Assembly (NCBI RefSeq): GCF_018263905.1
Contig: NZ_JAAFZU010000001.1
Coordinates: 422,228 to 486,227, forward strand
Direction: 5' to 3'
DNA: 64,000 bases
Source of the DNA: Loktanella sp. SALINAS62
GTDB lineage: Bacteria; Pseudomonadota; Alphaproteobacteria; Rhodobacterales; Rhodobacteraceae
The translations under genes were made by a program, and so were the position numbers. Within the stretch, counting starts at the first letter, position 1. Each line of letters opens with the position of its first letter. Below, piece after piece: positions 1 through 64,000 of this stretch. A model generated the notes under the pieces. That model had not been told where the DNA came from. It saw only the letters and a program-made list of their open reading frames with translations, and did not search any database.

Positions 1-2626
1 GTAGATCGTCCAGCGTATTGGTGGGTACGCCGGACGGGAAAAGCCCGGCCATCGCCTGACGACGACTGTCCAGCTGCGCCTGCGCATCCTGCTGGTGGGC
101 CAATTCCGCCCGCGCCGCAGTCAGCCTGTCGGTGTCACGTGCCGCTTTTTCTGCCAGCGCACGATCGGCGTCGGCCCGTTGCCGCAGGCGAGCAAAGGTC
201 GCGGCAGCCGTATCCCCGCAACCGATACCACAGGTTTCCGCAAGCGCATTGATCGCCGCCCCGAACTGCGTCTGATCGGCGACCATCTTGTCCACGCGAC
301 CCGCCGCTTCGGCACGGCGATCTTCTTGCGCGCGAAGGCTGCGCAGTGCCGCCAAAGAGGTCATCAACCGATCGGGTGACAGCGCCTGCCCGAACAGATC
401 GTCGATCAGGTCGCACCACCGCTTGTCCGCGGCATCCCGTTCGGCCTGCACCGTGGCGGCGCGCGCGTTGCGCCGCGCCAGATCGCCGTTCAGCGCGTGA
501 AGGCTTGCGCGCGCCTGATCCAGCGCATTTTGCGCGTCGCGTTCTGCCCCGGCCAAACGACGCGCCACATCCAGCGCGCCATCGAACGTCGGTGCAACCA
601 GATCCAGATGCGGTGCCAGATCGGCCATCAACGCATCGGCCTTGTCCAGTGTCGGCGCGTGCTGGTCGCGCAGGCGCGCCAACGCATCACGCGCCGCCTG
701 TGCAGTTGCATGGGCCTGCACCCAGTCCAGCCAGCCCGTCGCGGTTTGCCCCGCTGGAAATCCGACCTGACGGGCCACTGCGTCGATGGCGTCTTGCAAC
801 GATGCCCGGTCTGCCTGCAGGGCTGCAAGACGTGCTTCTGTCGCGTCCGCGCGTGCGGTCGCTTCGGCATGGGACTGTTCCACCTGTCGCAACTGTCCCA
901 GATCACCGGCCTGTGCCACCTGACGACGCAAGGCCGCGTCCACCGCCTGCATCGCGTCTGCGAATTGATCGGCACTGTCAGCGTCCAATGCCTGTCGGTG
1001 CTGGGTCCAGAAACGGTCACGCCGATCGGTCAAGTCACGCAGGTCTGCGTCCCGCAAAAGACCGCTGCTGCCGACCAATTGCGCGGCCTGTGCGGCCCGG
1101 GCGGCGATATCTTCGCGGTGTTGCGACAGTGTCGCGGTCGTCTGTTCGGTCTGAGTTTCCAGTGATGCATCACGCGCCACCCACGCTTGGGCCTGGGCCT
1201 GTGTCGTCGGACAAGGCGGCAGCGTGGCACCACAGCCCAGCGCATCGCGGGCGGCGTCGGCAGCCGTCACCGCACCTGCAATCGCGTCCTGCGCGCGCAA
1301 GACTGCGGGTGCCAGCCGGTCCACATCATAGCGCGACAGGATTGCGCCGATACCCTGCATCGGCAGGGCGCGTGCAATCATGGCATCCACAGCAGATTGT
1401 GCAGCGTCACGGCGGTCGGACAGGTCTGTGACTTCTTGCGCTGCAACGGCAGCGGCATCGCGGCAGGCGCGCAAAACCTGGCGCGTCTGATCCAGCGTTT
1501 CGATGCTTTCCGCGTCAATGACCAGCGCCTGCGGGTCTACGCCGTCGGCCGCGCCCAGATCGCGGGCGGCCTGCACCATGGCGCGCAATGCGTCTTGCGC
1601 TTGGGTGCGGCGGCGGTCGATATCCTGCGTGGCGGTCGCATCACGGCTGCGCAACCCGTCCAGCGCATCCAGTTGCGCGGTCAGGTCGGACGGATCGGAC
1701 ACCGGCCCAAGTTCGTCCAGTGCTGTCGTCACCGCAGCTATTTCAGCGGTCAACCGCGCAACATCGGCATCCAGTCGTGTGTGCTGTGCCAGCATGTCGA
1801 CCAACGTTTCGGGATCGAAATCCAGCCGTGCAGGATAGTTTGAAAAGGGCGCGATCCGGGTGTCCAGCAGATCGATCCGACCCAGCATCGGCAGAACCCG
1901 CTGTTCTGCCGCGACCCGTGCCGCGTCATCATGCAGGCCGTCGCGGTTTTGGCGGGCCTCTGCCTCTGCCTGCTGAGCGTCGGCCAGCGATTTTTTCAGG
2001 CCACGCCATGCGCTGGCCGTCGTATCCAGATCACGGATCGCGCGTTCCACATCGATAAGCGCGCGCTTCAGCTCTGCCACCCGTGTCGTTGATCGCCGTT
2101 TGCGATAGATCGCGTCGGCATCGGTTTTCACCTTGTCCAGCACCGTGCTCAGGTCTGCGACACCGGCTGCGGCGGAAAACAGCAGGCGCCCGATATCGCC
2201 CTTGGCCTGCGCGATATCATCGCCACCACGTTCGATGGTTTCGTCATCAAGGCACAGAAGATTGCGGTAATCGTCCAGCGACAACCCTGCCAGATGTTGC
2301 GACAGCGCGGTTTCGGGCAGGACGTGGCCAGCGGCGTCCAGCAGCGATGACTTGGCCTGAGCCACGCGTGTCAGTTTGGTGATCTGACCATCCGTTTCCA
2401 AAAGGGCAGTCACCTGAAGATTGTCATGCTGGTGGCGAAATCCGTATCCGTCACGCTTTGGGAACCCATAAAACAGGCGCAAGGCCGCTTCCATCGTCGT
2501 GGTCTTGCCCGCCTCGTTCGGGCCATAGACGATGTGGAAATCAGGGCGCCCGGCGGCGTCCCCGAAATCATAGGTGCGGTCCGTGAAGTGACCGAACCGT
2601 TCCAGCATCAGGCTGCGCAGCCGCAT
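1..2626 (-). CDS. YhaN-type AAA ATPase (SbcC-like), C-terminus cut by window edge
   Basis: Large SMC/Rad50-type ATPase expected to pair with the downstream-named nuclease in DNA end processing or repair. About 875 residues are visible and the reading frame runs off the window edge without a stop. The N-terminus reads MRLRSLMLERFGHFTDRTYD, followed near residue 40 by a Walker A motif GPNEAGKTT. The rest is rich in Ala, Arg, Asp, Gln and Leu, consistent with long coiled coils; the C-terminal Walker B half lies outside. The start ATG overlaps the stop of the SbcD-like gene (ATGA), so the two are translationally coupled. The YhaN type is favoured over true SbcC because of the N-terminal sequence and the YhaO-like partner. 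Confidence is high for family and moderate for the exact biological role. Confidence 0.85.
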   Translation of the reverse strand, partial: MRLRSLMLERFGHFTDRTYDFGDAAGRPDFHIVYGPNEAGKTTTMEAALRLFYGFPKRDGYGFRHQHDNLQVTALLETDGQITKLTRVAQAKSSLLDAAGHVLPETALSQHLAGLSLDDYRNLLCLDDETIERGGDDIAQAKGDIGRLLFSAAAGVADLSTVLDKVKTDADAIYRKRRSTTRVAELKRALIDVERAIRDLDTTASAWRGLKKSLADAQQAEAEARQNRDGLHDDAARVAAEQRVLPMLGRIDLLDTRIAPFSNYPARLDFDPETLVDMLAQHTRLDADVARLTAEIAAVTTALDELGPVSDPSDLTAQLDALDGLRSRDATATQDIDRRRTQAQDALRAMVQAARDLGAADGVDPQALVIDAESIETLDQTRQVLRACRDAAAVAAQEVTDLSDRRDAAQSAVDAMIARALPMQGIGAILSRYDVDRLAPAVLRAQDAIAGAVTAADAARDALGCGATLPPCPTTQAQAQAWVARDASLETQTEQTTATLSQHREDIAARAAQAAQLVGSSGLLRDADLRDLTDRRDRFWTQHRQALDADSADQFADAMQAVDAALRRQVAQAGDLGQLRQVEQSHAEATARADATEARLAALQADRASLQDAIDAVARQVGFPAGQTATGWLDWVQAHATAQAARDALARLRDQHAPTLDKADALMADLAPHLDLVAPTFDGALDVARRLAGAERDAQNALDQARASLHALNGDLARRNARAATVQAERDAADKRWCDLIDDLFGQALSPDRLMTSLAALRSLRAQEDRRAEAAGRVDKMVADQTQFGAAINALAETCGIGCGDTAAATFARLRQRADADRALAEKAARDTDRLTAARAELAHQQDAQAQLDSRRQAMAGLFPSGVPTNTLDDL

Positions 2627-3861
2627 CAGCTTTCCGACCCTTTCATCAGCGCCGTGACGCGCAGCGCCCCTTGACGTGCAAGACGGTCAGCCAACAGGGC
2701 CGGGGCATCGTCGTCGGGCAACAGACGCGCCCGCAGGCTGGGCGGCATGTCCGACAGCGTGTCCTGCACCTGCGCGCGGGCGGCGGCGATTGTCGCGGCA
2801 TCGTCGCACAGCGTTGTCATGATCTGCGCAAGTTCTGCCGTGGCGCTGGTTGTGTCCGCGCTGTCAACGGGCGCATCCAGTTGCAGCACCAGCCGGTCCA
2901 GCCATAGCGCGCCGGTATCGCGCGCCATCGTGCGGACCAGTTCTGTCCAGACATCGCGGTCGCGCATGATATGCCAGTGCCGCAGCGGCGCACCCGTCAG
3001 CGTCAGCCGCACCACGCCAGCGTCAGCCGTCAAACCAGCCGCGATCGTGCGCAAACGATCACGCAGCAACGCGCGCAGGCTGTCATCATCGATGACATGG
3101 CTGATCGACAACTGGTCCGACACGAAAGCCACCACAGCGCTGGCCACAGGTTCAACCGTGATGGTGCCGTCTTCGACGGTCAGAAGGCTTGCGGATTTTT
3201 CGCCGGTCTCACCGATATCGCGGCCCTGCGGCATGCCGGGCATCACGACCCAAGGGTGTTCGGCATGCACGCAACGCTGATGCACATGGCCCAGCGCCCA
3301 ATAATCAAACCCCGCCCCTGTCAGATCGGACAGCGCACAGGGCGCATACGGGTCATGCCCCGCAGCCCCCGCCAACGATGTGTGCAGCATCGCGATGTTG
3401 ACGGCATCCGGGACCGGTGCGCCAAAACGCGGTACAAGGCTGTCGGGCGCGTGTTTGTCGGAAAAACTGACGCCATGCACCCAGACATCGCATCCCAGAT
3501 CGACCTTGCCGCCGCGTGCGTCGAACACATGGACATTACCGGGCAAATCCAGCGCACCGGTGATGGGGTTTTCGGCGTCGTGGTTGCCCTTGATATAAAA
3601 CACGCGAATACCCGCGCTTTGCAGCCGTTCCATCTGTGCGGTCAGGAATGCCGCCGTGCGCGCGCTGCGTTCCTTGCCGTCGAACAGATCACCGGCAATC
3701 AGCAACGCCGTGACCTGTTCCGACAGGGCGCAATCGACGATCCGTCCGAATGCCGTGCGGGTGGCAGCGGCGACCACATCACGCAGGCTTTCGTCCCGCA
3801 GTGCGAGCGATTTCAGCGGTGAATCGAGGTGGATGTCAGCCGTGTGCAGGATCTTGATCAA
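2626..3861 (-). CDS. SbcD/YhaO-type metallophosphoesterase, DNA repair exonuclease
   Basis: A 411-residue calcineurin-like phosphoesterase, the nuclease subunit of a Rad50/Mre11-like pair. Metal-ligand motifs in order are TADIHLD (residues 7-13), AGDLFDG (about 56-62), KGNHD (about 90-94) and GHVHQR (about 195-200), which is the canonical Mre11/SbcD set. The C-terminal 150 residues form the capping region typical of YhaO. The gene precedes the YhaN-like ATPase and overlaps it by four bases. The start ATG is directly followed by the conserved family opening MIKILHTADIHLD, so the start is secure. Manganese-dependent activity on DNA ends is expected from the family, not visible here. Confidence 0.9.
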   Translation of the reverse strand: MIKILHTADIHLDSPLKSLALRDESLRDVVAAATRTAFGRIVDCALSEQVTALLIAGDLFDGKERSARTAAFLTAQMERLQSAGIRVFYIKGNHDAENPITGALDLPGNVHVFDARGGKVDLGCDVWVHGVSFSDKHAPDSLVPRFGAPVPDAVNIAMLHTSLAGAAGHDPYAPCALSDLTGAGFDYWALGHVHQRCVHAEHPWVVMPGMPQGRDIGETGEKSASLLTVEDGTITVEPVASAVVAFVSDQLSISHVIDDDSLRALLRDRLRTIAAGLTADAGVVRLTLTGAPLRHWHIMRDRDVWTELVRTMARDTGALWLDRLVLQLDAPVDSADTTSATAELAQIMTTLCDDAATIAAARAQVQDTLSDMPPSLRARLLPDDDAPALLADRLARQGALRVTALMKGSES

Positions 3862-3921
3862 GTGATGCCTCCGGGCGTCACCTTGTCAGCAGGTTGGGGG
3901 AAGCTCAAGCGCGGGGTTGGT

Positions 3922-5157
3922 TCATGATCCCGCACGGGCGGCGCGTACCCATGCGACCAGCGTTTCGCGCGCAGCGGGGTCCATTTGCAATGCGTTGGGC
4001 GGTGGCATTGCGTGGCTGATCCCGGCCTGCAGATATATCTGACCGGCGTGCTGCGCCACATCGCCGGGGGTTTCCAGATAGACACCGTTGGGCGCCCATT
4101 GCATCCCGGCCCAGACCGGTTCGCGCGCGTGGCACATCGAACAATTGCCAATGACTGTGTTGTAGGCGGCGTCAAATCCGTCGGCAGCGGCATAACGCTG
4201 TGCCTGTGCAGTCATGGGCCGTGCTTCGGCCTGTTCATAGGTTTCGGTCGGGCGCACCGACGACAGCCATGCGATCAGGATCATCAGCATCACGGTCACG
4301 CCCCATGTCCAGTGCGGGCCGCTTCCCGTGGCATGCATCGTATTGAAATAATGCCGGATCGTGACGCCCGTCAGAAAGATCAGACTGGCGATGATCCAGG
4401 CATATGGCGTACCGAATGCAAGCGGGTAGTGGTTCGACAGCATCAGGAACACGACCGGCAGCGTCAGGTAATTGTTGTGGGTGGACCGCAGTTTGGCGAT
4501 TTTGCCGTATTTCGCATCGGGCGTGCGCCCCGCTTTCAGGTCGGCGACGACGATCCGCTGGTTCGGCATGATCTGGAAAAATACGTTGGCCGTCATGATT
4601 GTGGCGGTAAACGCGCCCAGATGCAGAAGTGCTGCGCGCCCGGTGAAAATCTGATTGTAACCCCACGACATGACCACAAGGATCACGAACAGCAGCAGCA
4701 TCAGCAGCGTCGGGCGTTCACCCAGCCGCGATTTGCACATCGCGTCATAGGCCAGCCAGCCGATTGTCAGTGACCCACCAGAAATCACGATGCCTTGCCA
4801 CAGCGTCAGATCAGCCTTGGTCGGGTCCAGCAAAAACAGCTCGCCCCCGACCCAGTAGACGATCATCAGCAGCGCCGCGCCGGACACCCAAGTGATGTAG
4901 CTTTGCCATTTGTGCCAGATCAGGTGGGCAGGCATGTTGTCGGGGGCAACCATGTATTTCTGGATATGATAGAAGCCACCGCCGTGGACCTGCCATTCTT
5001 CGCCACTGACACCCTGTGGCATGTCGGCAGCTTTTTTCAGGCCAAGGTCCAGCGCGATGAAAAAAAACGACGCACCGATCCATGCCATCGCCGTAATGAC
5101 GTGCAACCACCGGACCGAAAACGCGATCCAGTCCCAGATGACGGCAAAATCGTACAT
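3922..5157 (-). CDS. puuD: urate oxidase PuuD, membrane protein with C-terminal cytochrome c domain
   Basis: Oxidises urate to 5-hydroxyisourate and passes electrons to the respiratory chain through its own heme c. It has 411 residues. The N-terminal ~300 are the PuuD integral-membrane domain with about eight hydrophobic segments, opening with WIAFSVRWLHVITAMAWIG. A C-terminal cytochrome c domain carries CSMCH (C339, C342, H343) and a likely axial Met in SHAMPPPN (M384). It is transcribed divergently from a LysR regulator, with uraH just beyond, so it begins the purine-degradation block. Family knowledge says PuuD replaces the cofactor-less uricase and the flavin enzyme HpxO; neither is seen in this window. 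Confidence 0.93.
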   Translation of the reverse strand: MYDFAVIWDWIAFSVRWLHVITAMAWIGASFFFIALDLGLKKAADMPQGVSGEEWQVHGGGFYHIQKYMVAPDNMPAHLIWHKWQSYITWVSGAALLMIVYWVGGELFLLDPTKADLTLWQGIVISGGSLTIGWLAYDAMCKSRLGERPTLLMLLLFVILVVMSWGYNQIFTGRAALLHLGAFTATIMTANVFFQIMPNQRIVVADLKAGRTPDAKYGKIAKLRSTHNNYLTLPVVFLMLSNHYPLAFGTPYAWIIASLIFLTGVTIRHYFNTMHATGSGPHWTWGVTVMLMILIAWLSSVRPTETYEQAEARPMTAQAQRYAAADGFDAAYNTVIGNCSMCHAREPVWAGMQWAPNGVYLETPGDVAQHAGQIYLQAGISHAMPPPNALQMDPAARETLVAWVRAARAGS

Positions 5158-5201
5158 GGCGCGCTCCTGACAGGTCCGTGGATCAGACTAGGCGATCGTG
5201 G

Positions 5202-5218
5202 ATTGTTCTGGTATCAAT
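5202..5218. promoter_or_regulatory. candidate LysR-type operator (T-N11-A) between puuD and its regulator
   Basis: The 96-base divergent gap holds ATTG, nine bases, then CAAT, an inverted repeat that fits the T-N11-A rule for LysR-type regulators. A shorter palindrome ATTGCAAT lies at 5243-5250, just before the regulator start. Both sit where a regulator would control itself and puuD. Inferred from position and symmetry only. Confidence 0.5.
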
Positions 5219-5253
5219 TTCAAACGCCAAACAGTATCAAAAATTGCAATAAG

Positions 5254-6174
5254 ATGTCATACCTCGACAACGTGCGGACCTTTGTCAGGGTCTACGAACT
5301 GGGCAGCATGTCCGCCGCAGGACGTGACCTGCGGGTATCGCCTGCGGTGACGTCGTCGCGCATTTCACAACTGGAACAGCATCTGGGCGTGCGCCTGTTT
5401 CAGCGCACGACCCGCAGCCTGACGCCGACCGAACAGGGCAAGGCGTTTTATGGCGGGGCCTGCGAAATCCTGGAATCCGTCGACGCCGCAGAAGCGCAGG
5501 TGGTCGATATTACGGAAAATCCGCGCGGGTCGCTGTTCGTTGCCGCGCCCTTGGGTGTCGGGCGACGCCTGATCGCACCACAAATCGCGGGCTTTCTGGC
5601 GCTCTATCCCGACATCAGCCTGCGGCTTCGCCTGACCGACCGTAAGGTCGATCTGACGACCGAAGGGCTGGATCTGGCATTTTTTCTGGGTCAGCCAGAA
5701 GACAGCAATCTGCGCATTCGCAAGATTTCAGACGTGACCCGCGTTTTATGTGCGGCACCGGCCTATCTGGCGCAGCGCGGGCATCCCGATACTGCGCAGG
5801 ACCTGATTGATGGCAAACATGAATGCCTGAACCTGCGGTTTCCCGGTGCCACGGAATTTCAATGGCGGCTGATGACACCCGACGGACCGCGAAAATTTCC
5901 CGTGTCAGGCAGGTTTGAAAGCGACGATGGCGACGTGCTGACAGACTGGGCCGTCGCGGGATGCGGGATCGCCATGAAACCCTTGTTCGAGGTTGCAGAG
6001 CATATCAAGGCGGGCCGATTGGTGCCGGTGGCAACGCAGAACCCGCCCGAACCGATCCAGATGGCCTGCCTGTTTGCGCACCGCAGACGCCAAGATCCCA
6101 AAACGCGGCTTTTCATGGAATACGTGATCGAACGGATCGGCAAGGCGATCCAGAACAGCGCCCTGCCCGACTAG
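5254..6174 (+). CDS. LysR-family transcriptional regulator of purine degradation
   Basis: A 306-residue LysR-type regulator. The N-terminal winged helix-turn-helix opens MSYLDNVRTFVRVYELGSMS and continues through SPAVTSSRISQLEQHLGVRLFQRTTR. A periplasmic-binding-protein-like effector domain follows from about residue 90. The ATG at 5254 gives the standard family N-terminus; the frame is open further upstream but that would run into the puuD promoter. It is divergent from puuD and convergent with uraH, so urate or a derivative is a plausible effector (inference). Its TAG stop shares the palindrome CTAG with the stop of uraH. Confidence 0.88.
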   Translation: MSYLDNVRTFVRVYELGSMSAAGRDLRVSPAVTSSRISQLEQHLGVRLFQRTTRSLTPTEQGKAFYGGACEILESVDAAEAQVVDITENPRGSLFVAAPLGVGRRLIAPQIAGFLALYPDISLRLRLTDRKVDLTTEGLDLAFFLGQPEDSNLRIRKISDVTRVLCAAPAYLAQRGHPDTAQDLIDGKHECLNLRFPGATEFQWRLMTPDGPRKFPVSGRFESDDGDVLTDWAVAGCGIAMKPLFEVAEHIKAGRLVPVATQNPPEPIQMACLFAHRRRQDPKTRLFMEYVIERIGKAIQNSALPD

Positions 6175-6524
6175 CTGCCGCGATAGGTGGAATACCCGAA
6201 CGGCGACAACAACAGCGGCACATGATAGTGCGATTGCTGTGACATGCCGAACCGGATCGGGATCACATCCAGAAACCGCGGCGTCTCTGCGGCTGCGCCG
6301 GTGGCATCCAGATAATCCCCGGCGTGAAACACCAGTTCAAATACGCCGATGCTGAAATCCGTGGCGGGCAGGATCTGGCGATCCGTGCGGCCGTCATCAT
6401 TGGTGGTCAACGTCGTGACATGGATACGGTCATCGCCATCGATCCGGAACAGATCAATCCGCAGACCGGCGGCGGGTATGCCCCGCGCGGTATCCAGCAC
6501 GTGCGTCGTCAAAAATCCTGCCAT
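6171..6524 (-). CDS. uraH: 5-hydroxyisourate hydrolase
   Basis: Hydrolyses 5-hydroxyisourate, the PuuD product, to OHCU. The 117-residue length is normal for the family. Hallmarks are the N-terminal LTTHVLDTARGIPA, the internal HYHVPLLLSPFGYSTY and the C-terminal tetrapeptide YRGS that separates the hydrolase from transthyretin. The start at 6524 (MAGFLTTHV) is chosen because AGGGGA lies about eight bases upstream; the frame is open for a further 50 codons without family similarity. The OHCU decarboxylase (uraD) that normally follows is not in this window. The gene overlaps the LysR gene tail-to-tail by four bases. Confidence 0.95.
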   Translation of the reverse strand: MAGFLTTHVLDTARGIPAAGLRIDLFRIDGDDRIHVTTLTTNDDGRTDRQILPATDFSIGVFELVFHAGDYLDATGAAAETPRFLDVIPIRFGMSQQSHYHVPLLLSPFGYSTYRGS

Positions 6525-6795
6525 GTCCGCATCCCCTTGCATATCGCGCACTCTATAGCCGCCCCAGGCATCTTCGCACAAAGCGGCACACGGGATAGAG
6601 TCCTTCGCGAATTTTTTGAAAATGATCGGAATTGTTTTGCCGTAGCGTCGCCGGAACGATTTGGAAAGGACATACACTCCGCCGTGTCACCGGTGCAGGA
6701 ACACCGCTTTGCAACGTGACGATCAGGCCGCTGACTTCGACCGGGGAGGGTTCTGTCAGCCGCATTTCAACAATGACGACATAGGGACGCACACC
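6525..6795. promoter_or_regulatory. divergent promoter region uraH / NCS2 permease
   Basis: A 271-base non-coding stretch separates the two divergently transcribed purine genes and must hold both promoters. A purine-rich AGGGA lies about eight bases upstream of the permease ATG. No clear long inverted repeat was found. This is the largest intergenic gap of the window. Confidence 0.5.
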
Positions 6796-8229
6796 ATGCC
6801 AGACAATTCCATCGGAACACCCGAACAACTGCGGGATCCCGATTACATGCCCGCGCTGCATCAGGCCATTCCATTGGGTATTCAGCACGTTCTGGCGATG
6901 TTCGTGTCGAACGTCACACCGGCGATCATCATTGCCGGTGCTGCCGGGTTCGGTTTTGGGTCCGATGCGGGCGCACAGGGCTTTCCGGACATGACCTATC
7001 TGATCCAGATGTCGATGCTGTTTGCAGGGATCGCCACACTGTTTCAAACCATCGGTCTTGGCCCCGTCGGCGCGCGTCTGCACATCGTGCAGGGCACGTC
7101 GTTTGCATTTATCCCGATCATGATTCCGCTGGTCGCGGGCAAAGGCGTGGAGGCGTTGCCCGCCCTGTTCGGTGGTGTCATCATCGGTGGCCTGTTTCAC
7201 ACGCTGATCGGCACGTTCATCGGTCGCGTCCGGTTCGCCCTGCCCCCGCTTGTCACAGGATTGGTCGTCATGTTGATCGGTCTGGCACTGATCAAGGTCG
7301 GTATCCAGTATGCGGCAGGCGGTGTGCCCGCCATCAACCAGCCCGAATACGGCAGCCTGCTGAACTGGTCCGCCGCACTGGTCGTCATCTTTGTGACGCT
7401 GGGGCTGAAATTTTACGCCCGTGGCATGCTGGCCGTTTCCGCCGTCGTCATCGGGATCATCGCCGGATATCTCTATGCCTTGGGAATGGGCATGATCACA
7501 CTGGACGGTATCGCTGCAAGCTGGAACAGGGCGGCTGTCATCTCTTTTCCAATGCCGTTCAAATATGGATTCGAGCTGAGCATCGCGGCTGTCGTCGGGT
7601 TCTGCATGATGGCATTCGTGTCGGCTGTTGAAACGGTCGGTGACGTGTCCGCCATCACCAAGGGCGGCGCGGGGCGCGAGGCGACCACAGCCGAAATCAC
7701 CGGTGCGACCTATGCCGACGGTGTCGGCACGGCTGTTGCGGGTGTGTTCGGCGGCCTGCCGAATACGTCGTTCAGCCAGAACGTCGGCTTGATCGCCATG
7801 ACAGGCGTGATGTCGCGGCACGTGGTCACGATTGGCGCCATCTTTCTGATCGTGTGCGGTCTGGTGCCCAAGGTTGGCGCGGTCATCAACACGGTCCCGA
7901 TCGAAGTGCTGGGCGGCGGCGTCATCGTGATGTTCGGCATGGTTGTCGCTTCTGGCGTGTCGATGTTGTCGGATGTGGACTGGAACAGACGCAACATGGT
8001 GATCTTTGCCATTTCACTGTCGATCGGTCTGGGTCTCCAGCTTGACCCGCTATCGGTGCAATATCTGCCCGATACGATCCGGGTGCTGGCCACCAGCGGG
8101 CTGCTGCCTGCTGCCGTGATCGCCATCGTGCTGAACCTTATCCTGCCCGAAGACCTGAACGCACCGGTCAAAACAGAAGTGTCGGGCGCCGCGGTCAAAC
8201 CGATGAAGGATGGCCTGCCCGGCGTCTGA
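6796..8229 (+). CDS. NCS2-family xanthine/urate permease
   Basis: A 477-residue inner-membrane nucleobase:cation symporter of the NCS2 (nucleobase-ascorbate transporter) family. The N-terminus MPDNSIGTPEQL precedes HQAIPLGIQHVLAMFVSNVT, the typical TM1 entry. About 12-14 hydrophobic helices follow, and the NCS2 signature region SFSQNVGLIAMTGVMSRHV is present near residue 325. ATG 6796 was chosen over an upstream in-frame codon because the family N-terminus begins here. Placement between uraH and allE argues for uric acid or xanthine as substrate (inference; uracil permeases are in the same family). Confidence 0.9.
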   Translation: MPDNSIGTPEQLRDPDYMPALHQAIPLGIQHVLAMFVSNVTPAIIIAGAAGFGFGSDAGAQGFPDMTYLIQMSMLFAGIATLFQTIGLGPVGARLHIVQGTSFAFIPIMIPLVAGKGVEALPALFGGVIIGGLFHTLIGTFIGRVRFALPPLVTGLVVMLIGLALIKVGIQYAAGGVPAINQPEYGSLLNWSAALVVIFVTLGLKFYARGMLAVSAVVIGIIAGYLYALGMGMITLDGIAASWNRAAVISFPMPFKYGFELSIAAVVGFCMMAFVSAVETVGDVSAITKGGAGREATTAEITGATYADGVGTAVAGVFGGLPNTSFSQNVGLIAMTGVMSRHVVTIGAIFLIVCGLVPKVGAVINTVPIEVLGGGVIVMFGMVVASGVSMLSDVDWNRRNMVIFAISLSIGLGLQLDPLSVQYLPDTIRVLATSGLLPAAVIAIVLNLILPEDLNAPVKTEVSGAAVKPMKDGLPGV

Positions 8230-8236
8230 AAGATTT

Positions 8237-8261
8237 CCCCCGCCGGGATCATCGGCGGGGG
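8237..8261. terminator. hairpin between the convergent permease and GAPDH-like genes
   Basis: A perfect nine-base stem, CCCCCGCCG (8237-8245) and CGGCGGGGG (8253-8261), encloses a seven-base loop in the 40-base gap between two convergent genes. No long T-run follows on either strand. It is a plausible bidirectional transcription stop. Confidence 0.6.
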
Positions 8262-8269
8262 CAATTGTG

Positions 8270-9271
8270 TCAGGTGGGGCGCGCATGCATCTGGCGCATC
8301 ATGGCGATCATCCGCGCGGAAAACCCCCATTCGTTGTCGTACCAGCCAAAAACGCGCAGTTGCCCGTCGCCGGTCACCATGGTTTGCGGCAAAGCAAGTA
8401 CCAACGACTCCGCCCGCGCCCGCATGTCGGTGGATACGCAAGGATCGTCTGTCAGGCCGATCACCGACACATCCGCGCAGATCGCCCGCAACAGATCGTT
8501 CGGATCACCATCCGGCAACGTTTCCATTTGCAATACCGCATCGATGGCAGACACGGAATGGACCGGTACACGGACGGCGGCCACTGTCAGCCGATCCATG
8601 AACTGCGGCAGAACCTGCGTAATCTGGCTGGCGGCACTTGTGGTCGTGGGCACCATGGACACCGCAGCAGCCCGGCTGCGTTCCGGGCTGGGACCGGGCA
8701 GATCGATTGTCGGCTGGCTGCCCGTGTAACAATGGATCGTCGTGACATGCGCGCGGACGATGCCCAGCCGGGTATCCAGCGCCATAAGCAACGGTGCAAT
8801 GGCGTTCGTGGTGCACGACGCATTTGATACGATACGCGCATCCCCCAGCGCCGTATCATTCGCGCCCATCACCACGGTCACATCCGCGGCCGGCGAAGGG
8901 CCAGAAATCAGCACAGCTGCCGCGCCTGCGTCCAGACCTGCCTGTGCGACCGGACGTGCAGCGGCCCGGCCCGTGCATTCCAGCACCACATCCACCCCGG
9001 ACAAATCCCTGACCCGCAAATCGGGGCAGGACCAGAAATCAAAGCTGCGATCACCCACATGCAAACGGCCATCCTGCGCCGTCACCGGGGCCGGAAACGG
9101 GCCAAATGCGCTGTCATAGCGGAACAGATAGGCGCAGGCGTCCAGCGGTGCGATATCGTTGATCGCAACGATCCGAATATCGCCATGGCAAGGATCTGTC
9201 AGCAACTGGCGCAAAACGGTGCGGCCAATCCGGCCAAAGCCGTTGATGACGATACGGATGGGTCGGGTCAT
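8270..9271 (-). CDS. glyceraldehyde-3-phosphate / erythrose-4-phosphate dehydrogenase-like enzyme
   Basis: A 333-residue NAD(P)-dependent aldehyde dehydrogenase of the GAPDH superfamily. It has the N-terminal Rossmann motif INGFGRIGRTVLRQL, the catalytic cysteine in SNASCTTNAIAP (about residue 148), the following histidine (TIHCYT) and the C-terminal WYDNEWGFSARMI. The usual RRARAA segment is replaced by ERSRAAA, and LPQFMDRLTVAAVRVP resembles erythrose-4-phosphate dehydrogenase more than housekeeping GAPDH. It lies among purine-degradation genes rather than with glycolytic genes, so it may be a secondary or specialised copy. The substrate cannot be decided from sequence alone. Confidence 0.8.
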   Translation of the reverse strand: MTRPIRIVINGFGRIGRTVLRQLLTDPCHGDIRIVAINDIAPLDACAYLFRYDSAFGPFPAPVTAQDGRLHVGDRSFDFWSCPDLRVRDLSGVDVVLECTGRAAARPVAQAGLDAGAAAVLISGPSPAADVTVVMGANDTALGDARIVSNASCTTNAIAPLLMALDTRLGIVRAHVTTIHCYTGSQPTIDLPGPSPERSRAAAVSMVPTTTSAASQITQVLPQFMDRLTVAAVRVPVHSVSAIDAVLQMETLPDGDPNDLLRAICADVSVIGLTDDPCVSTDMRARAESLVLALPQTMVTGDGQLRVFGWYDNEWGFSARMIAMMRQMHARPT

Positions 9272-9369
9272 GCCGTGGCACCGCCTGATAATTGACGACC
9301 GGGATCGGCGTCATACCCGCCGTTGCGCGCAAGCTGGACCAACATCAGGCAAACCGCAAGATGCCGTCG

Positions 9370-10206
9370 TCAGCGCCCGATCCCCATGGGGCGCAGCGGC
9401 ATGTGGCGGTTCACGTCCTTGTATAACAGGTATCGGAACGGCCCCGGCCCGCCCGCGTAACAGGCCTGCGGGCAAAAGGCGCGCAGCCACATGAAATCGC
9501 CCGCCTCGACTTCGACCCAGTCGCTGTTCAGGCGATAGGCCGCTTTGCCCTGCAGGACATACAGCCCGTGTTCCATGACGTGGGTTTCCAAGAACGGAAT
9601 CACAGCACCCGGCTGCAGCGTGACGATGGTGACATGCATATCGTGCCGCAAATCGGCGGGATCGACAAAGCGTGTCGTGGCCCACTTGCCGTCCGTGTCA
9701 GGCATCACGGTCGGGGCGATATTCTGTTCGTTTGCAATAATGACGTCAGGCGCATCCAACCCCGGCACCGCCGCATAATGTTTGCGAATCCAATGGAACC
9801 GCAGCATCGCATCACCGTCATTACGCAGGGTCCAGTCGGACCCGGCAGGCAAATAGGCATAACCGCCTTCGGTCAGATCGTGGGACGCGCCATTCACCGT
9901 CAGACGGGCGGTGCCATCCACCACGAACAGCACGCCCTGCGCCTCTGGGTCAGCCTCTGGCCGGGTGGACCCGCCGCCGGGTGCGACTTCCATGATGTAT
10001 TGTGAAAAGGTTTCGGCAAAGCCTGACAGCGGGCGGGCAATGACCCACAACCGCGTGTCATCCCAGAACGGCAGGTAACTGGTGACAATATCGCGCATCG
10101 TGCCTTTTGGAATGACCGCATAGGCATCGGTGAACACCGCGCGGTCGGTCAGCAACTGGTCCTGCCCCGGATGGCCGCCGGTCGGGGCATAGTATTTTGC
10201 GGACAT
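9370..10206 (-). CDS. allE: (S)-ureidoglycine aminohydrolase
   Basis: Bicupin enzyme that releases ammonia from (S)-ureidoglycine to give (S)-ureidoglycolate in allantoin breakdown. It has 278 residues from the ATG at 10206 (MSAKYYAPTGGHPGQ), with two cupin halves. The second half holds the conserved tail motifs LQGKAAYRLNSDWVEVEAGD, MWLRAFCPQACYAGG and RYLLYKDVNRH, including His and Glu residues that bind manganese in the family. Its product feeds glyoxylate to malate synthase G, the next gene upstream on the same strand (65 bases apart). Allantoinase, allantoate amidohydrolase and ureidoglycolate lyase are not in the window. Confidence 0.92.
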   Translation of the reverse strand: MSAKYYAPTGGHPGQDQLLTDRAVFTDAYAVIPKGTMRDIVTSYLPFWDDTRLWVIARPLSGFAETFSQYIMEVAPGGGSTRPEADPEAQGVLFVVDGTARLTVNGASHDLTEGGYAYLPAGSDWTLRNDGDAMLRFHWIRKHYAAVPGLDAPDVIIANEQNIAPTVMPDTDGKWATTRFVDPADLRHDMHVTIVTLQPGAVIPFLETHVMEHGLYVLQGKAAYRLNSDWVEVEAGDFMWLRAFCPQACYAGGPGPFRYLLYKDVNRHMPLRPMGIGR

Positions 10207-10271
10207 GGACTGTTCCTTGGCTGTTTTGCAAAAGGTCTGCGGGGGCGGATATGACCGCCCCCTGTCGATGG

Positions 10272-12431
10272 TCACTGCGCCTTGTATTCCAGACGGCGCG
10301 CATGCAGCACCGGTTCGGTATAGCCTGACGGCTGGTCGCGCCCCAGCAGCACCAGATCACAAGCCGCCTGAAACGCGATACCGTCGTAATCCGGCGCCAT
10401 CGGCCTGTACTGGGGATCACCAGCGTTCTGCTTGTCCACGATTTCGGCCATCCGTTTCATCGTGTCGACGACCTGATCACGACTGACGACGCCGTGATGC
10501 AGCCAGTTCGCGATGTGCTGGGCAGAAATGCGGCAGGTGGCGCGGTCTTCCATCAGGCCCACGTCGTTGATGTCGGGCACTTTGGAACAGCCGATACCCT
10601 GATCGATCCAACGGACCACATAGCCAAGGATGCCTTGGGCGTTGTTTTCAACCTCTCGGACGATCTGATCGTCGGTCCATTTGCGATAGCGCGCCAGCGG
10701 AATATCCAGCAACGCATCGACATAGGCACGGCGACCGGCGCGCAACAGACGCGCCTGTACAGCGGCCACGTCGACCTTGTGGTAATGCAGCGCATGCAAC
10801 GTTGCCGCCGTCGGGCTGGGCACCCATGCGCAGTTTGCACCGGCTTGCGGATGTTCGATCTTGGAATCCAGCATGGCGGCCATGTTGTCGGGGGCAGCCC
10901 ACATCCCCTTGCCGATCTGCGCCTTGCCGGACAGGCCACATTCCAGCCCGATATCGACGTTCTGGTTTTCATAGGCCGTGATCCAGCCCTTGCGCTTGAT
11001 GAAATCCTTGCGGCTGAATGGCCCCGCTTCCATCGAGGTGTGAATTTCATCGCCGGTCCGGTCCAGAAAGCCCGTGTTGATGAAACAGACACGGTGACGG
11101 GCGGCGCGGATGCATTCTTTCAGGTTCACGGACGTGCGGCGTTCTTCATCCATGATCCCCAGCTTGACCGTATATTGCGGCAGACCCAGCACGGTTTCCA
11201 CGTGGCTGAAAATGTCGTTGGCAAACGCCACTTCGGCAGGGCCATGCATCTTTGGTTTCACGACATAGACCGACCCGGTGGTCGAATTTCGCAACCCTGC
11301 CTGTTTTTTCAGGTCGTGCATGGCGATCAGGGTTGTAACCATCGCGTCCAGCAACCCTTCGAACGCGGGGTTTCCGTCGGCATCCAGCACGGTGGGGTTT
11401 GTCATCAGGTGGCCGACGTTACGCACCAGCAGCAGCGCGCGGCCCTTCAGCGTCAAGTCCGATCCATCCGGCGCGGTGAATGTCTGGTCGCCGTGCAGGT
11501 CGCGGGTGATCGTTTTGCCATTTTTGTCGAACGTTTCCGACAGATCGCCCTGCATCAGGCCCAGCCAGTTGCCATAGGCCAGCACCTTGTCTTCGGCATC
11601 GACGCAGGCCACGGAATCTTCGCAATCGATGATGGCGGAAATGGCCGATTCAAGGGTGACATCGGCAAGGCCGGACGCCGTGGTTTTGCCAATCGGGTGG
11701 CTGCGGTCGAACACCAGTTTGACGTGCAGATTGTTGTTGCGCAGCAGGATCGCGTCGGGCGCATCGGCGCTACCCTGATAGCCTGCAAACTTTTCCGGCT
11801 GCATCAGACCTGTGCCATCGACCTGCAACTGTCCATCCACGATGCAATACGATTCCGCCTGCGCGTGGCTGGTGCCAGTGATCGGGAACGCTTCGTCCAG
11901 AAACACGGCGGACCGGGACACCACACGCGCACCCCGCCCTGTGTCGAACGGGCCAGGTGCAGGCGGCGCGCCCATCGCATCAGTCCCGTAGAATGCATCA
12001 TACAGGCTGCCCCACCGCGCATTGGCCGCATTCAGCACGAAACGCGCGTTTGTCACGGGCACCACAAGCTGAGGCCCGGCGATGGTGGCGAATTCAGGAT
12101 CGGTGTTTTCGGTTTCGATATGGAAATCGTCGCCTTCGGGAACGATGTAGCCGATATTTTCCAAGAACGCCTTATAGACGTCCGGGTCATGCGGCGTGTT
12201 CGATTGTGACCGATGCCAATCGTCGATCTGGGACTGAAGCGATGCGCGTTCGTCCAGCAGCGCACGATTGCGCGGCCCGAAATCGTTGATCAGCGTCGCA
12301 AACCCTGCCCATAGGTCCGCCGCATCGACGCCGGTGCCCGGCAAGGCGCGGTTTTCGATAAAGGATGCGAATACACCGGCGACCTGCAAGCCTGCGCGAT
12401 CCACGTATTGGTTATCTGATCGATCTGTCAT
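10272..12431 (-). CDS. glcB: malate synthase G
   Basis: Condenses glyoxylate with acetyl-CoA to malate. The 719-residue length matches the G isoform. Recognisable segments are the N-terminal region [31 protein letters not shown]-like [20 protein letters not shown], the central [15 protein letters not shown] and [20 protein letters not shown]-type region ([20 protein letters not shown]), and [23 protein letters not shown] 12431 has AGGGA seven bases upstream. Lying directly upstream of allE, it links urate-derived glyoxylate to the TCA cycle; it could equally serve general glyoxylate metabolism. Confidence 0.95.
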
Positions 12432-12580
12432 CTGTCATCCCTGCGGTTATTGGCGCAACCGGATCGCATCGCACCGGTCGGTTTACGGCAATCTAGGGCG
12501 AACACCGGCCACGTGGCACCCCAAATCCGCTGATATTGTCAGACAGGACTTTCAATATAATCAGAACGAACGCCCACGAT

Positions 12581-14170
12581 TTACTGTTTTTCCGCGATAT
12601 GCATTTTCAGGATATGACGATACAGCCCGATCCCCAGCCGCGACAACTGCCCCGATTGTTCGGTTCCGTCCAGCGCACCAAAGCCACGAATATCGCGGTC
12701 ACGTCGCGCGATCCGGAACCCGGCCCCCACTTCGGACATCTGCACGAACGCCCGCAACCGATGGGCAGCTTCGGAATCCCCGGCGCGGTCCACGTCGGTC
12801 AGCAACAGCATATGTGCAGGCCGCTTGCTGCGTCCGATCCGCCCGCGCAGCTGATGCAATTGCGACAGGCCGAACATATCGGCGTTCCAGACAACCATCG
12901 TGTTGGCGCGGGCGTTGTCCAGACCGTTTTCAATGATCGACGTACAAAGCAAGACGTCCACGTCCTTGTTCATAAAGCCCAGCATCGCCGCCGACATATC
13001 GTCATCCGCCATCCGGCCATGCGCAACCGCATAGGTGAAATCGACACCCGCTTGCCTGAGCTTTGTGTCAAGTTCCTCGACCCCCGCAATACGGGGCGAC
13101 ACAACGTAGCATTGCCCGCCGCGCGCAATTTCGGTGGCAATCGCCCTTAACAGGTGTGCCTCGTCGCATTCGGCCACATGGGTTTCTACGGGCTTGCGGG
13201 CCTTTGGCGGTGTCGCCAGCACGGATACGTCCACTAAACCGACCTCTGCCGCTGCGAGCGAGCGGGGGATCGGCGTCGCGGTCATGCTCAGGATATGCGC
13301 GCCCGGGGCCAGATCGCGCAGCGCAGCTTTTTGTTCCTGCCCGAATTTCTGTTCCTCGTCGATCACGACCAGCGCCAGATGGCCGAACCGCAAATCAACA
13401 CCCAGCAGCGTCTGTGTGCCGACCACGATGCAGACCTTGCCTGCCGCGATCCGGTCCGTCGCCGCGGCACGGTCGGCATCGGGGGTCAGGCGCGACAGTT
13501 CGATCACGTCAACGCCAAGCGGCGCGAAACGTGTGCGAAACGTGTCAAAGTGCTGCCGCGCCAGCACCGTTGTCGGGGCCGCGATCACAACCTGATGGCC
13601 CGACAGGACGGCGGCGGCGGCAGCCCGCATCGCCACTTCTGTTTTACCGAAACCGACGTCACCCACCAGCAGGCGGTTCATCGGCTCGGTCGCCGCCAGA
13701 TCATCGGCGACGACGGCAAAGGTATGGTCCTGATCGACGGTCGGTTCATGTGCGAACGCCTGCACAAATGCGGCAAAGCGTTCGGCATCGGGGGTCAAGG
13801 ATTGCGCTTTTGCTGACCGACGGCGCTTGTCCTCTTCCAGCATATGCTCGGCGCTTTGCCGCAATTCCACGATCATTGCGTCACGGTGGCGGATCCAATC
13901 GCCAGCTTTCAGTCGGTCCAGACTTAGATCTTCTGCCGGGGCACCGTAGCGCCAGAAATCCCGGCCTTCCTCTGCGGGCAGGGTCAGTTTACCGCCCTCG
14001 CGATAAATCAGCGTGGTCAGGGTCTGTGTCGTGTCACCCAGATCGTATTTTTCCTGCCCGTCATATTTCGCGAGACCGTGTTCAAAATGGACAACCGCAT
14101 CGCCGCGTTCCAGCGCGTCGTCGCCGAACAGCAGGTCATGGTCGCGGTCGGTCATGGTGTGGTGGGTCAT
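12581..14170 (-). CDS. short Mfd-like helicase (CarD/RID domain plus translocase only)
   Basis: A 529-residue protein matching only the middle of transcription-repair coupling factor Mfd. An N-terminal CarD/RNA-polymerase-interaction-like domain (about residues 15-90, GDAVVHFEHGLAKYDG) precedes two RecA-like motor domains. These carry Walker A GDVGFGKTEVAMRA (about 169-182), motif II DEEQKFG, motif III MTATPIPRS, motif V CTSIIENGLD and motif VI QLHQLRGRIGRS. It stops soon after the translocation motif (EQSGQLSRLGIGLYRHIL), so the UvrB-like domains D1-D3 and the regulatory C-terminal D7 are absent. There is no room for D1-D3 upstream, since another gene ends at 14279. It is presumably an Mfd paralogue, with a full mfd elsewhere. 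Confidence 0.8.
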   Translation of the reverse strand: MTHHTMTDRDHDLLFGDDALERGDAVVHFEHGLAKYDGQEKYDLGDTTQTLTTLIYREGGKLTLPAEEGRDFWRYGAPAEDLSLDRLKAGDWIRHRDAMIVELRQSAEHMLEEDKRRRSAKAQSLTPDAERFAAFVQAFAHEPTVDQDHTFAVVADDLAATEPMNRLLVGDVGFGKTEVAMRAAAAAVLSGHQVVIAAPTTVLARQHFDTFRTRFAPLGVDVIELSRLTPDADRAAATDRIAAGKVCIVVGTQTLLGVDLRFGHLALVVIDEEQKFGQEQKAALRDLAPGAHILSMTATPIPRSLAAAEVGLVDVSVLATPPKARKPVETHVAECDEAHLLRAIATEIARGGQCYVVSPRIAGVEELDTKLRQAGVDFTYAVAHGRMADDDMSAAMLGFMNKDVDVLLCTSIIENGLDNARANTMVVWNADMFGLSQLHQLRGRIGRSKRPAHMLLLTDVDRAGDSEAAHRLRAFVQMSEVGAGFRIARRDRDIRGFGALDGTEQSGQLSRLGIGLYRHILKMHIAEKQ

Positions 14171-14278
14171 GTCAGGGCTTTCGATCTGTCGCCCGCCCCA
14201 ACCCCGTCACACCGATTTCGTTGCCACTGATCTGGCAAAAAGTCGCGCCCGGACCTGCATCGCCCGGGCGCGCTGTGA

Positions 14279-15385
14279 TCAGGCCGCGTTGGACTGATCG
14301 GGCAGGTAGTCGGCAATGGCGCGCCCCCGCCCTGTGGCATAATCCTGTGCCACGGCGATCCAGTCGATCTGTGCGGCACGCGACCAATCCGGCTGACCGC
14401 CAGACACAGCAGTCGCGGCCTGTCCATAGTGGACTACGCGCTGGCCTTCGGTGAAATCGTCAATCGCCTGATCCCAACGGTCGCCCGCGATTGTCAGACC
14501 AAGCCTGCGCGTCAGCGGGGCATATTCCGCCGTGAACAAGGTGCCGAAACCTTCGGCATAGCGGTTTTGCAGCAGGGGCGGTTTCAGAAAGGCCGCGTTC
14601 ACGTCGGCTGGTCGCAGGCGGGTGGATTTCAGGAAATCGTGCCGTTCGAAACTGCGGGTAAAATCCGGCCGGTCAGCGGGTTCCGGTCCGCTTTGATGGT
14701 TGGTGGCGATGGCCTGCGGCATCAGCCGCGCGCCCCCGCCCGGCGCCATTTCGACGCTGGCGGTCCGACCATCGGCATCGGCCAGCACGATATTATAGGC
14801 CATGTGCGACGGGATACGTCGCAGGGCTGCAATACCCTGCGCAACCGTATCGCAGGTTTCCAGCACGTAGCGCAGGATCGTCGTGATCCCGAAACCGCGC
14901 CCGGTTTGAGACCGCCCGCCAAAGGCAAGTGCCACACTAAGTCCCGCGTCGTTGATCCCGTCGGACAGGCCCCACAGAAATTCCACCATGCCCATGACCC
15001 CACGTCCGGTCCACGCGCTGTGCAGCAAAAGACCTTCGTTCAGATCGGGCGACAGATCATAGTTCCGGACCAACCGCACATCGGTCGCATCCGCGACAGC
15101 CGCCAGCGAACAGCCGCCCAGATAAGCGGGCGGGCACCATGTCGACAGGAACCGCGCCGCACGGTCGGTCCCCCCCGCCAGCGCGGTCAGTCGGTCATGC
15201 ACGGGGGTCAGTTCCGGCATATACTGCGTGATGGCGTCGCGGCAGGCGGCGGCCGACGGTCCGTTGTCACCGCCACGGGCGATAAACCACGCTTCGTACG
15301 CGGGCCAGGACCGCGCCCAGCGGGCGGTCCATTTGGGGCCGGGCGTCGCTTCGTGAACGGCGTCGATGGTCAATGTCATGCTCAT
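14279..15385 (-). CDS. C45-family Ntn hydrolase / acyl-CoA:6-APA acyltransferase-like
   Basis: A 368-residue N-terminal-nucleophile amidohydrolase. The expected autoprocessing cysteine is in YLGGCSLAAVADATD, followed by LVRNYDLSPDLNEG, a pattern seen in penicillin acyltransferase-like C45 peptidases. Further family features are WGLSDGINDAGLSVALAFGG and IPSHMAYNIVLADADG. ATG 15385 has AAAGG nine bases upstream. It starts five bases after the PHB-depolymerase-like esterase stop and belongs to the RHH-esterase-C45 operon. Known relatives cleave or transfer small acyl amides; the real substrate here is unknown. Confidence 0.75.
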   Translation of the reverse strand: MSMTLTIDAVHEATPGPKWTARWARSWPAYEAWFIARGGDNGPSAAACRDAITQYMPELTPVHDRLTALAGGTDRAARFLSTWCPPAYLGGCSLAAVADATDVRLVRNYDLSPDLNEGLLLHSAWTGRGVMGMVEFLWGLSDGINDAGLSVALAFGGRSQTGRGFGITTILRYVLETCDTVAQGIAALRRIPSHMAYNIVLADADGRTASVEMAPGGGARLMPQAIATNHQSGPEPADRPDFTRSFERHDFLKSTRLRPADVNAAFLKPPLLQNRYAEGFGTLFTAEYAPLTRRLGLTIAGDRWDQAIDDFTEGQRVVHYGQAATAVSGGQPDWSRAAQIDWIAVAQDYATGRGRAIADYLPDQSNAA

Positions 15386-15390
15386 ATCGG

Positions 15391-16431
15391 TTAGCCTTTC
15401 GGGCTGATCTGTTGGAAAAAGCGGACCATTTCGGTGCTGGCGTCCGGTCCGCTGGTGTCGGTATAGCTTCCGCCTGCCTGCCCGCCGGACCACGCATGAC
15501 CCAGACCATCGATGCGCCAGTCTTCGGACAAGGGGCGGCCGTCGGTGTCGGTCACGGTCGTCTGCTGGTAGCTGCGGCCCCCGATGCTGCCCGTCTGCGA
15601 CGTTTCGATTGTCTGGGCGGGACCGTGGGTGGCGGTGTCACGCATAATGCTGTCGGCATTGGTCGGGTGGACTGTGGCGTCGGCAGTGCCGTGGAACTGG
15701 ATGGTGGGCACGGCGGCCCGTGCGGCAAAGCCGCTGGCCCCAGCGTCCGACCGCCCCGCCATCGCGGCAAAGGCGGACGGCACGTCCTTGGCGGCGCCAT
15801 ATGGCAGGCCCGCATGCACACCGATTGCGGCAAAGACGTCCGGATAGCTTTGCCCCAGTATGACGGCCATCGCGGCCCCCGCCGACAGACCCGCCGCATA
15901 GACACGGTCATGCGGCACCCCATGTTCCGCAGCGACGCGGCGCGCGATCCCGGCCAGAATGGCGGGTTCGCCCCGGTCGCGCATCTGGTCGCCGCGCCGG
16001 AACCAGTTCCAGCAGGACTGGGCGTTGTCGCCGCGTGACTGCTGGGGATAGACGATGACCAGCCGGTGCGTTTCTGCCAGCGCGTTCATGCCCGTCCCGG
16101 TCGCAAAATCCTGCGGCGTCTGCGTGCAGCCATGCAGCATCACGATGACACCGGTGATCCCGTCGGGCGCTGTCGCGGGCACATAGGTCCAGTAACGGCG
16201 GCTGCCGTCGGACCCTGCATAATCGCGCGCGGCGAAACCGGCACCGGCGGGCAGATCTGCCATTGCAGGCGCATCGCCAAAGACCGGCGTGCGGCGCGCC
16301 TGTGGCCCGGCAGGCAAGGCATCGGGCATCAATCCGTGCTGCGCCAGCGTGCGGCGCACAAGGTCGTTGGCGTCCGTGATGCGCGCAGCATCCGTCGCCC
16401 GGCGCATGGCGCCAAGGTTCAGTTTCAACAT
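15391..16431 (-). CDS. PHB-depolymerase-family alpha/beta-hydrolase esterase
   Basis: A 346-residue esterase of the LpqC / extracellular PHB depolymerase type 1 family. Signatures are the oxyanion region VIVMLHGCTQTPQDFATGTG, the nucleophile elbow YAAGLSAGAAMA, a later acidic residue around GTADATVHPTNA and the histidine region GLGHAWSGGQ. There is no obvious N-terminal signal peptide, although family members often act on secreted or granule-bound polyesters. ATG 16431 has AAGGA six bases upstream. It lies between the RHH regulator and the C45 hydrolase in one operon. Substrates could be short-chain polyhydroxyalkanoate, feruloyl or acetyl esters. Confidence 0.85.
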   Translation of the reverse strand: MLKLNLGAMRRATDAARITDANDLVRRTLAQHGLMPDALPAGPQARRTPVFGDAPAMADLPAGAGFAARDYAGSDGSRRYWTYVPATAPDGITGVIVMLHGCTQTPQDFATGTGMNALAETHRLVIVYPQQSRGDNAQSCWNWFRRGDQMRDRGEPAILAGIARRVAAEHGVPHDRVYAAGLSAGAAMAVILGQSYPDVFAAIGVHAGLPYGAAKDVPSAFAAMAGRSDAGASGFAARAAVPTIQFHGTADATVHPTNADSIMRDTATHGPAQTIETSQTGSIGGRSYQQTTVTDTDGRPLSEDWRIDGLGHAWSGGQAGGSYTDTSGPDASTEMVRFFQQISPKG

Positions 16432-16461
16432 CTGTTGTCCTTTTAGGGGTTAGGTCCGCGT

Positions 16462-16878
16462 CTACTGGATGCGGTCGGCAAGCGCCTTTTTCAGTTCTGG
16501 ACTAGCCTGCAACGCACCCAACACCGTGATCGACCCGATGGTCGCGCGGGCAAGGTCCGGCGTGATGTCGGTATCGAACCGCACCAGACCAACCACTTTG
16601 ATGTGCAAGATTTCGCCAGCGGATTTCAGCGATTCAAGATCGGCCCGCGCATAGTCGCGCAGGCCCAGTTCCATCGTATGGCGTTCAATCGAACGGCTGA
16701 CGCTTTCGCCATGCGTATCCAGTTGCTTGCGGATCGCGGTGCGGATGAAATCGCTGCGGTTGGAATAGAAACCTTCCTGCACCAGCAGGTCGATACGGCC
16801 AAGGTCGACGTAACCCAGATTAATCGTGATCTTTTCGCTGTCGGGGGTCTTGTCCCGTAACTGTCGTACGTTGCTCAT
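16462..16878 (-). CDS. ribbon-helix-helix (CopG-type) regulator
   Basis: A 138-residue protein with an N-terminal RHH DNA-binding segment: EKITINLGYVDLGRIDLLVQ provides the strand and first helix, and GFYSNRSDFIRTAIRKQL the second helix. A C-terminal domain of about 90 residues follows (LKSAGEILHIKVVGLVRFD, then TIGSITVLGALQASPEL) that I do not recognise. ATG 16878 has GGAG about eight bases upstream; the frame extends 25 codons further without family similarity. It is first in the operon with the esterase and C45 hydrolase, so it probably autoregulates this operon (inference). Confidence 0.8.
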   Translation of the reverse strand: MSNVRQLRDKTPDSEKITINLGYVDLGRIDLLVQEGFYSNRSDFIRTAIRKQLDTHGESVSRSIERHTMELGLRDYARADLESLKSAGEILHIKVVGLVRFDTDITPDLARATIGSITVLGALQASPELKKALADRIQ

Positions 16879-16971
16879 AAGGTTTCTCCATCCATGTGGA
16901 TGGTATATGGATTTCATTAGGTGGTGCGCAACCCCTAGATGCATCTTCATCACAAGGATGTGCCCCGCATG

Positions 16972-17005
16972 AACAGGGCCGGATCATCACTGACCCGGCC
17001 CTGTT
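16972..17005. terminator. hairpin downstream of RND permease gene
   Basis: An 11-base perfect stem, AACAGGGCCGG (16972-16982) and CCGGCCCTGTT (16995-17005), with a 12-base loop. It lies 26 bases past the stop of the minus-strand RND gene and before the RHH gene. No strong T-tract follows on the minus strand, so termination is likely but not certain. Confidence 0.55.
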
Positions 17006-17030
17006 TGTTCCAATATTTGCTTGGCCGTAG

Positions 17031-20000
17031 CTATTCGGCTGGCACGGCGTCAGGCGGGACCGCCCGTTTGGCACGTTTTTCACCCAGCATCAGCATGGCC
17101 GGTGTCACGATCAATGTCAGAACCGTTGCAACCACCAAGCCACCGGCGATGGCGGACGACAGTTCGGTCCACCACTGCGTTGACGGTGCACCAAAGACGA
17201 TTTCGCGGGTGAAAAAGTTAAGGTTCACCCCGATCACCATCGGCATCAGACCCAACGCCGTGGTGATGGACGTCAGGAACACCGGGCGAAGACGCTGCGC
17301 GCCCGTCCGCAAAGCTGCTTCCATCGGGGATTGGCCGATACGTTTGAGGTCATTGTAGGTGTCGATCAACACGATGTTGTTGTTCACCACGATCCCCGCC
17401 AGCGCGATCACACCGATCCCGCCCATGACGACCCCGAATGGACGCCCCGTTATCAACAGGCCCAACAGAACCCCCGCCACCGAAAAGACAATCGCGCTCA
17501 TCACGACGAAGGCCTGAAAGAAGTTGTTGAACTGGATCACAAGGATCACGAACATCAGGAAAATCGCGGTCAGGAACGCCGTTGCCAGAAACGCCATGCT
17601 TTCGGCCTGATCCTCTGCTTCGCCGGCAAAAGAAAACTCCACGCCTTCGGGCAATTCCGCGTCATTCAAGGCCGCCGTCAGTTCGGTCACCTGATCGTTC
17701 ACCAGCACGCCGGGGCCGACGTTGGCTTCGATCGTGGTCACGCGCTTTTCGTCGATCCGGCGGATAATGCCGGTGCGGTCGGACGGCGCAAAAGTGACAA
17801 AGTTCGAAATCGGCACCAGTCCCGATGTGGTCGGAACGCGCAGGCTGGCCAGTTCCGACAGGGAACGTTCTTCGCGTGGGAAACGCACCCGAATGTCCAA
17901 CGATCCGTCCACGTCCTCTGGCCGGTAATCGGCGACCGTGATTCCCTGGGTCAAAAGCTGAACCGCCTGTCCCAACAGGCTGACATCGGCACCAAAGCGC
18001 GCCGCCTCTGCCCGGTTCACCAAAATCGACACCTCGACCCCCGGCACGGGGCGTGTATCGGTGACGTCGGTAAAGCCACCGATCCGGTCCATGATATCGC
18101 GGATCTGCTGCACGGCTGCGGCCTGCGTATCCGGATTGCGCGCCGTCACCTGCAGGTTGACCGGCTTACCGGCAGTCGGTCCGCCGCTTTCGGTCTGCAC
18201 CTGCACGTCGATCCCGGCGATGTCAGACACGCTTTCGCGGATGTCCTCGCCGATTTCGGCGGCGGTGCGTCGGGTATCCCACGGCGTCAGATCCAGTTGC
18301 AGCGTGCCAATGGTTTCTTCGTCGCCCTGCCCCGCGCTCATCATGGAACGGGCGTAGATGCTTGCGATCTCATCGTATTCGACCAGACGGTCTTCGACGG
18401 CGCGGACCAATGCATCACGTTCAAAGATGGAAAAGTTATCGCGCGCGCGGACTTGCACCTGCATGAAATCGGGTTCGACGGACGGAAAGAAAGTGATCCC
18501 CTTGCCAAATTGACCATACAGGCCAAAGCCACCCAGCAGCAGCGCCACGGCCAGCAGGACGGTCGCACCGGGGCGCAGGATGGCCCATTGCAGGAACCGA
18601 ACGTAGGCGCCGGTAAAACCGCCCATGTCGCGCGGATCACCGAATTCTGCCGCGTGAAGTGCGGCTTTGGCCCGTGCGGATTGTGGCTGGCGTTTGCCGA
18701 TCAGGCCGCCCACAACAGGAATGAAAATCAAAGCCATGAACAGCGATGCCGTCAGGGTCAGAATCACCGTGATGGGCAGAAATTTCATGAATTGCCCGAC
18801 CAGCCCGCTCCAGAACAGAAGCGGGAAGAACACGCAAAGCGTGGTCGCCGTCGACGCGATGATGGGCCATGCCATACGCTTTGCCGCATAGCTGTAGGCC
18901 TCTTTCGGCGATGCGCCTTCCTGTAACTTGCGGTCGGCCAACTCGGTCGTCACGATTGCACCATCGACCAGCATTCCGACTACTAGGATCAGCGAAAACA
19001 GGACCACGATGTTCATCGTGTAGCCCAGCGTCCACAGGGCGATGACACCGACCAGAAACGCGCCCGGAATGGACAGACCCACAAGGATCGATGACCGCAG
19101 GCCCAGTGCCAAGACGATGACGATCATGACCAGAATGACCGCGGCGATGACGTTGGCTTCCAGATCGCTGAGCAGATCCTCGACCTGTTTGGATTGATCC
19201 TGCAAATACGTCACTTCGACGCTGTCGGGCCAATCGACGCGCAGGTCTTCGACCACAGCCTTGGCGGCGGCGACCGTTTCGATGATGTTGGCGCCCGACC
19301 GCTTCTTGATTTCCAGCGCCAGCGCAGGCTGACCGTTGATCCGCGCGAACGAGTCCGGATCTTCGAACGTGCGGCGGATCGTGGCGACATCGCCAAAGGT
19401 CACGACGGCATCGTCGCGCACCTTGATCGGCATCGCCATCACGTCATCAAGATCCTGAATAAGCCCGGGCACCTTGAGCACGATCCGGCCAGACCCCGTT
19501 TCGATTGCCCCCGCAGCGACCAGCAGATTGTTACGCTGGATCTGCCCGATCAATTCGTCGAACGACAGATTGTAGGTCTGGAATACCGTGGGGTCGATCA
19601 GCACTTCTAGAAATTCGAACCGCTGGCCGCCGATATCGACTTCCAGCACGCCTTCGAGACCTTCAAGCTCTTCCTGCAGGTTTTCGGCCAGATCGTTCAG
19701 CGTCCGTTCCGGCACCGGGCCGGACAGGATCGCGGTGATGATCGGAAACAGCGCGGTGTTGATTTCAGTGATGGTAATTTCATAGGCATCGTCGGGCAGT
19801 TCGTTTTGCGCCCGGTCAGCCGCGACGCGCACCTTATCCAGCGCTTCCTGATTGTCGCCGCCGGGCGAAAATTCCAGCTGCACACTGGCAAATCCTTCGG
19901 CCGCTTCGGAATTCATGCTGTCCAGCCCGGTGATGGATGCGAATTCAGTCTCCATCGGTTCCAGCAGCAGGCGTTCGGCGTCGGACGGGCTGATTCCGTC

Positions 20001-20156
20001 CAGCCCGGTCGAAACGTAGAACAGGGGCAGCGGCACCTCTGGGTTCGCTTCTTTTGGAATCGCGGTATAGGCATAGGCGCCGACGGCCATGATGACCATC
20101 AATGTCATGACCACGACACGGGATCGGGAAAATGCGGCGTCAATCAAACCGTTCAT
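17031..20156 (-). CDS. RND-family efflux pump permease
   Basis: A 1041-residue inner-membrane proton-driven exporter with the AcrB/MexB-like duplicated layout: TM1 near residue 12-30, a periplasmic loop, TM2-6 at about 335-480, TM7 near 530, a second periplasmic loop and TM8-12 at about 860-1020. Recognisable segments are LFSLILVVGMLVDGAIVTTE (TM4, proton-relay acidic residue) and GIGVIALAGIVVNNNIVLID. The start overlaps the upstream adaptor stop by four bases. No outer-membrane TolC-type partner is in the window, so it would use one encoded elsewhere. The substrate is unknown; the MarR-type regulator suggests toxic-compound export. Confidence 0.92.
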   Translation of the reverse strand: MNGLIDAAFSRSRVVVMTLMVIMAVGAYAYTAIPKEANPEVPLPLFYVSTGLDGISPSDAERLLLEPMETEFASITGLDSMNSEAAEGFASVQLEFSPGGDNQEALDKVRVAADRAQNELPDDAYEITITEINTALFPIITAILSGPVPERTLNDLAENLQEELEGLEGVLEVDIGGQRFEFLEVLIDPTVFQTYNLSFDELIGQIQRNNLLVAAGAIETGSGRIVLKVPGLIQDLDDVMAMPIKVRDDAVVTFGDVATIRRTFEDPDSFARINGQPALALEIKKRSGANIIETVAAAKAVVEDLRVDWPDSVEVTYLQDQSKQVEDLLSDLEANVIAAVILVMIVIVLALGLRSSILVGLSIPGAFLVGVIALWTLGYTMNIVVLFSLILVVGMLVDGAIVTTELADRKLQEGASPKEAYSYAAKRMAWPIIASTATTLCVFFPLLFWSGLVGQFMKFLPITVILTLTASLFMALIFIPVVGGLIGKRQPQSARAKAALHAAEFGDPRDMGGFTGAYVRFLQWAILRPGATVLLAVALLLGGFGLYGQFGKGITFFPSVEPDFMQVQVRARDNFSIFERDALVRAVEDRLVEYDEIASIYARSMMSAGQGDEETIGTLQLDLTPWDTRRTAAEIGEDIRESVSDIAGIDVQVQTESGGPTAGKPVNLQVTARNPDTQAAAVQQIRDIMDRIGGFTDVTDTRPVPGVEVSILVNRAEAARFGADVSLLGQAVQLLTQGITVADYRPEDVDGSLDIRVRFPREERSLSELASLRVPTTSGLVPISNFVTFAPSDRTGIIRRIDEKRVTTIEANVGPGVLVNDQVTELTAALNDAELPEGVEFSFAGEAEDQAESMAFLATAFLTAIFLMFVILVIQFNNFFQAFVVMSAIVFSVAGVLLGLLITGRPFGVVMGGIGVIALAGIVVNNNIVLIDTYNDLKRIGQSPMEAALRTGAQRLRPVFLTSITTALGLMPMVIGVNLNFFTREIVFGAPSTQWWTELSSAIAGGLVVATVLTLIVTPAMLMLGEKRAKRAVPPDAVPAE

Positions 20157-21334
20157 TGCGCGTCATCCTGCAAGCTGGGTGCCACGGTTTCGCCTGCGTT
20201 CACAAAGCCCTGTCCGATGGTGATGACGTTGGCGGTGTCAGGCAATCCTGCGACCCACAGCCCGTCGACCTGCGCCTTGACGATTTCGATGGGATAAAAA
20301 GCGACCGTGTCGTCGTCCGCCACGGTTTTGACGCCAAGGGTGCCGTCGGTGTCCAATGACACGATGGATGCGGGCAGGAAATGCGCCGTTGTTTCCCCCG
20401 TGGGGATCACCACCTCTGCCGAAATGCCGGCGGGGATCGCACCGTCATCGTTCGGCACCTCTATTTCGACCAGAAACGTACGTGTTTCACTGGCAGCCGA
20501 TGTGCCGACAAAACTGACGATGCCTTCGCGCTCTTCGCCGGTGATGAATCGGACATTGGCGGTTTGTCCGACAGACAAACGGGTCAGCGATTGCTGCGGC
20601 ACCTGAATGGATACGGTTAGCGGGGTAATATCGACCAGCCGTCCGATGTCGGCCCCGGCAGACACAAAGACGCCTTCGTCCAGATCCAGCGTTTCGATGC
20701 GCCCATCGAACGGGGCTGTAATCGTCAGGGACAGCGCCGCCTGACTGGCGGCGGTCACCTGCGCCTGTGCGGCAGCAAGCTGTGCGCGCGCCTGCGTCAC
20801 ACGGTCGGTCGTGGCGACACCACGATCCAGTAATTGTTCCGCATTCTGCAATTCACGTTCGGCAATTGCCAGGTCTTCGGCGGCACGGTTGATATCCGCC
20901 TCGTTATTTGTCGAATCCAGCCGTGCAATCACCGTTCCTGCGGTGACGGTCTGGCCTTTTTCCACCAGCACTTGCGCCACGTCACCAGATGTTTCGGCGC
21001 GCAGCATCGTATCACGGTCAGGCAGCGCCTGACCTTCTGCCTGATAAAACTGGGTGACAGTTTCTGCCGACGACGGGGCCACGGCCACAGCCACAGGCGC
21101 AATCGATTCGCGCACCGGGGCTTCTGTAGGTGGTGCAGCGGACAGAAAAAATCCACTGCCCATCCAGCCAACGATGGCCAACACCAGCGCACCCGCAATC
21201 CAGGATGACCGGGACGCGCCCTTGTCATCGCGGAATTCCAGCGGCTTGCGGCCATCGGTGTTGGCGGACGGGACCGGCACCAGGGTCGGCGCATTCGATC
21301 CGGGCACATTGGTCTGTTCTACATATTGATTCAT
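20153..21334 (-). CDS. RND periplasmic adaptor (HlyD/MFP family)
   Basis: A 393-residue membrane fusion protein that links the RND pump to the outer membrane. A cytosolic N-terminal stretch of about 45 residues precedes one transmembrane anchor (WIAGALVLAIVGWMGSGFFL). After that come the lipoyl/barrel-sandwich segments (RAETSGDVAQVLVEKGQTVT and APFDGRIETLDLDEGVFVSA) flanking an alpha-helical hairpin, and a beta-barrel. The N-terminal cytosolic stretch is longer than in AcrA, and no lipobox cysteine is visible. It lies three bases after the MarR-type gene and overlaps the permease start by ATGA, so it is one operon. Confidence 0.92.
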   Translation of the reverse strand: MNQYVEQTNVPGSNAPTLVPVPSANTDGRKPLEFRDDKGASRSSWIAGALVLAIVGWMGSGFFLSAAPPTEAPVRESIAPVAVAVAPSSAETVTQFYQAEGQALPDRDTMLRAETSGDVAQVLVEKGQTVTAGTVIARLDSTNNEADINRAAEDLAIAERELQNAEQLLDRGVATTDRVTQARAQLAAAQAQVTAASQAALSLTITAPFDGRIETLDLDEGVFVSAGADIGRLVDITPLTVSIQVPQQSLTRLSVGQTANVRFITGEEREGIVSFVGTSAASETRTFLVEIEVPNDDGAIPAGISAEVVIPTGETTAHFLPASIVSLDTDGTLGVKTVADDDTVAFYPIEIVKAQVDGLWVAGLPDTANVITIGQGFVNAGETVAPSLQDDAQ

Positions 21335-21337
21335 GGT

Positions 21338-21841
21338 CTATTCCCCGGGCTTAACAGGCTGTTGCCCGACATATGTTTCTTCGGATGCGTTCAACTGGGC
21401 CAACGCCACCCCCATCGCGGCGTCGATAGAGGCATAGAACTGCGCGTGTGCGCGCAGACGGCCGATTGCATCAGATTCTTCAGGTAGCAGGTTGATGGTC
21501 TTTGCGATTTCGTCGCGGCGGCTGCGTTGGCGTTGTTGGATCCCCGCCAGCATGGTCGCATAGGGGTTATCGGCCAGCTGAAAAAAATCCTGACGCACCC
21601 CCGGTTCGGTCGTGCGTTTGACCAGACCCCGTTCTTCAAGAAGACGGATGCTGCTGCTGATGCTGCCCCGACTGACCTGAAGCTGCGTCGCCAGATCGCC
21701 GAACGCGACACGCTCTCCGTCAAAGATCAGCATGCCCAGAACACGTCCGGCAATGCGCGGCAGACCTTCTGCCTGAAGGCTTAGCCCGGTCTGTTCGATA
21801 AATCGGGTCCGTAAGGCGTCTGTCGTGTGTGTATCTGGCAA
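21338..21841 (-). CDS. MarR/GbsR-type regulator of the RND operon, TTG start
   Basis: A 167-residue winged-helix repressor. The HTH lies at about residues 35-85: LPRIAGRVLGMLIFDGERVA, then FGDLATQLQVSRGSISSSIR, then LLEERGLVKRTTEPGVRQDF. A helical C-terminal dimerisation region follows. I place the start at the TTG of 21841, because AGGAG sits six bases upstream; the only in-frame ATG (21886) lacks a ribosome site and adds a low-complexity leader. The gene is first in the efflux operon, and a 20-base inverted repeat lies 56 bases upstream, so autorepression relieved by a ligand is likely (inference). Confidence 0.82.
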   Translation of the reverse strand: MPDTHTTDALRTRFIEQTGLSLQAEGLPRIAGRVLGMLIFDGERVAFGDLATQLQVSRGSISSSIRLLEERGLVKRTTEPGVRQDFFQLADNPYATMLAGIQQRQRSRRDEIAKTINLLPEESDAIGRLRAHAQFYASIDAAMGVALAQLNASEETYVGQQPVKPGE

Positions 21842-21847
21842 GCGCTG

Positions 21848-21852
21848 CTCCT
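21848..21852 (-). promoter_or_regulatory. ribosome binding site deciding a TTG start
   Basis: AGGAG on the minus strand, six bases before the TTG at 21841. It is the reason for choosing a non-ATG start for the MarR-type regulator. Confidence 0.6.
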
Positions 21853-21896
21853 GTGGCTGGTCACCACATGGGTCAGCCCACGGCAATTCGCAAGTC

Positions 21897-21916
21897 TGTT
21901 CAGTCCTAACTGAACA
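21897..21916. promoter_or_regulatory. inverted-repeat operator upstream of the MarR-RND operon
   Basis: TGTTCAG (21897-21903), six bases, CTGAACA (21910-21916): a perfect 7-6-7 inverted repeat in the promoter region of the efflux operon. The size and position fit a dimeric MarR-family operator. It is not followed by a T-tract that would make it a terminator in the sense of the operon. Confidence 0.7.
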
Positions 21917-21954
21917 ATTTTTTCCAAGCCGGGCAAGCCGCGCCCGATCTCATA

Positions 21955-22000
21955 AAATGCAAACAGCCACCCCAAGGTGGCTGTCGCTGTCTTTGCATTT
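21955..22000. terminator. terminator downstream of purU
   Basis: A nine-base stem ACAGCCACC / GGTGGCTGT (21963-21971, 21976-21984) with a four-base loop lies just past the purU stop. It is embedded in a second nine-base inverted repeat AAATGCAAA / TTTGCATTT (21955-21963, 21992-22000). On the minus strand a T-rich TTTGCATTTTAT follows the inner stem, as expected for a rho-independent terminator. Confidence 0.7.
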
Positions 22001-22023
22001 GGCGTTTGTCAGATCACCGGGGG

Positions 22024-22908
22024 TCAGCCCAGACGTTCGGACGCGTAACCGCCGGGGCTGGCAGGGAACACCACCGTTTTATTGCCGTTCAGGAAAACCC
22101 GGTTGTGGATATGTGCGTGGATGGCACGGGCCAGCACCTGCGCTTCGACATCACGGCCCAGCGTGACATAGTCAGCCGAACTTTGCGCATGGGTGACGCG
22201 GCAGGTGTCCTGTTCGATGATCGGGCCTTCGTCCAGATCGGCAGTCACGTAATGTGCGGTCGCCCCGATCAGTTTCACGCCACGTTCAAACGCCTGTTTA
22301 TAGGGGTTTGCCCCCTTGAAGCTGGGCAGGAATGAATGGTGGATGTTGATGATCCGGCCCGACATCTTCTGGCACATTTGGTCCGACAGAATCTGCATGT
22401 AGCGCGCAAGAACGATCAGGTCGGCACCTGTTTCCTCGACGATGTCCATGATCTCTGCTTCGGCCTTGGGTTTGTTCTGGGCCGTGACCTTGATGCAGTA
22501 GAATGGGATGTCGTGATTCACGACGACCTTTTGATAATCGGTGTGGTTCGAAATAACGGCAACGATATCGATCGGCAACGCACCGATGCGCCAACGATAC
22601 AAAAGGTCATTCAGGCAGTGCCCGAAGCGCGACACCATCACGACAACCTTCATCCGGACCGCTTCATCATGGATGAACCAGTCCAGACCCAGTGGCTTCG
22701 CAACTTCGACGAAGTCTTCGCGCATCGTGTCCAGCGTGATGGAATCCGGCGTGGTAAAGCTGACGCGGGTGAAAAACTTGCCGGTGTCGGGGTCATCGAA
22801 CTGGGCACTGTCGGTAATGTTGCAACCATTGTCGGCCAGAAAAGTCGAGATGGCTGACACAATACCAATCTGCGACTCGCAGGCGGCTGTTAGTGCGTAT
22901 TTCGGCAT
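22024..22908 (-). CDS. purU: formyltetrahydrofolate deformylase
   Basis: Hydrolyses 10-formyl-tetrahydrofolate to formate and tetrahydrofolate. It has 294 residues. An N-terminal ACT domain (about 1-85, YALTAACESQIGIVSAISTF) is followed by the formyltransferase-like catalytic domain. Catalytic motifs are IIVLARYMQILS-type (LIVLARYMQILSDQM), INIHHSFLPSFKGANPYKQA (His in HHSFLPSF) and HYVTADLDEGPIIEQD (Asp). It is the last gene of the mocD-mocE-panB-like-purU operon, 39 bases after the PanB-like gene. That context suggests it handles C1 units released by the oxygenase, rather than purine synthesis (inference). Confidence 0.93.
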   Translation of the reverse strand: MPKYALTAACESQIGIVSAISTFLADNGCNITDSAQFDDPDTGKFFTRVSFTTPDSITLDTMREDFVEVAKPLGLDWFIHDEAVRMKVVVMVSRFGHCLNDLLYRWRIGALPIDIVAVISNHTDYQKVVVNHDIPFYCIKVTAQNKPKAEAEIMDIVEETGADLIVLARYMQILSDQMCQKMSGRIINIHHSFLPSFKGANPYKQAFERGVKLIGATAHYVTADLDEGPIIEQDTCRVTHAQSSADYVTLGRDVEAQVLARAIHAHIHNRVFLNGNKTVVFPASPGGYASERLG

Positions 22909-22947
22909 GGTGCTCTTTCAGTAGGATCGGTGGCGGTAAAGTGGACC

Positions 22948-23751
22948 TTAGCGATCGGCCAAGGCGGCGACGAATGCAGCCAGTTCCTGATCCGGGATCG
23001 TCACGCTGTGTTCCGGCCCCGGATAGGACTGACGGTCCACATCTGCCTTAAATTCTGCAAACGCCGCAATCCGTTCGCGCTGCAATCGGGCGAATTCCGA
23101 CCTAAAGTCACGGTAGCTTTTGCCATGACGCGGTTTGTGGCCCTCGGTCGCGCCCAACACGTCGCTGGCGAACAGATATTGCGCGTCCGCATATGGACCC
23201 GCACCCATCCCCAAAAGCACAAGGGTCGTGCGTTTTGAAATCTCGGCGGCGACACGGTCCGGCACGACTTCCAGTTCGACGCCGAAACAGCCGATCCTTT
23301 CCAGCGCCTGCACGTGGTCCATGACTGCAAGTGCGCTCTGGGCGGTTTTGCCAACAGCCTTGAATCCGCCTGTCCATGTCGCTTTGGATGGAATCAATCC
23401 GACATGGCTGACCACGGGAATCCCGTCGTCGGCCAGCGCCTTGATCGTGGTCATGGACGACGCGCAGTAGACGCAATCGCCGCCCGTCTGCATCGCACGG
23501 TGGGCCGCGCGCTGATAATCCTCTGCCGTGACAAGCTGACCGTAAAGCAATCCGACCTGCACAAAACAGTCGCCTGCCGCCACGCGCATGTCGGGCGTCC
23601 ACAGCGGGTCGATGATTGACAGCATGTCGATGCCTGCGGCCGCTGCGGCAGCCGCTTCCTCTGGTGTTTCGACATACAGCATCGACAGCTGACGCGTGCC
23701 TTTCAGCGCGCGGATGTCCGCGACGGTCGGGCGGTTGTGATATAGGGTCAT
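22948..23751 (-). CDS. PanB-like protein with altered active site
   Basis: A 267-residue TIM-barrel protein of the ketopantoate hydroxymethyltransferase (PanB) / PEP mutase superfamily. Family-like segments are GIPVVSHVGLIPSKATWTGG, ELEVVPDRVAAEIS (retained Glu) and LLGMGAGPYADAQYLFASDV. Positions that hold metal or substrate in PanB differ: the DSLG region reads IIDPLW, the ADLPF region reads VQVGLLYG, and the VKIEGG region reads CVYCASS, so the usual Asp, Lys and Glu are missing. It is therefore unlikely to make ketopantoate. It lies six bases after mocE and before purU, so a C1-related role in the same pathway is more likely (inference). Confidence 0.7.
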   Translation of the reverse strand: MTLYHNRPTVADIRALKGTRQLSMLYVETPEEAAAAAAAGIDMLSIIDPLWTPDMRVAAGDCFVQVGLLYGQLVTAEDYQRAAHRAMQTGGDCVYCASSMTTIKALADDGIPVVSHVGLIPSKATWTGGFKAVGKTAQSALAVMDHVQALERIGCFGVELEVVPDRVAAEISKRTTLVLLGMGAGPYADAQYLFASDVLGATEGHKPRHGKSYRDFRSEFARLQRERIAAFAEFKADVDRQSYPGPEHSVTIPDQELAAFVAALADR

Positions 23752-23757
23752 GCCGGA

Positions 23758-24069
23758 TCAGACTTGTATCAATACGCGGTCACCATCCAACCGGACCGGA
23801 TAGGTGCCAAGGTTCACGCAGACGGGCGCGCGTTTCGCGGCCCCGGTGCGATAATCGAACTGGCCGTTATGTTTGGGGCATTCGATGGTGTAATCCATCA
23901 CCAGCCCATCCGACAGATGCACATTTTCATGGGTGCACAGCCCGTCGGTGCAAAAGAATTCGTCGTCGGGGCTGCGGTAGATGGCAAAGGTCCGCCCGTC
24001 GTGGTCAAAACGGATCAGGTCTTCTTCCTCGATGTCGTCCTTGGCGCAGGCGTCGATCCAGTCGGCCAT
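23758..24069 (-). CDS. mocE: MocE-type Rieske [2Fe-2S] ferredoxin
   Basis: A 103-residue soluble Rieske ferredoxin. The cluster ligands are C45 and H47 in LCTHENVHL and C64 and H67 in ECPKHNGQFD. The stretch THENVHLSDGLVMDYTIECP is typical of the MocE group, which supplies electrons to an oxygenase. It sits 21 bases after the desaturase-type MocD gene, and a reductase (MocF) is not in the window. In rhizobial rhizopine catabolism MocD, MocE and MocF demethylate 3-O-methyl-scyllo-inosamine. The inositol genes next door make a related reaction plausible here. Confidence 0.85.
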   Translation of the reverse strand: MADWIDACAKDDIEEEDLIRFDHDGRTFAIYRSPDDEFFCTDGLCTHENVHLSDGLVMDYTIECPKHNGQFDYRTGAAKRAPVCVNLGTYPVRLDGDRVLIQV

Positions 24070-24090
24070 GTTAGTCTCCTCCGGTTTAGG

Positions 24091-25194
24091 TTATTCTGCG
24101 GGCACTGCCGTCGTCACGTTCTCGGCCATGCCCAGTGCCGTCCGGTGCAGGTCAACCCGGTAGGGCGCTGCGCCATGTGGCAGATCGCGTTGCAGAAAAT
24201 CGTCGTGATAGCGCAACTGGTGGCGCAGGATCGGCAACACCTCGCAATAGGCGTGCCACATCGACGGGTTCGGCGCGGGCAGGTCGTGTTTGATACGCTG
24301 ATGCAGGTCGGGCAGCCGGTGGTAGGGGACCATCGGGAACATATGGTGTTCGCAGTGATAGTTCATGTTCCAGTAAATGAACCGCGACACCGGGTTCATA
24401 TAGACAGTCCGACTGTTCAGTCGGTGGTCAATCACGTTTTCAGCCAGTCCTGCATGTTGCAGCAGGCCCGTCAGCACATGATGCCAAGCGCCATACAGAC
24501 GCGGCAGCCCGATCACCATCAGCGGCAGGATCGATCCGGTTGCGACCGCAAGTGTGATGACGGCAGCATAGATCACGACCCAGATACGGGCGACCCGCAC
24601 GACCTTGGGCTGTTCGCTTTCGGGAATATAACTCGCTTCTTCGGCGTCCAGACGGCCGGTGGCGTTCACCAGCATCCGTTTCCACCCGCTGAACGCATCA
24701 AGGATGCCGAAAAAGTTCAGCGCGATCCGGAACAGCGCGGGCGGGCGCATCGCGACGATTTCGGGATCGCGTCCGACGATGACGGTATCGGTGTGGTGGC
24801 GCGCGTGGCCCCAGCGCCATGTGACCGGGTTGCGGACCATGCAGAACGACGCAATCTGATACAGCGCATTGTTCATCCACGGCGTCTTGAACGCCGTGCC
24901 GTGGCCGCATTCGTGCCAGCGACTGTCCATTGCGGACCCGTACAGCACGCCGTAGCCCAACCAGAAGGGAACCGACCACCACGTCGGCCACAGGGCGATC
25001 CCGATCCCGGCAAGGATGATCATACTGCCGAACAGGATGATCGCGTCGCGGATTGCCGGGCCATCCTTGCGCTGCATCAGCGCCTTCATGTCCTTGCGCG
25101 GGATGTCGGTCAGATACCAATCGGCAGCGGACAGGCCGGTTTCGACGGCTTTGCGGGCGTTGGCGCCCAACAGGGAATAATCGCGTTTGTTCAT
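24091..25194 (-). CDS. mocD: MocD-type membrane di-iron oxygenase (fatty-acid desaturase fold)
   Basis: A 367-residue membrane di-iron enzyme. The three histidine boxes are HECGH (94-98), HARHH (130-134) and HCEHH (280-284), with extra histidines at 238-239. Hydrophobic segments lie at about 48-90 and 205-235. ATG 25194 (MNKRDYSLLG) is chosen because GGAG is six bases upstream; two earlier in-frame ATGs have weaker sites. The pairing with a Rieske ferredoxin points to hydroxylation or demethylation rather than lipid desaturation. It is first in the operon with mocE, panB-like and purU, and divergent from a LacI regulator. The substrate is inferred to be a methylated inositol or inosamine. Confidence 0.8.
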   Translation of the reverse strand: MNKRDYSLLGANARKAVETGLSAADWYLTDIPRKDMKALMQRKDGPAIRDAIILFGSMIILAGIGIALWPTWWSVPFWLGYGVLYGSAMDSRWHECGHGTAFKTPWMNNALYQIASFCMVRNPVTWRWGHARHHTDTVIVGRDPEIVAMRPPALFRIALNFFGILDAFSGWKRMLVNATGRLDAEEASYIPESEQPKVVRVARIWVVIYAAVITLAVATGSILPLMVIGLPRLYGAWHHVLTGLLQHAGLAENVIDHRLNSRTVYMNPVSRFIYWNMNYHCEHHMFPMVPYHRLPDLHQRIKHDLPAPNPSMWHAYCEVLPILRHQLRYHDDFLQRDLPHGAAPYRVDLHRTALGMAENVTTAVPAE

Positions 25195-25303
25195 CGTCAG
25201 CTCCGTCATCAACAGATGATCAGGGCTTAACAGCAACAGAACGGCAGGTCTTGCGCGCCGCGTAAATTCACATCAAATTAAATCACCGACACCCCTGATA
25301 ATT

Positions 25304-25317
25304 GATGTAATTACATC
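25304..25317. promoter_or_regulatory. LacI-type operator in the mocD / lacI divergent region
   Basis: GATGTAATTACATC is a perfect 14-base palindrome 11 bases before the LacI start codon. A related half, AATTCACATCAA at 25265-25276 (complement TTGATGTGAATT), repeats the TTGATGTnAATT pattern nearer to mocD. Both fall in the 133-base gap between the divergent genes, as expected for shared repression. Confidence 0.65.
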
Positions 25318-25327
25318 GGAACACCGC

Positions 25328-26359
25328 ATGACAAAACGTCCGACGATCAAGGATTTGGCCCGCGCCGCAGGGGTTGGCGTGGCAACGGTGGATCGTGCCC
25401 TGAACGGGCGGTCGCATGTCCGGCCCGATACGCTGGACCGCGTGCGACTGGCGGCAGAACAGATCGGCTACCCCACCCGTGGGCTGGCCCTTCGGCAACA
25501 GGCGGCGGACCGTCCGCAGGTCCGGTTCGGGTTCGTGCTGCATAAGGGCGCGCAGGAATTCTATCGGAACTTCGCGCTAGCCCTGCAACGCGCGGTGGAC
25601 GCGCGCACCGACATCAGGGGGCGCGCTGTCATCCGGTTCGCGGCGTCGCAGTCCCCCGGCGATTTCGCGCACGAGATTGCCGATGTCGCATCCCAGACCG
25701 ACGCCATAGCCACATCCGCGATCAATCATCCGACCCTGTCAGATCTGGTGGGCGACCTGACGGCCAACGGCACGCCGGTCTTTGCCCTGCTCAATGATTT
25801 CGCCCAAGGCATCCGCCAGAATTATATGGGTCTGAACAACGTCAAGGTCGGACGTCTGGCCGCATGGATGATGACCACCCAGATCCGCGACCCCGGCAAG
25901 CTGGCGGTGTTTGTCGGTGGCAATCGCTGGCACGGTCACCTGCTGCGTGAAACCGGGTTCCAAAGCTACCTGCGCGAATGTGCGCCCGACTTTTCCATGC
26001 TGGATACTGTCGTTAATCTGGAGACCCGGCAGGTCACATACGAAGCGACGCTTGACCTGCTGGACCGTCAACCCGACCTGCGCGGCATCTACGTCGCGGG
26101 CGGCGGGATGGAGGGCGCGATCGCCGCCATTCGCGAACAGCGACCGCCCGGCAAGATCGCGTTGATCGTCAACGAGCTAACCGACGACAGCCGCAAGGCG
26201 CTGGTGGATCGCTACGCCACCATGGTGATCGCGACCCCACTGGATGATCTGTGCCGCATCCTGATCCAATCGATGATCGACGCCGTGCGCGACGGCACAA
26301 ATACAGGGGGCAGCCAGCATTTTCTGACGCCGCAGCTATATCTGCCAGAATCGTTCTAG
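25328..26359 (+). CDS. LacI-family regulator (copy 1)
   Basis: A 343-residue LacI-type repressor. The N-terminal HTH reads TIKDLARAAGVGVATVDRAL, with NGRSHVRPDTLDRV as hinge helix, followed by a periplasmic-binding-type sensor domain. It is divergent from mocD and convergent with iolB. It is a paralogue of the LacI gene at 38971-40002: both share FVLxK-type openings, GGNRWHGH, NLETRQVTYEATLDL and DLRGIYVAGGGMEGAIAA. The shared sensor core suggests closely related effectors, presumably an inositol or inosose derivative (inference). Its TAG stop overlaps the iolB stop in CTAG. Confidence 0.9.
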   Translation: MTKRPTIKDLARAAGVGVATVDRALNGRSHVRPDTLDRVRLAAEQIGYPTRGLALRQQAADRPQVRFGFVLHKGAQEFYRNFALALQRAVDARTDIRGRAVIRFAASQSPGDFAHEIADVASQTDAIATSAINHPTLSDLVGDLTANGTPVFALLNDFAQGIRQNYMGLNNVKVGRLAAWMMTTQIRDPGKLAVFVGGNRWHGHLLRETGFQSYLRECAPDFSMLDTVVNLETRQVTYEATLDLLDRQPDLRGIYVAGGGMEGAIAAIREQRPPGKIALIVNELTDDSRKALVDRYATMVIATPLDDLCRILIQSMIDAVRDGTNTGGSQHFLTPQLYLPESF

Positions 26360-27168
26360 GCGTCGCGATCCATGATCCACTGCACCTCTGGCGCGGCCAC
26401 GAAACGCCATTTTCGCAGCGGCCCGGCCATGACGTTCAGGTAATACATCTCGAACCCATAGGGTGCGCCGCAGGGGTGATGGCCGCGCGGCACGCAGACC
26501 ACGTCATGATCCTTGACCGCCATGGTTTCATCCAGCAGGCCGTCGTCGGTATAGACCCGCTGCACACCGAAACCACTGGCCGGATTCAGACGGTGGTAAT
26601 AGGTTTCTTCCAGATAGGTGATGCGCGGAAAATCATCTTCGTCATGCCGGTGACTGGGATAGGACGACCAGTGACCCGCGGGGGTGAACACCTCTGTCAC
26701 CAGCAGGCGGTCGGCGACGGGGCGGTCTTCCATTGCGATGTTGTTGATGTGGCGGGTGTTGGTACCGCGTCCGCGTTCTGTCAGCGTAATGCCGTCGGGG
26801 CCAAGGCGCTGGGCGGTGTAACCGCCATCCGCATCGGCGGGGGCGGAACAGACGGCGATGACGCAATCGGTTTGCGTGACCGCGTCCCAACCGGAATCGC
26901 GGGGCACATACAGGCAATGCGGCGGGGTCTTTTCGAACACATCCATCCGGTCGCCCAAAACGCCCCAATCGTGTCCGGCGGCGGTGATCGCGGCCTTGCC
27001 TTCGACGATCACAAGGATGACTTCGCGGTCCAGCGTCGGTTCGTGCGCGCTGTCGCCGGCGCGCAGCCGATACAGTGAGAACCCAACGTAACGCCAGCCT
27101 GCGCTTTCGGGCGTGATCTGATGCACCTTGCCGCGCGTGCCGAAGGGCTTTTTCAAAAGATCAGCCAT
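26356..27168 (-). CDS. iolB: 5-deoxy-glucuronate isomerase
   Basis: Converts 5-deoxy-D-glucuronate, the IolD product, to 2-deoxy-5-keto-D-gluconate. The 270-residue length is normal. Cupin-type family motifs are WRYVGFSLYRLRAGDSAHEP, SSYPSHRHDEDDFPRITYLE (metal His residues), ETYYHRLNPASGFGVQRVYT and VPRGHHPCGAPYGFEMYYLN. ATG 27168 has AGGAG seven bases upstream and overlaps the end of the preceding small gene by eight bases. It is the last gene of the minus-strand iol operon. Confidence 0.95.
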   Translation of the reverse strand: MADLLKKPFGTRGKVHQITPESAGWRYVGFSLYRLRAGDSAHEPTLDREVILVIVEGKAAITAAGHDWGVLGDRMDVFEKTPPHCLYVPRDSGWDAVTQTDCVIAVCSAPADADGGYTAQRLGPDGITLTERGRGTNTRHINNIAMEDRPVADRLLVTEVFTPAGHWSSYPSHRHDEDDFPRITYLEETYYHRLNPASGFGVQRVYTDDGLLDETMAVKDHDVVCVPRGHHPCGAPYGFEMYYLNVMAGPLRKWRFVAAPEVQWIMDRDA

Positions 27169-27379
27169 CGTCAGGCTCCTTGTAGTTGTCGGGATCGAAG
27201 ACCACGAAGAATTCATAGGTGCACCACGCAGCGGCCGCCGCAGAAACCGCCGCCCACAGGAAATTTCCGGTCGCCAGTTCGAACACCGTCCAGCCCCACA
27301 GGACGATGCAAACCGTCATCCGTCGTCCGCGCGGCGCAAAGAATGGCGCGCGGACATTGATTACGTCTTTCAGGGCCAT
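27161..27379 (-). CDS. small two-helix membrane protein in the iol operon, unrecognised
   Basis: A 72-residue frame that overlaps the stop of the dioxygenase gene by ten bases and the start of iolB by eight bases, a packing that supports real translation. A basic start (APFFAPRGRR) is followed by two hydrophobic segments, MTVCIVLWGWTVFELATGNF and LWAAVSAAAAAWCTYEFFVV, and a charged tail FDPDNYKEPDDG. I do not recognise the family. A role in the membrane part of inositol use is possible, but nothing in the sequence shows it. Confidence 0.6.
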   Translation of the reverse strand: MALKDVINVRAPFFAPRGRRMTVCIVLWGWTVFELATGNFLWAAVSAAAAAWCTYEFFVVFDPDNYKEPDDG

Positions 27380-28539
27380 CGTCTGTGATCCATGTCCTTT
27401 AATGCCGTATCGAACCTATCAGCATCCCAGCGCTCTGCCAGTGCCTGCCGCATCAGATCGGCCTGCGACGGCGGTGCGTTGCCGCCCACGGGTGGATCGG
27501 TGTCCAGATTGGTCGGAAACGGATAACCTTCGGCGCTAGCCGCGATCACGGCGTCAGCCTGCGCCGCCGTCAGATCGGTGTCGGCCAGAATCGGGAACAG
27601 CTCCCGGACCATCGCACCCCGGTCGACGGATTCCATCGCCCGGCCAAAGGCGGACGAGACCTGCAGCAGGTTTACCATGCGCGCAATGTCCGCGCTGCGG
27701 TTATCGCCAGCCCCATGAAACAGCGCCGGGTTAAAGAACACAGCATCGCCTTTGGCCAACGGCAGTTGGATGCAGCGGTCCTCGAACATCGCGCGATGAT
27801 CGGGATCGTGGAACGCGATATAGCCTGCATCGTAAAGCTGCGAGAACGGCAGCAGTTTCGTCGGACCGCTTTCCACCGGCATGTCGCAATGGGCGATGGC
27901 CCCCTGCAAGGTCAGCGCCGCCGTCAGATCATGGGCATGGACGGGATAACGGGCGGCCTGTTGTGCCGTCTGAAAACCCAGATGATAATCACGGTGCGCC
28001 TGCTGCGCCTTGCCACCCGGCCGCACCTGATTGACCTGCGCGGTCATCTGATACGCCGGGCCCAACCATGCCTCTGCCACGGCAGCGATGGCGGTGTTGC
28101 CGTAGTAGCGGGCGAACCCGGCGGCGTCGTGCAGACAATGTTTCTGTAGCGAATTCCAGATCCGATCATTCGCACCGGATGCCGCGAAATGGTCGCCCTT
28201 ACCCGCCCCGTCATGGCGTTCGTCAACAATGATCGCGTTGAAAACTCCTGTCGCGCGGTCGATGGGTGCTGTGTCGGCATAGGCCGCTTTTAACACGATC
28301 ACCCCTGCGGTGTTGCGCAACACATCGGCCCATTCTGCCATCAGCACCCGTCGTTTTTGCGGATCGTCCAGCGCGGGGGCCAGTGCGCCCATATCATAGA
28401 TCGGTACATTCTTTTCGATGCTGGCAGCCTGCGGCACCGATGCAGGGTCCAGGGTGCGGTCGATCAGGACGCGAAAGGCGTCGATATCGCCATCATCCGC
28501 TGTGTAGTAGCCCGCCGATTTGTTCCATTCGTCCCGCAT
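27370..28539 (-). CDS. phytanoyl-CoA dioxygenase-family Fe(II)/2-oxoglutarate oxygenase
   Basis: A 389-residue PhyH-type non-heme iron oxygenase. The iron triad is visible as H182-x-D184 in QQAHRDYHLGF and H275 in FFNPALFHGAGDNRS, with Arg281 or Arg287 as candidates for the 2-oxoglutarate salt bridge. ATG 28539 has GGGAG seven bases upstream. It lies between iolE and iolB in a polycistronic iol operon, so it probably acts on an inositol derivative rather than on acyl-CoA. Hydroxylation or oxidative demethylation of a modified inositol is possible (inference). It is not part of the textbook iol pathway. Confidence 0.85.
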   Translation of the reverse strand: MRDEWNKSAGYYTADDGDIDAFRVLIDRTLDPASVPQAASIEKNVPIYDMGALAPALDDPQKRRVLMAEWADVLRNTAGVIVLKAAYADTAPIDRATGVFNAIIVDERHDGAGKGDHFAASGANDRIWNSLQKHCLHDAAGFARYYGNTAIAAVAEAWLGPAYQMTAQVNQVRPGGKAQQAHRDYHLGFQTAQQAARYPVHAHDLTAALTLQGAIAHCDMPVESGPTKLLPFSQLYDAGYIAFHDPDHRAMFEDRCIQLPLAKGDAVFFNPALFHGAGDNRSADIARMVNLLQVSSAFGRAMESVDRGAMVRELFPILADTDLTAAQADAVIAASAEGYPFPTNLDTDPPVGGNAPPSQADLMRQALAERWDADRFDTALKDMDHRRWP

Positions 28540-28554
28540 GCCGTGCTCCCTATG

Positions 28555-29463
28555 TTATGTTTTGTAAACCTTCAGTCCCGCCCGGTCGCAGACCGCATGG
28601 ATGTGGTCAAAACCGATTTTAGAGAATGCAAAAGGCGGTGCCTTGGCCGGGTCCTGTTCGGCCTCGACCACGATCCATCCGTCGTAACCCATCGTCTTGA
28701 GTTCGTTCGTGATGGCCTGAAAATCGATGCAGCCGTCGGGGTCGCCGGGGACGGAAAAGACGCCTTCGCGCACGCCATCCAGAAAGCTGCGGTCGCCGTC
28801 ACGGACCCATGACAGCGTATCGGGCCGCACGTCCTTGAAATGCACATGGTGCACCCGGTCGCCCCATTTTTGCAGCACCGCCAGCGGATCGGCGCCCGCC
28901 ATCAGCAGGTGGCCGGTATCATACAGCAGCGTGACCTCAGGACCGGACCCGTCCATCAGCCAGTCGATGTCGTCCGCGTCTTCGATCATGCTGCCCATGT
29001 GGTGATGATAGGACAGGGTCATACCGTCGTCTTTGACCCGCTTGGCCAGTTCGGTCAGTTTGGCGGCATAGGCGGTCACGTCGGCGCGGGACAGTTTGGG
29101 CCGCTGGCTGACAGGCGTGTTCACCATGCCCTGTACGGTATTGGAACATTCCGCATAGACGATGCAGGGCGCGTTCAGGGCGGTGAACTGCGCGACCTGC
29201 TGGCGGATGGCGGCATATTCTTCATCCACCGACGTCACGTGCAGATTGCCCGAACACCAACCACCGCACAGCGCGACGCCGTAACGGTCAAGGTATTCGC
29301 GCAACCCTTCGGTATCGGCAGGCATCCGGCGACCGCGTTCGACACCCTGATATCCAATCGCCCCTGCGTCTTCCATCGCGCCTTCGGTGGTGAAATCCGC
29401 CGTCAGATCGGGCAGGTCGTCGTTCTGCCACGCGATCAGCGAGATACCTATTTTGACAGCCAT
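28555..29463 (-). CDS. iolE: myo-inosose-2 dehydratase
   Basis: Dehydrates 2-keto-myo-inositol to the trihydroxycyclohexane dione. A TIM-barrel of 302 residues with MAVKIGISLIAWQNDDLPDL, YGVALCGGWCSGNLHVTSVD, MTLSYHHHMGSMIEDADDID, LLYDTGHLLMAGADPLAVL and VHHVHFKDVRPDTLSWVRDG; the Glu, Asp, His and Glu metal set of the family fits these blocks. The ATG at 29463 shares its A with the iolD stop (TGATG). The stop lies 15 bases before the dioxygenase gene. Confidence 0.94.
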   Translation of the reverse strand: MAVKIGISLIAWQNDDLPDLTADFTTEGAMEDAGAIGYQGVERGRRMPADTEGLREYLDRYGVALCGGWCSGNLHVTSVDEEYAAIRQQVAQFTALNAPCIVYAECSNTVQGMVNTPVSQRPKLSRADVTAYAAKLTELAKRVKDDGMTLSYHHHMGSMIEDADDIDWLMDGSGPEVTLLYDTGHLLMAGADPLAVLQKWGDRVHHVHFKDVRPDTLSWVRDGDRSFLDGVREGVFSVPGDPDGCIDFQAITNELKTMGYDGWIVVEAEQDPAKAPPFAFSKIGFDHIHAVCDRAGLKVYKT

Positions 29464-31295
29464 CAATCGGCCCTTTGCTTTGTCTTGTTGGTTTCATAGG
29501 CGGCACGGGCGGCATTCACCTGTTCGCGGTCGGATACTTCGGGCACGCCGACATCCCACCATGTCCCGCCCGGTTCCGTGCTGGCATAGGGATCAGTGTC
29601 GATGACGATGACAAAGGGGCCGTTCATCTCGTGCCGTTTTGTCAGCGCTGATTCCAGTTCGGTGATTGATCCGACATGGACACTGACCGCGCCCATCGAT
29701 TCCGCGTGCTTGGCAAAATCGATGGCGCTGGGCGTGTCGTGGATCGTGTGGTCCAGCAGGTTGTTGAACTCTGCCCCGCCGGTGCCCATTTGCAGCCGGT
29801 TGATGCAGGCAAAGCCCCGATTGTCGGTCACCACGACGGTAAAGGCGATGCCCATCATCGCCGCCGTCGCCATTTCCGAATTGGCCATCATATAGGTGCC
29901 GTCACCGGTAAAGCAGACCACATCGCGGTCGGGCTGGGCCATCTTGATTCCCATCGCGCCCGCGATCTCGTATCCCATGCAGCTGAACCCGTATTCCATG
30001 TGATAGGACATCGGGCGCGTGGCCTTCCACAGCTTGTGCAGCTCGCCCGGCATGGTGCCGGCGGCGCACATCACTACGGTGTCGTCGGTCGCCGCCCGTT
30101 GCACGGCGCCGATCACCTGCATGTCGGTGGGCAGGCTGTTTCCATCGTCAGGTGCGGCGGTCAATGGATCGACCTGCGCGAACCAATCGGATTTTATGCC
30201 ATCAGGCAACGCGGGGGCACGGTGGTCGCCCAGTTTCTTTGACAGCTCTTCCAGCCCCACGCGTGCATCGGCGAGCAGCGGCATTGCGCCGTGTTTCATC
30301 GCGTCATAGGCCGCGACATTCAGGCAGGCGATGCGGCGGTCAGGATGCGCGAACAGCCCCCATGACCCGGTCGTGAAATCCTGAAACCGCGTGCCGACGC
30401 CCAGCACCAGATCGGCCTGTGCACAGGTGTCGTTGGCGGGGGTGCCACCGGTGACGCCGATGGGGCCAAGGTTCAGCGGATGATCCCACGGCAGCGCCGA
30501 TTTGCCTGCCTGTGTTTCGGTCACGGGAATGTTGTGCGCTTCGGCAAAGGCCCGCAGTGCGTCGGTTGCTGCGGAATAATGCACACCGCCGCCCGCGACG
30601 ATGACCGGACGCTTGGCTGCACGGATCGCGTCAGCCATGTCAGACAGTTCATCCAGATCGGGGCGGATGCGGCGCTGCCGCCAGATCGTTTCGGCAAAAA
30701 AGCTTTCGGGCCAGTCGAACGCTTCGGCCTGCACGTCCTGACAGAACGACAGGCACACAGGCCCACAGTCCGCCGGGTCCGTCATCGTGCGGAAAGCGCG
30801 CGGCAGGGCCGTCAGCAACTGTTCAGGCCGCGTGATCCGGTCGAAATAACGCGTCACCGGTTTGAACGCGTCGTTCACTGTCACGGTGCCATCGTTGAAA
30901 TCCTCGACCTGTTGCAGCACCGGATCGGGGCCACGGTTGGCGAACACGTCACCCGGCACCAGCAGCAGCGGCAGGCGGTTCACATGCGCAAGTGCCGCCG
31001 CCGTCACCATATTCGTGGCCCCCGGCCCGATGGATGACGTCACCATCATCGCGCGCTTGCGGCCAGATTGCTTGGCATAGGCGATGGCCGCATGCGCCAT
31101 CGTCTGTTCATTGTGCCCGCGCCATGTGGGAAAATCATGCTTGGCGCCGTGCAGCGCCTCGCCCAGTCCGGCCACGTTGCCGTGCCCGAAAATCGCCCAT
31201 GTGCCTGCGATAAAACGCTCACCGGTATCGGTCTTTTGCGCCGCGATATAGCGGACCATGGCCTGTGCTGCGGTCAGTCGGATCGTGTTGCTCAT
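29463..31295 (-). CDS. iolD: 3D-(3,5/4)-trihydroxycyclohexane-1,2-dione hydrolase
   Basis: Thiamine-diphosphate enzyme that opens the cyclohexane dione ring to 5-deoxy-D-glucuronate. It has 610 residues. The N-terminal Pyr domain (RLTAAQAMVRYIAAQKTDTG, AIFGHGNVAGLGEALHGAKH) is followed by a central domain and a C-terminal PP domain with GDGTYMMANSEMATAAMMGI, which holds the Mg/ThDP GDG motif. ATG 31295 is chosen because AAGGA lies seven bases upstream and it overlaps the iolC stop as ATGA; the frame is open 38 codons further upstream inside iolC. Confidence 0.95.
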   Translation of the reverse strand: MSNTIRLTAAQAMVRYIAAQKTDTGERFIAGTWAIFGHGNVAGLGEALHGAKHDFPTWRGHNEQTMAHAAIAYAKQSGRKRAMMVTSSIGPGATNMVTAAALAHVNRLPLLLVPGDVFANRGPDPVLQQVEDFNDGTVTVNDAFKPVTRYFDRITRPEQLLTALPRAFRTMTDPADCGPVCLSFCQDVQAEAFDWPESFFAETIWRQRRIRPDLDELSDMADAIRAAKRPVIVAGGGVHYSAATDALRAFAEAHNIPVTETQAGKSALPWDHPLNLGPIGVTGGTPANDTCAQADLVLGVGTRFQDFTTGSWGLFAHPDRRIACLNVAAYDAMKHGAMPLLADARVGLEELSKKLGDHRAPALPDGIKSDWFAQVDPLTAAPDDGNSLPTDMQVIGAVQRAATDDTVVMCAAGTMPGELHKLWKATRPMSYHMEYGFSCMGYEIAGAMGIKMAQPDRDVVCFTGDGTYMMANSEMATAAMMGIAFTVVVTDNRGFACINRLQMGTGGAEFNNLLDHTIHDTPSAIDFAKHAESMGAVSVHVGSITELESALTKRHEMNGPFVIVIDTDPYASTEPGGTWWDVGVPEVSDREQVNAARAAYETNKTKQRAD

Positions 31296-33205
31296 GCTGC
31301 GTCCTTTCGCGCGGTCTGCCGCGCCTTGTCCCATGTGTCGCACAGCCATGCGAACCGTTCGGCCATCTGGTCCACGGCCTGGGCGTCGGTCATATCGCCC
31401 GCCATCCATGCCCGTGCGGCATCGCCAAAGATCGTGCGCCCCACCGCGAACCCCTTGACCAGCGGCTGCCGTGCGGCCAGCGCAAAGCTTGCGGCAAGCT
31501 CTGTCTCTGGCGCGTCAAGGCCCAGAACGACGATCCCGCGCGTGCGCGGATCGTTGCGGGTGATGGCATCCACCGCATTGGCCCACGCGGCGTCCGTCTT
31601 GAACGGTTCCAGCTTCCACCAGTCGGGGTAGATACCTGCGTCATAGAACGTCTGGATCAAGGTGGCAGAGGTCATGTCGTCCACCGGCCCGACCTTTGAC
31701 GGGATGATTTCCAGCAAAAATTCCAGACCCTGCCGCCGGGCGGCCGTGAACAGGCGTTTGACCCGTGCCGTTTGCATCCCGGCCGTCTTGTCGTCGTCGT
31801 CGGGGTGACAGAACACCAGCAGCTTGACCACGTTCTCGGACGCCCATTCGCGCAACTGGCCCAGATCGTCGCCCAGTTCGGGTTCAAATTCTATCGGGCG
31901 CGATCCCGGCAATTCTGTCGGACGCCCGATCCACAGGCCCGTGCCCGTGGCGCGGTGCAGCGCGCTGCGCCCGATCCGGTTGTCGCACAGAATACCGTAA
32001 CCCGGCCGCCCGTTCTGTACCCGCAGCGCGGCATCCAGACAGAGGTTCTTAAATGCGGCACCTTTGGCCGGGGTGTAGCCGTCCATGTCTTCAATCTGGC
32101 TGCGGTGGTCAAAGGCAAAGGTCTTGACCGACGACCAGTCACCCGGACGCGTCGTCGCCCAATGCACCTGCTCCAGTTCCGCGTCGTGGCGCAGATCCGG
32201 GCGCGTCAGTCCGCGATCAAAGAAGAATTGCAGCTCTTCCCAACTGGGATAGGCGGGCGTGCAGCCATGGCGGCTGACGGCAAAGGCGCCGCAGGCATTG
32301 GCGTATTTCAATGCGGTTGGCCAATCCGCCCCGTCCAGCCAGCCCTTTAGCAGGCCGGACATGAAACCGTCGCCTGCCCCCAGCACGTTGAAAACCTCGA
32401 TCGGGAAACCCGGTCCGGCCTGCCCGTCGTCCAGACTGTCGGGGATCGCGCCGGTGAACGCCACAGCCCCTGCCGCACCGCGTTTGCACACCAGCGTCGC
32501 ACTGCTGACCGCGCGGACCGCGCGCAGGGCGGCGATGGTATCGGTGGTGCCGCCCGCGATATGGAATTCTTCTTCGGTGCCGACGATCAGATCGAACAGA
32601 TGCAGCGTGCCTTGCAACTTGGCCGTGACGGCAGCGCTTTCGACAAAGCGGCTTTCGCCGTCGCCATGCCCCGCCACGCCCCACAGGTTCGGGCGGTAAT
32701 CGATGTCGAGTGCTGTCTGCATGCCCGCGTCACGGGCGATGTCCAGCGCCTTGCGCGTCGCGGCTTCGACGCGCGGATTGCTTAGATGGGTGCCCGTCGC
32801 CACCACCGCGCGGGCGGACCGGATGAAACCTTCGTCGATGTCGGCATCGGTCAGGGCCATATCCGCACAATCGGCACGGTAAAAGATCAGTGGAAAACTG
32901 TCTTCGTCCCTGATCCCCAGCAGCACCAGCGCCGTCAGGCGTTCGGGATCGACCTTTACGCCGTCGGTGCTGACACCCTCGCGCGAGAGTTGTTCAAGGA
33001 TGAATCGCCCCATGTGTTCATCACCGACACCGGTGATGACCGCCGACCGCAGCCCCAATCGCGCCGTCCCGCAGGCGATGTTGGTGGGGCTGCCGCCGAT
33101 GTATTTATCGAACGACCGCATGTCCTCTAGCCGTCCGCCGACCTGCGCGCCGTAAAGGTCGACGGAACTGCGGCCAATGGTGATCAGGTCAAGCGATTTG
33201 GTCAT
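31292..33205 (-). CDS. iolC: bifunctional 5-dehydro-2-deoxygluconokinase / DUF2090 aldolase fusion
   Basis: A 637-residue fusion. Residues about 1-335 are a PfkB-type sugar kinase with an N-terminal IGGSPTNIACGTARLGL block and the catalytic GAGDGF motif (276-281). It phosphorylates 2-deoxy-5-keto-gluconate. Residues about 345-637 are a DUF2090 domain (LLVFCHPDDDDKTAGMQTAR, FLLEIIPSKVGPVDDM, YPDWWKLEPFKT, VKGFAVGRTIFGDAARAWMA). That domain resembles class I-type aldolases and may perform the following IolJ step. The fusion is common in proteobacteria. It overlaps iolD by four bases and follows iolG by three. Confidence 0.93.
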   Translation of the reverse strand: MTKSLDLITIGRSSVDLYGAQVGGRLEDMRSFDKYIGGSPTNIACGTARLGLRSAVITGVGDEHMGRFILEQLSREGVSTDGVKVDPERLTALVLLGIRDEDSFPLIFYRADCADMALTDADIDEGFIRSARAVVATGTHLSNPRVEAATRKALDIARDAGMQTALDIDYRPNLWGVAGHGDGESRFVESAAVTAKLQGTLHLFDLIVGTEEEFHIAGGTTDTIAALRAVRAVSSATLVCKRGAAGAVAFTGAIPDSLDDGQAGPGFPIEVFNVLGAGDGFMSGLLKGWLDGADWPTALKYANACGAFAVSRHGCTPAYPSWEELQFFFDRGLTRPDLRHDAELEQVHWATTRPGDWSSVKTFAFDHRSQIEDMDGYTPAKGAAFKNLCLDAALRVQNGRPGYGILCDNRIGRSALHRATGTGLWIGRPTELPGSRPIEFEPELGDDLGQLREWASENVVKLLVFCHPDDDDKTAGMQTARVKRLFTAARRQGLEFLLEIIPSKVGPVDDMTSATLIQTFYDAGIYPDWWKLEPFKTDAAWANAVDAITRNDPRTRGIVVLGLDAPETELAASFALAARQPLVKGFAVGRTIFGDAARAWMAGDMTDAQAVDQMAERFAWLCDTWDKARQTARKDAA

Positions 33206-33208
33206 GGA

Positions 33209-34213
33209 TCAACCCGTGATTTCCGACAGTTTGACAACGCGGCCTTCGGCCACCGACTGCAGCGCCGCATCCGCCAGTGCAAGCGCCATCAGGCCATCGT
33301 GCCCGGTGGTCACCGTCGCGGTGCCGTTGGTCACCGCATCGACAAAAGACGCAATTTCGGCGGCATAGGCAGCAGTGTAGCGCGACATGAAAAAGTTCAG
33401 CAGCGGCGGTCTGGTATAGCCATCGGCGTTGGCGATTTCGATGTTGGCTTCGCGGTGGTTTTCGGCACGGACCGACCCTTTGGAACCGTGCACTTCGATC
33501 CTTTGATCGTAGCCATAGGTCGCGCGCCGGGTGTTGTTGATCGTGCATTGGCGGCCCGATGCGGTGGTCATAATCACGTTCAGGCTGTCGTAATCGCCCA
33601 GCTTTGCAATTTCGGGATCGGTCAGGACGGATGCGGCGGCCTGCACGCTATCGACCTCTTCACCCAGCAACCAACGGGCCACGTCGAAATCGTGGATCGT
33701 CATGTCGCGGAATATCCCGCCAGAACGTTTGATATAGTCGGCAGGCGGCGCACCGGGATCGCGGCTGATCAGCGTGACCATTTCCACATCACCGATCTTG
33801 CCGTCGTCGATGGCCTGCTTGAGCGCTTGGAAATCAGGATCAAAGCGGCGTTGAAAGCCGACCATCAGGGTGCCGTTTTCCGCCGCGACGGTTTTCAGGC
33901 AATCCTTGACCCGCGCCACTGACAGATCGACCGGCTTTTCACAAAACACCGCCTTGCCCGCGCGGACGAATTGTTCAATCAGGTCGGCGTGCGTGTCGGT
34001 GGGCGTGCAGATGACGACCGCGTCAACATCGTCGGATGCCGCAATTTCATCAATCGTGCGGATGTCGCAGCCATAGGCGTCGCGCACCGATACTGCCGCC
34101 GCGTTCACGGGGTCGGCGATCGCGGTCAGGGTCGCGCCGTCCACCGATGCAATGGCGCGGGCGTGGACCTGACCGATCCGTCCGGCCCCCAGCACCCCAA
34201 ATCTTACCGTCAT
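33209..34213 (-). CDS. iolG: inositol 2-dehydrogenase (Gfo/Idh/MocA family)
   Basis: NAD-dependent oxidation of myo-inositol to 2-keto-myo-inositol, the first step of the pathway. It has 334 residues. The Rossmann motif VLGAGRIGQVHARAIASVDG is at the N-terminus, the catalytic EKP segment in KAVFCEKPVDLSV, and GGIFRDMTIHDFDVARWLLG carries the conserved Asp and His. ATG 34213 has AGGAG seven bases upstream. It lies between an SDR gene and iolC on the same strand. Confidence 0.93.
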   Translation of the reverse strand: MTVRFGVLGAGRIGQVHARAIASVDGATLTAIADPVNAAAVSVRDAYGCDIRTIDEIAASDDVDAVVICTPTDTHADLIEQFVRAGKAVFCEKPVDLSVARVKDCLKTVAAENGTLMVGFQRRFDPDFQALKQAIDDGKIGDVEMVTLISRDPGAPPADYIKRSGGIFRDMTIHDFDVARWLLGEEVDSVQAAASVLTDPEIAKLGDYDSLNVIMTTASGRQCTINNTRRATYGYDQRIEVHGSKGSVRAENHREANIEIANADGYTRPPLLNFFMSRYTAAYAAEIASFVDAVTNGTATVTTGHDGLMALALADAALQSVAEGRVVKLSEITG

Positions 34214-34232
34214 GTCGTTCTCCTGCTGTGTG

Positions 34233-35000
34233 TCATTCCGGGTATGCCCCGGCGACGTGTTGATCGAAATCCACCACCGATCCGGTCATCACACCGGACG
34301 AGGGGCTAAGCATGTAGCTGGCCAGTTCCGCGACATGGACGGGTTTGACCAGCATCCCGAACGGCTGCTTGGCCTCGGCCTTGGCCAGCCAGTCATCGCC
34401 GCCATCGTGATAGCGGCGCTGGATCATGTCCTCTCCGGGGGTGTCCATCCAGCCGCAGGCGATGCCATTGACCTGAATGCGATGCTGTCGCAAGGCCTGT
34501 GCCGCGTTGCGGGTGACATTGGCCAATGCGGCCTTTGATGCCGAATAGGGCGCCAGAAATGACTGCCCGCCGTGAATCACCATGGACAGTATATTGACGA
34601 CCCGCGCCGGATGCCCTGCGTCAATTGCCAGTTGTGCCGTGCGCTGTATCGCAAAGAAAGGCGAACGCGCATTGGCGGTCATGATCTGATCCCAGCGATC
34701 CGGTGTGGTATCAAGGATCGACCCACGGTCGGTCATGGCGGCGGCGTTCACCAGCGCGTCCAGCCGCCCCATCGTGGTCGCGGCATCGTCCACCAATGCC
34801 ATGACCGCGCCCGTGTCCGCCAGATCGACGGCGCGAAACGTCGCCCCGATCTCTGCGGCTGCCGCCTTGCCCTTGGCGATGTCACGGCCTGCGATAATGA
34901 CGTTCGTGCAACCGTCCGCAATCAGTCTTTCGGCAATGGCGTGGCCAAGACCCTGCGTCCCGCCGATGACGAGCGCGTGTGTGTCATGATGATCTGCCAT
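34233..35000 (-). CDS. SDR-family oxidoreductase
   Basis: A 255-residue classical short-chain dehydrogenase. The cofactor loop reads VIGGTQGLGHAIAERL, with NAAAM as the NNAG-like motif, Ser in VVNILSMVIHG, and the catalytic tetrad residues Tyr and Lys in YSASKAALANVTRN. It starts three bases after the ABC ATPase stop and precedes iolG by 20 bases. It probably oxidises or reduces an inositol stereoisomer or side-chain product in this pathway; the substrate is unknown. Confidence 0.88.
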   Translation of the reverse strand: MADHHDTHALVIGGTQGLGHAIAERLIADGCTNVIIAGRDIAKGKAAAAEIGATFRAVDLADTGAVMALVDDAATTMGRLDALVNAAAMTDRGSILDTTPDRWDQIMTANARSPFFAIQRTAQLAIDAGHPARVVNILSMVIHGGQSFLAPYSASKAALANVTRNAAQALRQHRIQVNGIACGWMDTPGEDMIQRRYHDGGDDWLAKAEAKQPFGMLVKPVHVAELASYMLSPSSGVMTGSVVDFDQHVAGAYPE

Positions 35001-35003
35001 GGT

Positions 35004-35783
35004 TCAGGCCGCGTCCTCGAACCCGGCCTGCGTCCGGGCGCCTGTGATATAGGACACGACGTCTTCTCCTGTGATTTTTTCAGCCTTGATGTCGAGATCG
35101 GCACAGATGCGCCCGCGCCGGAACACCACGACCCGGTCCACCAGATCAAAGACCTGCCGCATGTTGTGGCTGACCAGGATCAACGGTTCGCCCGCTTCTT
35201 TCAGGGTGCGGATGATGTTTTCCACCTGTGCGGTTTCCTGCACACCCAGCGCAGCGGTCGGTTCGTCCATGATCGTCAGTTTGGAATGGAACGTCGCGGT
35301 GCGCGCAATGGCGACGCATTGCCGTTGACCGCCCGACATGTTGCGGATCGAATTCTTGATATTTGGAATTTTCACCGCCGTGCGTTCCAGACCTTCGAGC
35401 GTGGCCTGACGCATCGCTTTGTAATCCAGCACTCGGAACGGGCCCAGAAAATTCCATTTCGTAATTTCGCGCCCCAGAAACAGGTTGTCGGGCACATCCA
35501 GATCGTCGGCCAGCGCCAGCGTCTGGAACACCGTTTCGATCCCCGCTTCGCGGGCGTCCAGCGGGCCGTCGAACCGCACCGGTTTTCCGTCGAACAGGAT
35601 TTCGCCACGGGTGCGGCTTTCGACACCGGTGATCTGGCGCACAAAGGTGGATTTGCCCGCCCCGTTGTCACCCATGATGGCGATATGTTCGCCCGGCCGC
35701 AGCTTGAAATTCGCACCTTCAAGCGCGTGAACGCCGCCATAGTGTTTTGTCAGGTCGCGCGTTTCCAGAATGTAGTCGTTCAT
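35004..35783 (-). CDS. sugar ABC transporter ATP-binding protein (single-domain)
   Basis: A 259-residue ATPase with Walker A GDNGAGKST (about residues 39-47), signature RNMSGGQRQCVAIART, Walker B LTIMDEPTAAL and H-loop LVSHNMRQVF. Most ribose/inositol importers of this class use a duplicated ATPase of about 500 residues, so a single domain resembles the fructose FrcA type. ATG 35783 has GGGGAG eight bases upstream; an upstream in-frame codon lies inside the permease gene. It partners the permease and binding protein immediately upstream, and the locus implies inositol or a derivative as cargo. Confidence 0.9.
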   Translation of the reverse strand: MNDYILETRDLTKHYGGVHALEGANFKLRPGEHIAIMGDNGAGKSTFVRQITGVESRTRGEILFDGKPVRFDGPLDAREAGIETVFQTLALADDLDVPDNLFLGREITKWNFLGPFRVLDYKAMRQATLEGLERTAVKIPNIKNSIRNMSGGQRQCVAIARTATFHSKLTIMDEPTAALGVQETAQVENIIRTLKEAGEPLILVSHNMRQVFDLVDRVVVFRRGRICADLDIKAEKITGEDVVSYITGARTQAGFEDAA

Positions 35784-35796
35784 TTTTGGCACTCCC

Positions 35797-36882
35797 CTAG
35801 CGCAAGCTCGACTGGCGTTGGCGATACTGGTCCAGCACCACGGCACCGATGATAATCGCACCCATCGCCATCAACTGATAAAAGGCATCCAGCTTGATGA
35901 ATGTGAAACCGGACTGGATCACACCGAAAACCATCGCACCCAGCACCGTACCCAGGATCGATCCGCGCCCACCCCGCAGGCTGACGCCACCGATGACCGC
36001 CATGGCGATGGCGTATAGTTCATAAAATTGCCCCATCCCCGCCTGTGCCGTCAGGTTTTTGGAGCTGAGCACAATGGCGGCAAAGGCGGCCAGCATCGAC
36101 GCGATCATATAGACCATGACCTTATGACGCTTGACGTTGATGCCGGACATGCGGGCCGCGTCTTCGTTCGATCCGATGGCATAGGTGTGTTTGCCATAAA
36201 CCGTGAATTTCATGATCAACGCCAGCACGATCGCCAAGAGCGCGAACCACACGACGGGCATCATGCCTGACCCGATGGCCGCGAATTGATCGGACGGAAA
36301 GGACACAGGCTGACCCTTTGTCCACCACTGTGAAATGCCGCGACAGATCAGGAACATGCCCAGCGTCGCGATAAACGGCGGGATACCGGTGAATGCGATC
36401 AGACTGCCGTTTATGGCGCCGATGAATGCGCCGAACGCCAGGCCCACAAGGATCGGCGCGATAATGGGCAAATCGAATGCCCAGTCACCAAATACCGCCT
36501 TTGGGTTCAGTTGTCCGTTTACCAATTCGGTTTGCGCAAAGGACATCACGATCATCGCGGCAGCGCCCACAAGCGGCCCAGACGACAGGTCGATCCCGCC
36601 AGAAATAATGACCTGAGTGACACCCAGCGAAATGATCCCGATGATTGCGACCTGCAAAATCACGATCCTGATCCGGGCCATGTTCAAAATCGTTCCATCC
36701 CGCGTGGATTCGAAATCCAGCAACATGCTTTGGTTGTCCATGTACGGCAGGATCTGCCCCAGCGCTTCGAACCCCAGGATCAGTAGAACCAGTGCGATGA
36801 ATACGTTTGCCTCATTCGGCCAGGTTCGTTTCGACGTGTCGTAACTTAGCCCGCCGATACCGTGCGATGTCTGATCTGCCAT
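35797..36882 (-). CDS. sugar ABC transporter permease (inositol-type)
   Basis: A 361-residue RbsC/FrcC-like inner-membrane permease with about eight to ten hydrophobic helices. A conserved block SGGIDLSSGPLVGAAAMIVM resembles the GGIDLSVG motif of this class, and GSNEDAARMSGINVKRHKVM is the cytosolic coupling loop. ATG 36882 has GGAGGGG close upstream. It is preceded by a stem-loop after the binding-protein gene. It functions with the neighbouring ATPase and periplasmic protein; inositol is inferred as substrate from the locus. Confidence 0.92.
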   Translation of the reverse strand: MADQTSHGIGGLSYDTSKRTWPNEANVFIALVLLILGFEALGQILPYMDNQSMLLDFESTRDGTILNMARIRIVILQVAIIGIISLGVTQVIISGGIDLSSGPLVGAAAMIVMSFAQTELVNGQLNPKAVFGDWAFDLPIIAPILVGLAFGAFIGAINGSLIAFTGIPPFIATLGMFLICRGISQWWTKGQPVSFPSDQFAAIGSGMMPVVWFALLAIVLALIMKFTVYGKHTYAIGSNEDAARMSGINVKRHKVMVYMIASMLAAFAAIVLSSKNLTAQAGMGQFYELYAIAMAVIGGVSLRGGRGSILGTVLGAMVFGVIQSGFTFIKLDAFYQLMAMGAIIIGAVVLDQYRQRQSSLR

Positions 36883-36924
36883 AATCCCCTCCGCGGCCCC
36901 GCCCGGCCCGATTGTCGTTCACGA

Positions 36925-36957
36925 TCCGGGGCGATGCGCGCGGCACGCCGCCCCGGA
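36925..36957. terminator. intercistronic stem-loop between binding protein and permease
   Basis: TCCGGGGCG (36925-36933) and CGCCCCGGA (36949-36957) form a nine-base perfect stem around a 15-base loop. It lies between the binding-protein stop and the permease start. Such loops usually cause partial termination or protect the upstream mRNA, so that the binding protein is made in excess. Confidence 0.55.
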
Positions 36958-36977
36958 CGAATTGCAAGCCGTCAGAC

Positions 36978-37922
36978 TTAGTTTTGGGTCATGTAGTTTG
37001 CCATGTTGTCAGGCGTGACCAGTTCGAACGGGATATAGACCTTCTGATCGACCGGTTCGCCTTTCGACAGGGCGATCGCGGCATCCAGTGCGCCCGTGCC
37101 CTGCCCGCCGGCGTTCTGGAACACAGTCACATCCAGATCGCCAGCCTGCATCGCGGCTAGTGCGTCCTGCGTGGCATCGACACCACCGACGACGACGGCG
37201 TCCATGCTGATGCCAGCGGATTTCATCGCCTGAATGGCACCCAATGCCATTTCATCGTTGTTGGCGATGACGGCATGGAATTCTTCACCCGACGCCAGCC
37301 AGTTCGTCATCAGGGAATTCGCCTGCTCACGCGACCAGTTGGCCGTCTGCTGATCGACCACTTCGATAAAGCTGCACATGTCGATGCCAAGGATGTCCTC
37401 GACGTCCTTTGTCCGCTGAACGGCGGCCTGGTTGGACAGCTCACCCATCAGCACATAGGCTTTTGCACCGTTGCCCAGACCTTGGGCGCGCAACATCTTG
37501 CAGACTTCGAATGTTTCCAACGTGCCGGATTCGATTTCGTTGGATGCGACGAAAGCCTGATTGTCGGGCAGCGTATCGACGTTGATCGGCTCGCGGTTCA
37601 CGAACACCAGCGGCACACCGGCGTCAGATGCCGCATCGGTCATCGCCTGCGTGGCAGAGGTATCGACCGGGTTCACGATGATCGCGTCAACACCGGACGC
37701 CACAAAGTTATTGATCTGGTCAAGCTGACGCGCGACGTCGTTCTGCGCGTCTTCGATTTGGACATCTACGCCGTCCCGCTGACCGGCGGTTTCTTCAATG
37801 CCATTCCGCAGAACCGTCAAAAAGTTATCGTCGAACAGCGCCATGGAAACGCCGATGTTTTGTGCCATTGCGGTCGTCGACATCAGCGATGTCAGGCCCG
37901 CGGCGATAATGATCTTTTTCAT
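36978..37922 (-). CDS. periplasmic sugar (inositol) binding protein
   Basis: A 314-residue periplasmic binding protein of the ribose-binding type. The signal peptide MKKIIIAAGLTSLMSTTAMA is followed by QNIGVSMALFDDNFLTVLRN. The hinge and ligand regions include VASGVDAIIVNPVDTSATQA, NREPINVDTLPDN and ANNDEMALGAIQAMKSAGI. ATG 37922 is the methionine of the signal peptide; an earlier in-frame codon has no similarity. It is the first transporter gene, followed by permease and ATPase, and presumably captures myo-inositol or a modified inositol. Confidence 0.92.
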   Translation of the reverse strand: MKKIIIAAGLTSLMSTTAMAQNIGVSMALFDDNFLTVLRNGIEETAGQRDGVDVQIEDAQNDVARQLDQINNFVASGVDAIIVNPVDTSATQAMTDAASDAGVPLVFVNREPINVDTLPDNQAFVASNEIESGTLETFEVCKMLRAQGLGNGAKAYVLMGELSNQAAVQRTKDVEDILGIDMCSFIEVVDQQTANWSREQANSLMTNWLASGEEFHAVIANNDEMALGAIQAMKSAGISMDAVVVGGVDATQDALAAMQAGDLDVTVFQNAGGQGTGALDAAIALSKGEPVDQKVYIPFELVTPDNMANYMTQN

Positions 37923-38001
37923 TGTGTTCCTCCCGTTAGTGGTGCCCGGCCACACCGTTCTCCCGCCGGGGCCCCCGTTAGGGGACCATCACCCCTGCAC
38001 C

Positions 38002-38817
38002 TCAGGCCGCTTTGGCCCGCAGTTGCGCGGAAATGAATTCGAATGAGCGTTTGATCTCTGCATACGGCTCTCGCATCGCGTGGGTCGCCGGAGAGAAGCA
38101 TTCATAAGACACCGGCCCATCGTAGCCTGCGTTCAGCAATGCACGGATCTGGTCGATATTGCCCAAGCGGTCGTGTTCATCGACCAGCACCCGGTGTTCG
38201 TCTTCCATCTGATCGATGCCCAGATCGGGATCAACCACGCCTGAAATGTGGATGATGCCTGTGTATTCAGGAAACATCGGGCCGCCACCCGCCAGCGTGT
38301 GGTGGAACGTGTCATGCACCAGCTTGAAATGCGATTGCCCGTCGATCGCGGTGATGGTGTCGACCAGATCGGATTTGGACCGCAGCGACGACCGTTTGAA
38401 CCCCAGCGGTTCAACCAATGCGGTCAGTCCCGCGTCTTGCAACATCGGCAGGATCGCCTTGAGCGCGACGCGCAGGTTCGCCTGACGTTCGCCATTGCCC
38501 AGCCCGGTCCCATCGTTGCGCGGGATCAGGCTGATGGTTTCCGCACCTGCAGCGACAGCCGTGTCGATCAGTTGCCGCACAGCGGCTTCGCGGTCCGCGT
38601 CCCAGCTGTTGAACGGATAAACCTGGCTTAGCCCGACCAGCCGTAACCCCTTGTCTGCTGCTATTCGCCCTGCGTCGGCGGCGTCCAGTCCGTCGAACAA
38701 TGGGCGTGCGATGTCATTGCGCGCCTCGACCCCGACGCATCCCAGTCGTGCGGCCAGATCAAGCAGGTCAACAAAGGACAGGTGCGGCACCGTCATATGG
38801 TTCAACGCGGTCTGCAT
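38002..38817 (-). CDS. IolI/IolH-like TIM-barrel sugar isomerase/epimerase
   Basis: A 271-residue xylose-isomerase-like TIM barrel. Metal and substrate blocks are VGVEARNDIARPLF, ETISLIPRND, ALVEPLGFKRSSLRS (Glu), FKLVHDTFHHTLAGG (Asp, His) and SYECFSPATH (Glu). This pattern is related to inosose isomerase IolI and to IolH. ATG 38817 is chosen because GGAGG lies five bases upstream; the frame is open 15 codons further. It is preceded by an inverted repeat and follows the second LacI gene. It may interconvert inosose isomers; the substrate is inferred only. Confidence 0.8.
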   Translation of the reverse strand: MQTALNHMTVPHLSFVDLLDLAARLGCVGVEARNDIARPLFDGLDAADAGRIAADKGLRLVGLSQVYPFNSWDADREAAVRQLIDTAVAAGAETISLIPRNDGTGLGNGERQANLRVALKAILPMLQDAGLTALVEPLGFKRSSLRSKSDLVDTITAIDGQSHFKLVHDTFHHTLAGGGPMFPEYTGIIHISGVVDPDLGIDQMEDEHRVLVDEHDRLGNIDQIRALLNAGYDGPVSYECFSPATHAMREPYAEIKRSFEFISAQLRAKAA

Positions 38818-38925
38818 GGCTTCCTCCCCAGAAAACCGGACCACCCGCGATGGGTGGGTCATCTATTTCTGGGCAAACCTTGCGCCTGTGGATCAGATTC
38901 GGTCAATACAAAGGCTATCATTTCA

Positions 38926-38939
38926 CGTCATTCATGACG
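38926..38939. promoter_or_regulatory. inverted-repeat operator before the IolI-like gene
   Basis: CGTCAT, two bases, ATGACG: a 6-2-6 inverted repeat between the LacI gene (copy 2) and the IolI-like gene. Its left part belongs to a recurring TTTCACGTCAT-type half-site seen at 38921-38931 and, with variation, at 38964-38974, 40022-40032 and 40044-40054. These sites probably bind the adjacent LacI regulator and control both its own gene and the transporter operon. Confidence 0.65.
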
Positions 38940-38970
38940 CGTTATGACTGCCAGAAACGACGCATTTACG

Positions 38971-40002
38971 TCATAGTATTTCAGGGATCACGAGCCTTGG
39001 GTCCAGAAAATGCTGCGTGGATGCGCCCTGCGCCCCGCTGGCACGGGATTCGACCATCAGATCGACCAGCGTGCGACAGACATCGGCCAAGGGTGTAGAA
39101 ATCACCATCGTCGCATAACCGTCGATCAGCGCGCTCCGGCTTTCGGCGGTCAGTTCGTTCACCACCAAGGCCACTTGCGGCGTGGCGTGGACCTCTCTTA
39201 ATGCAGCAATCGCGCCTTCCATACCGCCGCCCGCCACATAGATGCCGCGCAGGTCGGGGTGGCGGTCGATCAGGTCCAGCGTCGCCTCATAGGTGACTTG
39301 CCGGGTTTCAAGGTTGACGAAGGTGTCCAGCACTGTGAATCCGCGGTCAGCCTCTCGCACCAGTGACCGAAAACCCACTTCGCGCAGATCGTGACCATGC
39401 CAGCGGTTGCCCCCGACAAAGATGGCAAGCGGACCGGGGGTGTGCACGGTTTTGGTGATGGTCCACGCCGCGACACGCCCGATTTTCAGGTTATTCAACC
39501 CTACATAGCCTTTGCGGATGCCTTGGGCGAAATCGTTCAATACCGAAACAACCATCACACCGCGATCTTTCAACCCCTGCACCACGGGGTCCAGACGTTT
39601 GTCGTTGACGGCGGTGCAGGCGATGGCGTCACAGGTGCGTCCCAGATCGGTCAGCAGCGCCGCAAATTCGTCAGGCGACTGCGACGACGAAAACCGCACA
39701 TCGGCGCTGATCCGGAAATCGGTGCGTGCCCCGACCTCGACCGCGATCTGCTGGGCGAAATTACGGTAAAATTCCTGCGACTTTTTCAATAGCACAAAGC
39801 CAAGACGCAGTTCCGGCACGCTGCGGTTCAGCTTGTCCTGAATAAGCCCCTTGCCGTGATAGCCCAACCGATGCGCGGCGTCCGCGATCTTTTGCATGGT
39901 GTCGTCGCGCACCACGGTCCTGCCATTCAGCGCACGGTCCACCGTCGTGGGGCTGACACCCGCCGCACGGGCGACATCCTTGATCGTCGGTCTGTTCGCC
40001 AT
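38971..40002 (-). CDS. LacI-family regulator (copy 2)
   Basis: A 343-residue LacI-type repressor with HTH TIKDVARAAGVSPTTVDRAL and hinge NGRTVVRDDTMQKIADAAHR. It is a clear paralogue of the LacI gene at 25328-26359: they share GGNRWHGH, FVNLETRQVTYEATLDL and GIYVAGGGMEGAIAA, while the HTH differs at recognition positions. ATG 40002 gives the MANRPTIKD N-terminus; an upstream GTG adds only three residues. It lies between two inositol-type sugar genes and is flanked on both sides by the TTTCACGTCAT-type repeats, so autoregulation is likely. The two regulators probably divide control of the locus (inference). Confidence 0.9.
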   Translation of the reverse strand: MANRPTIKDVARAAGVSPTTVDRALNGRTVVRDDTMQKIADAAHRLGYHGKGLIQDKLNRSVPELRLGFVLLKKSQEFYRNFAQQIAVEVGARTDFRISADVRFSSSQSPDEFAALLTDLGRTCDAIACTAVNDKRLDPVVQGLKDRGVMVVSVLNDFAQGIRKGYVGLNNLKIGRVAAWTITKTVHTPGPLAIFVGGNRWHGHDLREVGFRSLVREADRGFTVLDTFVNLETRQVTYEATLDLIDRHPDLRGIYVAGGGMEGAIAALREVHATPQVALVVNELTAESRSALIDGYATMVISTPLADVCRTLVDLMVESRASGAQGASTQHFLDPRLVIPEIL

Positions 40003-40021
40003 GCCGCGCACCCCATGATGC

Positions 40022-40054
40022 TTTCACGTCATCCTAGGCATCATTTCCCGTCAT
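40022..40054. promoter_or_regulatory. two tandem LacI half-sites upstream of LacI copy 2
   Basis: TTTCACGTCAT (40022-40032) and TTTCCCGTCAT (40044-40054) are direct repeats with a 22-base period, about two helical turns, in the 74-base gap between the LacI gene and the upstream IolE-like gene. The same element recurs downstream of the LacI gene. Operator function is inferred from recurrence and position. Confidence 0.55.
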
Positions 40055-40076
40055 GGAAACCGTGCAATCGCATCAG

Positions 40077-40970
40077 TCAGTCAAAACCGATGGTTTTCAG
40101 GTAATCGCGGTTCGCACGCGCATCAGCGACGGGCGATCCCGCCAGCGTCGGGTCGCAGTCCTGTTCGACGGTGCACCAGCCTGTGTATCCGGTGTCACGC
40201 AGCAGATCGCGCACGGCTTTGAAATCGACCTCTCCGTCCGACAGGTTGCAAAAGATGCCCTGACCGCAGGCGTCATAGAACCCGGTGCGGTTTTCGATCA
40301 CACGCGTTTTCACGACAGGGTCGGTCGATTTGAAATGAACATAGCTGATGCGGTCACGGTAGCGCGCCATGAATGCAACCGGATCAAACCCGGCGTATGT
40401 GCAATGGCCCGTATCAAGGCACAATTTCAGGGTATCGGGATCGGTTTCCAGCAGGATGCGTTCGACCTCTGCCTGGAAATCGACAAAGCCACCGGCATGG
40501 GGATGTAGCGACGGGATCAGGCCGAAATCGTCCCGTGCCATCCGCGCAACCGTCATGATCCGGTCGCGGAACGCCTGCCATTCGGCTGCATCCATCTGTT
40601 CCGCCTCATCGGCGCGCCCGGCTGTCGGGGCACGGCGGGCAGAGATGGAATCGATGATCACCAGATGTGCGGCGCCATGCGCCTGCAACGCGCGACAGGT
40701 CCGCAGCGCGCCGTCCATCACGTCATCCCACGCGGCAGGATCGTGGAACGGGCGAAACACGACCCCACCAATCAATGACAATCCGTTTTCGTCCAACGCC
40801 GCAGCCAGCGTGGCGGGATCTTCGGGCATGTAGCCGACCGGCCCCAGTTCGATGCCGGTATATCCGGCGGCGGCACAGTCCCGCAGTACGTGGCGCCAAT
40901 CGGGATTGCGGGGATCGTTTGCAAATTCCACCCCCCAGGAACAGGGCGCGTTGCCGATGCGGATGGTCAT
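40077..40970 (-). CDS. IolE/IolH-like TIM-barrel sugar isomerase or dehydratase
   Basis: A 297-residue xylose-isomerase-like TIM barrel, opening MTIRIGNAPCSWGVEFANDP, a start typical of inosose dehydratase paralogues. Metal-site blocks are YTGIELGPVGYM (Glu), SLHPHAGGFVDFQAEVERIL (His), KLCLDTGHCTYAGFDPVAF (Asp, His), YVHFKSTDP and WCTVEQDCDP (Glu). It is related to but distinct from the IolE gene at 28555-29463. It follows the MocA-like dehydrogenase by nine bases, so the two likely act in series on one substrate, such as a second inositol isomer (inference). Confidence 0.82.
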   Translation of the reverse strand: MTIRIGNAPCSWGVEFANDPRNPDWRHVLRDCAAAGYTGIELGPVGYMPEDPATLAAALDENGLSLIGGVVFRPFHDPAAWDDVMDGALRTCRALQAHGAAHLVIIDSISARRAPTAGRADEAEQMDAAEWQAFRDRIMTVARMARDDFGLIPSLHPHAGGFVDFQAEVERILLETDPDTLKLCLDTGHCTYAGFDPVAFMARYRDRISYVHFKSTDPVVKTRVIENRTGFYDACGQGIFCNLSDGEVDFKAVRDLLRDTGYTGWCTVEQDCDPTLAGSPVADARANRDYLKTIGFD

Positions 40971-40979
40971 GGTCTGTCC

Positions 40980-42083
40980 TTATACCTGTGTCACGTCGGT
41001 CCAGCGTCGGTCGCGCGCGGATGCGAATACGGCGTCGACCACTTCGGCCACGGCAAGCCCGTCGCGAAACGTGGGCCAAACTGGATTGCCTGTGTGGATC
41101 GCGGTCAGGAAATCCTTGGCTTCGATGATGATCTGGTCCTGATAACCGGTGCCATGCCCCGGCCCCTGACAAAACGGTTCATAGTCCGGATGCGCAGGAC
41201 CCGTCAGAATCTTGCGGAAACCGCGCTCTGCCTCTGGCCCCTCGGCACGGTAAAGCCACAGGGCGTTCTGGTCTTCCTGATCGAAGCGGATCGCGCCTGC
41301 CGTGCCGTGAATTTCATACGCATAGCCCATCTTGCGTCCTGTCGCCGTGCGGCTGGAATAGATGTGGCCCAGCACGCCATTGGCAAAACGGCACATGATC
41401 TGCGCGTGATCGTCGTTCGTCACCTGCCCACCGGGGCGGTCGACGTGCAGCGTTTCGATTTCTGCCATGACGCTGGTGATCGGTCCCATCAGCGCAAGGG
41501 CTGCATTGATCGGATGCGGTGCCAGATCACCCATATTTCCGTTGCCCGTCCCGTCGCAGCGCCAGTTAAACGGTGTCCGAGGATCGGCCAGAAAATCCTC
41601 TGTATGTTCGCCGCGAAACCATGTGACGCGTCCAATCGCGCCATCGGCCAGCAACTGCCGTGCGAACTGGCTGGCGGGCGTGCGGATATAGTTGAAACCG
41701 ACCATATTGGCGACGCCTGCCGCTTCTGCGTCAGCCACCATGGCGCGGGACTGGTCCAGCGTATCGGCCAGCGGCTTTTCACAAAACACAGGCTTGCCCA
41801 GCGCAAAGGCCGCAGCCGCGATGTCGCGGTGCGTGTCGGGGGGAGAGGCGATGATGATGGCGTCGACCCGCGGATCATCGACCAATGCACGCCAATCGCC
41901 CGTCCCACGGGCAAAGCCATAGGCCTGCCGGTAGCGTTCGGCGCTGGCGTCGGATGTGGCCGCAATCATTTCCAGCCGGGGACGCAGGGCCGTCTGAAAC
42001 ACCGCACCGACCGCCGACATGGCGACCGCGTGTGCCTTGCCCATATAGCCACCGCCGACGATTCCAATGCCAAATTCCGTCAT
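40980..42083 (-). CDS. Gfo/Idh/MocA-family oxidoreductase, second dehydrogenase of the locus
   Basis: A 367-residue NAD(P)-dependent dehydrogenase. The Rossmann motif is GIVGGGYMGKAHAVAMSAVG, the catalytic EKP segment is KPVFCEKPLADTL, and a second block reads GNGNMGDLAPHPINAALALM with the conserved Asp and His. It is longer than IolG and belongs to the branch that includes rhizopine MocA and scyllo-inositol dehydrogenases. It is the first gene of the pair with the IolE-like enzyme, downstream of hemN. A parallel oxidation of another inositol isomer or inosamine product is likely (inference). Confidence 0.85.
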   Translation of the reverse strand: MTEFGIGIVGGGYMGKAHAVAMSAVGAVFQTALRPRLEMIAATSDASAERYRQAYGFARGTGDWRALVDDPRVDAIIIASPPDTHRDIAAAAFALGKPVFCEKPLADTLDQSRAMVADAEAAGVANMVGFNYIRTPASQFARQLLADGAIGRVTWFRGEHTEDFLADPRTPFNWRCDGTGNGNMGDLAPHPINAALALMGPITSVMAEIETLHVDRPGGQVTNDDHAQIMCRFANGVLGHIYSSRTATGRKMGYAYEIHGTAGAIRFDQEDQNALWLYRAEGPEAERGFRKILTGPAHPDYEPFCQGPGHGTGYQDQIIIEAKDFLTAIHTGNPVWPTFRDGLAVAEVVDAVFASARDRRWTDVTQV

Positions 42084-42154
42084 GCGCCACCCCTCCCGCG
42101 TGCAATCCTGCGCCCAGCATTAGCTTGGCGTCGACCCTCGCACAACCAACGCCG

Positions 42155-43483
42155 CTAAACGACAAGGCTGTGACGTCCCTCTGGTGCGGCGTATTGGTCG
42201 ATTTCCATGGCGATCAGGCGCACCAAATGGCGGGCATCCACCGCAACCTGCAGATCACCGCCGGGCGTCCGCAGCACCGCATCCGGCCAGTTGATGGCCA
42301 TCCGATGTGTCATGGCACGCACGGCAGCAGGGTTGCTGAACATGTCCGGATTAATGGCAAAATCACACAGCAGGCGCTCAATCACCGCGCCGTGCAACCG
42401 GTCGTCAGCCGTCAGGGCATGGCCCCGCGTCGTCGGCAGCCGTCCCGCCCGAACCCGCGTCGCCCAATCGCCGGTGCGGGGCGCGTTCTGCGCATAGCCG
42501 CCGGGCAGCAGGGAAATCGACGATGCGCCCAGACCGATCAACACATCAGATGGATCGACGGTATAACCTTGGAAATTACGGCGCAGCGTGCCGGATTTTG
42601 CCGCCCGCACCATTGCATCACCGGGTCTGGCAAAGTGATCGAACCCGATGGGATCATATCCCGCTTTTTGCAAATGCGCCGACGCCCGTGCCGCCATCGC
42701 AAGCCGGGTTCTGGCCCCTGGCAGATCGGCATCGCGGATCATCGTCTGGCGGCGCGACGCCCAAGGCACATGCGCATAGCCATAAAGCGCGATCCGGTCG
42801 GGCGACAGTGTCGTGACGATATCCAGCGTTTCATCCAGTGTGGACACGGTCTGCCGCGGCAATCCATAGAGCAGATCAAGGTTTATTCCCCGAACGCCCC
42901 GCGCACGCAGACCGTCGATCGCGGCACGGGTCTGTGCGACGCTTTGCGGACGGCCAATGGCCGCCTGCACGTCACTGTGAAAGTCCTGCACCCCCAGCGA
43001 CGCACGGGTTACTCCTGCCGCGGCCAGTGCATCCAGCCGTGGGTCGTCGATTTCGGTGGGATCGACCTCTACACTGATTTCCGCATCGGAACGGCGGGTA
43101 AACCGGCGGTCCAGCATGTCAAACAGCCGCCCCAGCAGATCGGGCGGCAGTAACGTGGGGGTGCCGCCGCCCAGATGGATCTGGCTGACCTGCACGTCAT
43201 CCGGCAACAAAGCGCTGACCTGTGCAATTTCAGCGTCAAGCGTGTCCAGATAGGGTAAAAGCGGTGCATCGCTGCGGGTGCCTTGTGTGCGGCAGGCACA
43301 GAACCAGCACAACCGCCGGCAGAACGGAATATGCACGTAAAGAGATATCGACGCGCCCGGCGCGACCTGTTGCAGCCAGCCGGACGCCACGTCCGGTCCG
43401 ATCCGGTCGGTAAATTGCGTAGCCGGGGGGTAGCTGGTGTAGCGGGGTGCCCTTGCGGCGTGATAGGGTTCAAGATGTGTCAT
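42155..43483 (-). CDS. hemN: oxygen-independent coproporphyrinogen III dehydrogenase
   Basis: Radical-SAM enzyme that converts coproporphyrinogen III to protoporphyrinogen IX without oxygen. It has 442 residues. The [4Fe-4S] motif CX3CX2C is in FCRRLCWFCACRTQG, with an extra Cys next to it as in HemN. Further family features are RYTSYPPATQFTD at the N-terminus and HLGGGTPTLLPPDLLGRLFD. ATG 43483 starts the family N-terminus MTHLEPYHAARAPRYTSYPP. It is divergent from fnrL, and a perfect FNR box lies between them, so anaerobic activation is expected. Confidence 0.94.
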   Translation of the reverse strand: MTHLEPYHAARAPRYTSYPPATQFTDRIGPDVASGWLQQVAPGASISLYVHIPFCRRLCWFCACRTQGTRSDAPLLPYLDTLDAEIAQVSALLPDDVQVSQIHLGGGTPTLLPPDLLGRLFDMLDRRFTRRSDAEISVEVDPTEIDDPRLDALAAAGVTRASLGVQDFHSDVQAAIGRPQSVAQTRAAIDGLRARGVRGINLDLLYGLPRQTVSTLDETLDIVTTLSPDRIALYGYAHVPWASRRQTMIRDADLPGARTRLAMAARASAHLQKAGYDPIGFDHFARPGDAMVRAAKSGTLRRNFQGYTVDPSDVLIGLGASSISLLPGGYAQNAPRTGDWATRVRAGRLPTTRGHALTADDRLHGAVIERLLCDFAINPDMFSNPAAVRAMTHRMAINWPDAVLRTPGGDLQVAVDARHLVRLIAMEIDQYAAPEGRHSLVV

Positions 43484-43518
43484 GCGCCTGACGGTTGCAG
43501 CCCGCAGCCCGCCGCGCA

Positions 43519-43532
43519 TTGATCAAGATCAA
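43519..43532. promoter_or_regulatory. perfect FNR box between hemN and fnrL
   Basis: TTGATCAAGATCAA matches the FNR/FnrL consensus TTGAT-N4-ATCAA exactly. Its centre lies about 49 bases before the fnrL start and about 42 bases before the hemN start, so one site can serve both divergent genes. Confidence 0.9.
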
Positions 43533-43574
43533 AAAACGCTGTCAGTCAGGACCAAAATCAGCCATGGCACCCCA

Positions 43575-44327
43575 ATGACCCGGTATATTCCGAATTTCAC
43601 CGCCTTTGGCGCACTTGCCTCGCAGGATTGTGCAAGCTGTCCGATCCGTCATCGGGCGGTCTGCGCCAAATGCGACGGCGCGGAAATGGATCATCTGGCA
43701 GACATGAAATCCTATCGCAGTTGGGAAGCAGGTGAGACCATCGCGCTTGAAGGCGACGTTCTGCCGTTTGTCGGGTCTGTCGTGCAGGGCTGCGCCACAT
43801 TGACCCGGTCGCTTGAAGACGGCCGCGTGCAGATGGTCGGTCTGTTGATGCCATCCGATTTTGTCGGTCGCCCCGGTCGGACTGTTGCCCCGTATGAAGT
43901 CACCGCCGTGACCGACCTGACGCTATGCATGTTCGACCGCGAACGGTTTGAGACGCTGCTGAACGAAGCGCCGCATCTGGCGTCCCGGCTGGTTGAAATG
44001 TCACTGGATGAACTGGACGCCGCGCGGGACTGGATGCTGCTTTTGGGCCGCAAGACGGCACGCGAACGGGTCGCCACGCTGCTGGCGCTTGTGCTGCGCC
44101 GCGCCCCGACAGATGCCAACCCCCTGCGGGCCGACCTGCCGCTGGGCCGCGAAGCGATGGCATCCTATCTGGGTCTGACCATCGAAACGGTCAGCCGCCA
44201 GATTACGGCCCTGCGCCGTGACGGTGTGATCCGGCTGGATGGTGGCGGTCGCACGGTCCTGTGTGACGACTTTGCCGCACTGTTGACCGCCGCAGGCGAC
44301 GACGAAGACGGTATTATGCCCAGCTGA
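43575..44327 (+). CDS. fnrL: oxygen-responsive Crp/Fnr regulator FnrL
   Basis: A 250-residue Fnr-type regulator that senses oxygen with a [4Fe-4S] cluster. The N-terminal cysteines are C19, C22, C30 and C33 in CASCPIRHRAVCAKC, and C118 in LTLCMFDRERF lies where the fourth ligand of FNR is found. The cAMP-binding-like domain is followed by the HTH MASYLGLTIETVSRQITALR, which keeps the ETVSR recognition pattern that reads TTGAT. The gene has an FNR box in front and FNR boxes before ccoN and ccoG, so it likely controls itself, hemN and the cbb3 genes. Confidence 0.93.
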   Translation: MTRYIPNFTAFGALASQDCASCPIRHRAVCAKCDGAEMDHLADMKSYRSWEAGETIALEGDVLPFVGSVVQGCATLTRSLEDGRVQMVGLLMPSDFVGRPGRTVAPYEVTAVTDLTLCMFDRERFETLLNEAPHLASRLVEMSLDELDAARDWMLLLGRKTARERVATLLALVLRRAPTDANPLRADLPLGREAMASYLGLTIETVSRQITALRRDGVIRLDGGGRTVLCDDFAALLTAAGDDEDGIMPS

Positions 44328-44346
44328 CGCGACAACGACGCGGACT

Positions 44347-44360
44347 TTGACACAGATCAA
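44347..44360. promoter_or_regulatory. FNR box before ccoN
   Basis: TTGACACAGATCAA has one mismatch to the FNR consensus and is centred about 63 bases upstream of the ccoN start, a class-II-like position if transcription starts about 22 bases before the ATG. Confidence 0.8.
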
Positions 44361-44416
44361 AGCGTCCGCGCGCCTGCCGTGCGATTTCCGACCCCGACTA
44401 CAAGGGGAATCGGCAT

Positions 44417-46027
44417 ATGTTCGACTTGATCAAACTGATCGCACTGGCGCTTGTTGCGCTGATCGCGGCGATTGCGGCCAACTGGGCCCGCGACGCCGCT
44501 TACATGTTTCACGCCTTACTTATCATGGGGATCGCTGCCGGATTGTTCTTGTGGCAGCTTCGGACGATGCCGGTGCCCGGAGACCCGATCACACCCCGCA
44601 CGGCACCCGGCACGTATATGGATGGCCCGGTCCGGTTCGGCGTAATCGCCACGGCGTTCTGGGGGATCGTGGGTTTTCTTGTCGGCACCTATATCGCTTT
44701 TCAACTGGCGTTCCCGGCACTGAACATCGAATGGGCACAACCCTACGCGAATTTTGGGCGATTGCGGCCGCTGCATACCTCTGCCGTGATCTTTGCATTT
44801 GGCGGCAACGCGCTGATCGCAACGTCGTTTTATATTGTACAGCGCACCTGTGCGGCGCGCCTGTGGGGCGGCAATGCCGCCTGGTTCGTGTTTTGGGGCT
44901 ACAACCTGTTTATCGTGCTTGCCGCGACAGGCTACCTGCTGGGCGCGACCCAATCCAAGGAATACGCCGAGCCGGAGTGGTATATCGACATCTGGCTGAC
45001 AATCGTCTGGGTCACCTATCTTTTTGTGTTCATGGGCACGATCCTGAACCGCAAGGAACGGCACATCTATGTCGCCAACTGGTTCTTTTTAAGCTTCATC
45101 GTCACGGTCGCCATGCTGCATGTGGTGAACAACCTGTCGATCCCGGTGTCGATCTGGGGATCGAAGTCCGTGCAGGTTTTCGCCGGCGTTCAGGATGCGA
45201 TGACGCAGTGGTGGTATGGTCACAACGCGGTCGGGTTCTTTTTGACCGCAGGCTTTCTGGGCATGATGTACTATTTCGTGCCCAAGCAGGCAGGCCGCCC
45301 GATCTATAGCTACAAGCTGTCGATCATCCACTTCTGGGCGTTGATTTTTCTATATATCTGGGCGGGTCCGCACCATCTGCACTATACCGCGCTGCCGGAC
45401 TGGGCGGCCACGCTGGGCATGGTGTTTTCGATCATCCTGTGGATGCCCAGCTGGGGTGGGATGATCAACGGCCTGATGACGCTGCAAGGCGCATGGGACA
45501 AGATCCGCACCGATCCGATCATCCGCATGTTTGTCGCCAGCCTCGCGTTTTACGGCATGTCGACATTCGAAGGACCGATGATGTCGATCCGGGCCGTCAA
45601 CAGCCTGAGCCATTACACCGACTGGACCATCGGCCACGTACATAGCGGTGCATTGGGCTGGAACGGGCTGATTACATTCGGCGCGCTGTATTTCCTGACA
45701 CCAAAGCTGTGGGGCCGCAAAGAGATGCATTCCATGTCCGCAATCAACCTGCACTTCTGGCTCGCGACCATCGGGATCGTTCTTTACGCGTCTTCGATGT
45801 GGGTGACCGGCATCATGGAAGGCCTGATGTGGCGCGAAGTCGATGCCAACGGTTTCCTGGTCAACAGCTTTGCCGACACCGTCGACGCCAAATTCCCGAT
45901 GTACGTGGTCCGCGCACTTGGCGGCGGACTCTACCTGGCGGGCGGGCTGGTGATGGTCTGGAACATGTGGATGACGATCCGTGCCCCCCAGGCGCGCGTC
46001 GCCGTCGTCGCCACCCCTGCGGAGTAA
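44417..46027 (+). CDS. ccoN: cbb3-type cytochrome c oxidase subunit I
   Basis: Catalytic heme-copper subunit of the high-affinity terminal oxidase, 536 residues with about 12-14 membrane helices. Histidine ligands are visible in blocks such as [80 protein letters not shown] (CuB pair) and [23 protein letters not shown] 44417 is preceded by AAGGGGA. It opens the ccoNO-ccoQ-small ORF-ccoP operon under a likely FnrL box. Confidence 0.96.
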
Positions 46028-46032
46028 ATGAG

Positions 46033-46869
46033 ATGAGTGAAGACCCAAAAAGCCCTGACTACGACCCAAAGCACGATCCAAAGGTCGTGACCGCAGGCGA
46101 GGCTGCAAAGAACGGGGGCGTTCCGAACGAACTGCCCCCCGAAACCCAGACCATCACGTTTCACCAGCGACTGGAACGCAACGCGACCCTGCTGCTAGCC
46201 GCATCGTTGGCGGTCGTGACGATCGGGGGTGCGGTCGAAATCGCACCCCTGTTCTGGCTGGAAAACACGATCGAAACCGTCGAAGGCATGCGGCCCTATT
46301 CACCTCTCGAACTGGTGGGCCGCGACATCTACGTCCGCGAGGGCTGTTATGTCTGCCACAGTCAGATGATCCGGCCAATGCGGGACGAAACGGAACGCTA
46401 TGGGCATTATTCGCTGGCTGCGGAATCGATGTATGACCATCCGTTTCAATGGGGATCGAAACGCACCGGACCAGATCTGGCACGTGTCGGGGGCCGGTAT
46501 TCCGACGAATGGCACGTCGATCACCTGACGGATCCCCAATCGGTCGTCCCTGAAAGCGTCATGCCGAAGTACGCTTTTCTGTCCGATACGCCGGTGACTG
46601 CGGATTATGTCACCGACCTGCTGGAAACCCACCGCTTTGTCGGTGTGCCCTATACCGATGACATGATCGCAGCGGCCAAGACGGACCTGCGCGTGCAGGT
46701 CGATCCGCTGGGCGACATCGACGGACTTCTGGAACGCTACCCCAGGGCGCAGGTCCGCAATTTCGACGGCCAACCCGCCCTGACAGAAATGGATGCGCTG
46801 ATCGCGTATCTGCAGATGATGGGGACCTTGGTCGATTTCTCGACCTTTGTTCCCGACGACAGCCGCTGA
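46033..46869 (+). CDS. ccoO: cbb3-type oxidase mono-heme subunit CcoO
   Basis: A 278-residue membrane-anchored cytochrome c that carries electrons to CcoN. A single transmembrane helix at about 52-72 is followed by the heme motif CYVCH (C105, C108, H109) and [11 protein letters not shown] with the axial Met region. The N-terminal hydrophilic stretch of about 45 residues is longer than in many homologues. ATG 46033 lies five bases after the ccoN stop; the in-frame codons further upstream are inside ccoN. It is the second gene of the operon. Confidence 0.94.
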
Positions 46870-46878
46870 GGTCCCGAC

Positions 46879-47061
46879 ATGGATACCTACTCATTTCTAC
46901 GACAACTCGCTGACAGTTGGGTTCTGCTGTTCCTGACCCTGTTCTTTTTGGGGGTCATTGGTTGGGCCTTTCGCCCCGGCTCTCGCGGGCTTCACGACGA
47001 CGCCGCTGCGGTTCCTTTCCGCAATGCCGACCCAACCGAAGGAGACCGCGATGACACCTGA
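46879..47061 (+). CDS. ccoQ: cbb3-type oxidase small subunit CcoQ
   Basis: A 60-residue single-helix protein that stabilises the cbb3 complex. The hydrophobic segment WVLLFLTLFFLGVIGWAF (about 14-31) is followed by a soluble tail FRPGSRGLHDDAAAVPFRNA, the typical CcoQ/FixQ layout. It starts nine bases after the ccoO stop and its last codons overlap the start of a Cys-rich small frame. Confidence 0.92.
   Translation: MDTYSFLRQLADSWVLLFLTLFFLGVIGWAFRPGSRGLHDDAAAVPFRNADPTEGDRDDT
47039..47044 (+). promoter_or_regulatory. strong ribosome binding site inside ccoQ
   Basis: AAGGAG, six bases before the ATG at 47051 and inside the end of ccoQ. It supports translation of the small Cys-rich protein independently of ccoQ and decides its start. 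Confidence 0.7.
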
Positions 47062-47215
47062 AGCCGGACGTGAACAAATGACGCAACAAACGCCCGTCGG
47101 CACGGTGGCACACGCGGCAACACCAAAAGCCGACAGCAACCGCTGCACGAACGCCTGCCCCGGTTGCACCTGCGGCAACGCCCCCGATTTCATGAAAGGC
47201 GATGGCCATGCATGA
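47051..47215 (+). CDS. small Cys-rich protein between ccoQ and ccoP, unrecognised
   Basis: A 54-residue frame with a perfect ribosome site, AAGGAG six bases upstream. Its start overlaps the ccoQ end by 11 bases and its stop overlaps the ccoP start by eight bases, so it is translationally coupled on both sides. It is soluble, with no hydrophobic helix and no signal peptide. It has four cysteines at 32, 36, 39 and 41 (C-x3-C-x2-C-x-C) in NRCTNACPGCTCGNAPDF, a pattern that could bind a metal or an iron-sulfur cluster, and a C-terminal His. I do not recognise a family. A role in cbb3 metal or heme assembly is a guess from position. Confidence 0.65.
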   Translation: MTPEAGREQMTQQTPVGTVAHAATPKADSNRCTNACPGCTCGNAPDFMKGDGHA

Positions 47216-48206
47216 CGACAAACGGATTGATCCCGAAACCGGCACCGAAACCACAGGGCACAGCTGGGACGGCATCGAAGAGCTGAACACACCATTGCCA
47301 CGCTGGTGGTTATGGACGTTTTACGCGACGATCGTCTGGGGCGTGGGTTATACGATCCTGTTCCCCGCCTGGCCGATGGTGTCCGGTGCGACCACCGGTC
47401 TGCTGGGCTATTCGACACGGGCAGAGGTCGCGGCTGACATCGCCCGCGTGGAACAGTCGAACGCCGCGCTGACCGATAGCCTGACCACGATTGATCTGGA
47501 CGCGCTGGAACGGAACGAAGAACTGCACCGCTTTGCCGTGCAGGCCGGTCGGTCGGTGTTCGCTGCTAACTGTTCGCAATGTCATGGCGCAGGGGCGGCC
47601 GGTGTCGCGATATCGGGTTATCCGAACCTTTTGGACGATGACTGGCTTTGGGGCGGCACGCTCGAAGACATCGCATATACGGTCCGCCATGGCATCCGTA
47701 ACGAAGAAGACTGGGATTCGCGCTATTCCGAAATGCCGGCCTTTGACTGGATGGAAACCGGCGAACTGGCGGCAACGGCGGATTTTGTCCGCAGCCTGTC
47801 CGGGCTGGACCATGACGCACAGGCCGCCGCAAGGGGTGCAGATCTGTTTGCAGATAATTGTAGCGCCTGCCACGGCGAATCCGGCCTTGGCGACCGCGAG
47901 GTCGGTGCGCCCAATCTGGCCGACGCAATCTGGCTGCGCGGCGGCACACAAGAAGACATCATCCAACAGATGATCGCCCCACGTCACGGCGTCATGCCAC
48001 CATGGGGACAGCGGCTTGGCGAGGCAGAGGTGCGCGCGGTATCAGCCTATGTTCATGGGCTGGGCGGCGGCGAAAATCCCGTCGCTGATCCAATGTCAGA
48101 CCCAGAGTCGGAAAACGCCGCCGATGTCCCCGACGCCAGCTTTCCAGCCGGGGCGACACAGACACCCACCGAAACCGGGGAACCGCCGGTCCAGCCAGCC
48201 GACTGA
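47208..48206 (+). CDS. ccoP: cbb3-type oxidase di-heme subunit CcoP
   Basis: Di-heme membrane cytochrome c that accepts electrons from soluble cytochromes. It has 332 residues. The N-terminal segment WWLWTFYATIVWGVGYTILF is the membrane anchor, followed by two heme motifs CSQCH (C122, C125, H126) and CSACH (C218, C221, H222). From about residue 288 an acidic, Pro/Thr-rich tail of 45 residues extends beyond the usual family end. ATG 47208 is preferred to 47202 because AAAGG lies eight bases upstream. It is the last gene of the oxidase structural operon. Confidence 0.94.
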   Translation: MHDDKRIDPETGTETTGHSWDGIEELNTPLPRWWLWTFYATIVWGVGYTILFPAWPMVSGATTGLLGYSTRAEVAADIARVEQSNAALTDSLTTIDLDALERNEELHRFAVQAGRSVFAANCSQCHGAGAAGVAISGYPNLLDDDWLWGGTLEDIAYTVRHGIRNEEDWDSRYSEMPAFDWMETGELAATADFVRSLSGLDHDAQAAARGADLFADNCSACHGESGLGDREVGAPNLADAIWLRGGTQEDIIQQMIAPRHGVMPPWGQRLGEAEVRAVSAYVHGLGGGENPVADPMSDPESENAADVPDASFPAGATQTPTETGEPPVQPAD

Positions 48207-48229
48207 ACCACGCACGAAAAACGCGCCTT

Positions 48230-48243
48230 TTGATTCAGGTCAA
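48230..48243. promoter_or_regulatory. FNR box before ccoG
   Basis: TTGATTCAGGTCAA differs from the FNR consensus at one position (GTCAA for ATCAA) and is centred about 65 bases upstream of the ccoG start. It gives ccoGHIS its own anaerobic promoter. Confidence 0.75.
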
Positions 48244-48301
48244 CGCAGCCCCCGCCGCAACACTGTAGGCGGGGGTAATCGTATCAGGAAATGCATCCGA
48301 C

Positions 48302-49915
48302 ATGCCCACCGAAAGCCCCGCCCTTTTTGCAGCCCGCACCCCGATCTTTCCCCGCCGGGTCAGTGGAACGTTCCGCCGGCTGAAGTGGGCTGTCCTGATC
48401 GTCACATTGGGCATCTACTACATCACGCCGTGGCTGCGCTGGGATCGCGGCCCGAACCTACCCGATCAGGCTGTGTTGATCGACCTTGCCAACCGCCGCT
48501 TCTATTTCTTGTGGATCGAAATCTGGCCCCATGAATTCTATTTCGTGGCTGGCCTGCTGATCATGGCGGGGCTGGGCCTGTTCCTGTTCACGTCTGCCCT
48601 TGGCCGTGTCTGGTGCGGCTATACCTGTCCACAGACGGTCTGGACCGATCTGTTCCTGACCGTCGAACGCTGGATCGAAGGCGACCGCAACGCCCGCATC
48701 CGACTGCATGACGCCGGATGGAGCCTGCGGAAATGGCGGCTGCGCCTGACGAAATGGACCACGTGGCTGCTGATCAGCGTGGCGACGGGCGGGGCATGGG
48801 TGTTCTATTTTGCCGACGCCCCAACGCTGGCCCAAAACCTTGTGACGTTGAACGCGGCCCCCGTCGCCTATGCCACCATCGCAATCCTGACGGCGACGAC
48901 ATTCGTGTTCGGTGGGTTCATGCGTGAACAGGTCTGCATCTACATGTGTCCCTGGCCGCGTATTCAGGCCGCGATGATGGACCCCGGCACGCTGACGGTC
49001 GGCTACCGCGACTGGCGCGGCGAACCGCGCGGCAAGGGTGGGGTAAAACAGCGCCACATCGCAGCAGAGTCCGTCGGCGGCGGCGCAGTCACCGCACAAT
49101 ACGGCAGTGCCGTGGACAAGGATACAGCGGCACCCCGCCTGTCACGCAACGACGAGATTCTGGGCGATTGCATCGACTGCAATGCCTGCGTGGCGGTCTG
49201 CCCGATGGGAATCGACATTCGTGACGGGCAGCAAATGGAATGCATCACTTGCGCGCTGTGTATCGACGCCTGCGATACGGTCATGGCCAAGATCGGGCGC
49301 CCACGCGGGTTGATCGATTATCTGGCGCTGGACGACCAGCCACCGGTCCGGCCGGGTCAATCCGCAGATGTAGCAGCCTTTGCCGCAAATCCCGCGGGTC
49401 AGGTCACGGGCGCGCAGCGCCCGGACTGGACGCCCAAACCGATCTGGCGTCATATCTTTCGGCCCCGCACGATTTTCTACACGACTGCCTGGGCCGCCAT
49501 CGGTGTGGGGCTTGTCGTCGCGCTGTTCATCAGACCGCAGATCGACATGACCGTCGCACCGGTCCGAAATCCAACATTCGTAACGCTGTCTGACGGCACG
49601 ATCCGCAACACCTATGACGTCCGGTTGCGCAACAAACACGGCGAAACACGGGCCTTTGATCTGTCGGTCACGTCTGACAGCGCGCTTTCGCTGACACTGG
49701 AAGGTGACAGCGACACTGTCGTTGACGTGCCGGCAGATTCGACATGGTTCCAGCGCGTTTATGTCAGCGCACCGCCACAAGCCCCCGCCGCAGCGCGCGA
49801 ACGCAGCGACATGCGAATCTGGGTCGAAGACGTCGTGTCAGGCGAACGCGCCTATGATGATACAATTTTCAACGGACGGGAGAGCGCGGATGTACGCACC
49901 GGAAACGCAGGATAG
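48302..49915 (+). CDS. ccoG: cbb3 oxidase assembly ferredoxin-like protein CcoG
   Basis: Membrane polyferredoxin involved in copper handling for the cbb3 oxidase, 537 residues. Membrane helices lie in the first ~220 residues, with VWCGYTCPQTVWTDLF. Two [4Fe-4S] clusters are encoded by CIDCNACVAVCPMGID and CITCALCIDACDTVM near residues 288-325, and a C-terminal FixG-type Ig-like domain follows (PTFVTLSDGTIRNTYDVRLR). ATG 48302 fits the family start. It overlaps ccoH by 26 bases. Confidence 0.95.
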   Translation: MPTESPALFAARTPIFPRRVSGTFRRLKWAVLIVTLGIYYITPWLRWDRGPNLPDQAVLIDLANRRFYFLWIEIWPHEFYFVAGLLIMAGLGLFLFTSALGRVWCGYTCPQTVWTDLFLTVERWIEGDRNARIRLHDAGWSLRKWRLRLTKWTTWLLISVATGGAWVFYFADAPTLAQNLVTLNAAPVAYATIAILTATTFVFGGFMREQVCIYMCPWPRIQAAMMDPGTLTVGYRDWRGEPRGKGGVKQRHIAAESVGGGAVTAQYGSAVDKDTAAPRLSRNDEILGDCIDCNACVAVCPMGIDIRDGQQMECITCALCIDACDTVMAKIGRPRGLIDYLALDDQPPVRPGQSADVAAFAANPAGQVTGAQRPDWTPKPIWRHIFRPRTIFYTTAWAAIGVGLVVALFIRPQIDMTVAPVRNPTFVTLSDGTIRNTYDVRLRNKHGETRAFDLSVTSDSALSLTLEGDSDTVVDVPADSTWFQRVYVSAPPQAPAAARERSDMRIWVEDVVSGERAYDDTIFNGRESADVRTGNAG

Positions 49916-50366
49916 TGGCAAGCTGACAGGCTTGCACGTGTTGGCCATGTTCGTGGGCGGGTTTTCCATCATCATCACGGTCAACCTTGCCTTGGCATTC
50001 AACGCGGTTCGCACCTTTCCCGGCAAGGAGACGGAATCAAGCTATGTCGCGTCACAGCACTTTGACGCCGACCGTGCCGCCCAAGACGCATTGGGTTGGA
50101 ACGTCGATACGACATTGGGAACCGATGTGCTGCGTCTGGCCATCACGGACACCACCGGGGCCGTCGTGAAACCGACGATTGTGTCGGCCACGCTGGGCCG
50201 CGCGACCACGGTTGCCAGCGACATGGTGCCCGTTTTCGCGTGGGACGGATTAGCCTGGACCGCGCCGATCAACGCCGGGCCGGGAAACTGGAACCTGCGG
50301 ATTGAAATGCACGCGCCTGACGGGACACCGTTCCGGCGTCGTATCATATTGCGGGGCAACCAATGA
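49890..50366 (+). CDS. ccoH: cbb3 oxidase assembly protein CcoH / FixH
   Basis: A 158-residue single-span membrane protein of the FixH family. The helix GLHVLAMFVGGFSIIITVNL (about residues 13-32) is followed by a periplasmic domain ending in GTPFRRRIILRGNQ. ATG 49890 is supported by GGGAGAG upstream and gives the normal length; an in-frame extension would lie within ccoG. It overlaps ccoG upstream and ccoI downstream (ATGA). Its job is assembly of the cbb3 complex together with CcoI and CcoS. Confidence 0.9.
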   Translation: MYAPETQDSGKLTGLHVLAMFVGGFSIIITVNLALAFNAVRTFPGKETESSYVASQHFDADRAAQDALGWNVDTTLGTDVLRLAITDTTGAVVKPTIVSATLGRATTVASDMVPVFAWDGLAWTAPINAGPGNWNLRIEMHAPDGTPFRRRIILRGNQ

Positions 50367-52471
50367 CCGTCACAGCCTGTGCAGGGTGCGTCGCCGTCCC
50401 GATGGATATCTCGCAGGTCGCGGACCGCGGCACGACCGTCCACCTGTCACTGCCGGGTATCCGTTGCGCTGGCTGTATCGCCGGGGTCGAACGCACGCTG
50501 TCGGCCCTGCCATCAGTCGTATCATCCCGCGTCAATCTGGGCGAAAAGCGCGTACGCGTCAGTCTGGCGCCGGGGTGTTCGCCCGACCCGGCAATCGAGG
50601 CCCTGACCGCCGCCGGCTATGAAGCGCACGAGCTGGACACCACCGCCCTGCGACCCATCGGTGATGACGAGGGCCGCAGCCTGCTGGCCCGCATCGCCGT
50701 TGCAGGCTTTGGCATGATGAATGTCATGGCGCTGTCGGTCGCCATCTGGTCGGGTGCAGGCGATGCCACGCTGGCCCTGTTCCACTGGATCGCAGCCGCG
50801 ATCGCCCTGCCCGCCCTGGCCTATGCGGCCGCGCCGTTCTTTCGGTCGGCCATTGGCGCGCTGCGTGCGGGACGGGTCAACATGGATGTGCCGATCGCCA
50901 TTGCCATATTGCTGGCGGCCAGCATGTCGCTGTACGAAACAATCGTCGCAACCGGCGGTCAGACATGGTTCGAAGCAGCCCTTTCGCTGACGTTCTTTTT
51001 GTTGACGGGCCGCTATCTGGAACATCGCGCACGCGCGTCAGCACGATCCGCCGCAGCTGAATTAACCGCGTTAGAGGTGTTTCGCGTGCAGCGCCTGACC
51101 GCGCAGGGCCGTGAACTGGTGGATGTGTCCAGCATTTTACCGGGGGACCAGATCGCACTTGCCGCAGGCGCACGCGCACCGGTCGACGGGCTGTCGGAAA
51201 CCACCGCGCTTCTTGATCGGTCGGCGCTGACAGGCGAATCGGACCCCGCCACCATTGCTGCCGGGGATGCCATCTGCGCCGGGGAAGTCGTGCTTGCCCG
51301 TCCCCTGATCCTGCGCGCGACGGCCCGCGCAGAAGACAGCACATTGCGGCGGCTGGCCGCCCTTGTGGAAATCGCGGAAACCGGGCGGCACCGCTATAGC
51401 GGGTTGGCAGACCGTGCGGCACGGCTTTATGCGCCGGTGGTCCACGGATTGGCAGCACTGGCGTTTGCGGGCTGGTGGGGCATGACTGGCGATCTGCACC
51501 TTGCAATTTCAGTTGCCACTGCAACCCTGATCATCACCTGTCCCTGCGCATTGGCACTGGCGATCCCCGCTGTGACAGCGGCGATGACCGGGCGGCTGTT
51601 CAAACGGGGTGTTTTGCTGAAATCGTCCACCGCCCTTGAACGGCTGGCAGAGATTGACACCGTTGTTCTGGATAAGACCGGGACGCTGACGACAGGTGTG
51701 GCACGGCTGCCGGATCTGGACCCGGATGCCGGGTCGGTGGCGTTGGCACTGGCGCAGGCATCGGACCATCCCACGTCACGCGCCCTGTGCAACGCGCTGT
51801 CGGGGCACACACCCGCACGGCTGACCGATTTGCAGGAAATTTCAGGCGACGGCATGCAGGGCGTTTGGAACGGTGCAATCGTCCGGCTGGGCAAAGGCGA
51901 CACAGATCCGGTGTTGGACCTGCCGGACCGCCGCATCACACTGCCCTTTCAAGAAGAATTACGCCCCGGGGCACGGGATCTGGTCGATGATCTGCGGCGG
52001 CAAGGCTTGAAGGTCGAGATGCTGACAGGGGATACATCCGAAAGGGCGCAACACCTGTCGGCCCGGCTGGGGATCGACAGCTACCACGCCAACGTCCGTC
52101 CAGAGGGCAAGGCCGACCTGCTGCAATCCATGGCCGCCCGTGGCGCGCATGTGCTGATGGTCGGGGACGGGTTGAACGATACGGGGGCACTTGCATCCGC
52201 CCATGCGTCGCTTGCGCCGTCGCGCGCGCTGGATGCCGCGCGCGTCGCGGCAGACGGCGTGATGCTGGCTGACGATCTGACCGTCGTCGCGGAATCGCTG
52301 GCACTCGCCCGGCTGGCGCGTCGCAGAATTCGGCAAAACCTGCTGGTGGCGACCATATACAACATCGTGGCGATCCCCTTTGCCGTGGCCGGGTTTGCCA
52401 CACCACTGATGGCCGCGACCGTGATGTCGTCGTCGTCGATCATTGTTGTCCTGAACGCGGTGCGCAAATGA
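50363..52471 (+). CDS. ccoI: copper-exporting P-type ATPase CcoI / FixI
   Basis: A 702-residue P1B-type copper ATPase that supplies copper for cbb3 oxidase assembly. An N-terminal heavy-metal domain has GIRCAGCIAGVERTLSAL, with an additional CAGC at residues 6-9. Membrane helices follow, with the ion-site motif CPC in ITCPCALALAIPAV. The phosphorylation motif is DKTGTLT, the actuator block is ALTGESDPATI and the hinge is GDGLNDTGALASAHAS. The start overlaps the ccoH stop by ATGA and the stop overlaps the ccoS start by ATGA. Confidence 0.95.
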   Translation: MTVTACAGCVAVPMDISQVADRGTTVHLSLPGIRCAGCIAGVERTLSALPSVVSSRVNLGEKRVRVSLAPGCSPDPAIEALTAAGYEAHELDTTALRPIGDDEGRSLLARIAVAGFGMMNVMALSVAIWSGAGDATLALFHWIAAAIALPALAYAAAPFFRSAIGALRAGRVNMDVPIAIAILLAASMSLYETIVATGGQTWFEAALSLTFFLLTGRYLEHRARASARSAAAELTALEVFRVQRLTAQGRELVDVSSILPGDQIALAAGARAPVDGLSETTALLDRSALTGESDPATIAAGDAICAGEVVLARPLILRATARAEDSTLRRLAALVEIAETGRHRYSGLADRAARLYAPVVHGLAALAFAGWWGMTGDLHLAISVATATLIITCPCALALAIPAVTAAMTGRLFKRGVLLKSSTALERLAEIDTVVLDKTGTLTTGVARLPDLDPDAGSVALALAQASDHPTSRALCNALSGHTPARLTDLQEISGDGMQGVWNGAIVRLGKGDTDPVLDLPDRRITLPFQEELRPGARDLVDDLRRQGLKVEMLTGDTSERAQHLSARLGIDSYHANVRPEGKADLLQSMAARGAHVLMVGDGLNDTGALASAHASLAPSRALDAARVAADGVMLADDLTVVAESLALARLARRRIRQNLLVATIYNIVAIPFAVAGFATPLMAATVMSSSSIIVVLNAVRK

Positions 52472-52617
52472 ACATCCTGATCGTGTTGATCCCGGTTTCC
52501 ATCTGCCTTGGCGCAGTGGGCCTTGCCGCGTGCCTTTGGACCCTGCGGTTCGGGCAGTATGAAGACCTTGAAGGCGACGCTGCGCGCATCCTGCTTGACG
52601 ACGATACCGCGCCTTAA
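52468..52617 (+). CDS. ccoS: cbb3 oxidase maturation protein CcoS
   Basis: A 49-residue protein reading MNILIVLIPVSICLGAVGLA, then ACLWTLRFGQYEDLEGDAAR, then an acidic end. One transmembrane helix plus the conserved QYEDLEGDAARIL motif define CcoS, which is needed for cofactor insertion into cbb3 oxidase. It overlaps the ccoI stop by four bases, so it closes ccoGHIS. Its TAA stop shares the palindrome TTAA with the stop of the opposing pentapeptide-repeat gene. Confidence 0.92.
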   Translation: MNILIVLIPVSICLGAVGLAACLWTLRFGQYEDLEGDAARILLDDDTAP

Positions 52618-53078
52618 TCGCAGTCGGAATTATCCATGACATCCTCTGGCAGTTGGGTGCTGCACAGGTCCCCTGCTTGCAGATCGGTGTCGTCAAGAAT
52701 GGCACCTTCGAACACTGCACCCCGCAGATCGGCACCAGCAAAACTGACGCCAGTCAGCCGGGTCCCGACAAAGCTTGCCCCACGCAGGCCTGCCCCCTCG
52801 AAACTGACCCCCGTCAGAACCGCGCCATCGAACACCGCGATCCCCATCGACGCCCCGTCAAACGCGATGTCGGACAATTCCGCGTCGGTGAAATTGATCC
52901 CCATCAGCATGTCACCGGCAAAGTCCTGATCCGTGATAACGCAGTCCTCACAATCGCCAAGCGTACGAACGTTGTCGATATCAAGTTCGACCTGCTGGGC
53001 ATTGGACACGGTGGCAAAGCAAAGCAGCAGCGACGCCGCAGCAACGCGTTTTACGAATGGGCGGCATGAATTTGTCAT
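52614..53078 (-). CDS. exported pentapeptide-repeat protein
   Basis: A 154-residue protein with a signal peptide (VKRVAAASLLLCFATVSNA, then QQVELD) and a Cys pair CEDC, followed by about 15 A(D/N)LxX-type pentapeptide repeats, for example MLMGINFTDAELSDIAFDGA and SFEGAGLRGASFVGTRLTGV. These fold into a right-handed quadrilateral beta helix. It ends with DLCSTQLPEDVMDNSDCD, so more cysteines may form disulfides. ATG 53078 gives the signal peptide; the longer frame would run into the exchanger gene. The function is unknown. It is convergent with ccoS, with overlapping stops. Confidence 0.85.
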   Translation of the reverse strand: MTNSCRPFVKRVAAASLLLCFATVSNAQQVELDIDNVRTLGDCEDCVITDQDFAGDMLMGINFTDAELSDIAFDGASMGIAVFDGAVLTGVSFEGAGLRGASFVGTRLTGVSFAGADLRGAVFEGAILDDTDLQAGDLCSTQLPEDVMDNSDCD

Positions 53079-53116
53079 CACTGGATACTTTTCTATGAGA
53101 TGCGATCTGGCCACGA

Positions 53117-54061
53117 TCATACGCTGGTCACAAGCCATATTGTATAGGCCGCGTAAGAGGCCAGAAAAAGTCCGCCTGTCATTCGTCCGATGCGTTGGCG
53201 TAGCACGACCGCAGCGATCAAGGCCAGCGTCGCGCCCGTCATGACCCATATGTCCAGCGTTGCGATCTGCGACGGAACGGTGATCGGACGGACCAGCGCC
53301 GTCACCCCCAGAATGCCAAGGATGTTGTAGATATTCGACCCGATCACGTTGCCGAACGCGATCCCCGCTTCCCGGCGCAGGGCCGCCATGACCGAGGTCA
53401 CCAATTCAGGAAGGGATGTTCCGACGGCTACGATGGTCAGCCCGACGACGGTTTCCGCCATACCCCATGCCAGCGCCAGCGCCACGGCTGCATCGACGGC
53501 GATCCGCGCCCCCACGATGGTAATTACAATACCGCCGACCGCCAGTGCCAGCGCGATCCACAACGAACCCGTGACAGGCGGTATATCCGTGTCCATGGTC
53601 GCAGTCTGTTGGGCCGTGCTGGAACGGTCCGTCAGATAGGCGGTCACAAGATAGGCAATCAGACCTGCGATCAGGATAAAACCCATCCAGCGATCCAGCG
53701 ATCCGTACAAAACGGCAAAAATGCTGAGCAATGTCGCCCCGACCAGCGCCGCGCCATCGCGCCCGAAACTTGACCGCGTGACGGCGATTGGCGCGATGAT
53801 AGCAGCCACACCAAGGATCAGCAGGATGTTGGCGATATTCGATCCCACAACGTTGCCGACAGCAATCCCGGCGCGATCGTCGAATGCGGCCTGCAGGCTG
53901 GTCACAAGTTCCGGTGTCGAGGTGCCGAACCCAACCAGCGTCAGGCCGATCAGCAGCGGCGACACGCCAAGGCGGCCCGCAACGGACACGGCACCGCGTA
54001 CCAGCGCTTCGCCTCCCGCCACCAGAAGGACGAACCCGAAGGCCAGTTGAAGAAGGATCAT
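53117..54061 (-). CDS. calcium/sodium antiporter (CaCA family, YrbG-like)
   Basis: A 314-residue inner-membrane cation exchanger with about ten helices and the two inverted alpha-repeats of the family: VGFGTSTPELVTSLQAAF in the first half and VAVGTSLPELVTSVMAAL in the second, plus GNVVGSNIANILLILGVAAI and GNVIGSNIYNILGILGVTAL. The repeated Glu residues are the ion-binding positions. ATG 54061 is the conserved start MILLQLAFGFVLLVAGGEAL; a longer in-frame start lacks similarity. It stands alone between the pentapeptide-repeat gene and the SulP gene. Confidence 0.93.
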   Translation of the reverse strand: MILLQLAFGFVLLVAGGEALVRGAVSVAGRLGVSPLLIGLTLVGFGTSTPELVTSLQAAFDDRAGIAVGNVVGSNIANILLILGVAAIIAPIAVTRSSFGRDGAALVGATLLSIFAVLYGSLDRWMGFILIAGLIAYLVTAYLTDRSSTAQQTATMDTDIPPVTGSLWIALALAVGGIVITIVGARIAVDAAVALALAWGMAETVVGLTIVAVGTSLPELVTSVMAALRREAGIAFGNVIGSNIYNILGILGVTALVRPITVPSQIATLDIWVMTGATLALIAAVVLRQRIGRMTGGLFLASYAAYTIWLVTSV

Positions 54062-54212
54062 CGGAAACCTGCCAAAAAGAAACGGCGCCTGCATACCATA
54101 CGCAGCCGTAATGCGAGCGCGATATAGGAAGCCGCGGACGCAGGTTACAAGGTGTCACCTTGCAAATCGCCGCGAAACATTTGTTACCACCGACGACGTT
54201 ACCCGGCTTTTG

Positions 54213-55955
54213 TCACATCGCCCCCTTTTGGTCCGGCACCTGCGGATTTTGGGTCAGCGCGGTCCATGCGTCGAATTGCGACAGAAAGACGCGTCCGTTC
54301 AGATGATCCAGAAAATGCGAGGTTTTCAAACGATCTATGACCGGGCCTTTGACCTCTGACAGATGCAGGCCGATACCCATGTCATGCAGCCTGTGATTGA
54401 TCGCCTCCAGGCTTTCCAACGCGGAATAATCGACCTCGTTCACGGCTGAAAACATCAAGATGACGTGCTTGATCTCGCAGCCATCAACGACACGCGACTG
54501 GACCAGATCCTCTAGAAAGCGCGCATTGACGAAATACAGGCTTTCGTCGACCCGCAGCGTCACAACCGTGGCGGTGGTTGTGACATCATGGCGGTTTATG
54601 TTGCGAAAATGATGGCTGCCGGGGACCAGTCCGACCTCTGCCACGTGGGGGCGGGATGTCTTGTACAGGTGCAGCAGGATCGACAGAGCCACACCGCTTG
54701 CAACGCCGACTTCGACACCCAATCCTAGCGTCAGCACGATGGTCGCCAGTACGGCGGCAAAGTCACCGCGATGATAGTCCCAAGTCTTTTTGAGAATCGA
54801 AAAATCGACAAGGCTTAGCACCGCGACGATGATCGTCGCCGCCAGTGTCGCATTGGGCAGAAAATACACCAATGGCGTCAGGAACACTGCCGCGATTGCC
54901 AAACCCATTGCGGTATAGATTCCAGCGGCAGGCGTATGCGATCCCGCATCGAAATTGACGACGGATCGTGAAAATCCACCCGTCACGGGAAATCCGCCGG
55001 TGAACGCCGCACCCAGATTGGCCGCACCCAGACCGATCAGCTCTTGGTTGGGGTCGATCTTTTGCCGCTTCTTCGCGGCAAGGGTTTGTGCGACGGAAAT
55101 GCTTTCGACAAAACCAATGACGGAAATCAGGATTGCCGGGACCAGCAGCGCGCCCAGCAGATCAGGCGACAGGCCCGGCAGGGTCAGCGGCGGCAGGCTT
55201 TGCGGCACATCCCCGACGATTTTGACGCCCTTGTTGGCCAGATCGAAAAACCAGACCGACAGGGTCGTCACCACAACAGCGGCCACCGGCCCGGCCTTTG
55301 TCAGGATATCCGCCATCACCGGCGGCAGACCCGTTTTGTTCAGCAGCGGCCTCAGGTTCTTGCGGGTCCAAAATAAAAAGCTGGTGGCCGCCCCCCCGAT
55401 CACCACGGTGATCCAGTTGATCTGGTCCAGATTGGCAACCAGTGACCCCAACATTTCCGGCAGTGTGTGGCCCCCCGCTGTGATGCCAAGGATGTGTTTC
55501 AACTGGCTTGTCGCAATCAGGATGCCCGTCGCGGTAATGAAACCCGCGATGACAGGATGGCTTAGGAAATTTGCCAAAAATCCAAGGCGGAACACGCCCA
55601 GCAAAACCAGAAAGCCGCCCGACAGGAATGCCAGCGTCAGGGCCGCAATCGCATAACCCGCCGTGCCCTGTTCCGCCACCTGCCCGATGGCAGACGCGGT
55701 CAGCAGGGACACCACAGCGACCGGACCGACCGCCAGCGCGCGGCTGGTGCCGAATATCGCATACAGGATGATCGGCGCGATTGACGCATAGATCCCCGCC
55801 TCTGCCGGAAGGCCCGCAAGCAGGGCATAGGCCAGCGACTGCGGGATCAGCATGATCGTCACGATGACCGCCGCAACCATGTCGTTGGACAGGGCAGTGC
55901 GGTCATAGCGGCGCCCCCAGTCGAGGATCGGCAGATACTGTTGAAACGATGGCAT
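54213..55955 (-). CDS. SulP-family inorganic anion transporter with STAS domain
   Basis: A 580-residue transporter of the SLC26/SulP family. About 12 membrane helices begin with NDMVAAVIVTIMLIPQSLAYA and include the signature LAYALLAGLPAEAGIYASIA. A cytosolic STAS domain follows from about residue 445 (VVTLRVDESLYFVNARFLED). It lies at the end of the sulfur module after DUF442 and the ETHE1-like enzyme. That argues for export or uptake of sulfate or sulfite made by sulfide oxidation (inference). A 25-base palindrome lies just upstream. Confidence 0.92.
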   Translation of the reverse strand: MPSFQQYLPILDWGRRYDRTALSNDMVAAVIVTIMLIPQSLAYALLAGLPAEAGIYASIAPIILYAIFGTSRALAVGPVAVVSLLTASAIGQVAEQGTAGYAIAALTLAFLSGGFLVLLGVFRLGFLANFLSHPVIAGFITATGILIATSQLKHILGITAGGHTLPEMLGSLVANLDQINWITVVIGGAATSFLFWTRKNLRPLLNKTGLPPVMADILTKAGPVAAVVVTTLSVWFFDLANKGVKIVGDVPQSLPPLTLPGLSPDLLGALLVPAILISVIGFVESISVAQTLAAKKRQKIDPNQELIGLGAANLGAAFTGGFPVTGGFSRSVVNFDAGSHTPAAGIYTAMGLAIAAVFLTPLVYFLPNATLAATIIVAVLSLVDFSILKKTWDYHRGDFAAVLATIVLTLGLGVEVGVASGVALSILLHLYKTSRPHVAEVGLVPGSHHFRNINRHDVTTTATVVTLRVDESLYFVNARFLEDLVQSRVVDGCEIKHVILMFSAVNEVDYSALESLEAINHRLHDMGIGLHLSEVKGPVIDRLKTSHFLDHLNGRVFLSQFDAWTALTQNPQVPDQKGAM

Positions 55956-55978
55956 TTGGTCTTGTCCTGATCAAATTT

Positions 55979-56003
55979 CGGTCAGCGTGGACCACGCTGA
56001 CCG
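55979..56003. repeat. 25-base perfect palindrome upstream of the SulP gene
   Basis: CGGTCAGCGTGG, one base, CCACGCTGACCG: two 12-base arms around a single central base, between the DUF442 stop and the SulP start. It can be a hairpin between the two genes or an operator. There is no T-run immediately after it on the minus strand (AAATTTGATC follows), so it is not a textbook terminator. Confidence 0.6.
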
Positions 56004-56039
56004 TTGGACTGTCTGTTTCGGCAACATGGCAGTCCGCAG

Positions 56040-56429
56040 CTATTTGGTGTGCGCTGTCATTTTATGCGGTTTGGCCACACTATCCGGCAGCGGACTGTGA
56101 CCCGCAATGTGCAGTGACCACAGGGTCGCAGAACGCATCCCACTGCGGCAATAAGCCAAAGCCGGCCCGGGCAGATCGTTCAATGCCTGACCAAAGGCTG
56201 CCACATCCGCGTCGGTAACCACGCCAGTGTCGACCGGGACATAGGCAATGTGTAACCCAGCGGCGTGCGCCGCCTGCGCGATTTCCGCAAAACCGGGCTG
56301 ATCTGCGCCCTCACCGTCGGGACGGTTGACGATGACCGCGCGAAACCCTGCCGCCTTTATCGCGGGGATATCGCTGGCCGTAATCTGTGGCGACACCGAC
56401 AGGCTGTCGCTGACTTTTCTGATATCCAT
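56040..56429 (-). CDS. TIGR01244/DUF442 sulfur transferase-phosphatase-like protein
   Basis: A 129-residue protein of the DUF442 family, related to the N-terminal part of beta-lactamase-like hydrolase (Blh) fusions. The phosphatase/rhodanese-type loop is AYCRSGMRSATLWSLH (Cys nucleophile, Arg at the end), and ITASDIPAIKAAGFRAVIVN is the N-terminal block. ATG 56429 has GGGGA six bases upstream; a GTG six codons earlier is less likely. It follows the ETHE1-like gene by 14 bases, so it is one transcriptional unit with it. Family members act in sulfide and persulfide oxidation. Confidence 0.9.
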   Translation of the reverse strand: MDIRKVSDSLSVSPQITASDIPAIKAAGFRAVIVNRPDGEGADQPGFAEIAQAAHAAGLHIAYVPVDTGVVTDADVAAFGQALNDLPGPALAYCRSGMRSATLWSLHIAGHSPLPDSVAKPHKMTAHTK

Positions 56430-56443
56430 GGCGTTCCCCACAA

Positions 56444-57328
56444 TCACAGTGCGTTGACTGGCACTTTGAGCATGGGCCGACCGCTTGCATCGGTCGGCAC
56501 CTCGCCCGCGCGCATGTTGATCTGCAGCGATGGAATGATCAGTTTCGGCATGGCCAACTGGGCATCGCGTTCGGTGCGGAACGTGACGAAATCCTCTTTC
56601 GTCTTGCCGCCGCCGACATGGATGTTTTCAGCCTTTTCTTCCCTGATCGTGGTTTCCCACGCGATCTCGCGGTCGCCCGGCGCATAGTCGTGGCACATGA
56701 ACAGGCGCATGTCGTCCGGCAGGCTAAGCACCTTCATGATGGAATCGTACAGAACGCCAGCATCCCCGCCGGGGAAATCGGCACGCGCCGACCCGGCATC
56801 GGGCATGAACAGCGTATCGCCCACAAAGGCCGCATTCCCCATCACATGCACCATACAGGCGGGCGTATGGCCTGGGGTGAACATGGCGAATGCCTGCATG
56901 TTGCCGACCATGTAGGTATCGCCGTCCTTGAACAACGCGTCGAACTGCGACCCGTCGCGCTGGAATTCAGTACCTTCGTTGAACACTTTGCCAAAGGTGT
57001 CCTGCACGATCAGGATGCCTTCACCAACGCCGATCTTGCCGCCCAGCTCTTGCTGCAAATAGGGTGCGGCGCTCAGATGGTCGGCGTGGACATGGGTTTC
57101 GATGATCCATTCCAGCGACAGCCCACGTTCGCGGATGCGGGCAATCATCTTGTCCGCGCTGTCGTGCGTGATCCGGCCCGCGGCATAATCAAGATCCATG
57201 ACACTATCGACGATGGCGCATGCGTTCGATGTCGGGTCCTTGACGATGTAGCTGATCGTGTTGGTGGGCGCATCAAAGATGGCTTCGACATCAGGGATGA
57301 GGTCCATGGTGACGGGATATTGTGTCAT
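56444..57328 (-). CDS. persulfide dioxygenase-like MBL-fold metallohydrolase (ETHE1/Blh type)
   Basis: A 294-residue metallo-beta-lactamase-fold enzyme. Metal ligands are in ETHVHADHLSAAP (HXHXDH), FTPGHTPACMVHV and GDTLFMPDAGSARADFPGGD; MCHDYAP holds the last His. These match ETHE1-like persulfide dioxygenases, which use a single Fe(II) to oxidise glutathione persulfide to sulfite. ATG 57328 (MTQYPVTMDLIPDVEAIFD) starts the homologous region. It precedes the DUF442 gene, and together they correspond to the Blh fusion of other bacteria. Confidence 0.92.
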   Translation of the reverse strand: MTQYPVTMDLIPDVEAIFDAPTNTISYIVKDPTSNACAIVDSVMDLDYAAGRITHDSADKMIARIRERGLSLEWIIETHVHADHLSAAPYLQQELGGKIGVGEGILIVQDTFGKVFNEGTEFQRDGSQFDALFKDGDTYMVGNMQAFAMFTPGHTPACMVHVMGNAAFVGDTLFMPDAGSARADFPGGDAGVLYDSIMKVLSLPDDMRLFMCHDYAPGDREIAWETTIREEKAENIHVGGGKTKEDFVTFRTERDAQLAMPKLIIPSLQINMRAGEVPTDASGRPMLKVPVNAL

Positions 57329-57430
57329 GTCATGTGTCCTTTGCGTATCAGGCGGCCAGCAGCCGCGGTTCTGTCGCCCGCAATGACACATGCGGGCCGA
57401 CGATTGGTCATGGGTCTTCGTTGGCGCGGG

Positions 57431-57862
57431 TCAGGCCGTTTTGGCGGTCAGCCGCGCTGGCAGGAACAGGCGCCGCACGTAAAAGCCGCCCGTCACAGCA
57501 ACCAGAAACAGCGCCACTTCCCAGCGGCCCGTGCCCAGCGCGGGAATCGCGGCACCCGGGCAAAACCCGGCGATGCCCCAGCCCACGCCAAACAATGCGG
57601 ACCCACCGATTAGCTTCTTGTCGATGATCCGGCTGTTCGGCTGTGTGAAGGTGCCGCCGAACAACGGCACATCACGCCGCCAGACCAGACGGTAGCCGGC
57701 AAAGGTGACGATCACCGCACCGCCCATCACAAAGGCAAGGCTGGGGTCCCAACTGCCCGCAAGGTCGAAAAAGTTGAACACCTTGGCCGGGTTCATCATT
57801 CCGGAAATCGCGATACCGATCCCAAATACGAGGCCGGTCAGGCCAGCATAAATCAATTTCAT
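57431..57862 (-). CDS. YeeE/YedE-family membrane protein, second half (DUF6691 type)
   Basis: A 143-residue membrane protein of the YeeE/YedE family. About four helices are present; the conserved segment GVGWGIAGFCPGAAIPALGT holds the family cysteine. It pairs with the gene at 57867-58298, which carries the complementary motif, the two starting almost back-to-back four bases apart. Members move thiosulfate or other sulfur compounds across the membrane. In this locus it should serve sulfide detoxification. Confidence 0.88.
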   Translation of the reverse strand: MKLIYAGLTGLVFGIGIAISGMMNPAKVFNFFDLAGSWDPSLAFVMGGAVIVTFAGYRLVWRRDVPLFGGTFTQPNSRIIDKKLIGGSALFGVGWGIAGFCPGAAIPALGTGRWEVALFLVAVTGGFYVRRLFLPARLTAKTA

Positions 57863-57866
57863 CAGA

Positions 57867-58298
57867 TCACACTCCGAACACGTGGCGAGACAGGTAAACA
57901 GTGACCGCTGCCGTCACCATGAATGTGGGAACGGCCACGATAGACCGCAGAGACAGGCGCGATAGTCCACACACGCCGTGGCCCGACGTGCACCCCGATC
58001 CAAGGCTTGCGCCCAAACCGACGATGACGCCGCCGACCACGATCATCAGCGGACTGACAGGCACATCCAGATCCGGCATCCGGCCCGTCGCCACAAAGAT
58101 CAGACCGGGCGCCAGCACCATGCCCACGACCATGGCCACACGCCATGACAGTTCATCGCGGCCTTCGGCAAACACGATCCCCGACATGATACCGGTCGCC
58201 CCAAGGATCCGCCCAAGGCCCAGCATCAAAAGAACTGCACCCAGACCGATCAAAGCACCGCCCCCAAGGGATGCAAATGGCGTAAATACGGTTTCCAT
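57867..58298 (-). CDS. YeeE/YedE-family membrane protein, first half
   Basis: A 143-residue membrane protein with about four helices. The family signature GLGASLGSGCTSGHGVCGLS carries two conserved cysteines in a reentrant loop. ATG 58298 (METVFTPFASLGGG) is the normal family start. It is preceded by the DUF2892 gene by one base and followed by its partner by four bases, so the three form one operon. The product probably conducts sulfur substrates together with its partner. Confidence 0.88.
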   Translation of the reverse strand: METVFTPFASLGGGALIGLGAVLLMLGLGRILGATGIMSGIVFAEGRDELSWRVAMVVGMVLAPGLIFVATGRMPDLDVPVSPLMIVVGGVIVGLGASLGSGCTSGHGVCGLSRLSLRSIVAVPTFMVTAAVTVYLSRHVFGV

Positions 58299-58299
58299 C

Positions 58300-58515
58300 T
58301 TAGCCCGCCTTGCAAGTATTGATGCCCAACATCGCATAAAGCGGGCAGCTGCGCATGGCCGCAGTGGCCAGCATCACAATGCCGATCACGGCGGCAGCGA
58401 TCTGGATCAACACGGCGTCAAACAGGGGCAGGCCACTGAAAAACGCAAGATAAAGCAACACGATGCCCAAAGCAGCGCGCAGGATGCGGTCGATTGTTCC
58501 AACATTGGCGGTCAT
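58300..58515 (-). CDS. DUF2892 small membrane protein
   Basis: A 71-residue membrane protein starting MTANVGTIDRILRAALGIVL, with two hydrophobic helices and the C-terminal RSCPLYAMLGINTC motif that resembles the membrane tail of YgaP rhodanese. ATG 58515 has AAGGA seven bases upstream; a further in-frame ATG seven codons earlier has none. The stop is one base from the next YeeE start. The cysteines in CPLYAMLGINTC could bind sulfane sulfur. Its function is uncertain. Confidence 0.88.
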   Translation of the reverse strand: MTANVGTIDRILRAALGIVLLYLAFFSGLPLFDAVLIQIAAAVIGIVMLATAAMRSCPLYAMLGINTCKAG

Positions 58516-58575
58516 GGTTTTGTCCTTGGATTGCATTTGATATCCAAGACATAGGCAGCACAGCGGGCTGCATCA

Positions 58576-58588
58576 GTGATATTGTCAC
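58576..58588. promoter_or_regulatory. candidate Crp/Fnr-family operator before the YeeE operon
   Basis: GTGATATTGTCAC is an inverted repeat (GTGA-N5-TCAC, one internal mismatch) in the 98-base gap upstream of the DUF2892-YeeE operon. The adjacent Crp/Fnr-type gene is the obvious candidate to bind it. The spacing is one base shorter than the E. coli Crp site, so this is tentative. Confidence 0.4.
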
Positions 58589-58613
58589 CGAACGCCGATT
58601 TTCATGCACCGGG

Positions 58614-59279
58614 TCAATCGCTTTGGGACAGCGCGCGCAACGCAGGTTTATCCGCAAGGGTGATCCTGCCACGTGACTGGGCGATCAGACCGCGTTTCTG
58701 GAAATCATGCAAAACACGCGAAATGACTTCGCGGGCGGTGCCCAGTTCGCTGGCGATCTGCTGGTGGGTTGCAGCGATTTCCTTGTCACCGCCCGCCAGA
58801 ACCAACAGACGTTCGGCCAATCGCACATCGATACGGCCAAATGCGACATCATCGACCACGCGCAACAAATCGATCAATCGCCGCGAATAGGCGGCAAAGA
58901 CAAACGACCGGAATGCAGGTTCCTCTGCGACCAAGCGGTCAAAGGACAGTTTTGGTAACACCACCACCGTGATATCGGTTTCTGCGATGCCTTCGGCGTT
59001 GTATGCCTCTTCCGCAAGCATGCAGGCCGTGGTCAGAACACAGCTTTCGCCCGCATCGACGCGGTACAGCACGATGTCTCGGCCATTTCCAGAGGTTTGC
59101 GATACGCGGATCGTGCCGTCGTACAGAAAGATCAGGCTGTCGGGGACCTTGTCAGGGCCAAAGACAACGTAGTTTCGTGGATGATGCCGGATCTGGGCCA
59201 CGGCCCGCAGTCTGTCCCGTACAGCACGCGGCAGGGCGCGCGTTCCGTCGAACCGATCTGTCCAGTCAGCCGCCAGCAT
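58614..59279 (-). CDS. Crp/Fnr-family regulator of the sulfur genes
   Basis: A 221-residue Crp/Fnr-type regulator with an N-terminal sensor domain and a C-terminal HTH (THQQIASELGTAREVISRVL, with REVISR as recognition helix). It lacks the FNR N-terminal Cys cluster. Two cysteines, C-x7-C in GESCVLTTACMLAEEAYNAE, lie in the sensor loop and could be a thiol switch. ATG 59279 is the conserved start; the longer frame has no support. It lies directly upstream of the DUF2892-YeeE operon on the same strand. Family members next to YeeE genes respond to sulfide or persulfide, so this role is inferred. Confidence 0.88.
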   Translation of the reverse strand: MLAADWTDRFDGTRALPRAVRDRLRAVAQIRHHPRNYVVFGPDKVPDSLIFLYDGTIRVSQTSGNGRDIVLYRVDAGESCVLTTACMLAEEAYNAEGIAETDITVVVLPKLSFDRLVAEEPAFRSFVFAAYSRRLIDLLRVVDDVAFGRIDVRLAERLLVLAGGDKEIAATHQQIASELGTAREVISRVLHDFQKRGLIAQSRGRITLADKPALRALSQSD

Positions 59280-59389
59280 CACGTGATCCACCCTTGGGGT
59301 CCGGAAAGCGTCAGGCACCGACGCCCGGCATTTCCCCCGTTGAACCATCGTGAGGCTGGCAAGGCAAGATCGGTCTTATGCGCCGATAT

Positions 59390-60244
59390 TCAGGCGCCGA
59401 CGATCTTGCCGCCGTTCGGGTGCAGTGTCTGGCCCGTGAAATAGCTGCCGTCACTGGACGCAAGGAACAGGAACGCTGTAGCGATTTCCCACGGCTGTCC
59501 GGCCCGCCCCATCGGAGAGCCCGATCCGAAATCTTCGACCATTTCCGCAGGCATTGATCCGGGAATGAACGGGGTCCAGACAGGTCCGGGTGCCACGGCG
59601 TTGACGCGGATTCCCTTGTCCACAAGGTTCGATGCCATTGACCGCGTAAACGCCAGTGACGCCCCGCGCGACGTGGAATAGGCGATCAGGCTGCTGTTGC
59701 CCTTGAACGCATTCACAGACGTGGTGTTGACGATCGCCGCACCCTGTTTCAGGTGCGGCAAGGCGGCTTGCGTGCAAAAGAAATAGGACATGACGTTGCT
59801 GTCCATCACACGGCGCAGACGTTCCTCTGACAGGTCGGTCAGCGGATCGTCGATCCACTGCATCGCGGCGTTGTTGATCAGAATGTCCAGCTGCCCGAAA
59901 TGGTCGACCGTCTGTTTGATTGCGTCGTCGGCGTGGGTCTTTACACCCAGATCACCGGGGATCAGCAGTGCCTCTGACCCTTCTTCTTCGACCAGACGCT
60001 TCGTTTCTTCTGCGTCCTTGTCTTCGTCCAGATAGGCGATAGCGACCTTTGCGCCTTCACGCGCGAACAGCACCGACACCGCGCGTCCGATGCCGCTGTC
60101 GCCGCCAGTCACAAAAGCAACCTTGCCCTTCAGTTTACCTACGCCGGGATGTCGCGGCATGTAATCGGGCGCCGGGTCCATCTTGTATTCGTCGGCTGGC
60201 ATGCTGTCTTGCTCTTGGGGCGGGATGTCTGGGGCGTTGGCCAT
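59390..60244 (-). CDS. SDR-family oxidoreductase (YhdF-like) with Arg in place of catalytic Lys
   Basis: A 284-residue SDR with an N-terminal extension of about 40 residues, as in the YhdF/YghA group. Cofactor motif VTGGDSGIGRAVSVLF, NNAA block ILINNAAMQW and catalytic Ser in VNTTSVNAF are present. The expected YxxxK reads Y189-S-T-S-R193: the codon at the Lys position is CGC, so the catalytic lysine is arginine. ATG 60244 has AAGGAGG five bases upstream. It lies between a regulator and an aldolase gene, with no clear operon. It may be inactive, use another mechanism or act in stress resistance as related proteins do. Confidence 0.87.
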   Translation of the reverse strand: MANAPDIPPQEQDSMPADEYKMDPAPDYMPRHPGVGKLKGKVAFVTGGDSGIGRAVSVLFAREGAKVAIAYLDEDKDAEETKRLVEEEGSEALLIPGDLGVKTHADDAIKQTVDHFGQLDILINNAAMQWIDDPLTDLSEERLRRVMDSNVMSYFFCTQAALPHLKQGAAIVNTTSVNAFKGNSSLIAYSTSRGASLAFTRSMASNLVDKGIRVNAVAPGPVWTPFIPGSMPAEMVEDFGSGSPMGRAGQPWEIATAFLFLASSDGSYFTGQTLHPNGGKIVGA

Positions 60245-60333
60245 TCTGGCCTCCTTGTGATGTCGGAAAGATTTGCCCGAACAACACGCATCCGGGCCAC
60301 CTGTTCCATCACTTTGCGCCGCTGTGCCCTTTG

Positions 60334-61101
60334 TTAATCCGCGAACTGGTCCCGCAGCACGTGTGCGGCATTGGCCAGCAGTGCAAGGTCGATTCCGACA
60401 GCCGTGAACGCCACCCCGGCATCGATATAACCTTGGGCCACGGGTGGATTCAGCGACATGACCCCGACCGGCACACCGATTTTGGCCAGCCGCGCGATGA
60501 TGTCCTGTATCGCAGCGACAACATCGGGGTGCGCGGGCTGCCCCGGATATCCCATGCTGGCGCTCAGGTCCGATGGCCCGATGAACACCGCGTCGACCCC
60601 ATCGACGTTTGCGATTTGTTCAAGGTTTTCCATGCCCCTGACGCTTTCGACCTGCACCACAAGACACAGTTCCGTTTCCGCCTGCGCAAAGTAATTTTCC
60701 ACCCGGCTGTAGCGGCTGGCGCGGGTCATGCCCGCCATGCCGCGAATGCCGCGCGGACCGTAACGCATGGCATCGACGGCAGACTGTGCTTCTTGCGCGG
60801 TTTCGACATAGGGCACCAGCAAAGTCTGGGCACCCATGTCCAGCAGGCGCTTGAACAGGATCGGATCGTTCGCCGCGGGCCGCACGATGGCGGATACCTG
60901 CGGATACTGCCCAATCGCCTGCAATGCCGGCAGCACCTCGACCGTTTCGATGGCGGCATGTTCGCAATCCACCAGCACCCAATCGAACCCGGCACCGGCC
61001 AGCATTTCCGCCACCGTATTCCCACCAAGGGAGTTCCAGACCCCCAGTTGATGGCGCCCGTCGCGCAAGGCAGCCTTGAACAGATTGGTCGGATTCTGCA
61101 T
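60334..61101 (-). CDS. HpcH/HpaI-family class II aldolase
   Basis: A 255-residue TIM-barrel aldolase of the HpcH/HpaI family that cleaves 2-keto-4-hydroxy acids using a divalent metal. Markers are GVWNSLGGNTVAEMLAGAGF, FDWVLVDCEHAAIETVEVL, LLVPYVETAQEA, the metal Glu in VVQVESVRGMENLEQIA and Asp in VFIGPSDLSASMGYPGQ. ATG 61101 has GGGGAG nearby. It stands upstream of choV with a 72-base gap on the same strand. The substrate is undetermined; 2,4-dihydroxyhept-2-ene-1,7-dioate or 4-hydroxy-2-oxovalerate-like compounds are typical. Confidence 0.87.
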   Translation of the reverse strand: MQNPTNLFKAALRDGRHQLGVWNSLGGNTVAEMLAGAGFDWVLVDCEHAAIETVEVLPALQAIGQYPQVSAIVRPAANDPILFKRLLDMGAQTLLVPYVETAQEAQSAVDAMRYGPRGIRGMAGMTRASRYSRVENYFAQAETELCLVVQVESVRGMENLEQIANVDGVDAVFIGPSDLSASMGYPGQPAHPDVVAAIQDIIARLAKIGVPVGVMSLNPPVAQGYIDAGVAFTAVGIDLALLANAAHVLRDQFAD

Positions 61102-61173
61102 TCTACTCTCCCCATTTGGGGGCAGGCTAGCGCAAGCCAGAAAGAAGCAAAAGCCGGATACGCTGCTGCCAGC

Positions 61174-62199
61174 CTAGCGTGCGCGCGGGTCCAGAAGTTT
61201 TGTCAAAACGCTATCCGATGTGACCTGCCCGATAATCGCGCCGTCCTGCATCACCCCGATGGGCGCATCGGTCTTGCGGACCTGTTCCATGACGGACCGG
61301 ACGCTTTCGTCTGCCCCAACACTTGCCTGTGGTGTCCCGACCGTTGGTTCCATGACGTCACGGGCGCACAACACACCCAACGGATTCATATGTTCGACAA
61401 AATCCGCGACATATTCATCGGCAGGGTCGGAATAGATTTCCTGCGGCGTGCCTTCTTGCACGATCCGTCCCCCCTGCATGATGGCGATGCGGTCGCCCAG
61501 CTTGAACGCTTCGTCCAGATCGTGGCTGACAAAGATGATGGTTTTCTTCAGCCGCTGCTGCAATTCGATCAGTTCGTCCTGCAACCGCGTCCGGATCAGC
61601 GGGTCAAGTGCTGAAAACGGTTCATCCATCAACAGGATCGGCGCATCGGTGGCAAAGGCGCGGGCCAGACCGACACGCTGCTGCATGCCGCCTGACAGCT
61701 CTCCGACCTTGCGTTCCGCCCAGTCAGACAAACCGACCATTTCAAGCTGGCGATCAACGTGGTCGGCGCGGGTCGTGCGATCCATCCCACCCAGTTCCAG
61801 CCCCAGCCCGACATTTTCACGCACCGACCGCCATGGCAGCAGGCCGAATTGCTGGAACACCATGGAAATGGTCGTCAGCCGTAGGCGCCGCAGCGTTTTC
61901 TTGTCGGCCTGCGTGATGGACGACATACCGTCCCCGTCCTTGATCTGGACATCGCCGCGAACGACCTTGTTCAGACCGTTGACCGCACGCAGCAACGTGG
62001 ATTTTCCCGATCCCGACAGACCCATCAGAACCAGCAATTCGCCTTCCTTGACGGTCAGGTTGCAGTTGTGGACACCCAGAATCTGCCCCGTGGCTTCCTG
62101 AATTTCGGATCGTGTCTGCCCCGCGTCCATCAGCGGCAATGCATCCTTTGGTTTATCGCCAAAGACAATGGAGACGTTATCGAAAACAAGCGCATTCAT
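61174..62199 (-). CDS. choV: choline/betaine ABC transporter ATP-binding protein
   Basis: A 341-residue ATPase of the ProV/ChoV type. Walker A GLSGSGKSTLL is at about residue 59, signature LSGGMQQRVGLARAFA, Walker B ILLMDEPFSALDPL, and a C-terminal CBS-like segment from about 270. ATG 62199 shares its A with the choW stop (TGATG). With choX and choW it forms an importer for choline or glycine betaine across the inner membrane, relevant to osmoprotection and methylamine use. Confidence 0.92.
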   Translation of the reverse strand: MNALVFDNVSIVFGDKPKDALPLMDAGQTRSEIQEATGQILGVHNCNLTVKEGELLVLMGLSGSGKSTLLRAVNGLNKVVRGDVQIKDGDGMSSITQADKKTLRRLRLTTISMVFQQFGLLPWRSVRENVGLGLELGGMDRTTRADHVDRQLEMVGLSDWAERKVGELSGGMQQRVGLARAFATDAPILLMDEPFSALDPLIRTRLQDELIELQQRLKKTIIFVSHDLDEAFKLGDRIAIMQGGRIVQEGTPQEIYSDPADEYVADFVEHMNPLGVLCARDVMEPTVGTPQASVGADESVRSVMEQVRKTDAPIGVMQDGAIIGQVTSDSVLTKLLDPRAR

Positions 62200-63029
62200 C
62201 AGCGTTTCACCCTTAGCATCCGGTCCAGCATGATCGCCACGACGACGATGACGAACCCGCTTTCAAATCCTAGCGACGTGTTCACCTGATTAAGCGCACG
62301 CACCACCGGCACCCCCAGCCCGTCAGCCCCGACAAGGGCCGCCACCACAACCATCGACAACGACAGCATGATCGTCTGGTTCAGCCCCGCCATGATCTGC
62401 GGAATGGCGTAGGGCAATTCGACTTTCCACAAGACTTGCCGTCCGGTCGCTCCAAACGCTTGTGCCGCTTCCAGCAGGGGTTGCGGTGTATTCGAAATAC
62501 CAAGGTGTGTCAGACGGATGGGTGCCGGCAGGACAAAGATGACGGTTGCGAACAATCCGGGCACCATGCCGATCCCAAAAAAGACGATAGCAGGAATAAG
62601 ATAAACGAATGTGGGCAACGTCTGCATCAGGTCCAGAATGGGTCGCAGGGTTGCATATAGTTTCGGACGGTGCGCCGCCGCGATACCGATGGGCACACCA
62701 ATGGCCATGCAAACCACGCAGGCGGATAACACCAGCGTCAGGCTTTCGGTCATTTCTTCCCAGTAGTCCTGATTAAGGACGAACATGAACCCCAGCGCGA
62801 TGAACAGGCAGACCTGCCATGACCGTTGCAGTATCCACGTCAAGCCCACGAAAAAGGCGATGACCACCCATTCGGGCGGACCTTGCAGCAGCACCAAAAT
62901 GCCGTCGATCATGCCTTCGCTACCGATCGCAATCGCGTCAAAGACGCCCTGCCCGACCTTTTGCAACCAGTCAAACGCGGCAGCCGCCGCATCCCCTACG
63001 GGTATCTTATTGTCCTGAAGCCACTCCAA
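62199..63029 (-). CDS. choW: choline/betaine ABC transporter permease, TTG start
   Basis: A 276-residue ProW/ChoW-type permease with about six helices. The conserved loop IGVPIGIAAAHRPKLYATLR, then PILDLMQTLPTFVYLIPAIV, is characteristic. The start codon is TTG at 63029; AGGAG lies eight bases upstream at 63038-63042 and no in-frame ATG occurs in the first ~40 codons. A 12-base hairpin lies between it and choX. Confidence 0.9.
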   Translation of the reverse strand: MEWLQDNKIPVGDAAAAAFDWLQKVGQGVFDAIAIGSEGMIDGILVLLQGPPEWVVIAFFVGLTWILQRSWQVCLFIALGFMFVLNQDYWEEMTESLTLVLSACVVCMAIGVPIGIAAAHRPKLYATLRPILDLMQTLPTFVYLIPAIVFFGIGMVPGLFATVIFVLPAPIRLTHLGISNTPQPLLEAAQAFGATGRQVLWKVELPYAIPQIMAGLNQTIMLSLSMVVVAALVGADGLGVPVVRALNQVNTSLGFESGFVIVVVAIMLDRMLRVKR

Positions 63030-63037
63030 GGCGTGCT

Positions 63038-63042
63038 CTCCT
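63038..63042 (-). promoter_or_regulatory. ribosome binding site deciding the TTG start of choW
   Basis: AGGAG on the minus strand, eight bases before the TTG at 63029, supports the non-ATG start of the permease. Confidence 0.6.
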
Positions 63043-63059
63043 TTGCGTCGGTCCGGTGT

Positions 63060-63088
63060 GACGGGCGCGCCGGGATGGCGCGCCCGTC
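63060..63088. terminator. 12-base intercistronic hairpin between choX and choW
   Basis: GACGGGCGCGCC (63060-63071) and GGCGCGCCCGTC (63077-63088) form a perfect 12-base stem with a five-base loop. It follows the binding-protein gene in an ABC operon, where such structures usually lower downstream expression or protect the upstream message. Confidence 0.7.
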
Positions 63089-63098
63089 GGTTGCGCGA

Positions 63099-64000
63099 TT
63101 ACAGGCCCAGTGCCTGCTGAACAGCGGGCAGACCCGGCTCGCCTGCCACGGTCGTGACGCCGTCCAGCCATCCGTCAAGGATGTCAGCGTTGTCGCTCAG
63201 CCATGCACGCACAGCCTCGTTCGCATCCATGCCGTCATCAAGGATCATGCCCATGATGGAGTTTTCCATCTCCAGCGTGAAATCCATCTGCTGAATCAAG
63301 GCGCCGGCATTCGGGCAATCTTCTACGAAACCGGCGCGCGTCACGGTGTAAACCGAACCTTCACCGCCAAAGAAGTCTTCGCCACCCTGCAAATACTGAA
63401 TGTCAAAGTTGGCGTTCATCGGGTGCGGTGCCCAACCCAGGAAAACGATCGGTTCTTCCCGGTCAACGGCGCGGCGCACCTGGCTGAGCATGCCCTGCTC
63501 AGAACTTTCGCGGAGTTCGAAGCCAGTCAGATTGTGTTCGCCCTGTTCGATCAGATCGATCAGATAGGTGTTGCCTTCGTTGCCCGGCTCGATCCCGTAG
63601 ATCGTCTGTTCCAGTTCTTCGGAAAAGTTGGCCAGATCGTCATAAGACTGCAAACCGGCCTCATAGGCATAGGTCGGAACGGCAAGGTTGTAGATCGTGC
63701 CGGTCAGGTTTTCGTTGACGCTTACGATCGTGCCTTCGTCCAGATAGGGCTGAATCGCGGCGGTCTGCGTCGGCATCCAGTTGCCCAGAAACACATCCAC
63801 ATCGCCACTGGCCAGCGACGCGAATGTCACCGGCACGGACAGAACGCGCACGTTCACGTCATAGCCCAGCGCGGTCAGCACTTCTTCGGCGGCGGCGGTG
63901 GTGGTGGTGATATCGGTCCAGCCGACATCGGAAAAGCTGACGCTGTCGCATTGTGTCTGCGCATAAGCAGCCGTTGTCAAAAGCGTCGACGCCGCGAGCG
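63099..64000 (-). CDS. choX: choline/betaine-binding periplasmic protein, N-terminus cut by window edge
   Basis: Periplasmic binding protein of the ProX/ChoX type; about 300 residues are visible. The start codon lies beyond the window edge: the frame is still open at 64000 and reads LAASTLLTTAAYA, the end of a signal peptide, before QTQCDSVSFSDVGWTDITTT. Aromatic ligand-binding residues sit in FLGNWMPTQTAAIQPYLDEG and FLGWAPHPMNANFDIQYL, as in choline-binding proteins. It is the first gene of choXWV. Confidence 0.92.
   Translation of the reverse strand, partial: LAASTLLTTAAYAQTQCDSVSFSDVGWTDITTTTAAAEEVLTALGYDVNVRVLSVPVTFASLASGDVDVFLGNWMPTQTAAIQPYLDEGTIVSVNENLTGTIYNLAVPTYAYEAGLQSYDDLANFSEELEQTIYGIEPGNEGNTYLIDLIEQGEHNLTGFELRESSEQGMLSQVRRAVDREEPIVFLGWAPHPMNANFDIQYLQGGEDFFGGEGSVYTVTRAGFVEDCPNAGALIQQMDFTLEMENSIMGMILDDGMDANEAVRAWLSDNADILDGWLDGVTTVAGEPGLPAVQQALGL

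Follow-up and report, generated by a model that had tools for sequence, protein, structure and literature searches.

What might a membrane oxygenase, a Rieske ferredoxin, a relative of the pantothenate enzyme PanB and a formyltetrahydrofolate deformylase be doing together beside genes for inositol catabolism? This combination occurs in Loktanella sp. SALINAS62, in a stretch of 64,000 nucleotides (here called the window). A sequence-only reading of it had proposed that the operon demethylates O-methyl inositols or inosamines, the C1 unit passing through folate and leaving as formate. Pinitol and other methylated inositols are widespread solutes of plants. A search of literature titles and abstracts revealed no set of bacterial genes that demethylates them, a role for which the module can be put forward as a testable candidate.

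Four genes divergent from a LacI gene beside an inositol locus

The operon, its regulator and the site between them are as follows.

24091-25194, minus strand: MocD-like membrane di-iron oxygenase of the FA_desaturase family, a proposed O-demethylating monooxygenase (PF00487, 5e-39)
23758-24069, minus strand: MocE-family Rieske [2Fe-2S] ferredoxin, the proposed electron donor (TIGR02377, 176.6 bits against a cut-off of 136.15; Rieske, 4.2e-19)
22948-23751, minus strand: PanB-like protein (PanBL), a proposed tetrahydrofolate-dependent C1 acceptor enzyme (Pantoate_transf, PF02548, 6.3e-38, partial)
22024-22908, minus strand: PurU, formyltetrahydrofolate deformylase (TIGR00655, 329.7 bits against a cut-off of 285.95; Formyl_trans_N, 1.5e-43)
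25328-26359, plus strand: LacI-family regulator, divergent from the operon (PF00356, 4.3e-12; PF13407, 5.7e-28)
25303-25318, plus strand: operator-like palindrome between LacI and mocD, containing the perfect 14-base GATGTAATTACATC (motif search)

Gene coordinates and profile matches agree exactly with the operon as it had been described earlier, including the gaps of 21, 6 and 39 bases between mocD, mocE, panBL and purU, and the divergent LacI gene does indeed lie beside iolB, iolE, iolD, iolC and iolG, as judged from profile matches and strands. The oxygenase carries the histidine boxes HECGH, HARHH and HCEHH that had been read in it, which together with the family profile place it among the membrane di-iron oxygenases; the histidines are invariant across 36 aligned sequences (the window's included). 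With its structural model (pLDDT 86), Foldseek returned two chains of the chloroplast FtsHi motor complex and then AlkB-AlkG (E 0.01). Lipid desaturation is an unlikely role, given the ferredoxin, PanBL and sugar-transport surroundings. No mocF reductase gene was found in the window or its operon, the best match in the genome being 41% identical and on a different contig.

The neighbouring inositol locus comprises the following genes.

26356-27216, minus strand: iolB, 5-deoxy-glucuronate isomerase (TIGR04378, 326.1 bits)
27370-28539, minus strand: PhyH-family Fe/2-oxoglutarate dioxygenase, within the iol run (PF05721, 1.9e-29)
28555-29466, minus strand: iolE (TIGR04379, 369.2 bits)
29463-31409, minus strand: iolD (TIGR04377, 899.9 bits)
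31292-33205, minus strand: iolC-type kinase/aldolase fusion (NF047869, 685.5 bits)
33209-34213, minus strand: iolG, inositol 2-dehydrogenase (TIGR04380, 419.6 bits)
34233-35000, minus strand: SDR oxidoreductase (PF13561, 1.1e-43)
35004-36882, minus strand: sugar-type ABC ATPase (35004-35861) and permease (35797-36882); best matches RbsA- and MglC-type, below cut-offs
36978-37955, minus strand: periplasmic sugar-binding protein (PF13407, 4.1e-50)
38002-38862, minus strand: AP_endonuc_2 TIM barrel of sugar epimerase/isomerase type (PF01261, 1.2e-22)
38971-40011, minus strand: second LacI-family regulator (PF00356, 2e-13)
40077-42083, minus strand: second TIM barrel (40077-40970; PF01261, 2.9e-32) and Gfo/Idh/MocA dehydrogenase (40980-42083; PF01408, 3.4e-23)

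The PhyH-family gene between iolB and iolE had gone unremarked in the sequence-only reading. Since the LacI gene is oriented towards iolB, the moc-like operon is, in the window, a transcription unit separate from the iol run.

A PanB relative that has lost the PanB metal site

The window PanBL scores 94.3 bits against a curated panB cut-off of 207.55, and aligns only to columns 76-258 of the 259 in the Pantoate_transf profile. Its model (pLDDT 93.3) nevertheless has the PanB fold (Foldseek 3vav, E 4.7e-19). PanB has the metal ligands D45, D84 and E114, and lysine 112. PanBL has G, Y and A at the positions aligned to D84, K112 and E114, none of the 124 proteins in our PanBL set has D, K or E there, and some 20 residues around the GDS motif, including the segment around D45, are deleted. 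PanBL still shares with PanB the fold, the C-terminal two thirds and the counterparts of H136 and E181 (the latter glutamate being retained in 142 of 142 PanB-family proteins), whereas the other motif residues, the GDS segment and the genomic neighbours all differ. Quick trees also set PanBL apart from PanB, and by its sequence it is a distinct clade devoid of the PanB metal site. A role as a pantothenate enzyme can be rejected, because the same genome encodes a full-length PanB elsewhere and because the motif residues are lost. The literature as partly available to us yielded neither an assay nor a ligand or growth result for PanBL, nor any PanB paralogue tied to demethylation by an oxygenase.

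Recurrence of the core with oxygenases

Is the combination peculiar to this genome? The 124 PanBL came from a family sample, a phylum sample, named loci, plasmid loci of our own choosing and the window, and were compared with 15 canonical PanB; neighbouring genes of relatives were called with a codon-usage ORF caller. With the plasmid loci and window left out, a demethylase-type oxygenase lay within 7 kb of 92 of 114 PanBL, as against 0 of 15 canonical PanB. MocD- or FA_hydroxylase-type oxygenases accounted for 35/40 PanBL in the family sample, 16/20 in the phylum sample, 40/54 at named loci and 9/9 at the hand-chosen plasmid loci (all within 7 kb). Among 151 genomes of one family, MocD was present in 34 and PanBL in 34, with both in 29 (Fisher p 6e-21). 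The core genes are thus associated far beyond chance, and the absence of co-occurrence elsewhere, which the sequence-only reading had named as a refutation, does not apply to mocD, mocE and PanBL. The core turns up again in genomes of Rhodobacteraceae and Rhizobiaceae type and in marine isolates, and is frequently accompanied by a LacI gene, genes for sugar ABC transport and iolG-like dehydrogenases. Sinorhizobium meliloti ml28 has the order LacI-mocD-mocE-mocF-panBL on pSymB.

The association is not universal. No recognised oxygenase was found within 7 kb of 14/54 named, 5/40 family-sample and 3/20 phylum-sample PanBL, although MocE was present at 10 of the 14 named loci, and four of the 14 (L040, L042, L045 and L050) have an FA_hydroxylase-type gene further away. 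Such cases rule out any rule that every non-canonical PanB adjoins an oxygenase, as does L171, where a C/K/Q/E PanB variant has none of the modelled oxygenases within its 19 kb. Nor is PanBL an obligatory partner of MocDEF: 11 of the 39 MocD loci of one family have no copy within 5 kb, and it is also missing from plasmid loci L127 and L128. At six of the 11, LacI and MocB-like genes for sugar ABC transport are nevertheless present, so that MocDEF does not require PanBL in order to act.

The link to inositol genes and a shared operator

Within 10 kb, the 124 PanBL have an iolG- or Gfo-like dehydrogenase in 71 cases, sugar ABC genes in 63 and LacI in 69, the figures for the 15 canonical PanB being 1, 0 and 0. 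The expected linkage to iol genes themselves held only in part. iolD lies within 25 kb of 6 of 30 PanBL (0.41 expected, p 5e-6, window left out), but few loci have iolB, iolC, iolD or iolE within about 10 kb (15 of 53 in the named set, 2 of 42 in the family sample), and no iolBCDE genes occur within 9 kb of the rhizobial plasmid copies L059, L125 and L129 (L059 also being without sugar-transport context of this kind). The link is therefore significant and non-random, but a minority arrangement. In L033 and L047, transport genes, mocD, mocE, PanBL, iolG, purU, iolC, iolD, iolE and iolB lie on a single strand; transport genes, mocD, mocE, PanBL and iol genes do likewise in L044.

The palindrome upstream of mocD matches a motif that occurs once in the window (0.07 expected) and at LacI/MocD/TIM-barrel intergenic sites in some relatives. 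In five of them (L009, L019, L020, L022 and L124) it precedes mocD as well as the TIM-barrel gene on the transporter side, although with three mismatches allowed only 12 of 44 LacI-mocD intergenic regions (the window's included) contain it.

A possible route for the methyl carbon

The operon may be the demethylation module of a catabolic locus for inositol derivatives, a reading in which our confidence is evenly balanced. In outline, a MocB-like ABC transporter would import an O-methylated inositol of the pinitol or ononitol type; MocD, receiving electrons from MocE and an unlinked reductase, would convert the O-methyl group by hydroxylation into an unstable O-CH2OH; and PanBL would hand the oxidised methyl carbon (as hemiacetal or nascent formaldehyde) on to tetrahydrofolate (H4F) and so form 5,10-methylene-H4F. 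FolD, encoded elsewhere in the genome, would oxidize this to 10-formyl-H4F, which PurU would split into formate and free H4F, while the demethylated inositol would enter the Iol pathway. LacI would govern the operon through the palindromic operator.

For the folate branch proposed from the sequence, the genome has both FolD and PurU available, the PurU of the window is the only match above the family cut-off in the whole genome, and the order mocD-mocE-mocF-panBL-purU-folD occurs in a relative. A distant PanBL in a Clostridiales MAG lies beside formate-H4F ligase, cyclodeaminase, FolD and 5-formyl-H4F cyclo-ligase. However, PurU or FolD is within 10 kb of only 15 of 124 PanBL (0 of 15 canonical PanB), and a glutathione-dependent formaldehyde dehydrogenase is also encoded in the genome. 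The same demethylation might proceed with a PanBL that does not use folate, but hydrolyses the hemiacetal, joins formaldehyde to another acceptor or works as an aldolase further along the breakdown of the inositol; PurU would then see to ordinary folate balance. The sparse linkage is consistent with this, as are the missing metal-site residues and GDS segment (from which the acceptor should differ from a 2-keto acid) and the Foldseek matches of PanBL, which after PanB chains are mostly to proteins of the isocitrate-lyase/PEP-mutase superfamily. We nevertheless consider it rather unlikely: where folate genes are present they are those that the folate route calls for, and they stand in operon order, and the conserved glutamate at E181 also speaks against it.

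A more tentative generalization suggests itself, which we think somewhat likelier to fail than to hold: that PanBL represents a novel class of enzymes, descended from PanB but free of its metal site, which moves oxidised methyl carbon to H4F for several unrelated oxygenase families (desaturase, FA_hydroxylase and perhaps Rieske), so that formaldehyde is never free, and that a second, separate offshoot of PanB does the same for VanA-type O-demethylases. Proteins that at present bear the annotation of a vitamin B5 enzyme would then move to one-carbon capture, and PanBL, if it does couple oxygenases to folate, would show how aerobic bacteria that demethylate their substrates can keep formaldehyde from becoming free.

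Other substrates

Laminitol and mytilitol are inositols of the C-methyl type. With such a substrate, MocDE would hydroxylate the C-methyl group, a dehydrogenase would form the neighbouring ketone and PanBL would remove the hydroxymethyl group to H4F in a reversal of the PanB reaction. This comes nearest to genuine PanB chemistry, and suits the 71 PanBL near iolG- or Gfo-like dehydrogenases and the existence of marine hosts; but MocD-MocE loci with MocB-like ABC genes and no PanBL would be dead ends, and rhizobial orthologues together with a pinitol-rich exudate (below) favour O-methyl cyclitols, so that we give it little credence. It is equally improbable that MocDE oxidises some other target (an N-methyl or hydroxymethyl group, or a ring carbon) and that the inositol locus is merely a neighbour. 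The division of the window into two transcription units by LacI, the rarity of adjacent iolBCDE and the variety of oxygenase families among PanBL partners would all accord with that; the excess of iolD, the single-strand loci and the common operator motif oppose it. Degradation of homarine or other N-methyl aromatics was discarded, as the partly available literature described no gene set that matched and the gene surroundings are of sugar/cyclitol type.

An O-methyl inositol seems the better candidate, and a small hint from expression points the same way. In Rhizobium mesoamericanum, mocDEF homologues rise 1.53-2.11x and a mocB-type ABC operon 4-4.7x with Mimosa exudate, of which pinitol is the most concentrated component, according to the available part of PMC5789663, whose authors interpret the induction as rhizopine catabolism.

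Comparison with known systems

A close parallel is with MocDEF of the rhizopine moc locus (mocCABRDEF) of S. meliloti L5-30 and R. leguminosarum, a likeness judged from family profiles. A desaturase-type membrane oxygenase and a MocE-family ferredoxin share one operon in an inositol-type context; mocDEF participate in rhizopine catabolism (PMC10107442, as far as available); and the sugar-binding protein of the window has a counterpart in L057 (71% identity) annotated as rhizopine-binding. Might the locus then serve catabolism of rhizopine itself (3-O-methyl-scyllo-inosamine)? This seems decidedly unlikely, because a LacI protein takes the place of MocR, no MocR-type protein was found among the genes annotated from 17031 to 43519, and neither the operon nor the rest of the window includes mocF. 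In addition, PanBL and PurU are part of the operon, the available portions of PMC10107442 and PMC6668481 name no PanB or PurU for the moc genes, and marine isolates carry the module too. Of the two substrate types originally suggested, O-methyl inositols therefore fit better than the inosamine.

N-methyl amine oxidase systems couple demethylation to methylene-H4F with FolD and/or PurU, as proposed here, but there the oxidase itself makes methylene-H4F, whereas the window has an oxygenase for which PanBL is the proposed coupler. VanA-type O-demethylases (PF19112) resemble the proposed system in oxidative O-demethylation (by family name), but are Rieske oxygenases and not membrane di-iron enzymes. 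Three VanA-type genes (L105-L107) overlap a differently altered PanB paralogue, which, unlike PanBL, retains the lysine and the GDS segment.

The operon and its inositol locus

From sequence alone, a membrane di-iron oxygenase (MocD), a Rieske ferredoxin (MocE), a PanB-like protein (PanBL) and PurU had been placed in one operon, and it had been proposed that MocD and MocE demethylate O-methyl inositols or inosamines, with the C1 unit passing to tetrahydrofolate (H4F) and being released as formate by PurU. The four genes are where that reading put them, with coordinates, strand, gaps and the family of each confirmed, the last by family searches:

24091-25194, minus strand, MocD-like oxygenase
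23758-24069, minus strand, MocE ferredoxin
22948-23751, minus strand, PanBL
22024-22908, minus strand, PurU

In this order the gaps are 21, 6 and 39 bases; the ATG at 25194 is the preferred mocD start, as the N-termini of many homologues show similar KRDYS-type residues. A LacI gene (25328-26359), divergent from the operon, is directed towards iolB, and therefore the moc-like operon and the iol run are separate units, within one locus of about 20 kb. The iol run comprises iolB, a PhyH-family gene, iolE, iolD, an iolC fusion, iolG and an SDR gene, followed on the transport side by genes for an ABC ATPase and permease, a binding protein, a TIM barrel, a second LacI protein, another TIM barrel and a Gfo/Idh protein. 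The PhyH-family Fe/2-oxoglutarate dioxygenase (27370-28539, between iolB and iolE), with relatives of 54-69% identity in loci fetched from other genomes (L010, L011, L016, L017, L023, L026 and L033), might serve as another demethylase or hydroxylase. An RND efflux pump, an adaptor and a MarR-family regulator are encoded at 17031-21886, immediately downstream of the operon and on the same strand.

PanBL as a separate branch of the PanB family

The AlphaFold model of PanBL (37 aligned sequences) is a PanB-type barrel (pLDDT 93.3), for which the top Foldseek matches are solved PanB chains (3vav, 4.7e-19; 1m3u, 9.4e-18), then mostly isocitrate-lyase/PEP-mutase proteins. Unlike PanB, it lacks about 20 residues round PanB's GDS motif. 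When residues were aligned, via 1m3u, to D84, K112, E114 and E181 of Escherichia coli PanB, the 142 PanB-family proteins of more than 200 residues fell into 15 canonical (D, K, E, E), three S/K/Q/E and 124 PanBL; in no PanBL do the first three positions hold D, K or E, and the last glutamate is kept in all 142. Two quick trees were built, of 46 and 82 rows (41 and 71 of them PanBL), with many weak forks and, for the larger, a long-branch flag; PanBL lies on one side of a branch with SH-aLRT 97, apart from both canonical PanB and the S/K/Q/E group.

That S/K/Q/E group (D84 to S, E114 to Q) makes an observation in its own right: in all three loci the gene overlaps, by four bases, a VanA-type O-demethylase gene with Rieske and VanA_C domains.

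L105:7880-9816, S/K/Q/E PanB and VanA-type gene
L106:8061-10015, S/K/Q/E PanB and VanA-type gene
L107:8053-9989, S/K/Q/E PanB and VanA-type gene

For a fourth, related variant, C/K/Q/E (L171), no modelled oxygenase lies nearby; among the matches listed for the phylum sample this variant alone reaches 50% identity, the others listed being at 46% or below.

A frequent but dispensable companion of oxygenases

Within 7 kb, the distance over which neighbours were taken, a membrane di-iron oxygenase accompanies PanBL in the window, in 40 of 54 cases from named genomes (searched for with patterns taken from the window's own PanBL, and weighted towards close relatives), 35/40 from the family sample, 16/20 from the phylum sample (17/20 once Rieske oxygenases are included) and 9/9 from hand-chosen plasmid loci, as against 0/15 for canonical PanB, drawn from the 149-genome search and the genome itself with none from the phylum sample; two of the 15 lie on contigs no longer than about 8 kb. 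A MocE gene on the same strand is found within 1.5 kb of 91/124 PanBL and of no canonical PanB (0/15).

The named-genome scan gave 53 PanBL loci; gene calling or length removed L029, L054 and L055 from this set. For the family sample, 42 stretches were fetched out of 69 places in 149 genomes, leaving out five more full-length PanBL places and two fragments. L071, L091 and L096 were dropped through gene calling or length; PanBL has an oxygenase gene nearby in L071 and L091 but not in L096. The plasmid collection holds 647 records matching PanBL (637 below 60% identity; 278 with at least 80% query coverage). The 18 controls, three of which turned out to be S/K/Q/E variants, were the lower-scoring PanB matches of the 149-genome search (all except that of G109) and the genome's own PanB.

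Among the 151 genomes covered from a second family (centred on G219; limits of 1e-80 and 1e-40), MocD and PanBL each occur in 34 and both in 29 (Fisher 6e-21), and PanBL is within 5 kb at 28/39 MocD places. In the middle 12 kb of the other 11, MocE is kept in eight and LacI in seven; LacI together with sugar ABC genes that include a MocB-like binding protein is present in six, of which two also have iolG. Two plasmid loci retrieved for MocD (L127, L128) carry mocDEF-like genes without PanBL; in L127 (7986-12666, a Paenibacillus plasmid) an aldo/keto reductase gene and a creatininase-family gene stand where PanBL would. PanBL thus often accompanies MocD but is dispensable, which argues against a part in the demethylation step itself and fits a C1-capture role replaceable by other formaldehyde routes.

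On the larger tree, the type of the nearest oxygenase changes at least 10 times over 59 labelled tips (46 MocD, 10 FA_hydroxylase, three Rieske): the companion persists while the oxygenase family is swapped. At L102:7593-12756, tandem PanBL genes lie between genes for a ring-hydroxylating Rieske oxygenase, an M24/creatinase-type peptidase and an FA_hydroxylase-type protein, possibly reflecting an N-methyl substrate.

A possible folate link

PurU or FolD is encoded within 10 kb of 15/124 PanBL (window included), as against 0/15 canonical PanB. The genome has no PurU above the family cut-off other than that of the window; it encodes FolD elsewhere, and also a glutathione-dependent formaldehyde dehydrogenase. 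H4F-coupled demethylation with PurU or FolD has been described before, in the pAO1 purU-mabO-folD operon (PMC3891541) and in glyA-soxBDAG-purU (PMC3691474). In a Clostridiales MAG (L056:2889-14778), three distant PanBL (28-33% identity) surround genes for formate-H4F ligase, a cyclodeaminase domain, FolD and 5-formyl-H4F cyclo-ligase. The models used detected no oxygenase there; this single locus ties the PanBL family to folate by another route.

Inositol and sugar context

In many loci LacI is divergent from mocD-mocE-(mocF)-panBL, some of them including purU or purU-folD. Many PanBL loci adjoin a MocB-like ABC transporter, a TIM barrel and iolG or more iol genes; others do not, the module adjoining polysaccharide genes on Sinorhizobium meliloti pSymB and a TIM-barrel gene alone in Rhizobium etli and R. 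leguminosarum. In L033 one strand carries ABC genes, iolG-like, mocD, mocE, mocF, panBL, two iolG-like genes, purU, iolC, iolD, iolE, PhyH and iolB, with three more genes interspersed.

PanBL (at least 45% identity) occurs in 23 of the 149 family genomes, IolD in 72 and both in 18 (one-sided Fisher 0.0016, own genome included). Window excluded, 6/30 PanBL places have iolD within 25 kb, where random placement in 3.9 Mb would give 0.41 (p 5e-6). The co-occurrence expected by the sequence-only reading held for the mocD, mocE and PanBL core, whereas iolB/C/D/E-type genes (at least 45% identity) accompany only a minority (15/53 named, 2/42 family, 0/20 phylum and 0/18 control loci); being near few sampled loci yet above expectation, the association with iol genes is real without being general. 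More broadly, the setting is sugar or cyclitol metabolism: within 10 kb, PanBL and canonical PanB differ in iolG- or Gfo-like dehydrogenases (71/124 against 1/15), sugar ABC genes (63/124 against 0/15) and LacI (69/124 against 0/15). The operon locus is real and conserved, in good part as first guessed.

Operator-like sites

A 16-base site at 25303-25318 contains a perfect 14-base palindrome. In about 2.5 Mb of fetched loci the motif occurs, at up to three mismatches, at 29 sites, of which 27 are intergenic, by LacI, MocD, TIM-barrel or FA_hydroxylase genes, and two intragenic. It precedes both mocD and the transport-side TIM-barrel gene in five loci, and is found in only 12/44 LacI-mocD intergenic regions, window included. 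On the window's transporter side, near the second LacI gene, a scan with no chance control gave a TGACG-type near-match at 38958-38973 and another operator-like site at 40016-40031, related to, yet distinct from, the mocD site; other near-matches fall within genes. In rhizobia, the mocD operon is described as divergent from genes for FixV homologues of LacI type, with an inositol-derived ligand guessed (PMC3538637).

Comparison with the rhizopine system

Rhizopine catabolism is described as involving mocDEF, mocR, mocBA and mocC (PMC10107442); the window, in contrast, has LacI, with no mocF and no MocR among the genes annotated (17031-43519). Copies of the module also occur in rhizobia. Mimosa exudate supplying 145 uM pinitol and 0.73 uM inositol is reported to induce mocDEF homologues and a mocB-type ABC operon in Rhizobium mesoamericanum, a response that the authors read as rhizopine catabolism (PMC5789663). 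Given the annotated gene content of the window, the rhizobial copies and this induction by a pinitol-bearing exudate, we favour O-methyl inositols as the probable substrate. The candidate demethylation module is of the MocDE type in a novel form, and its PanB-like enzyme poses the interesting question.
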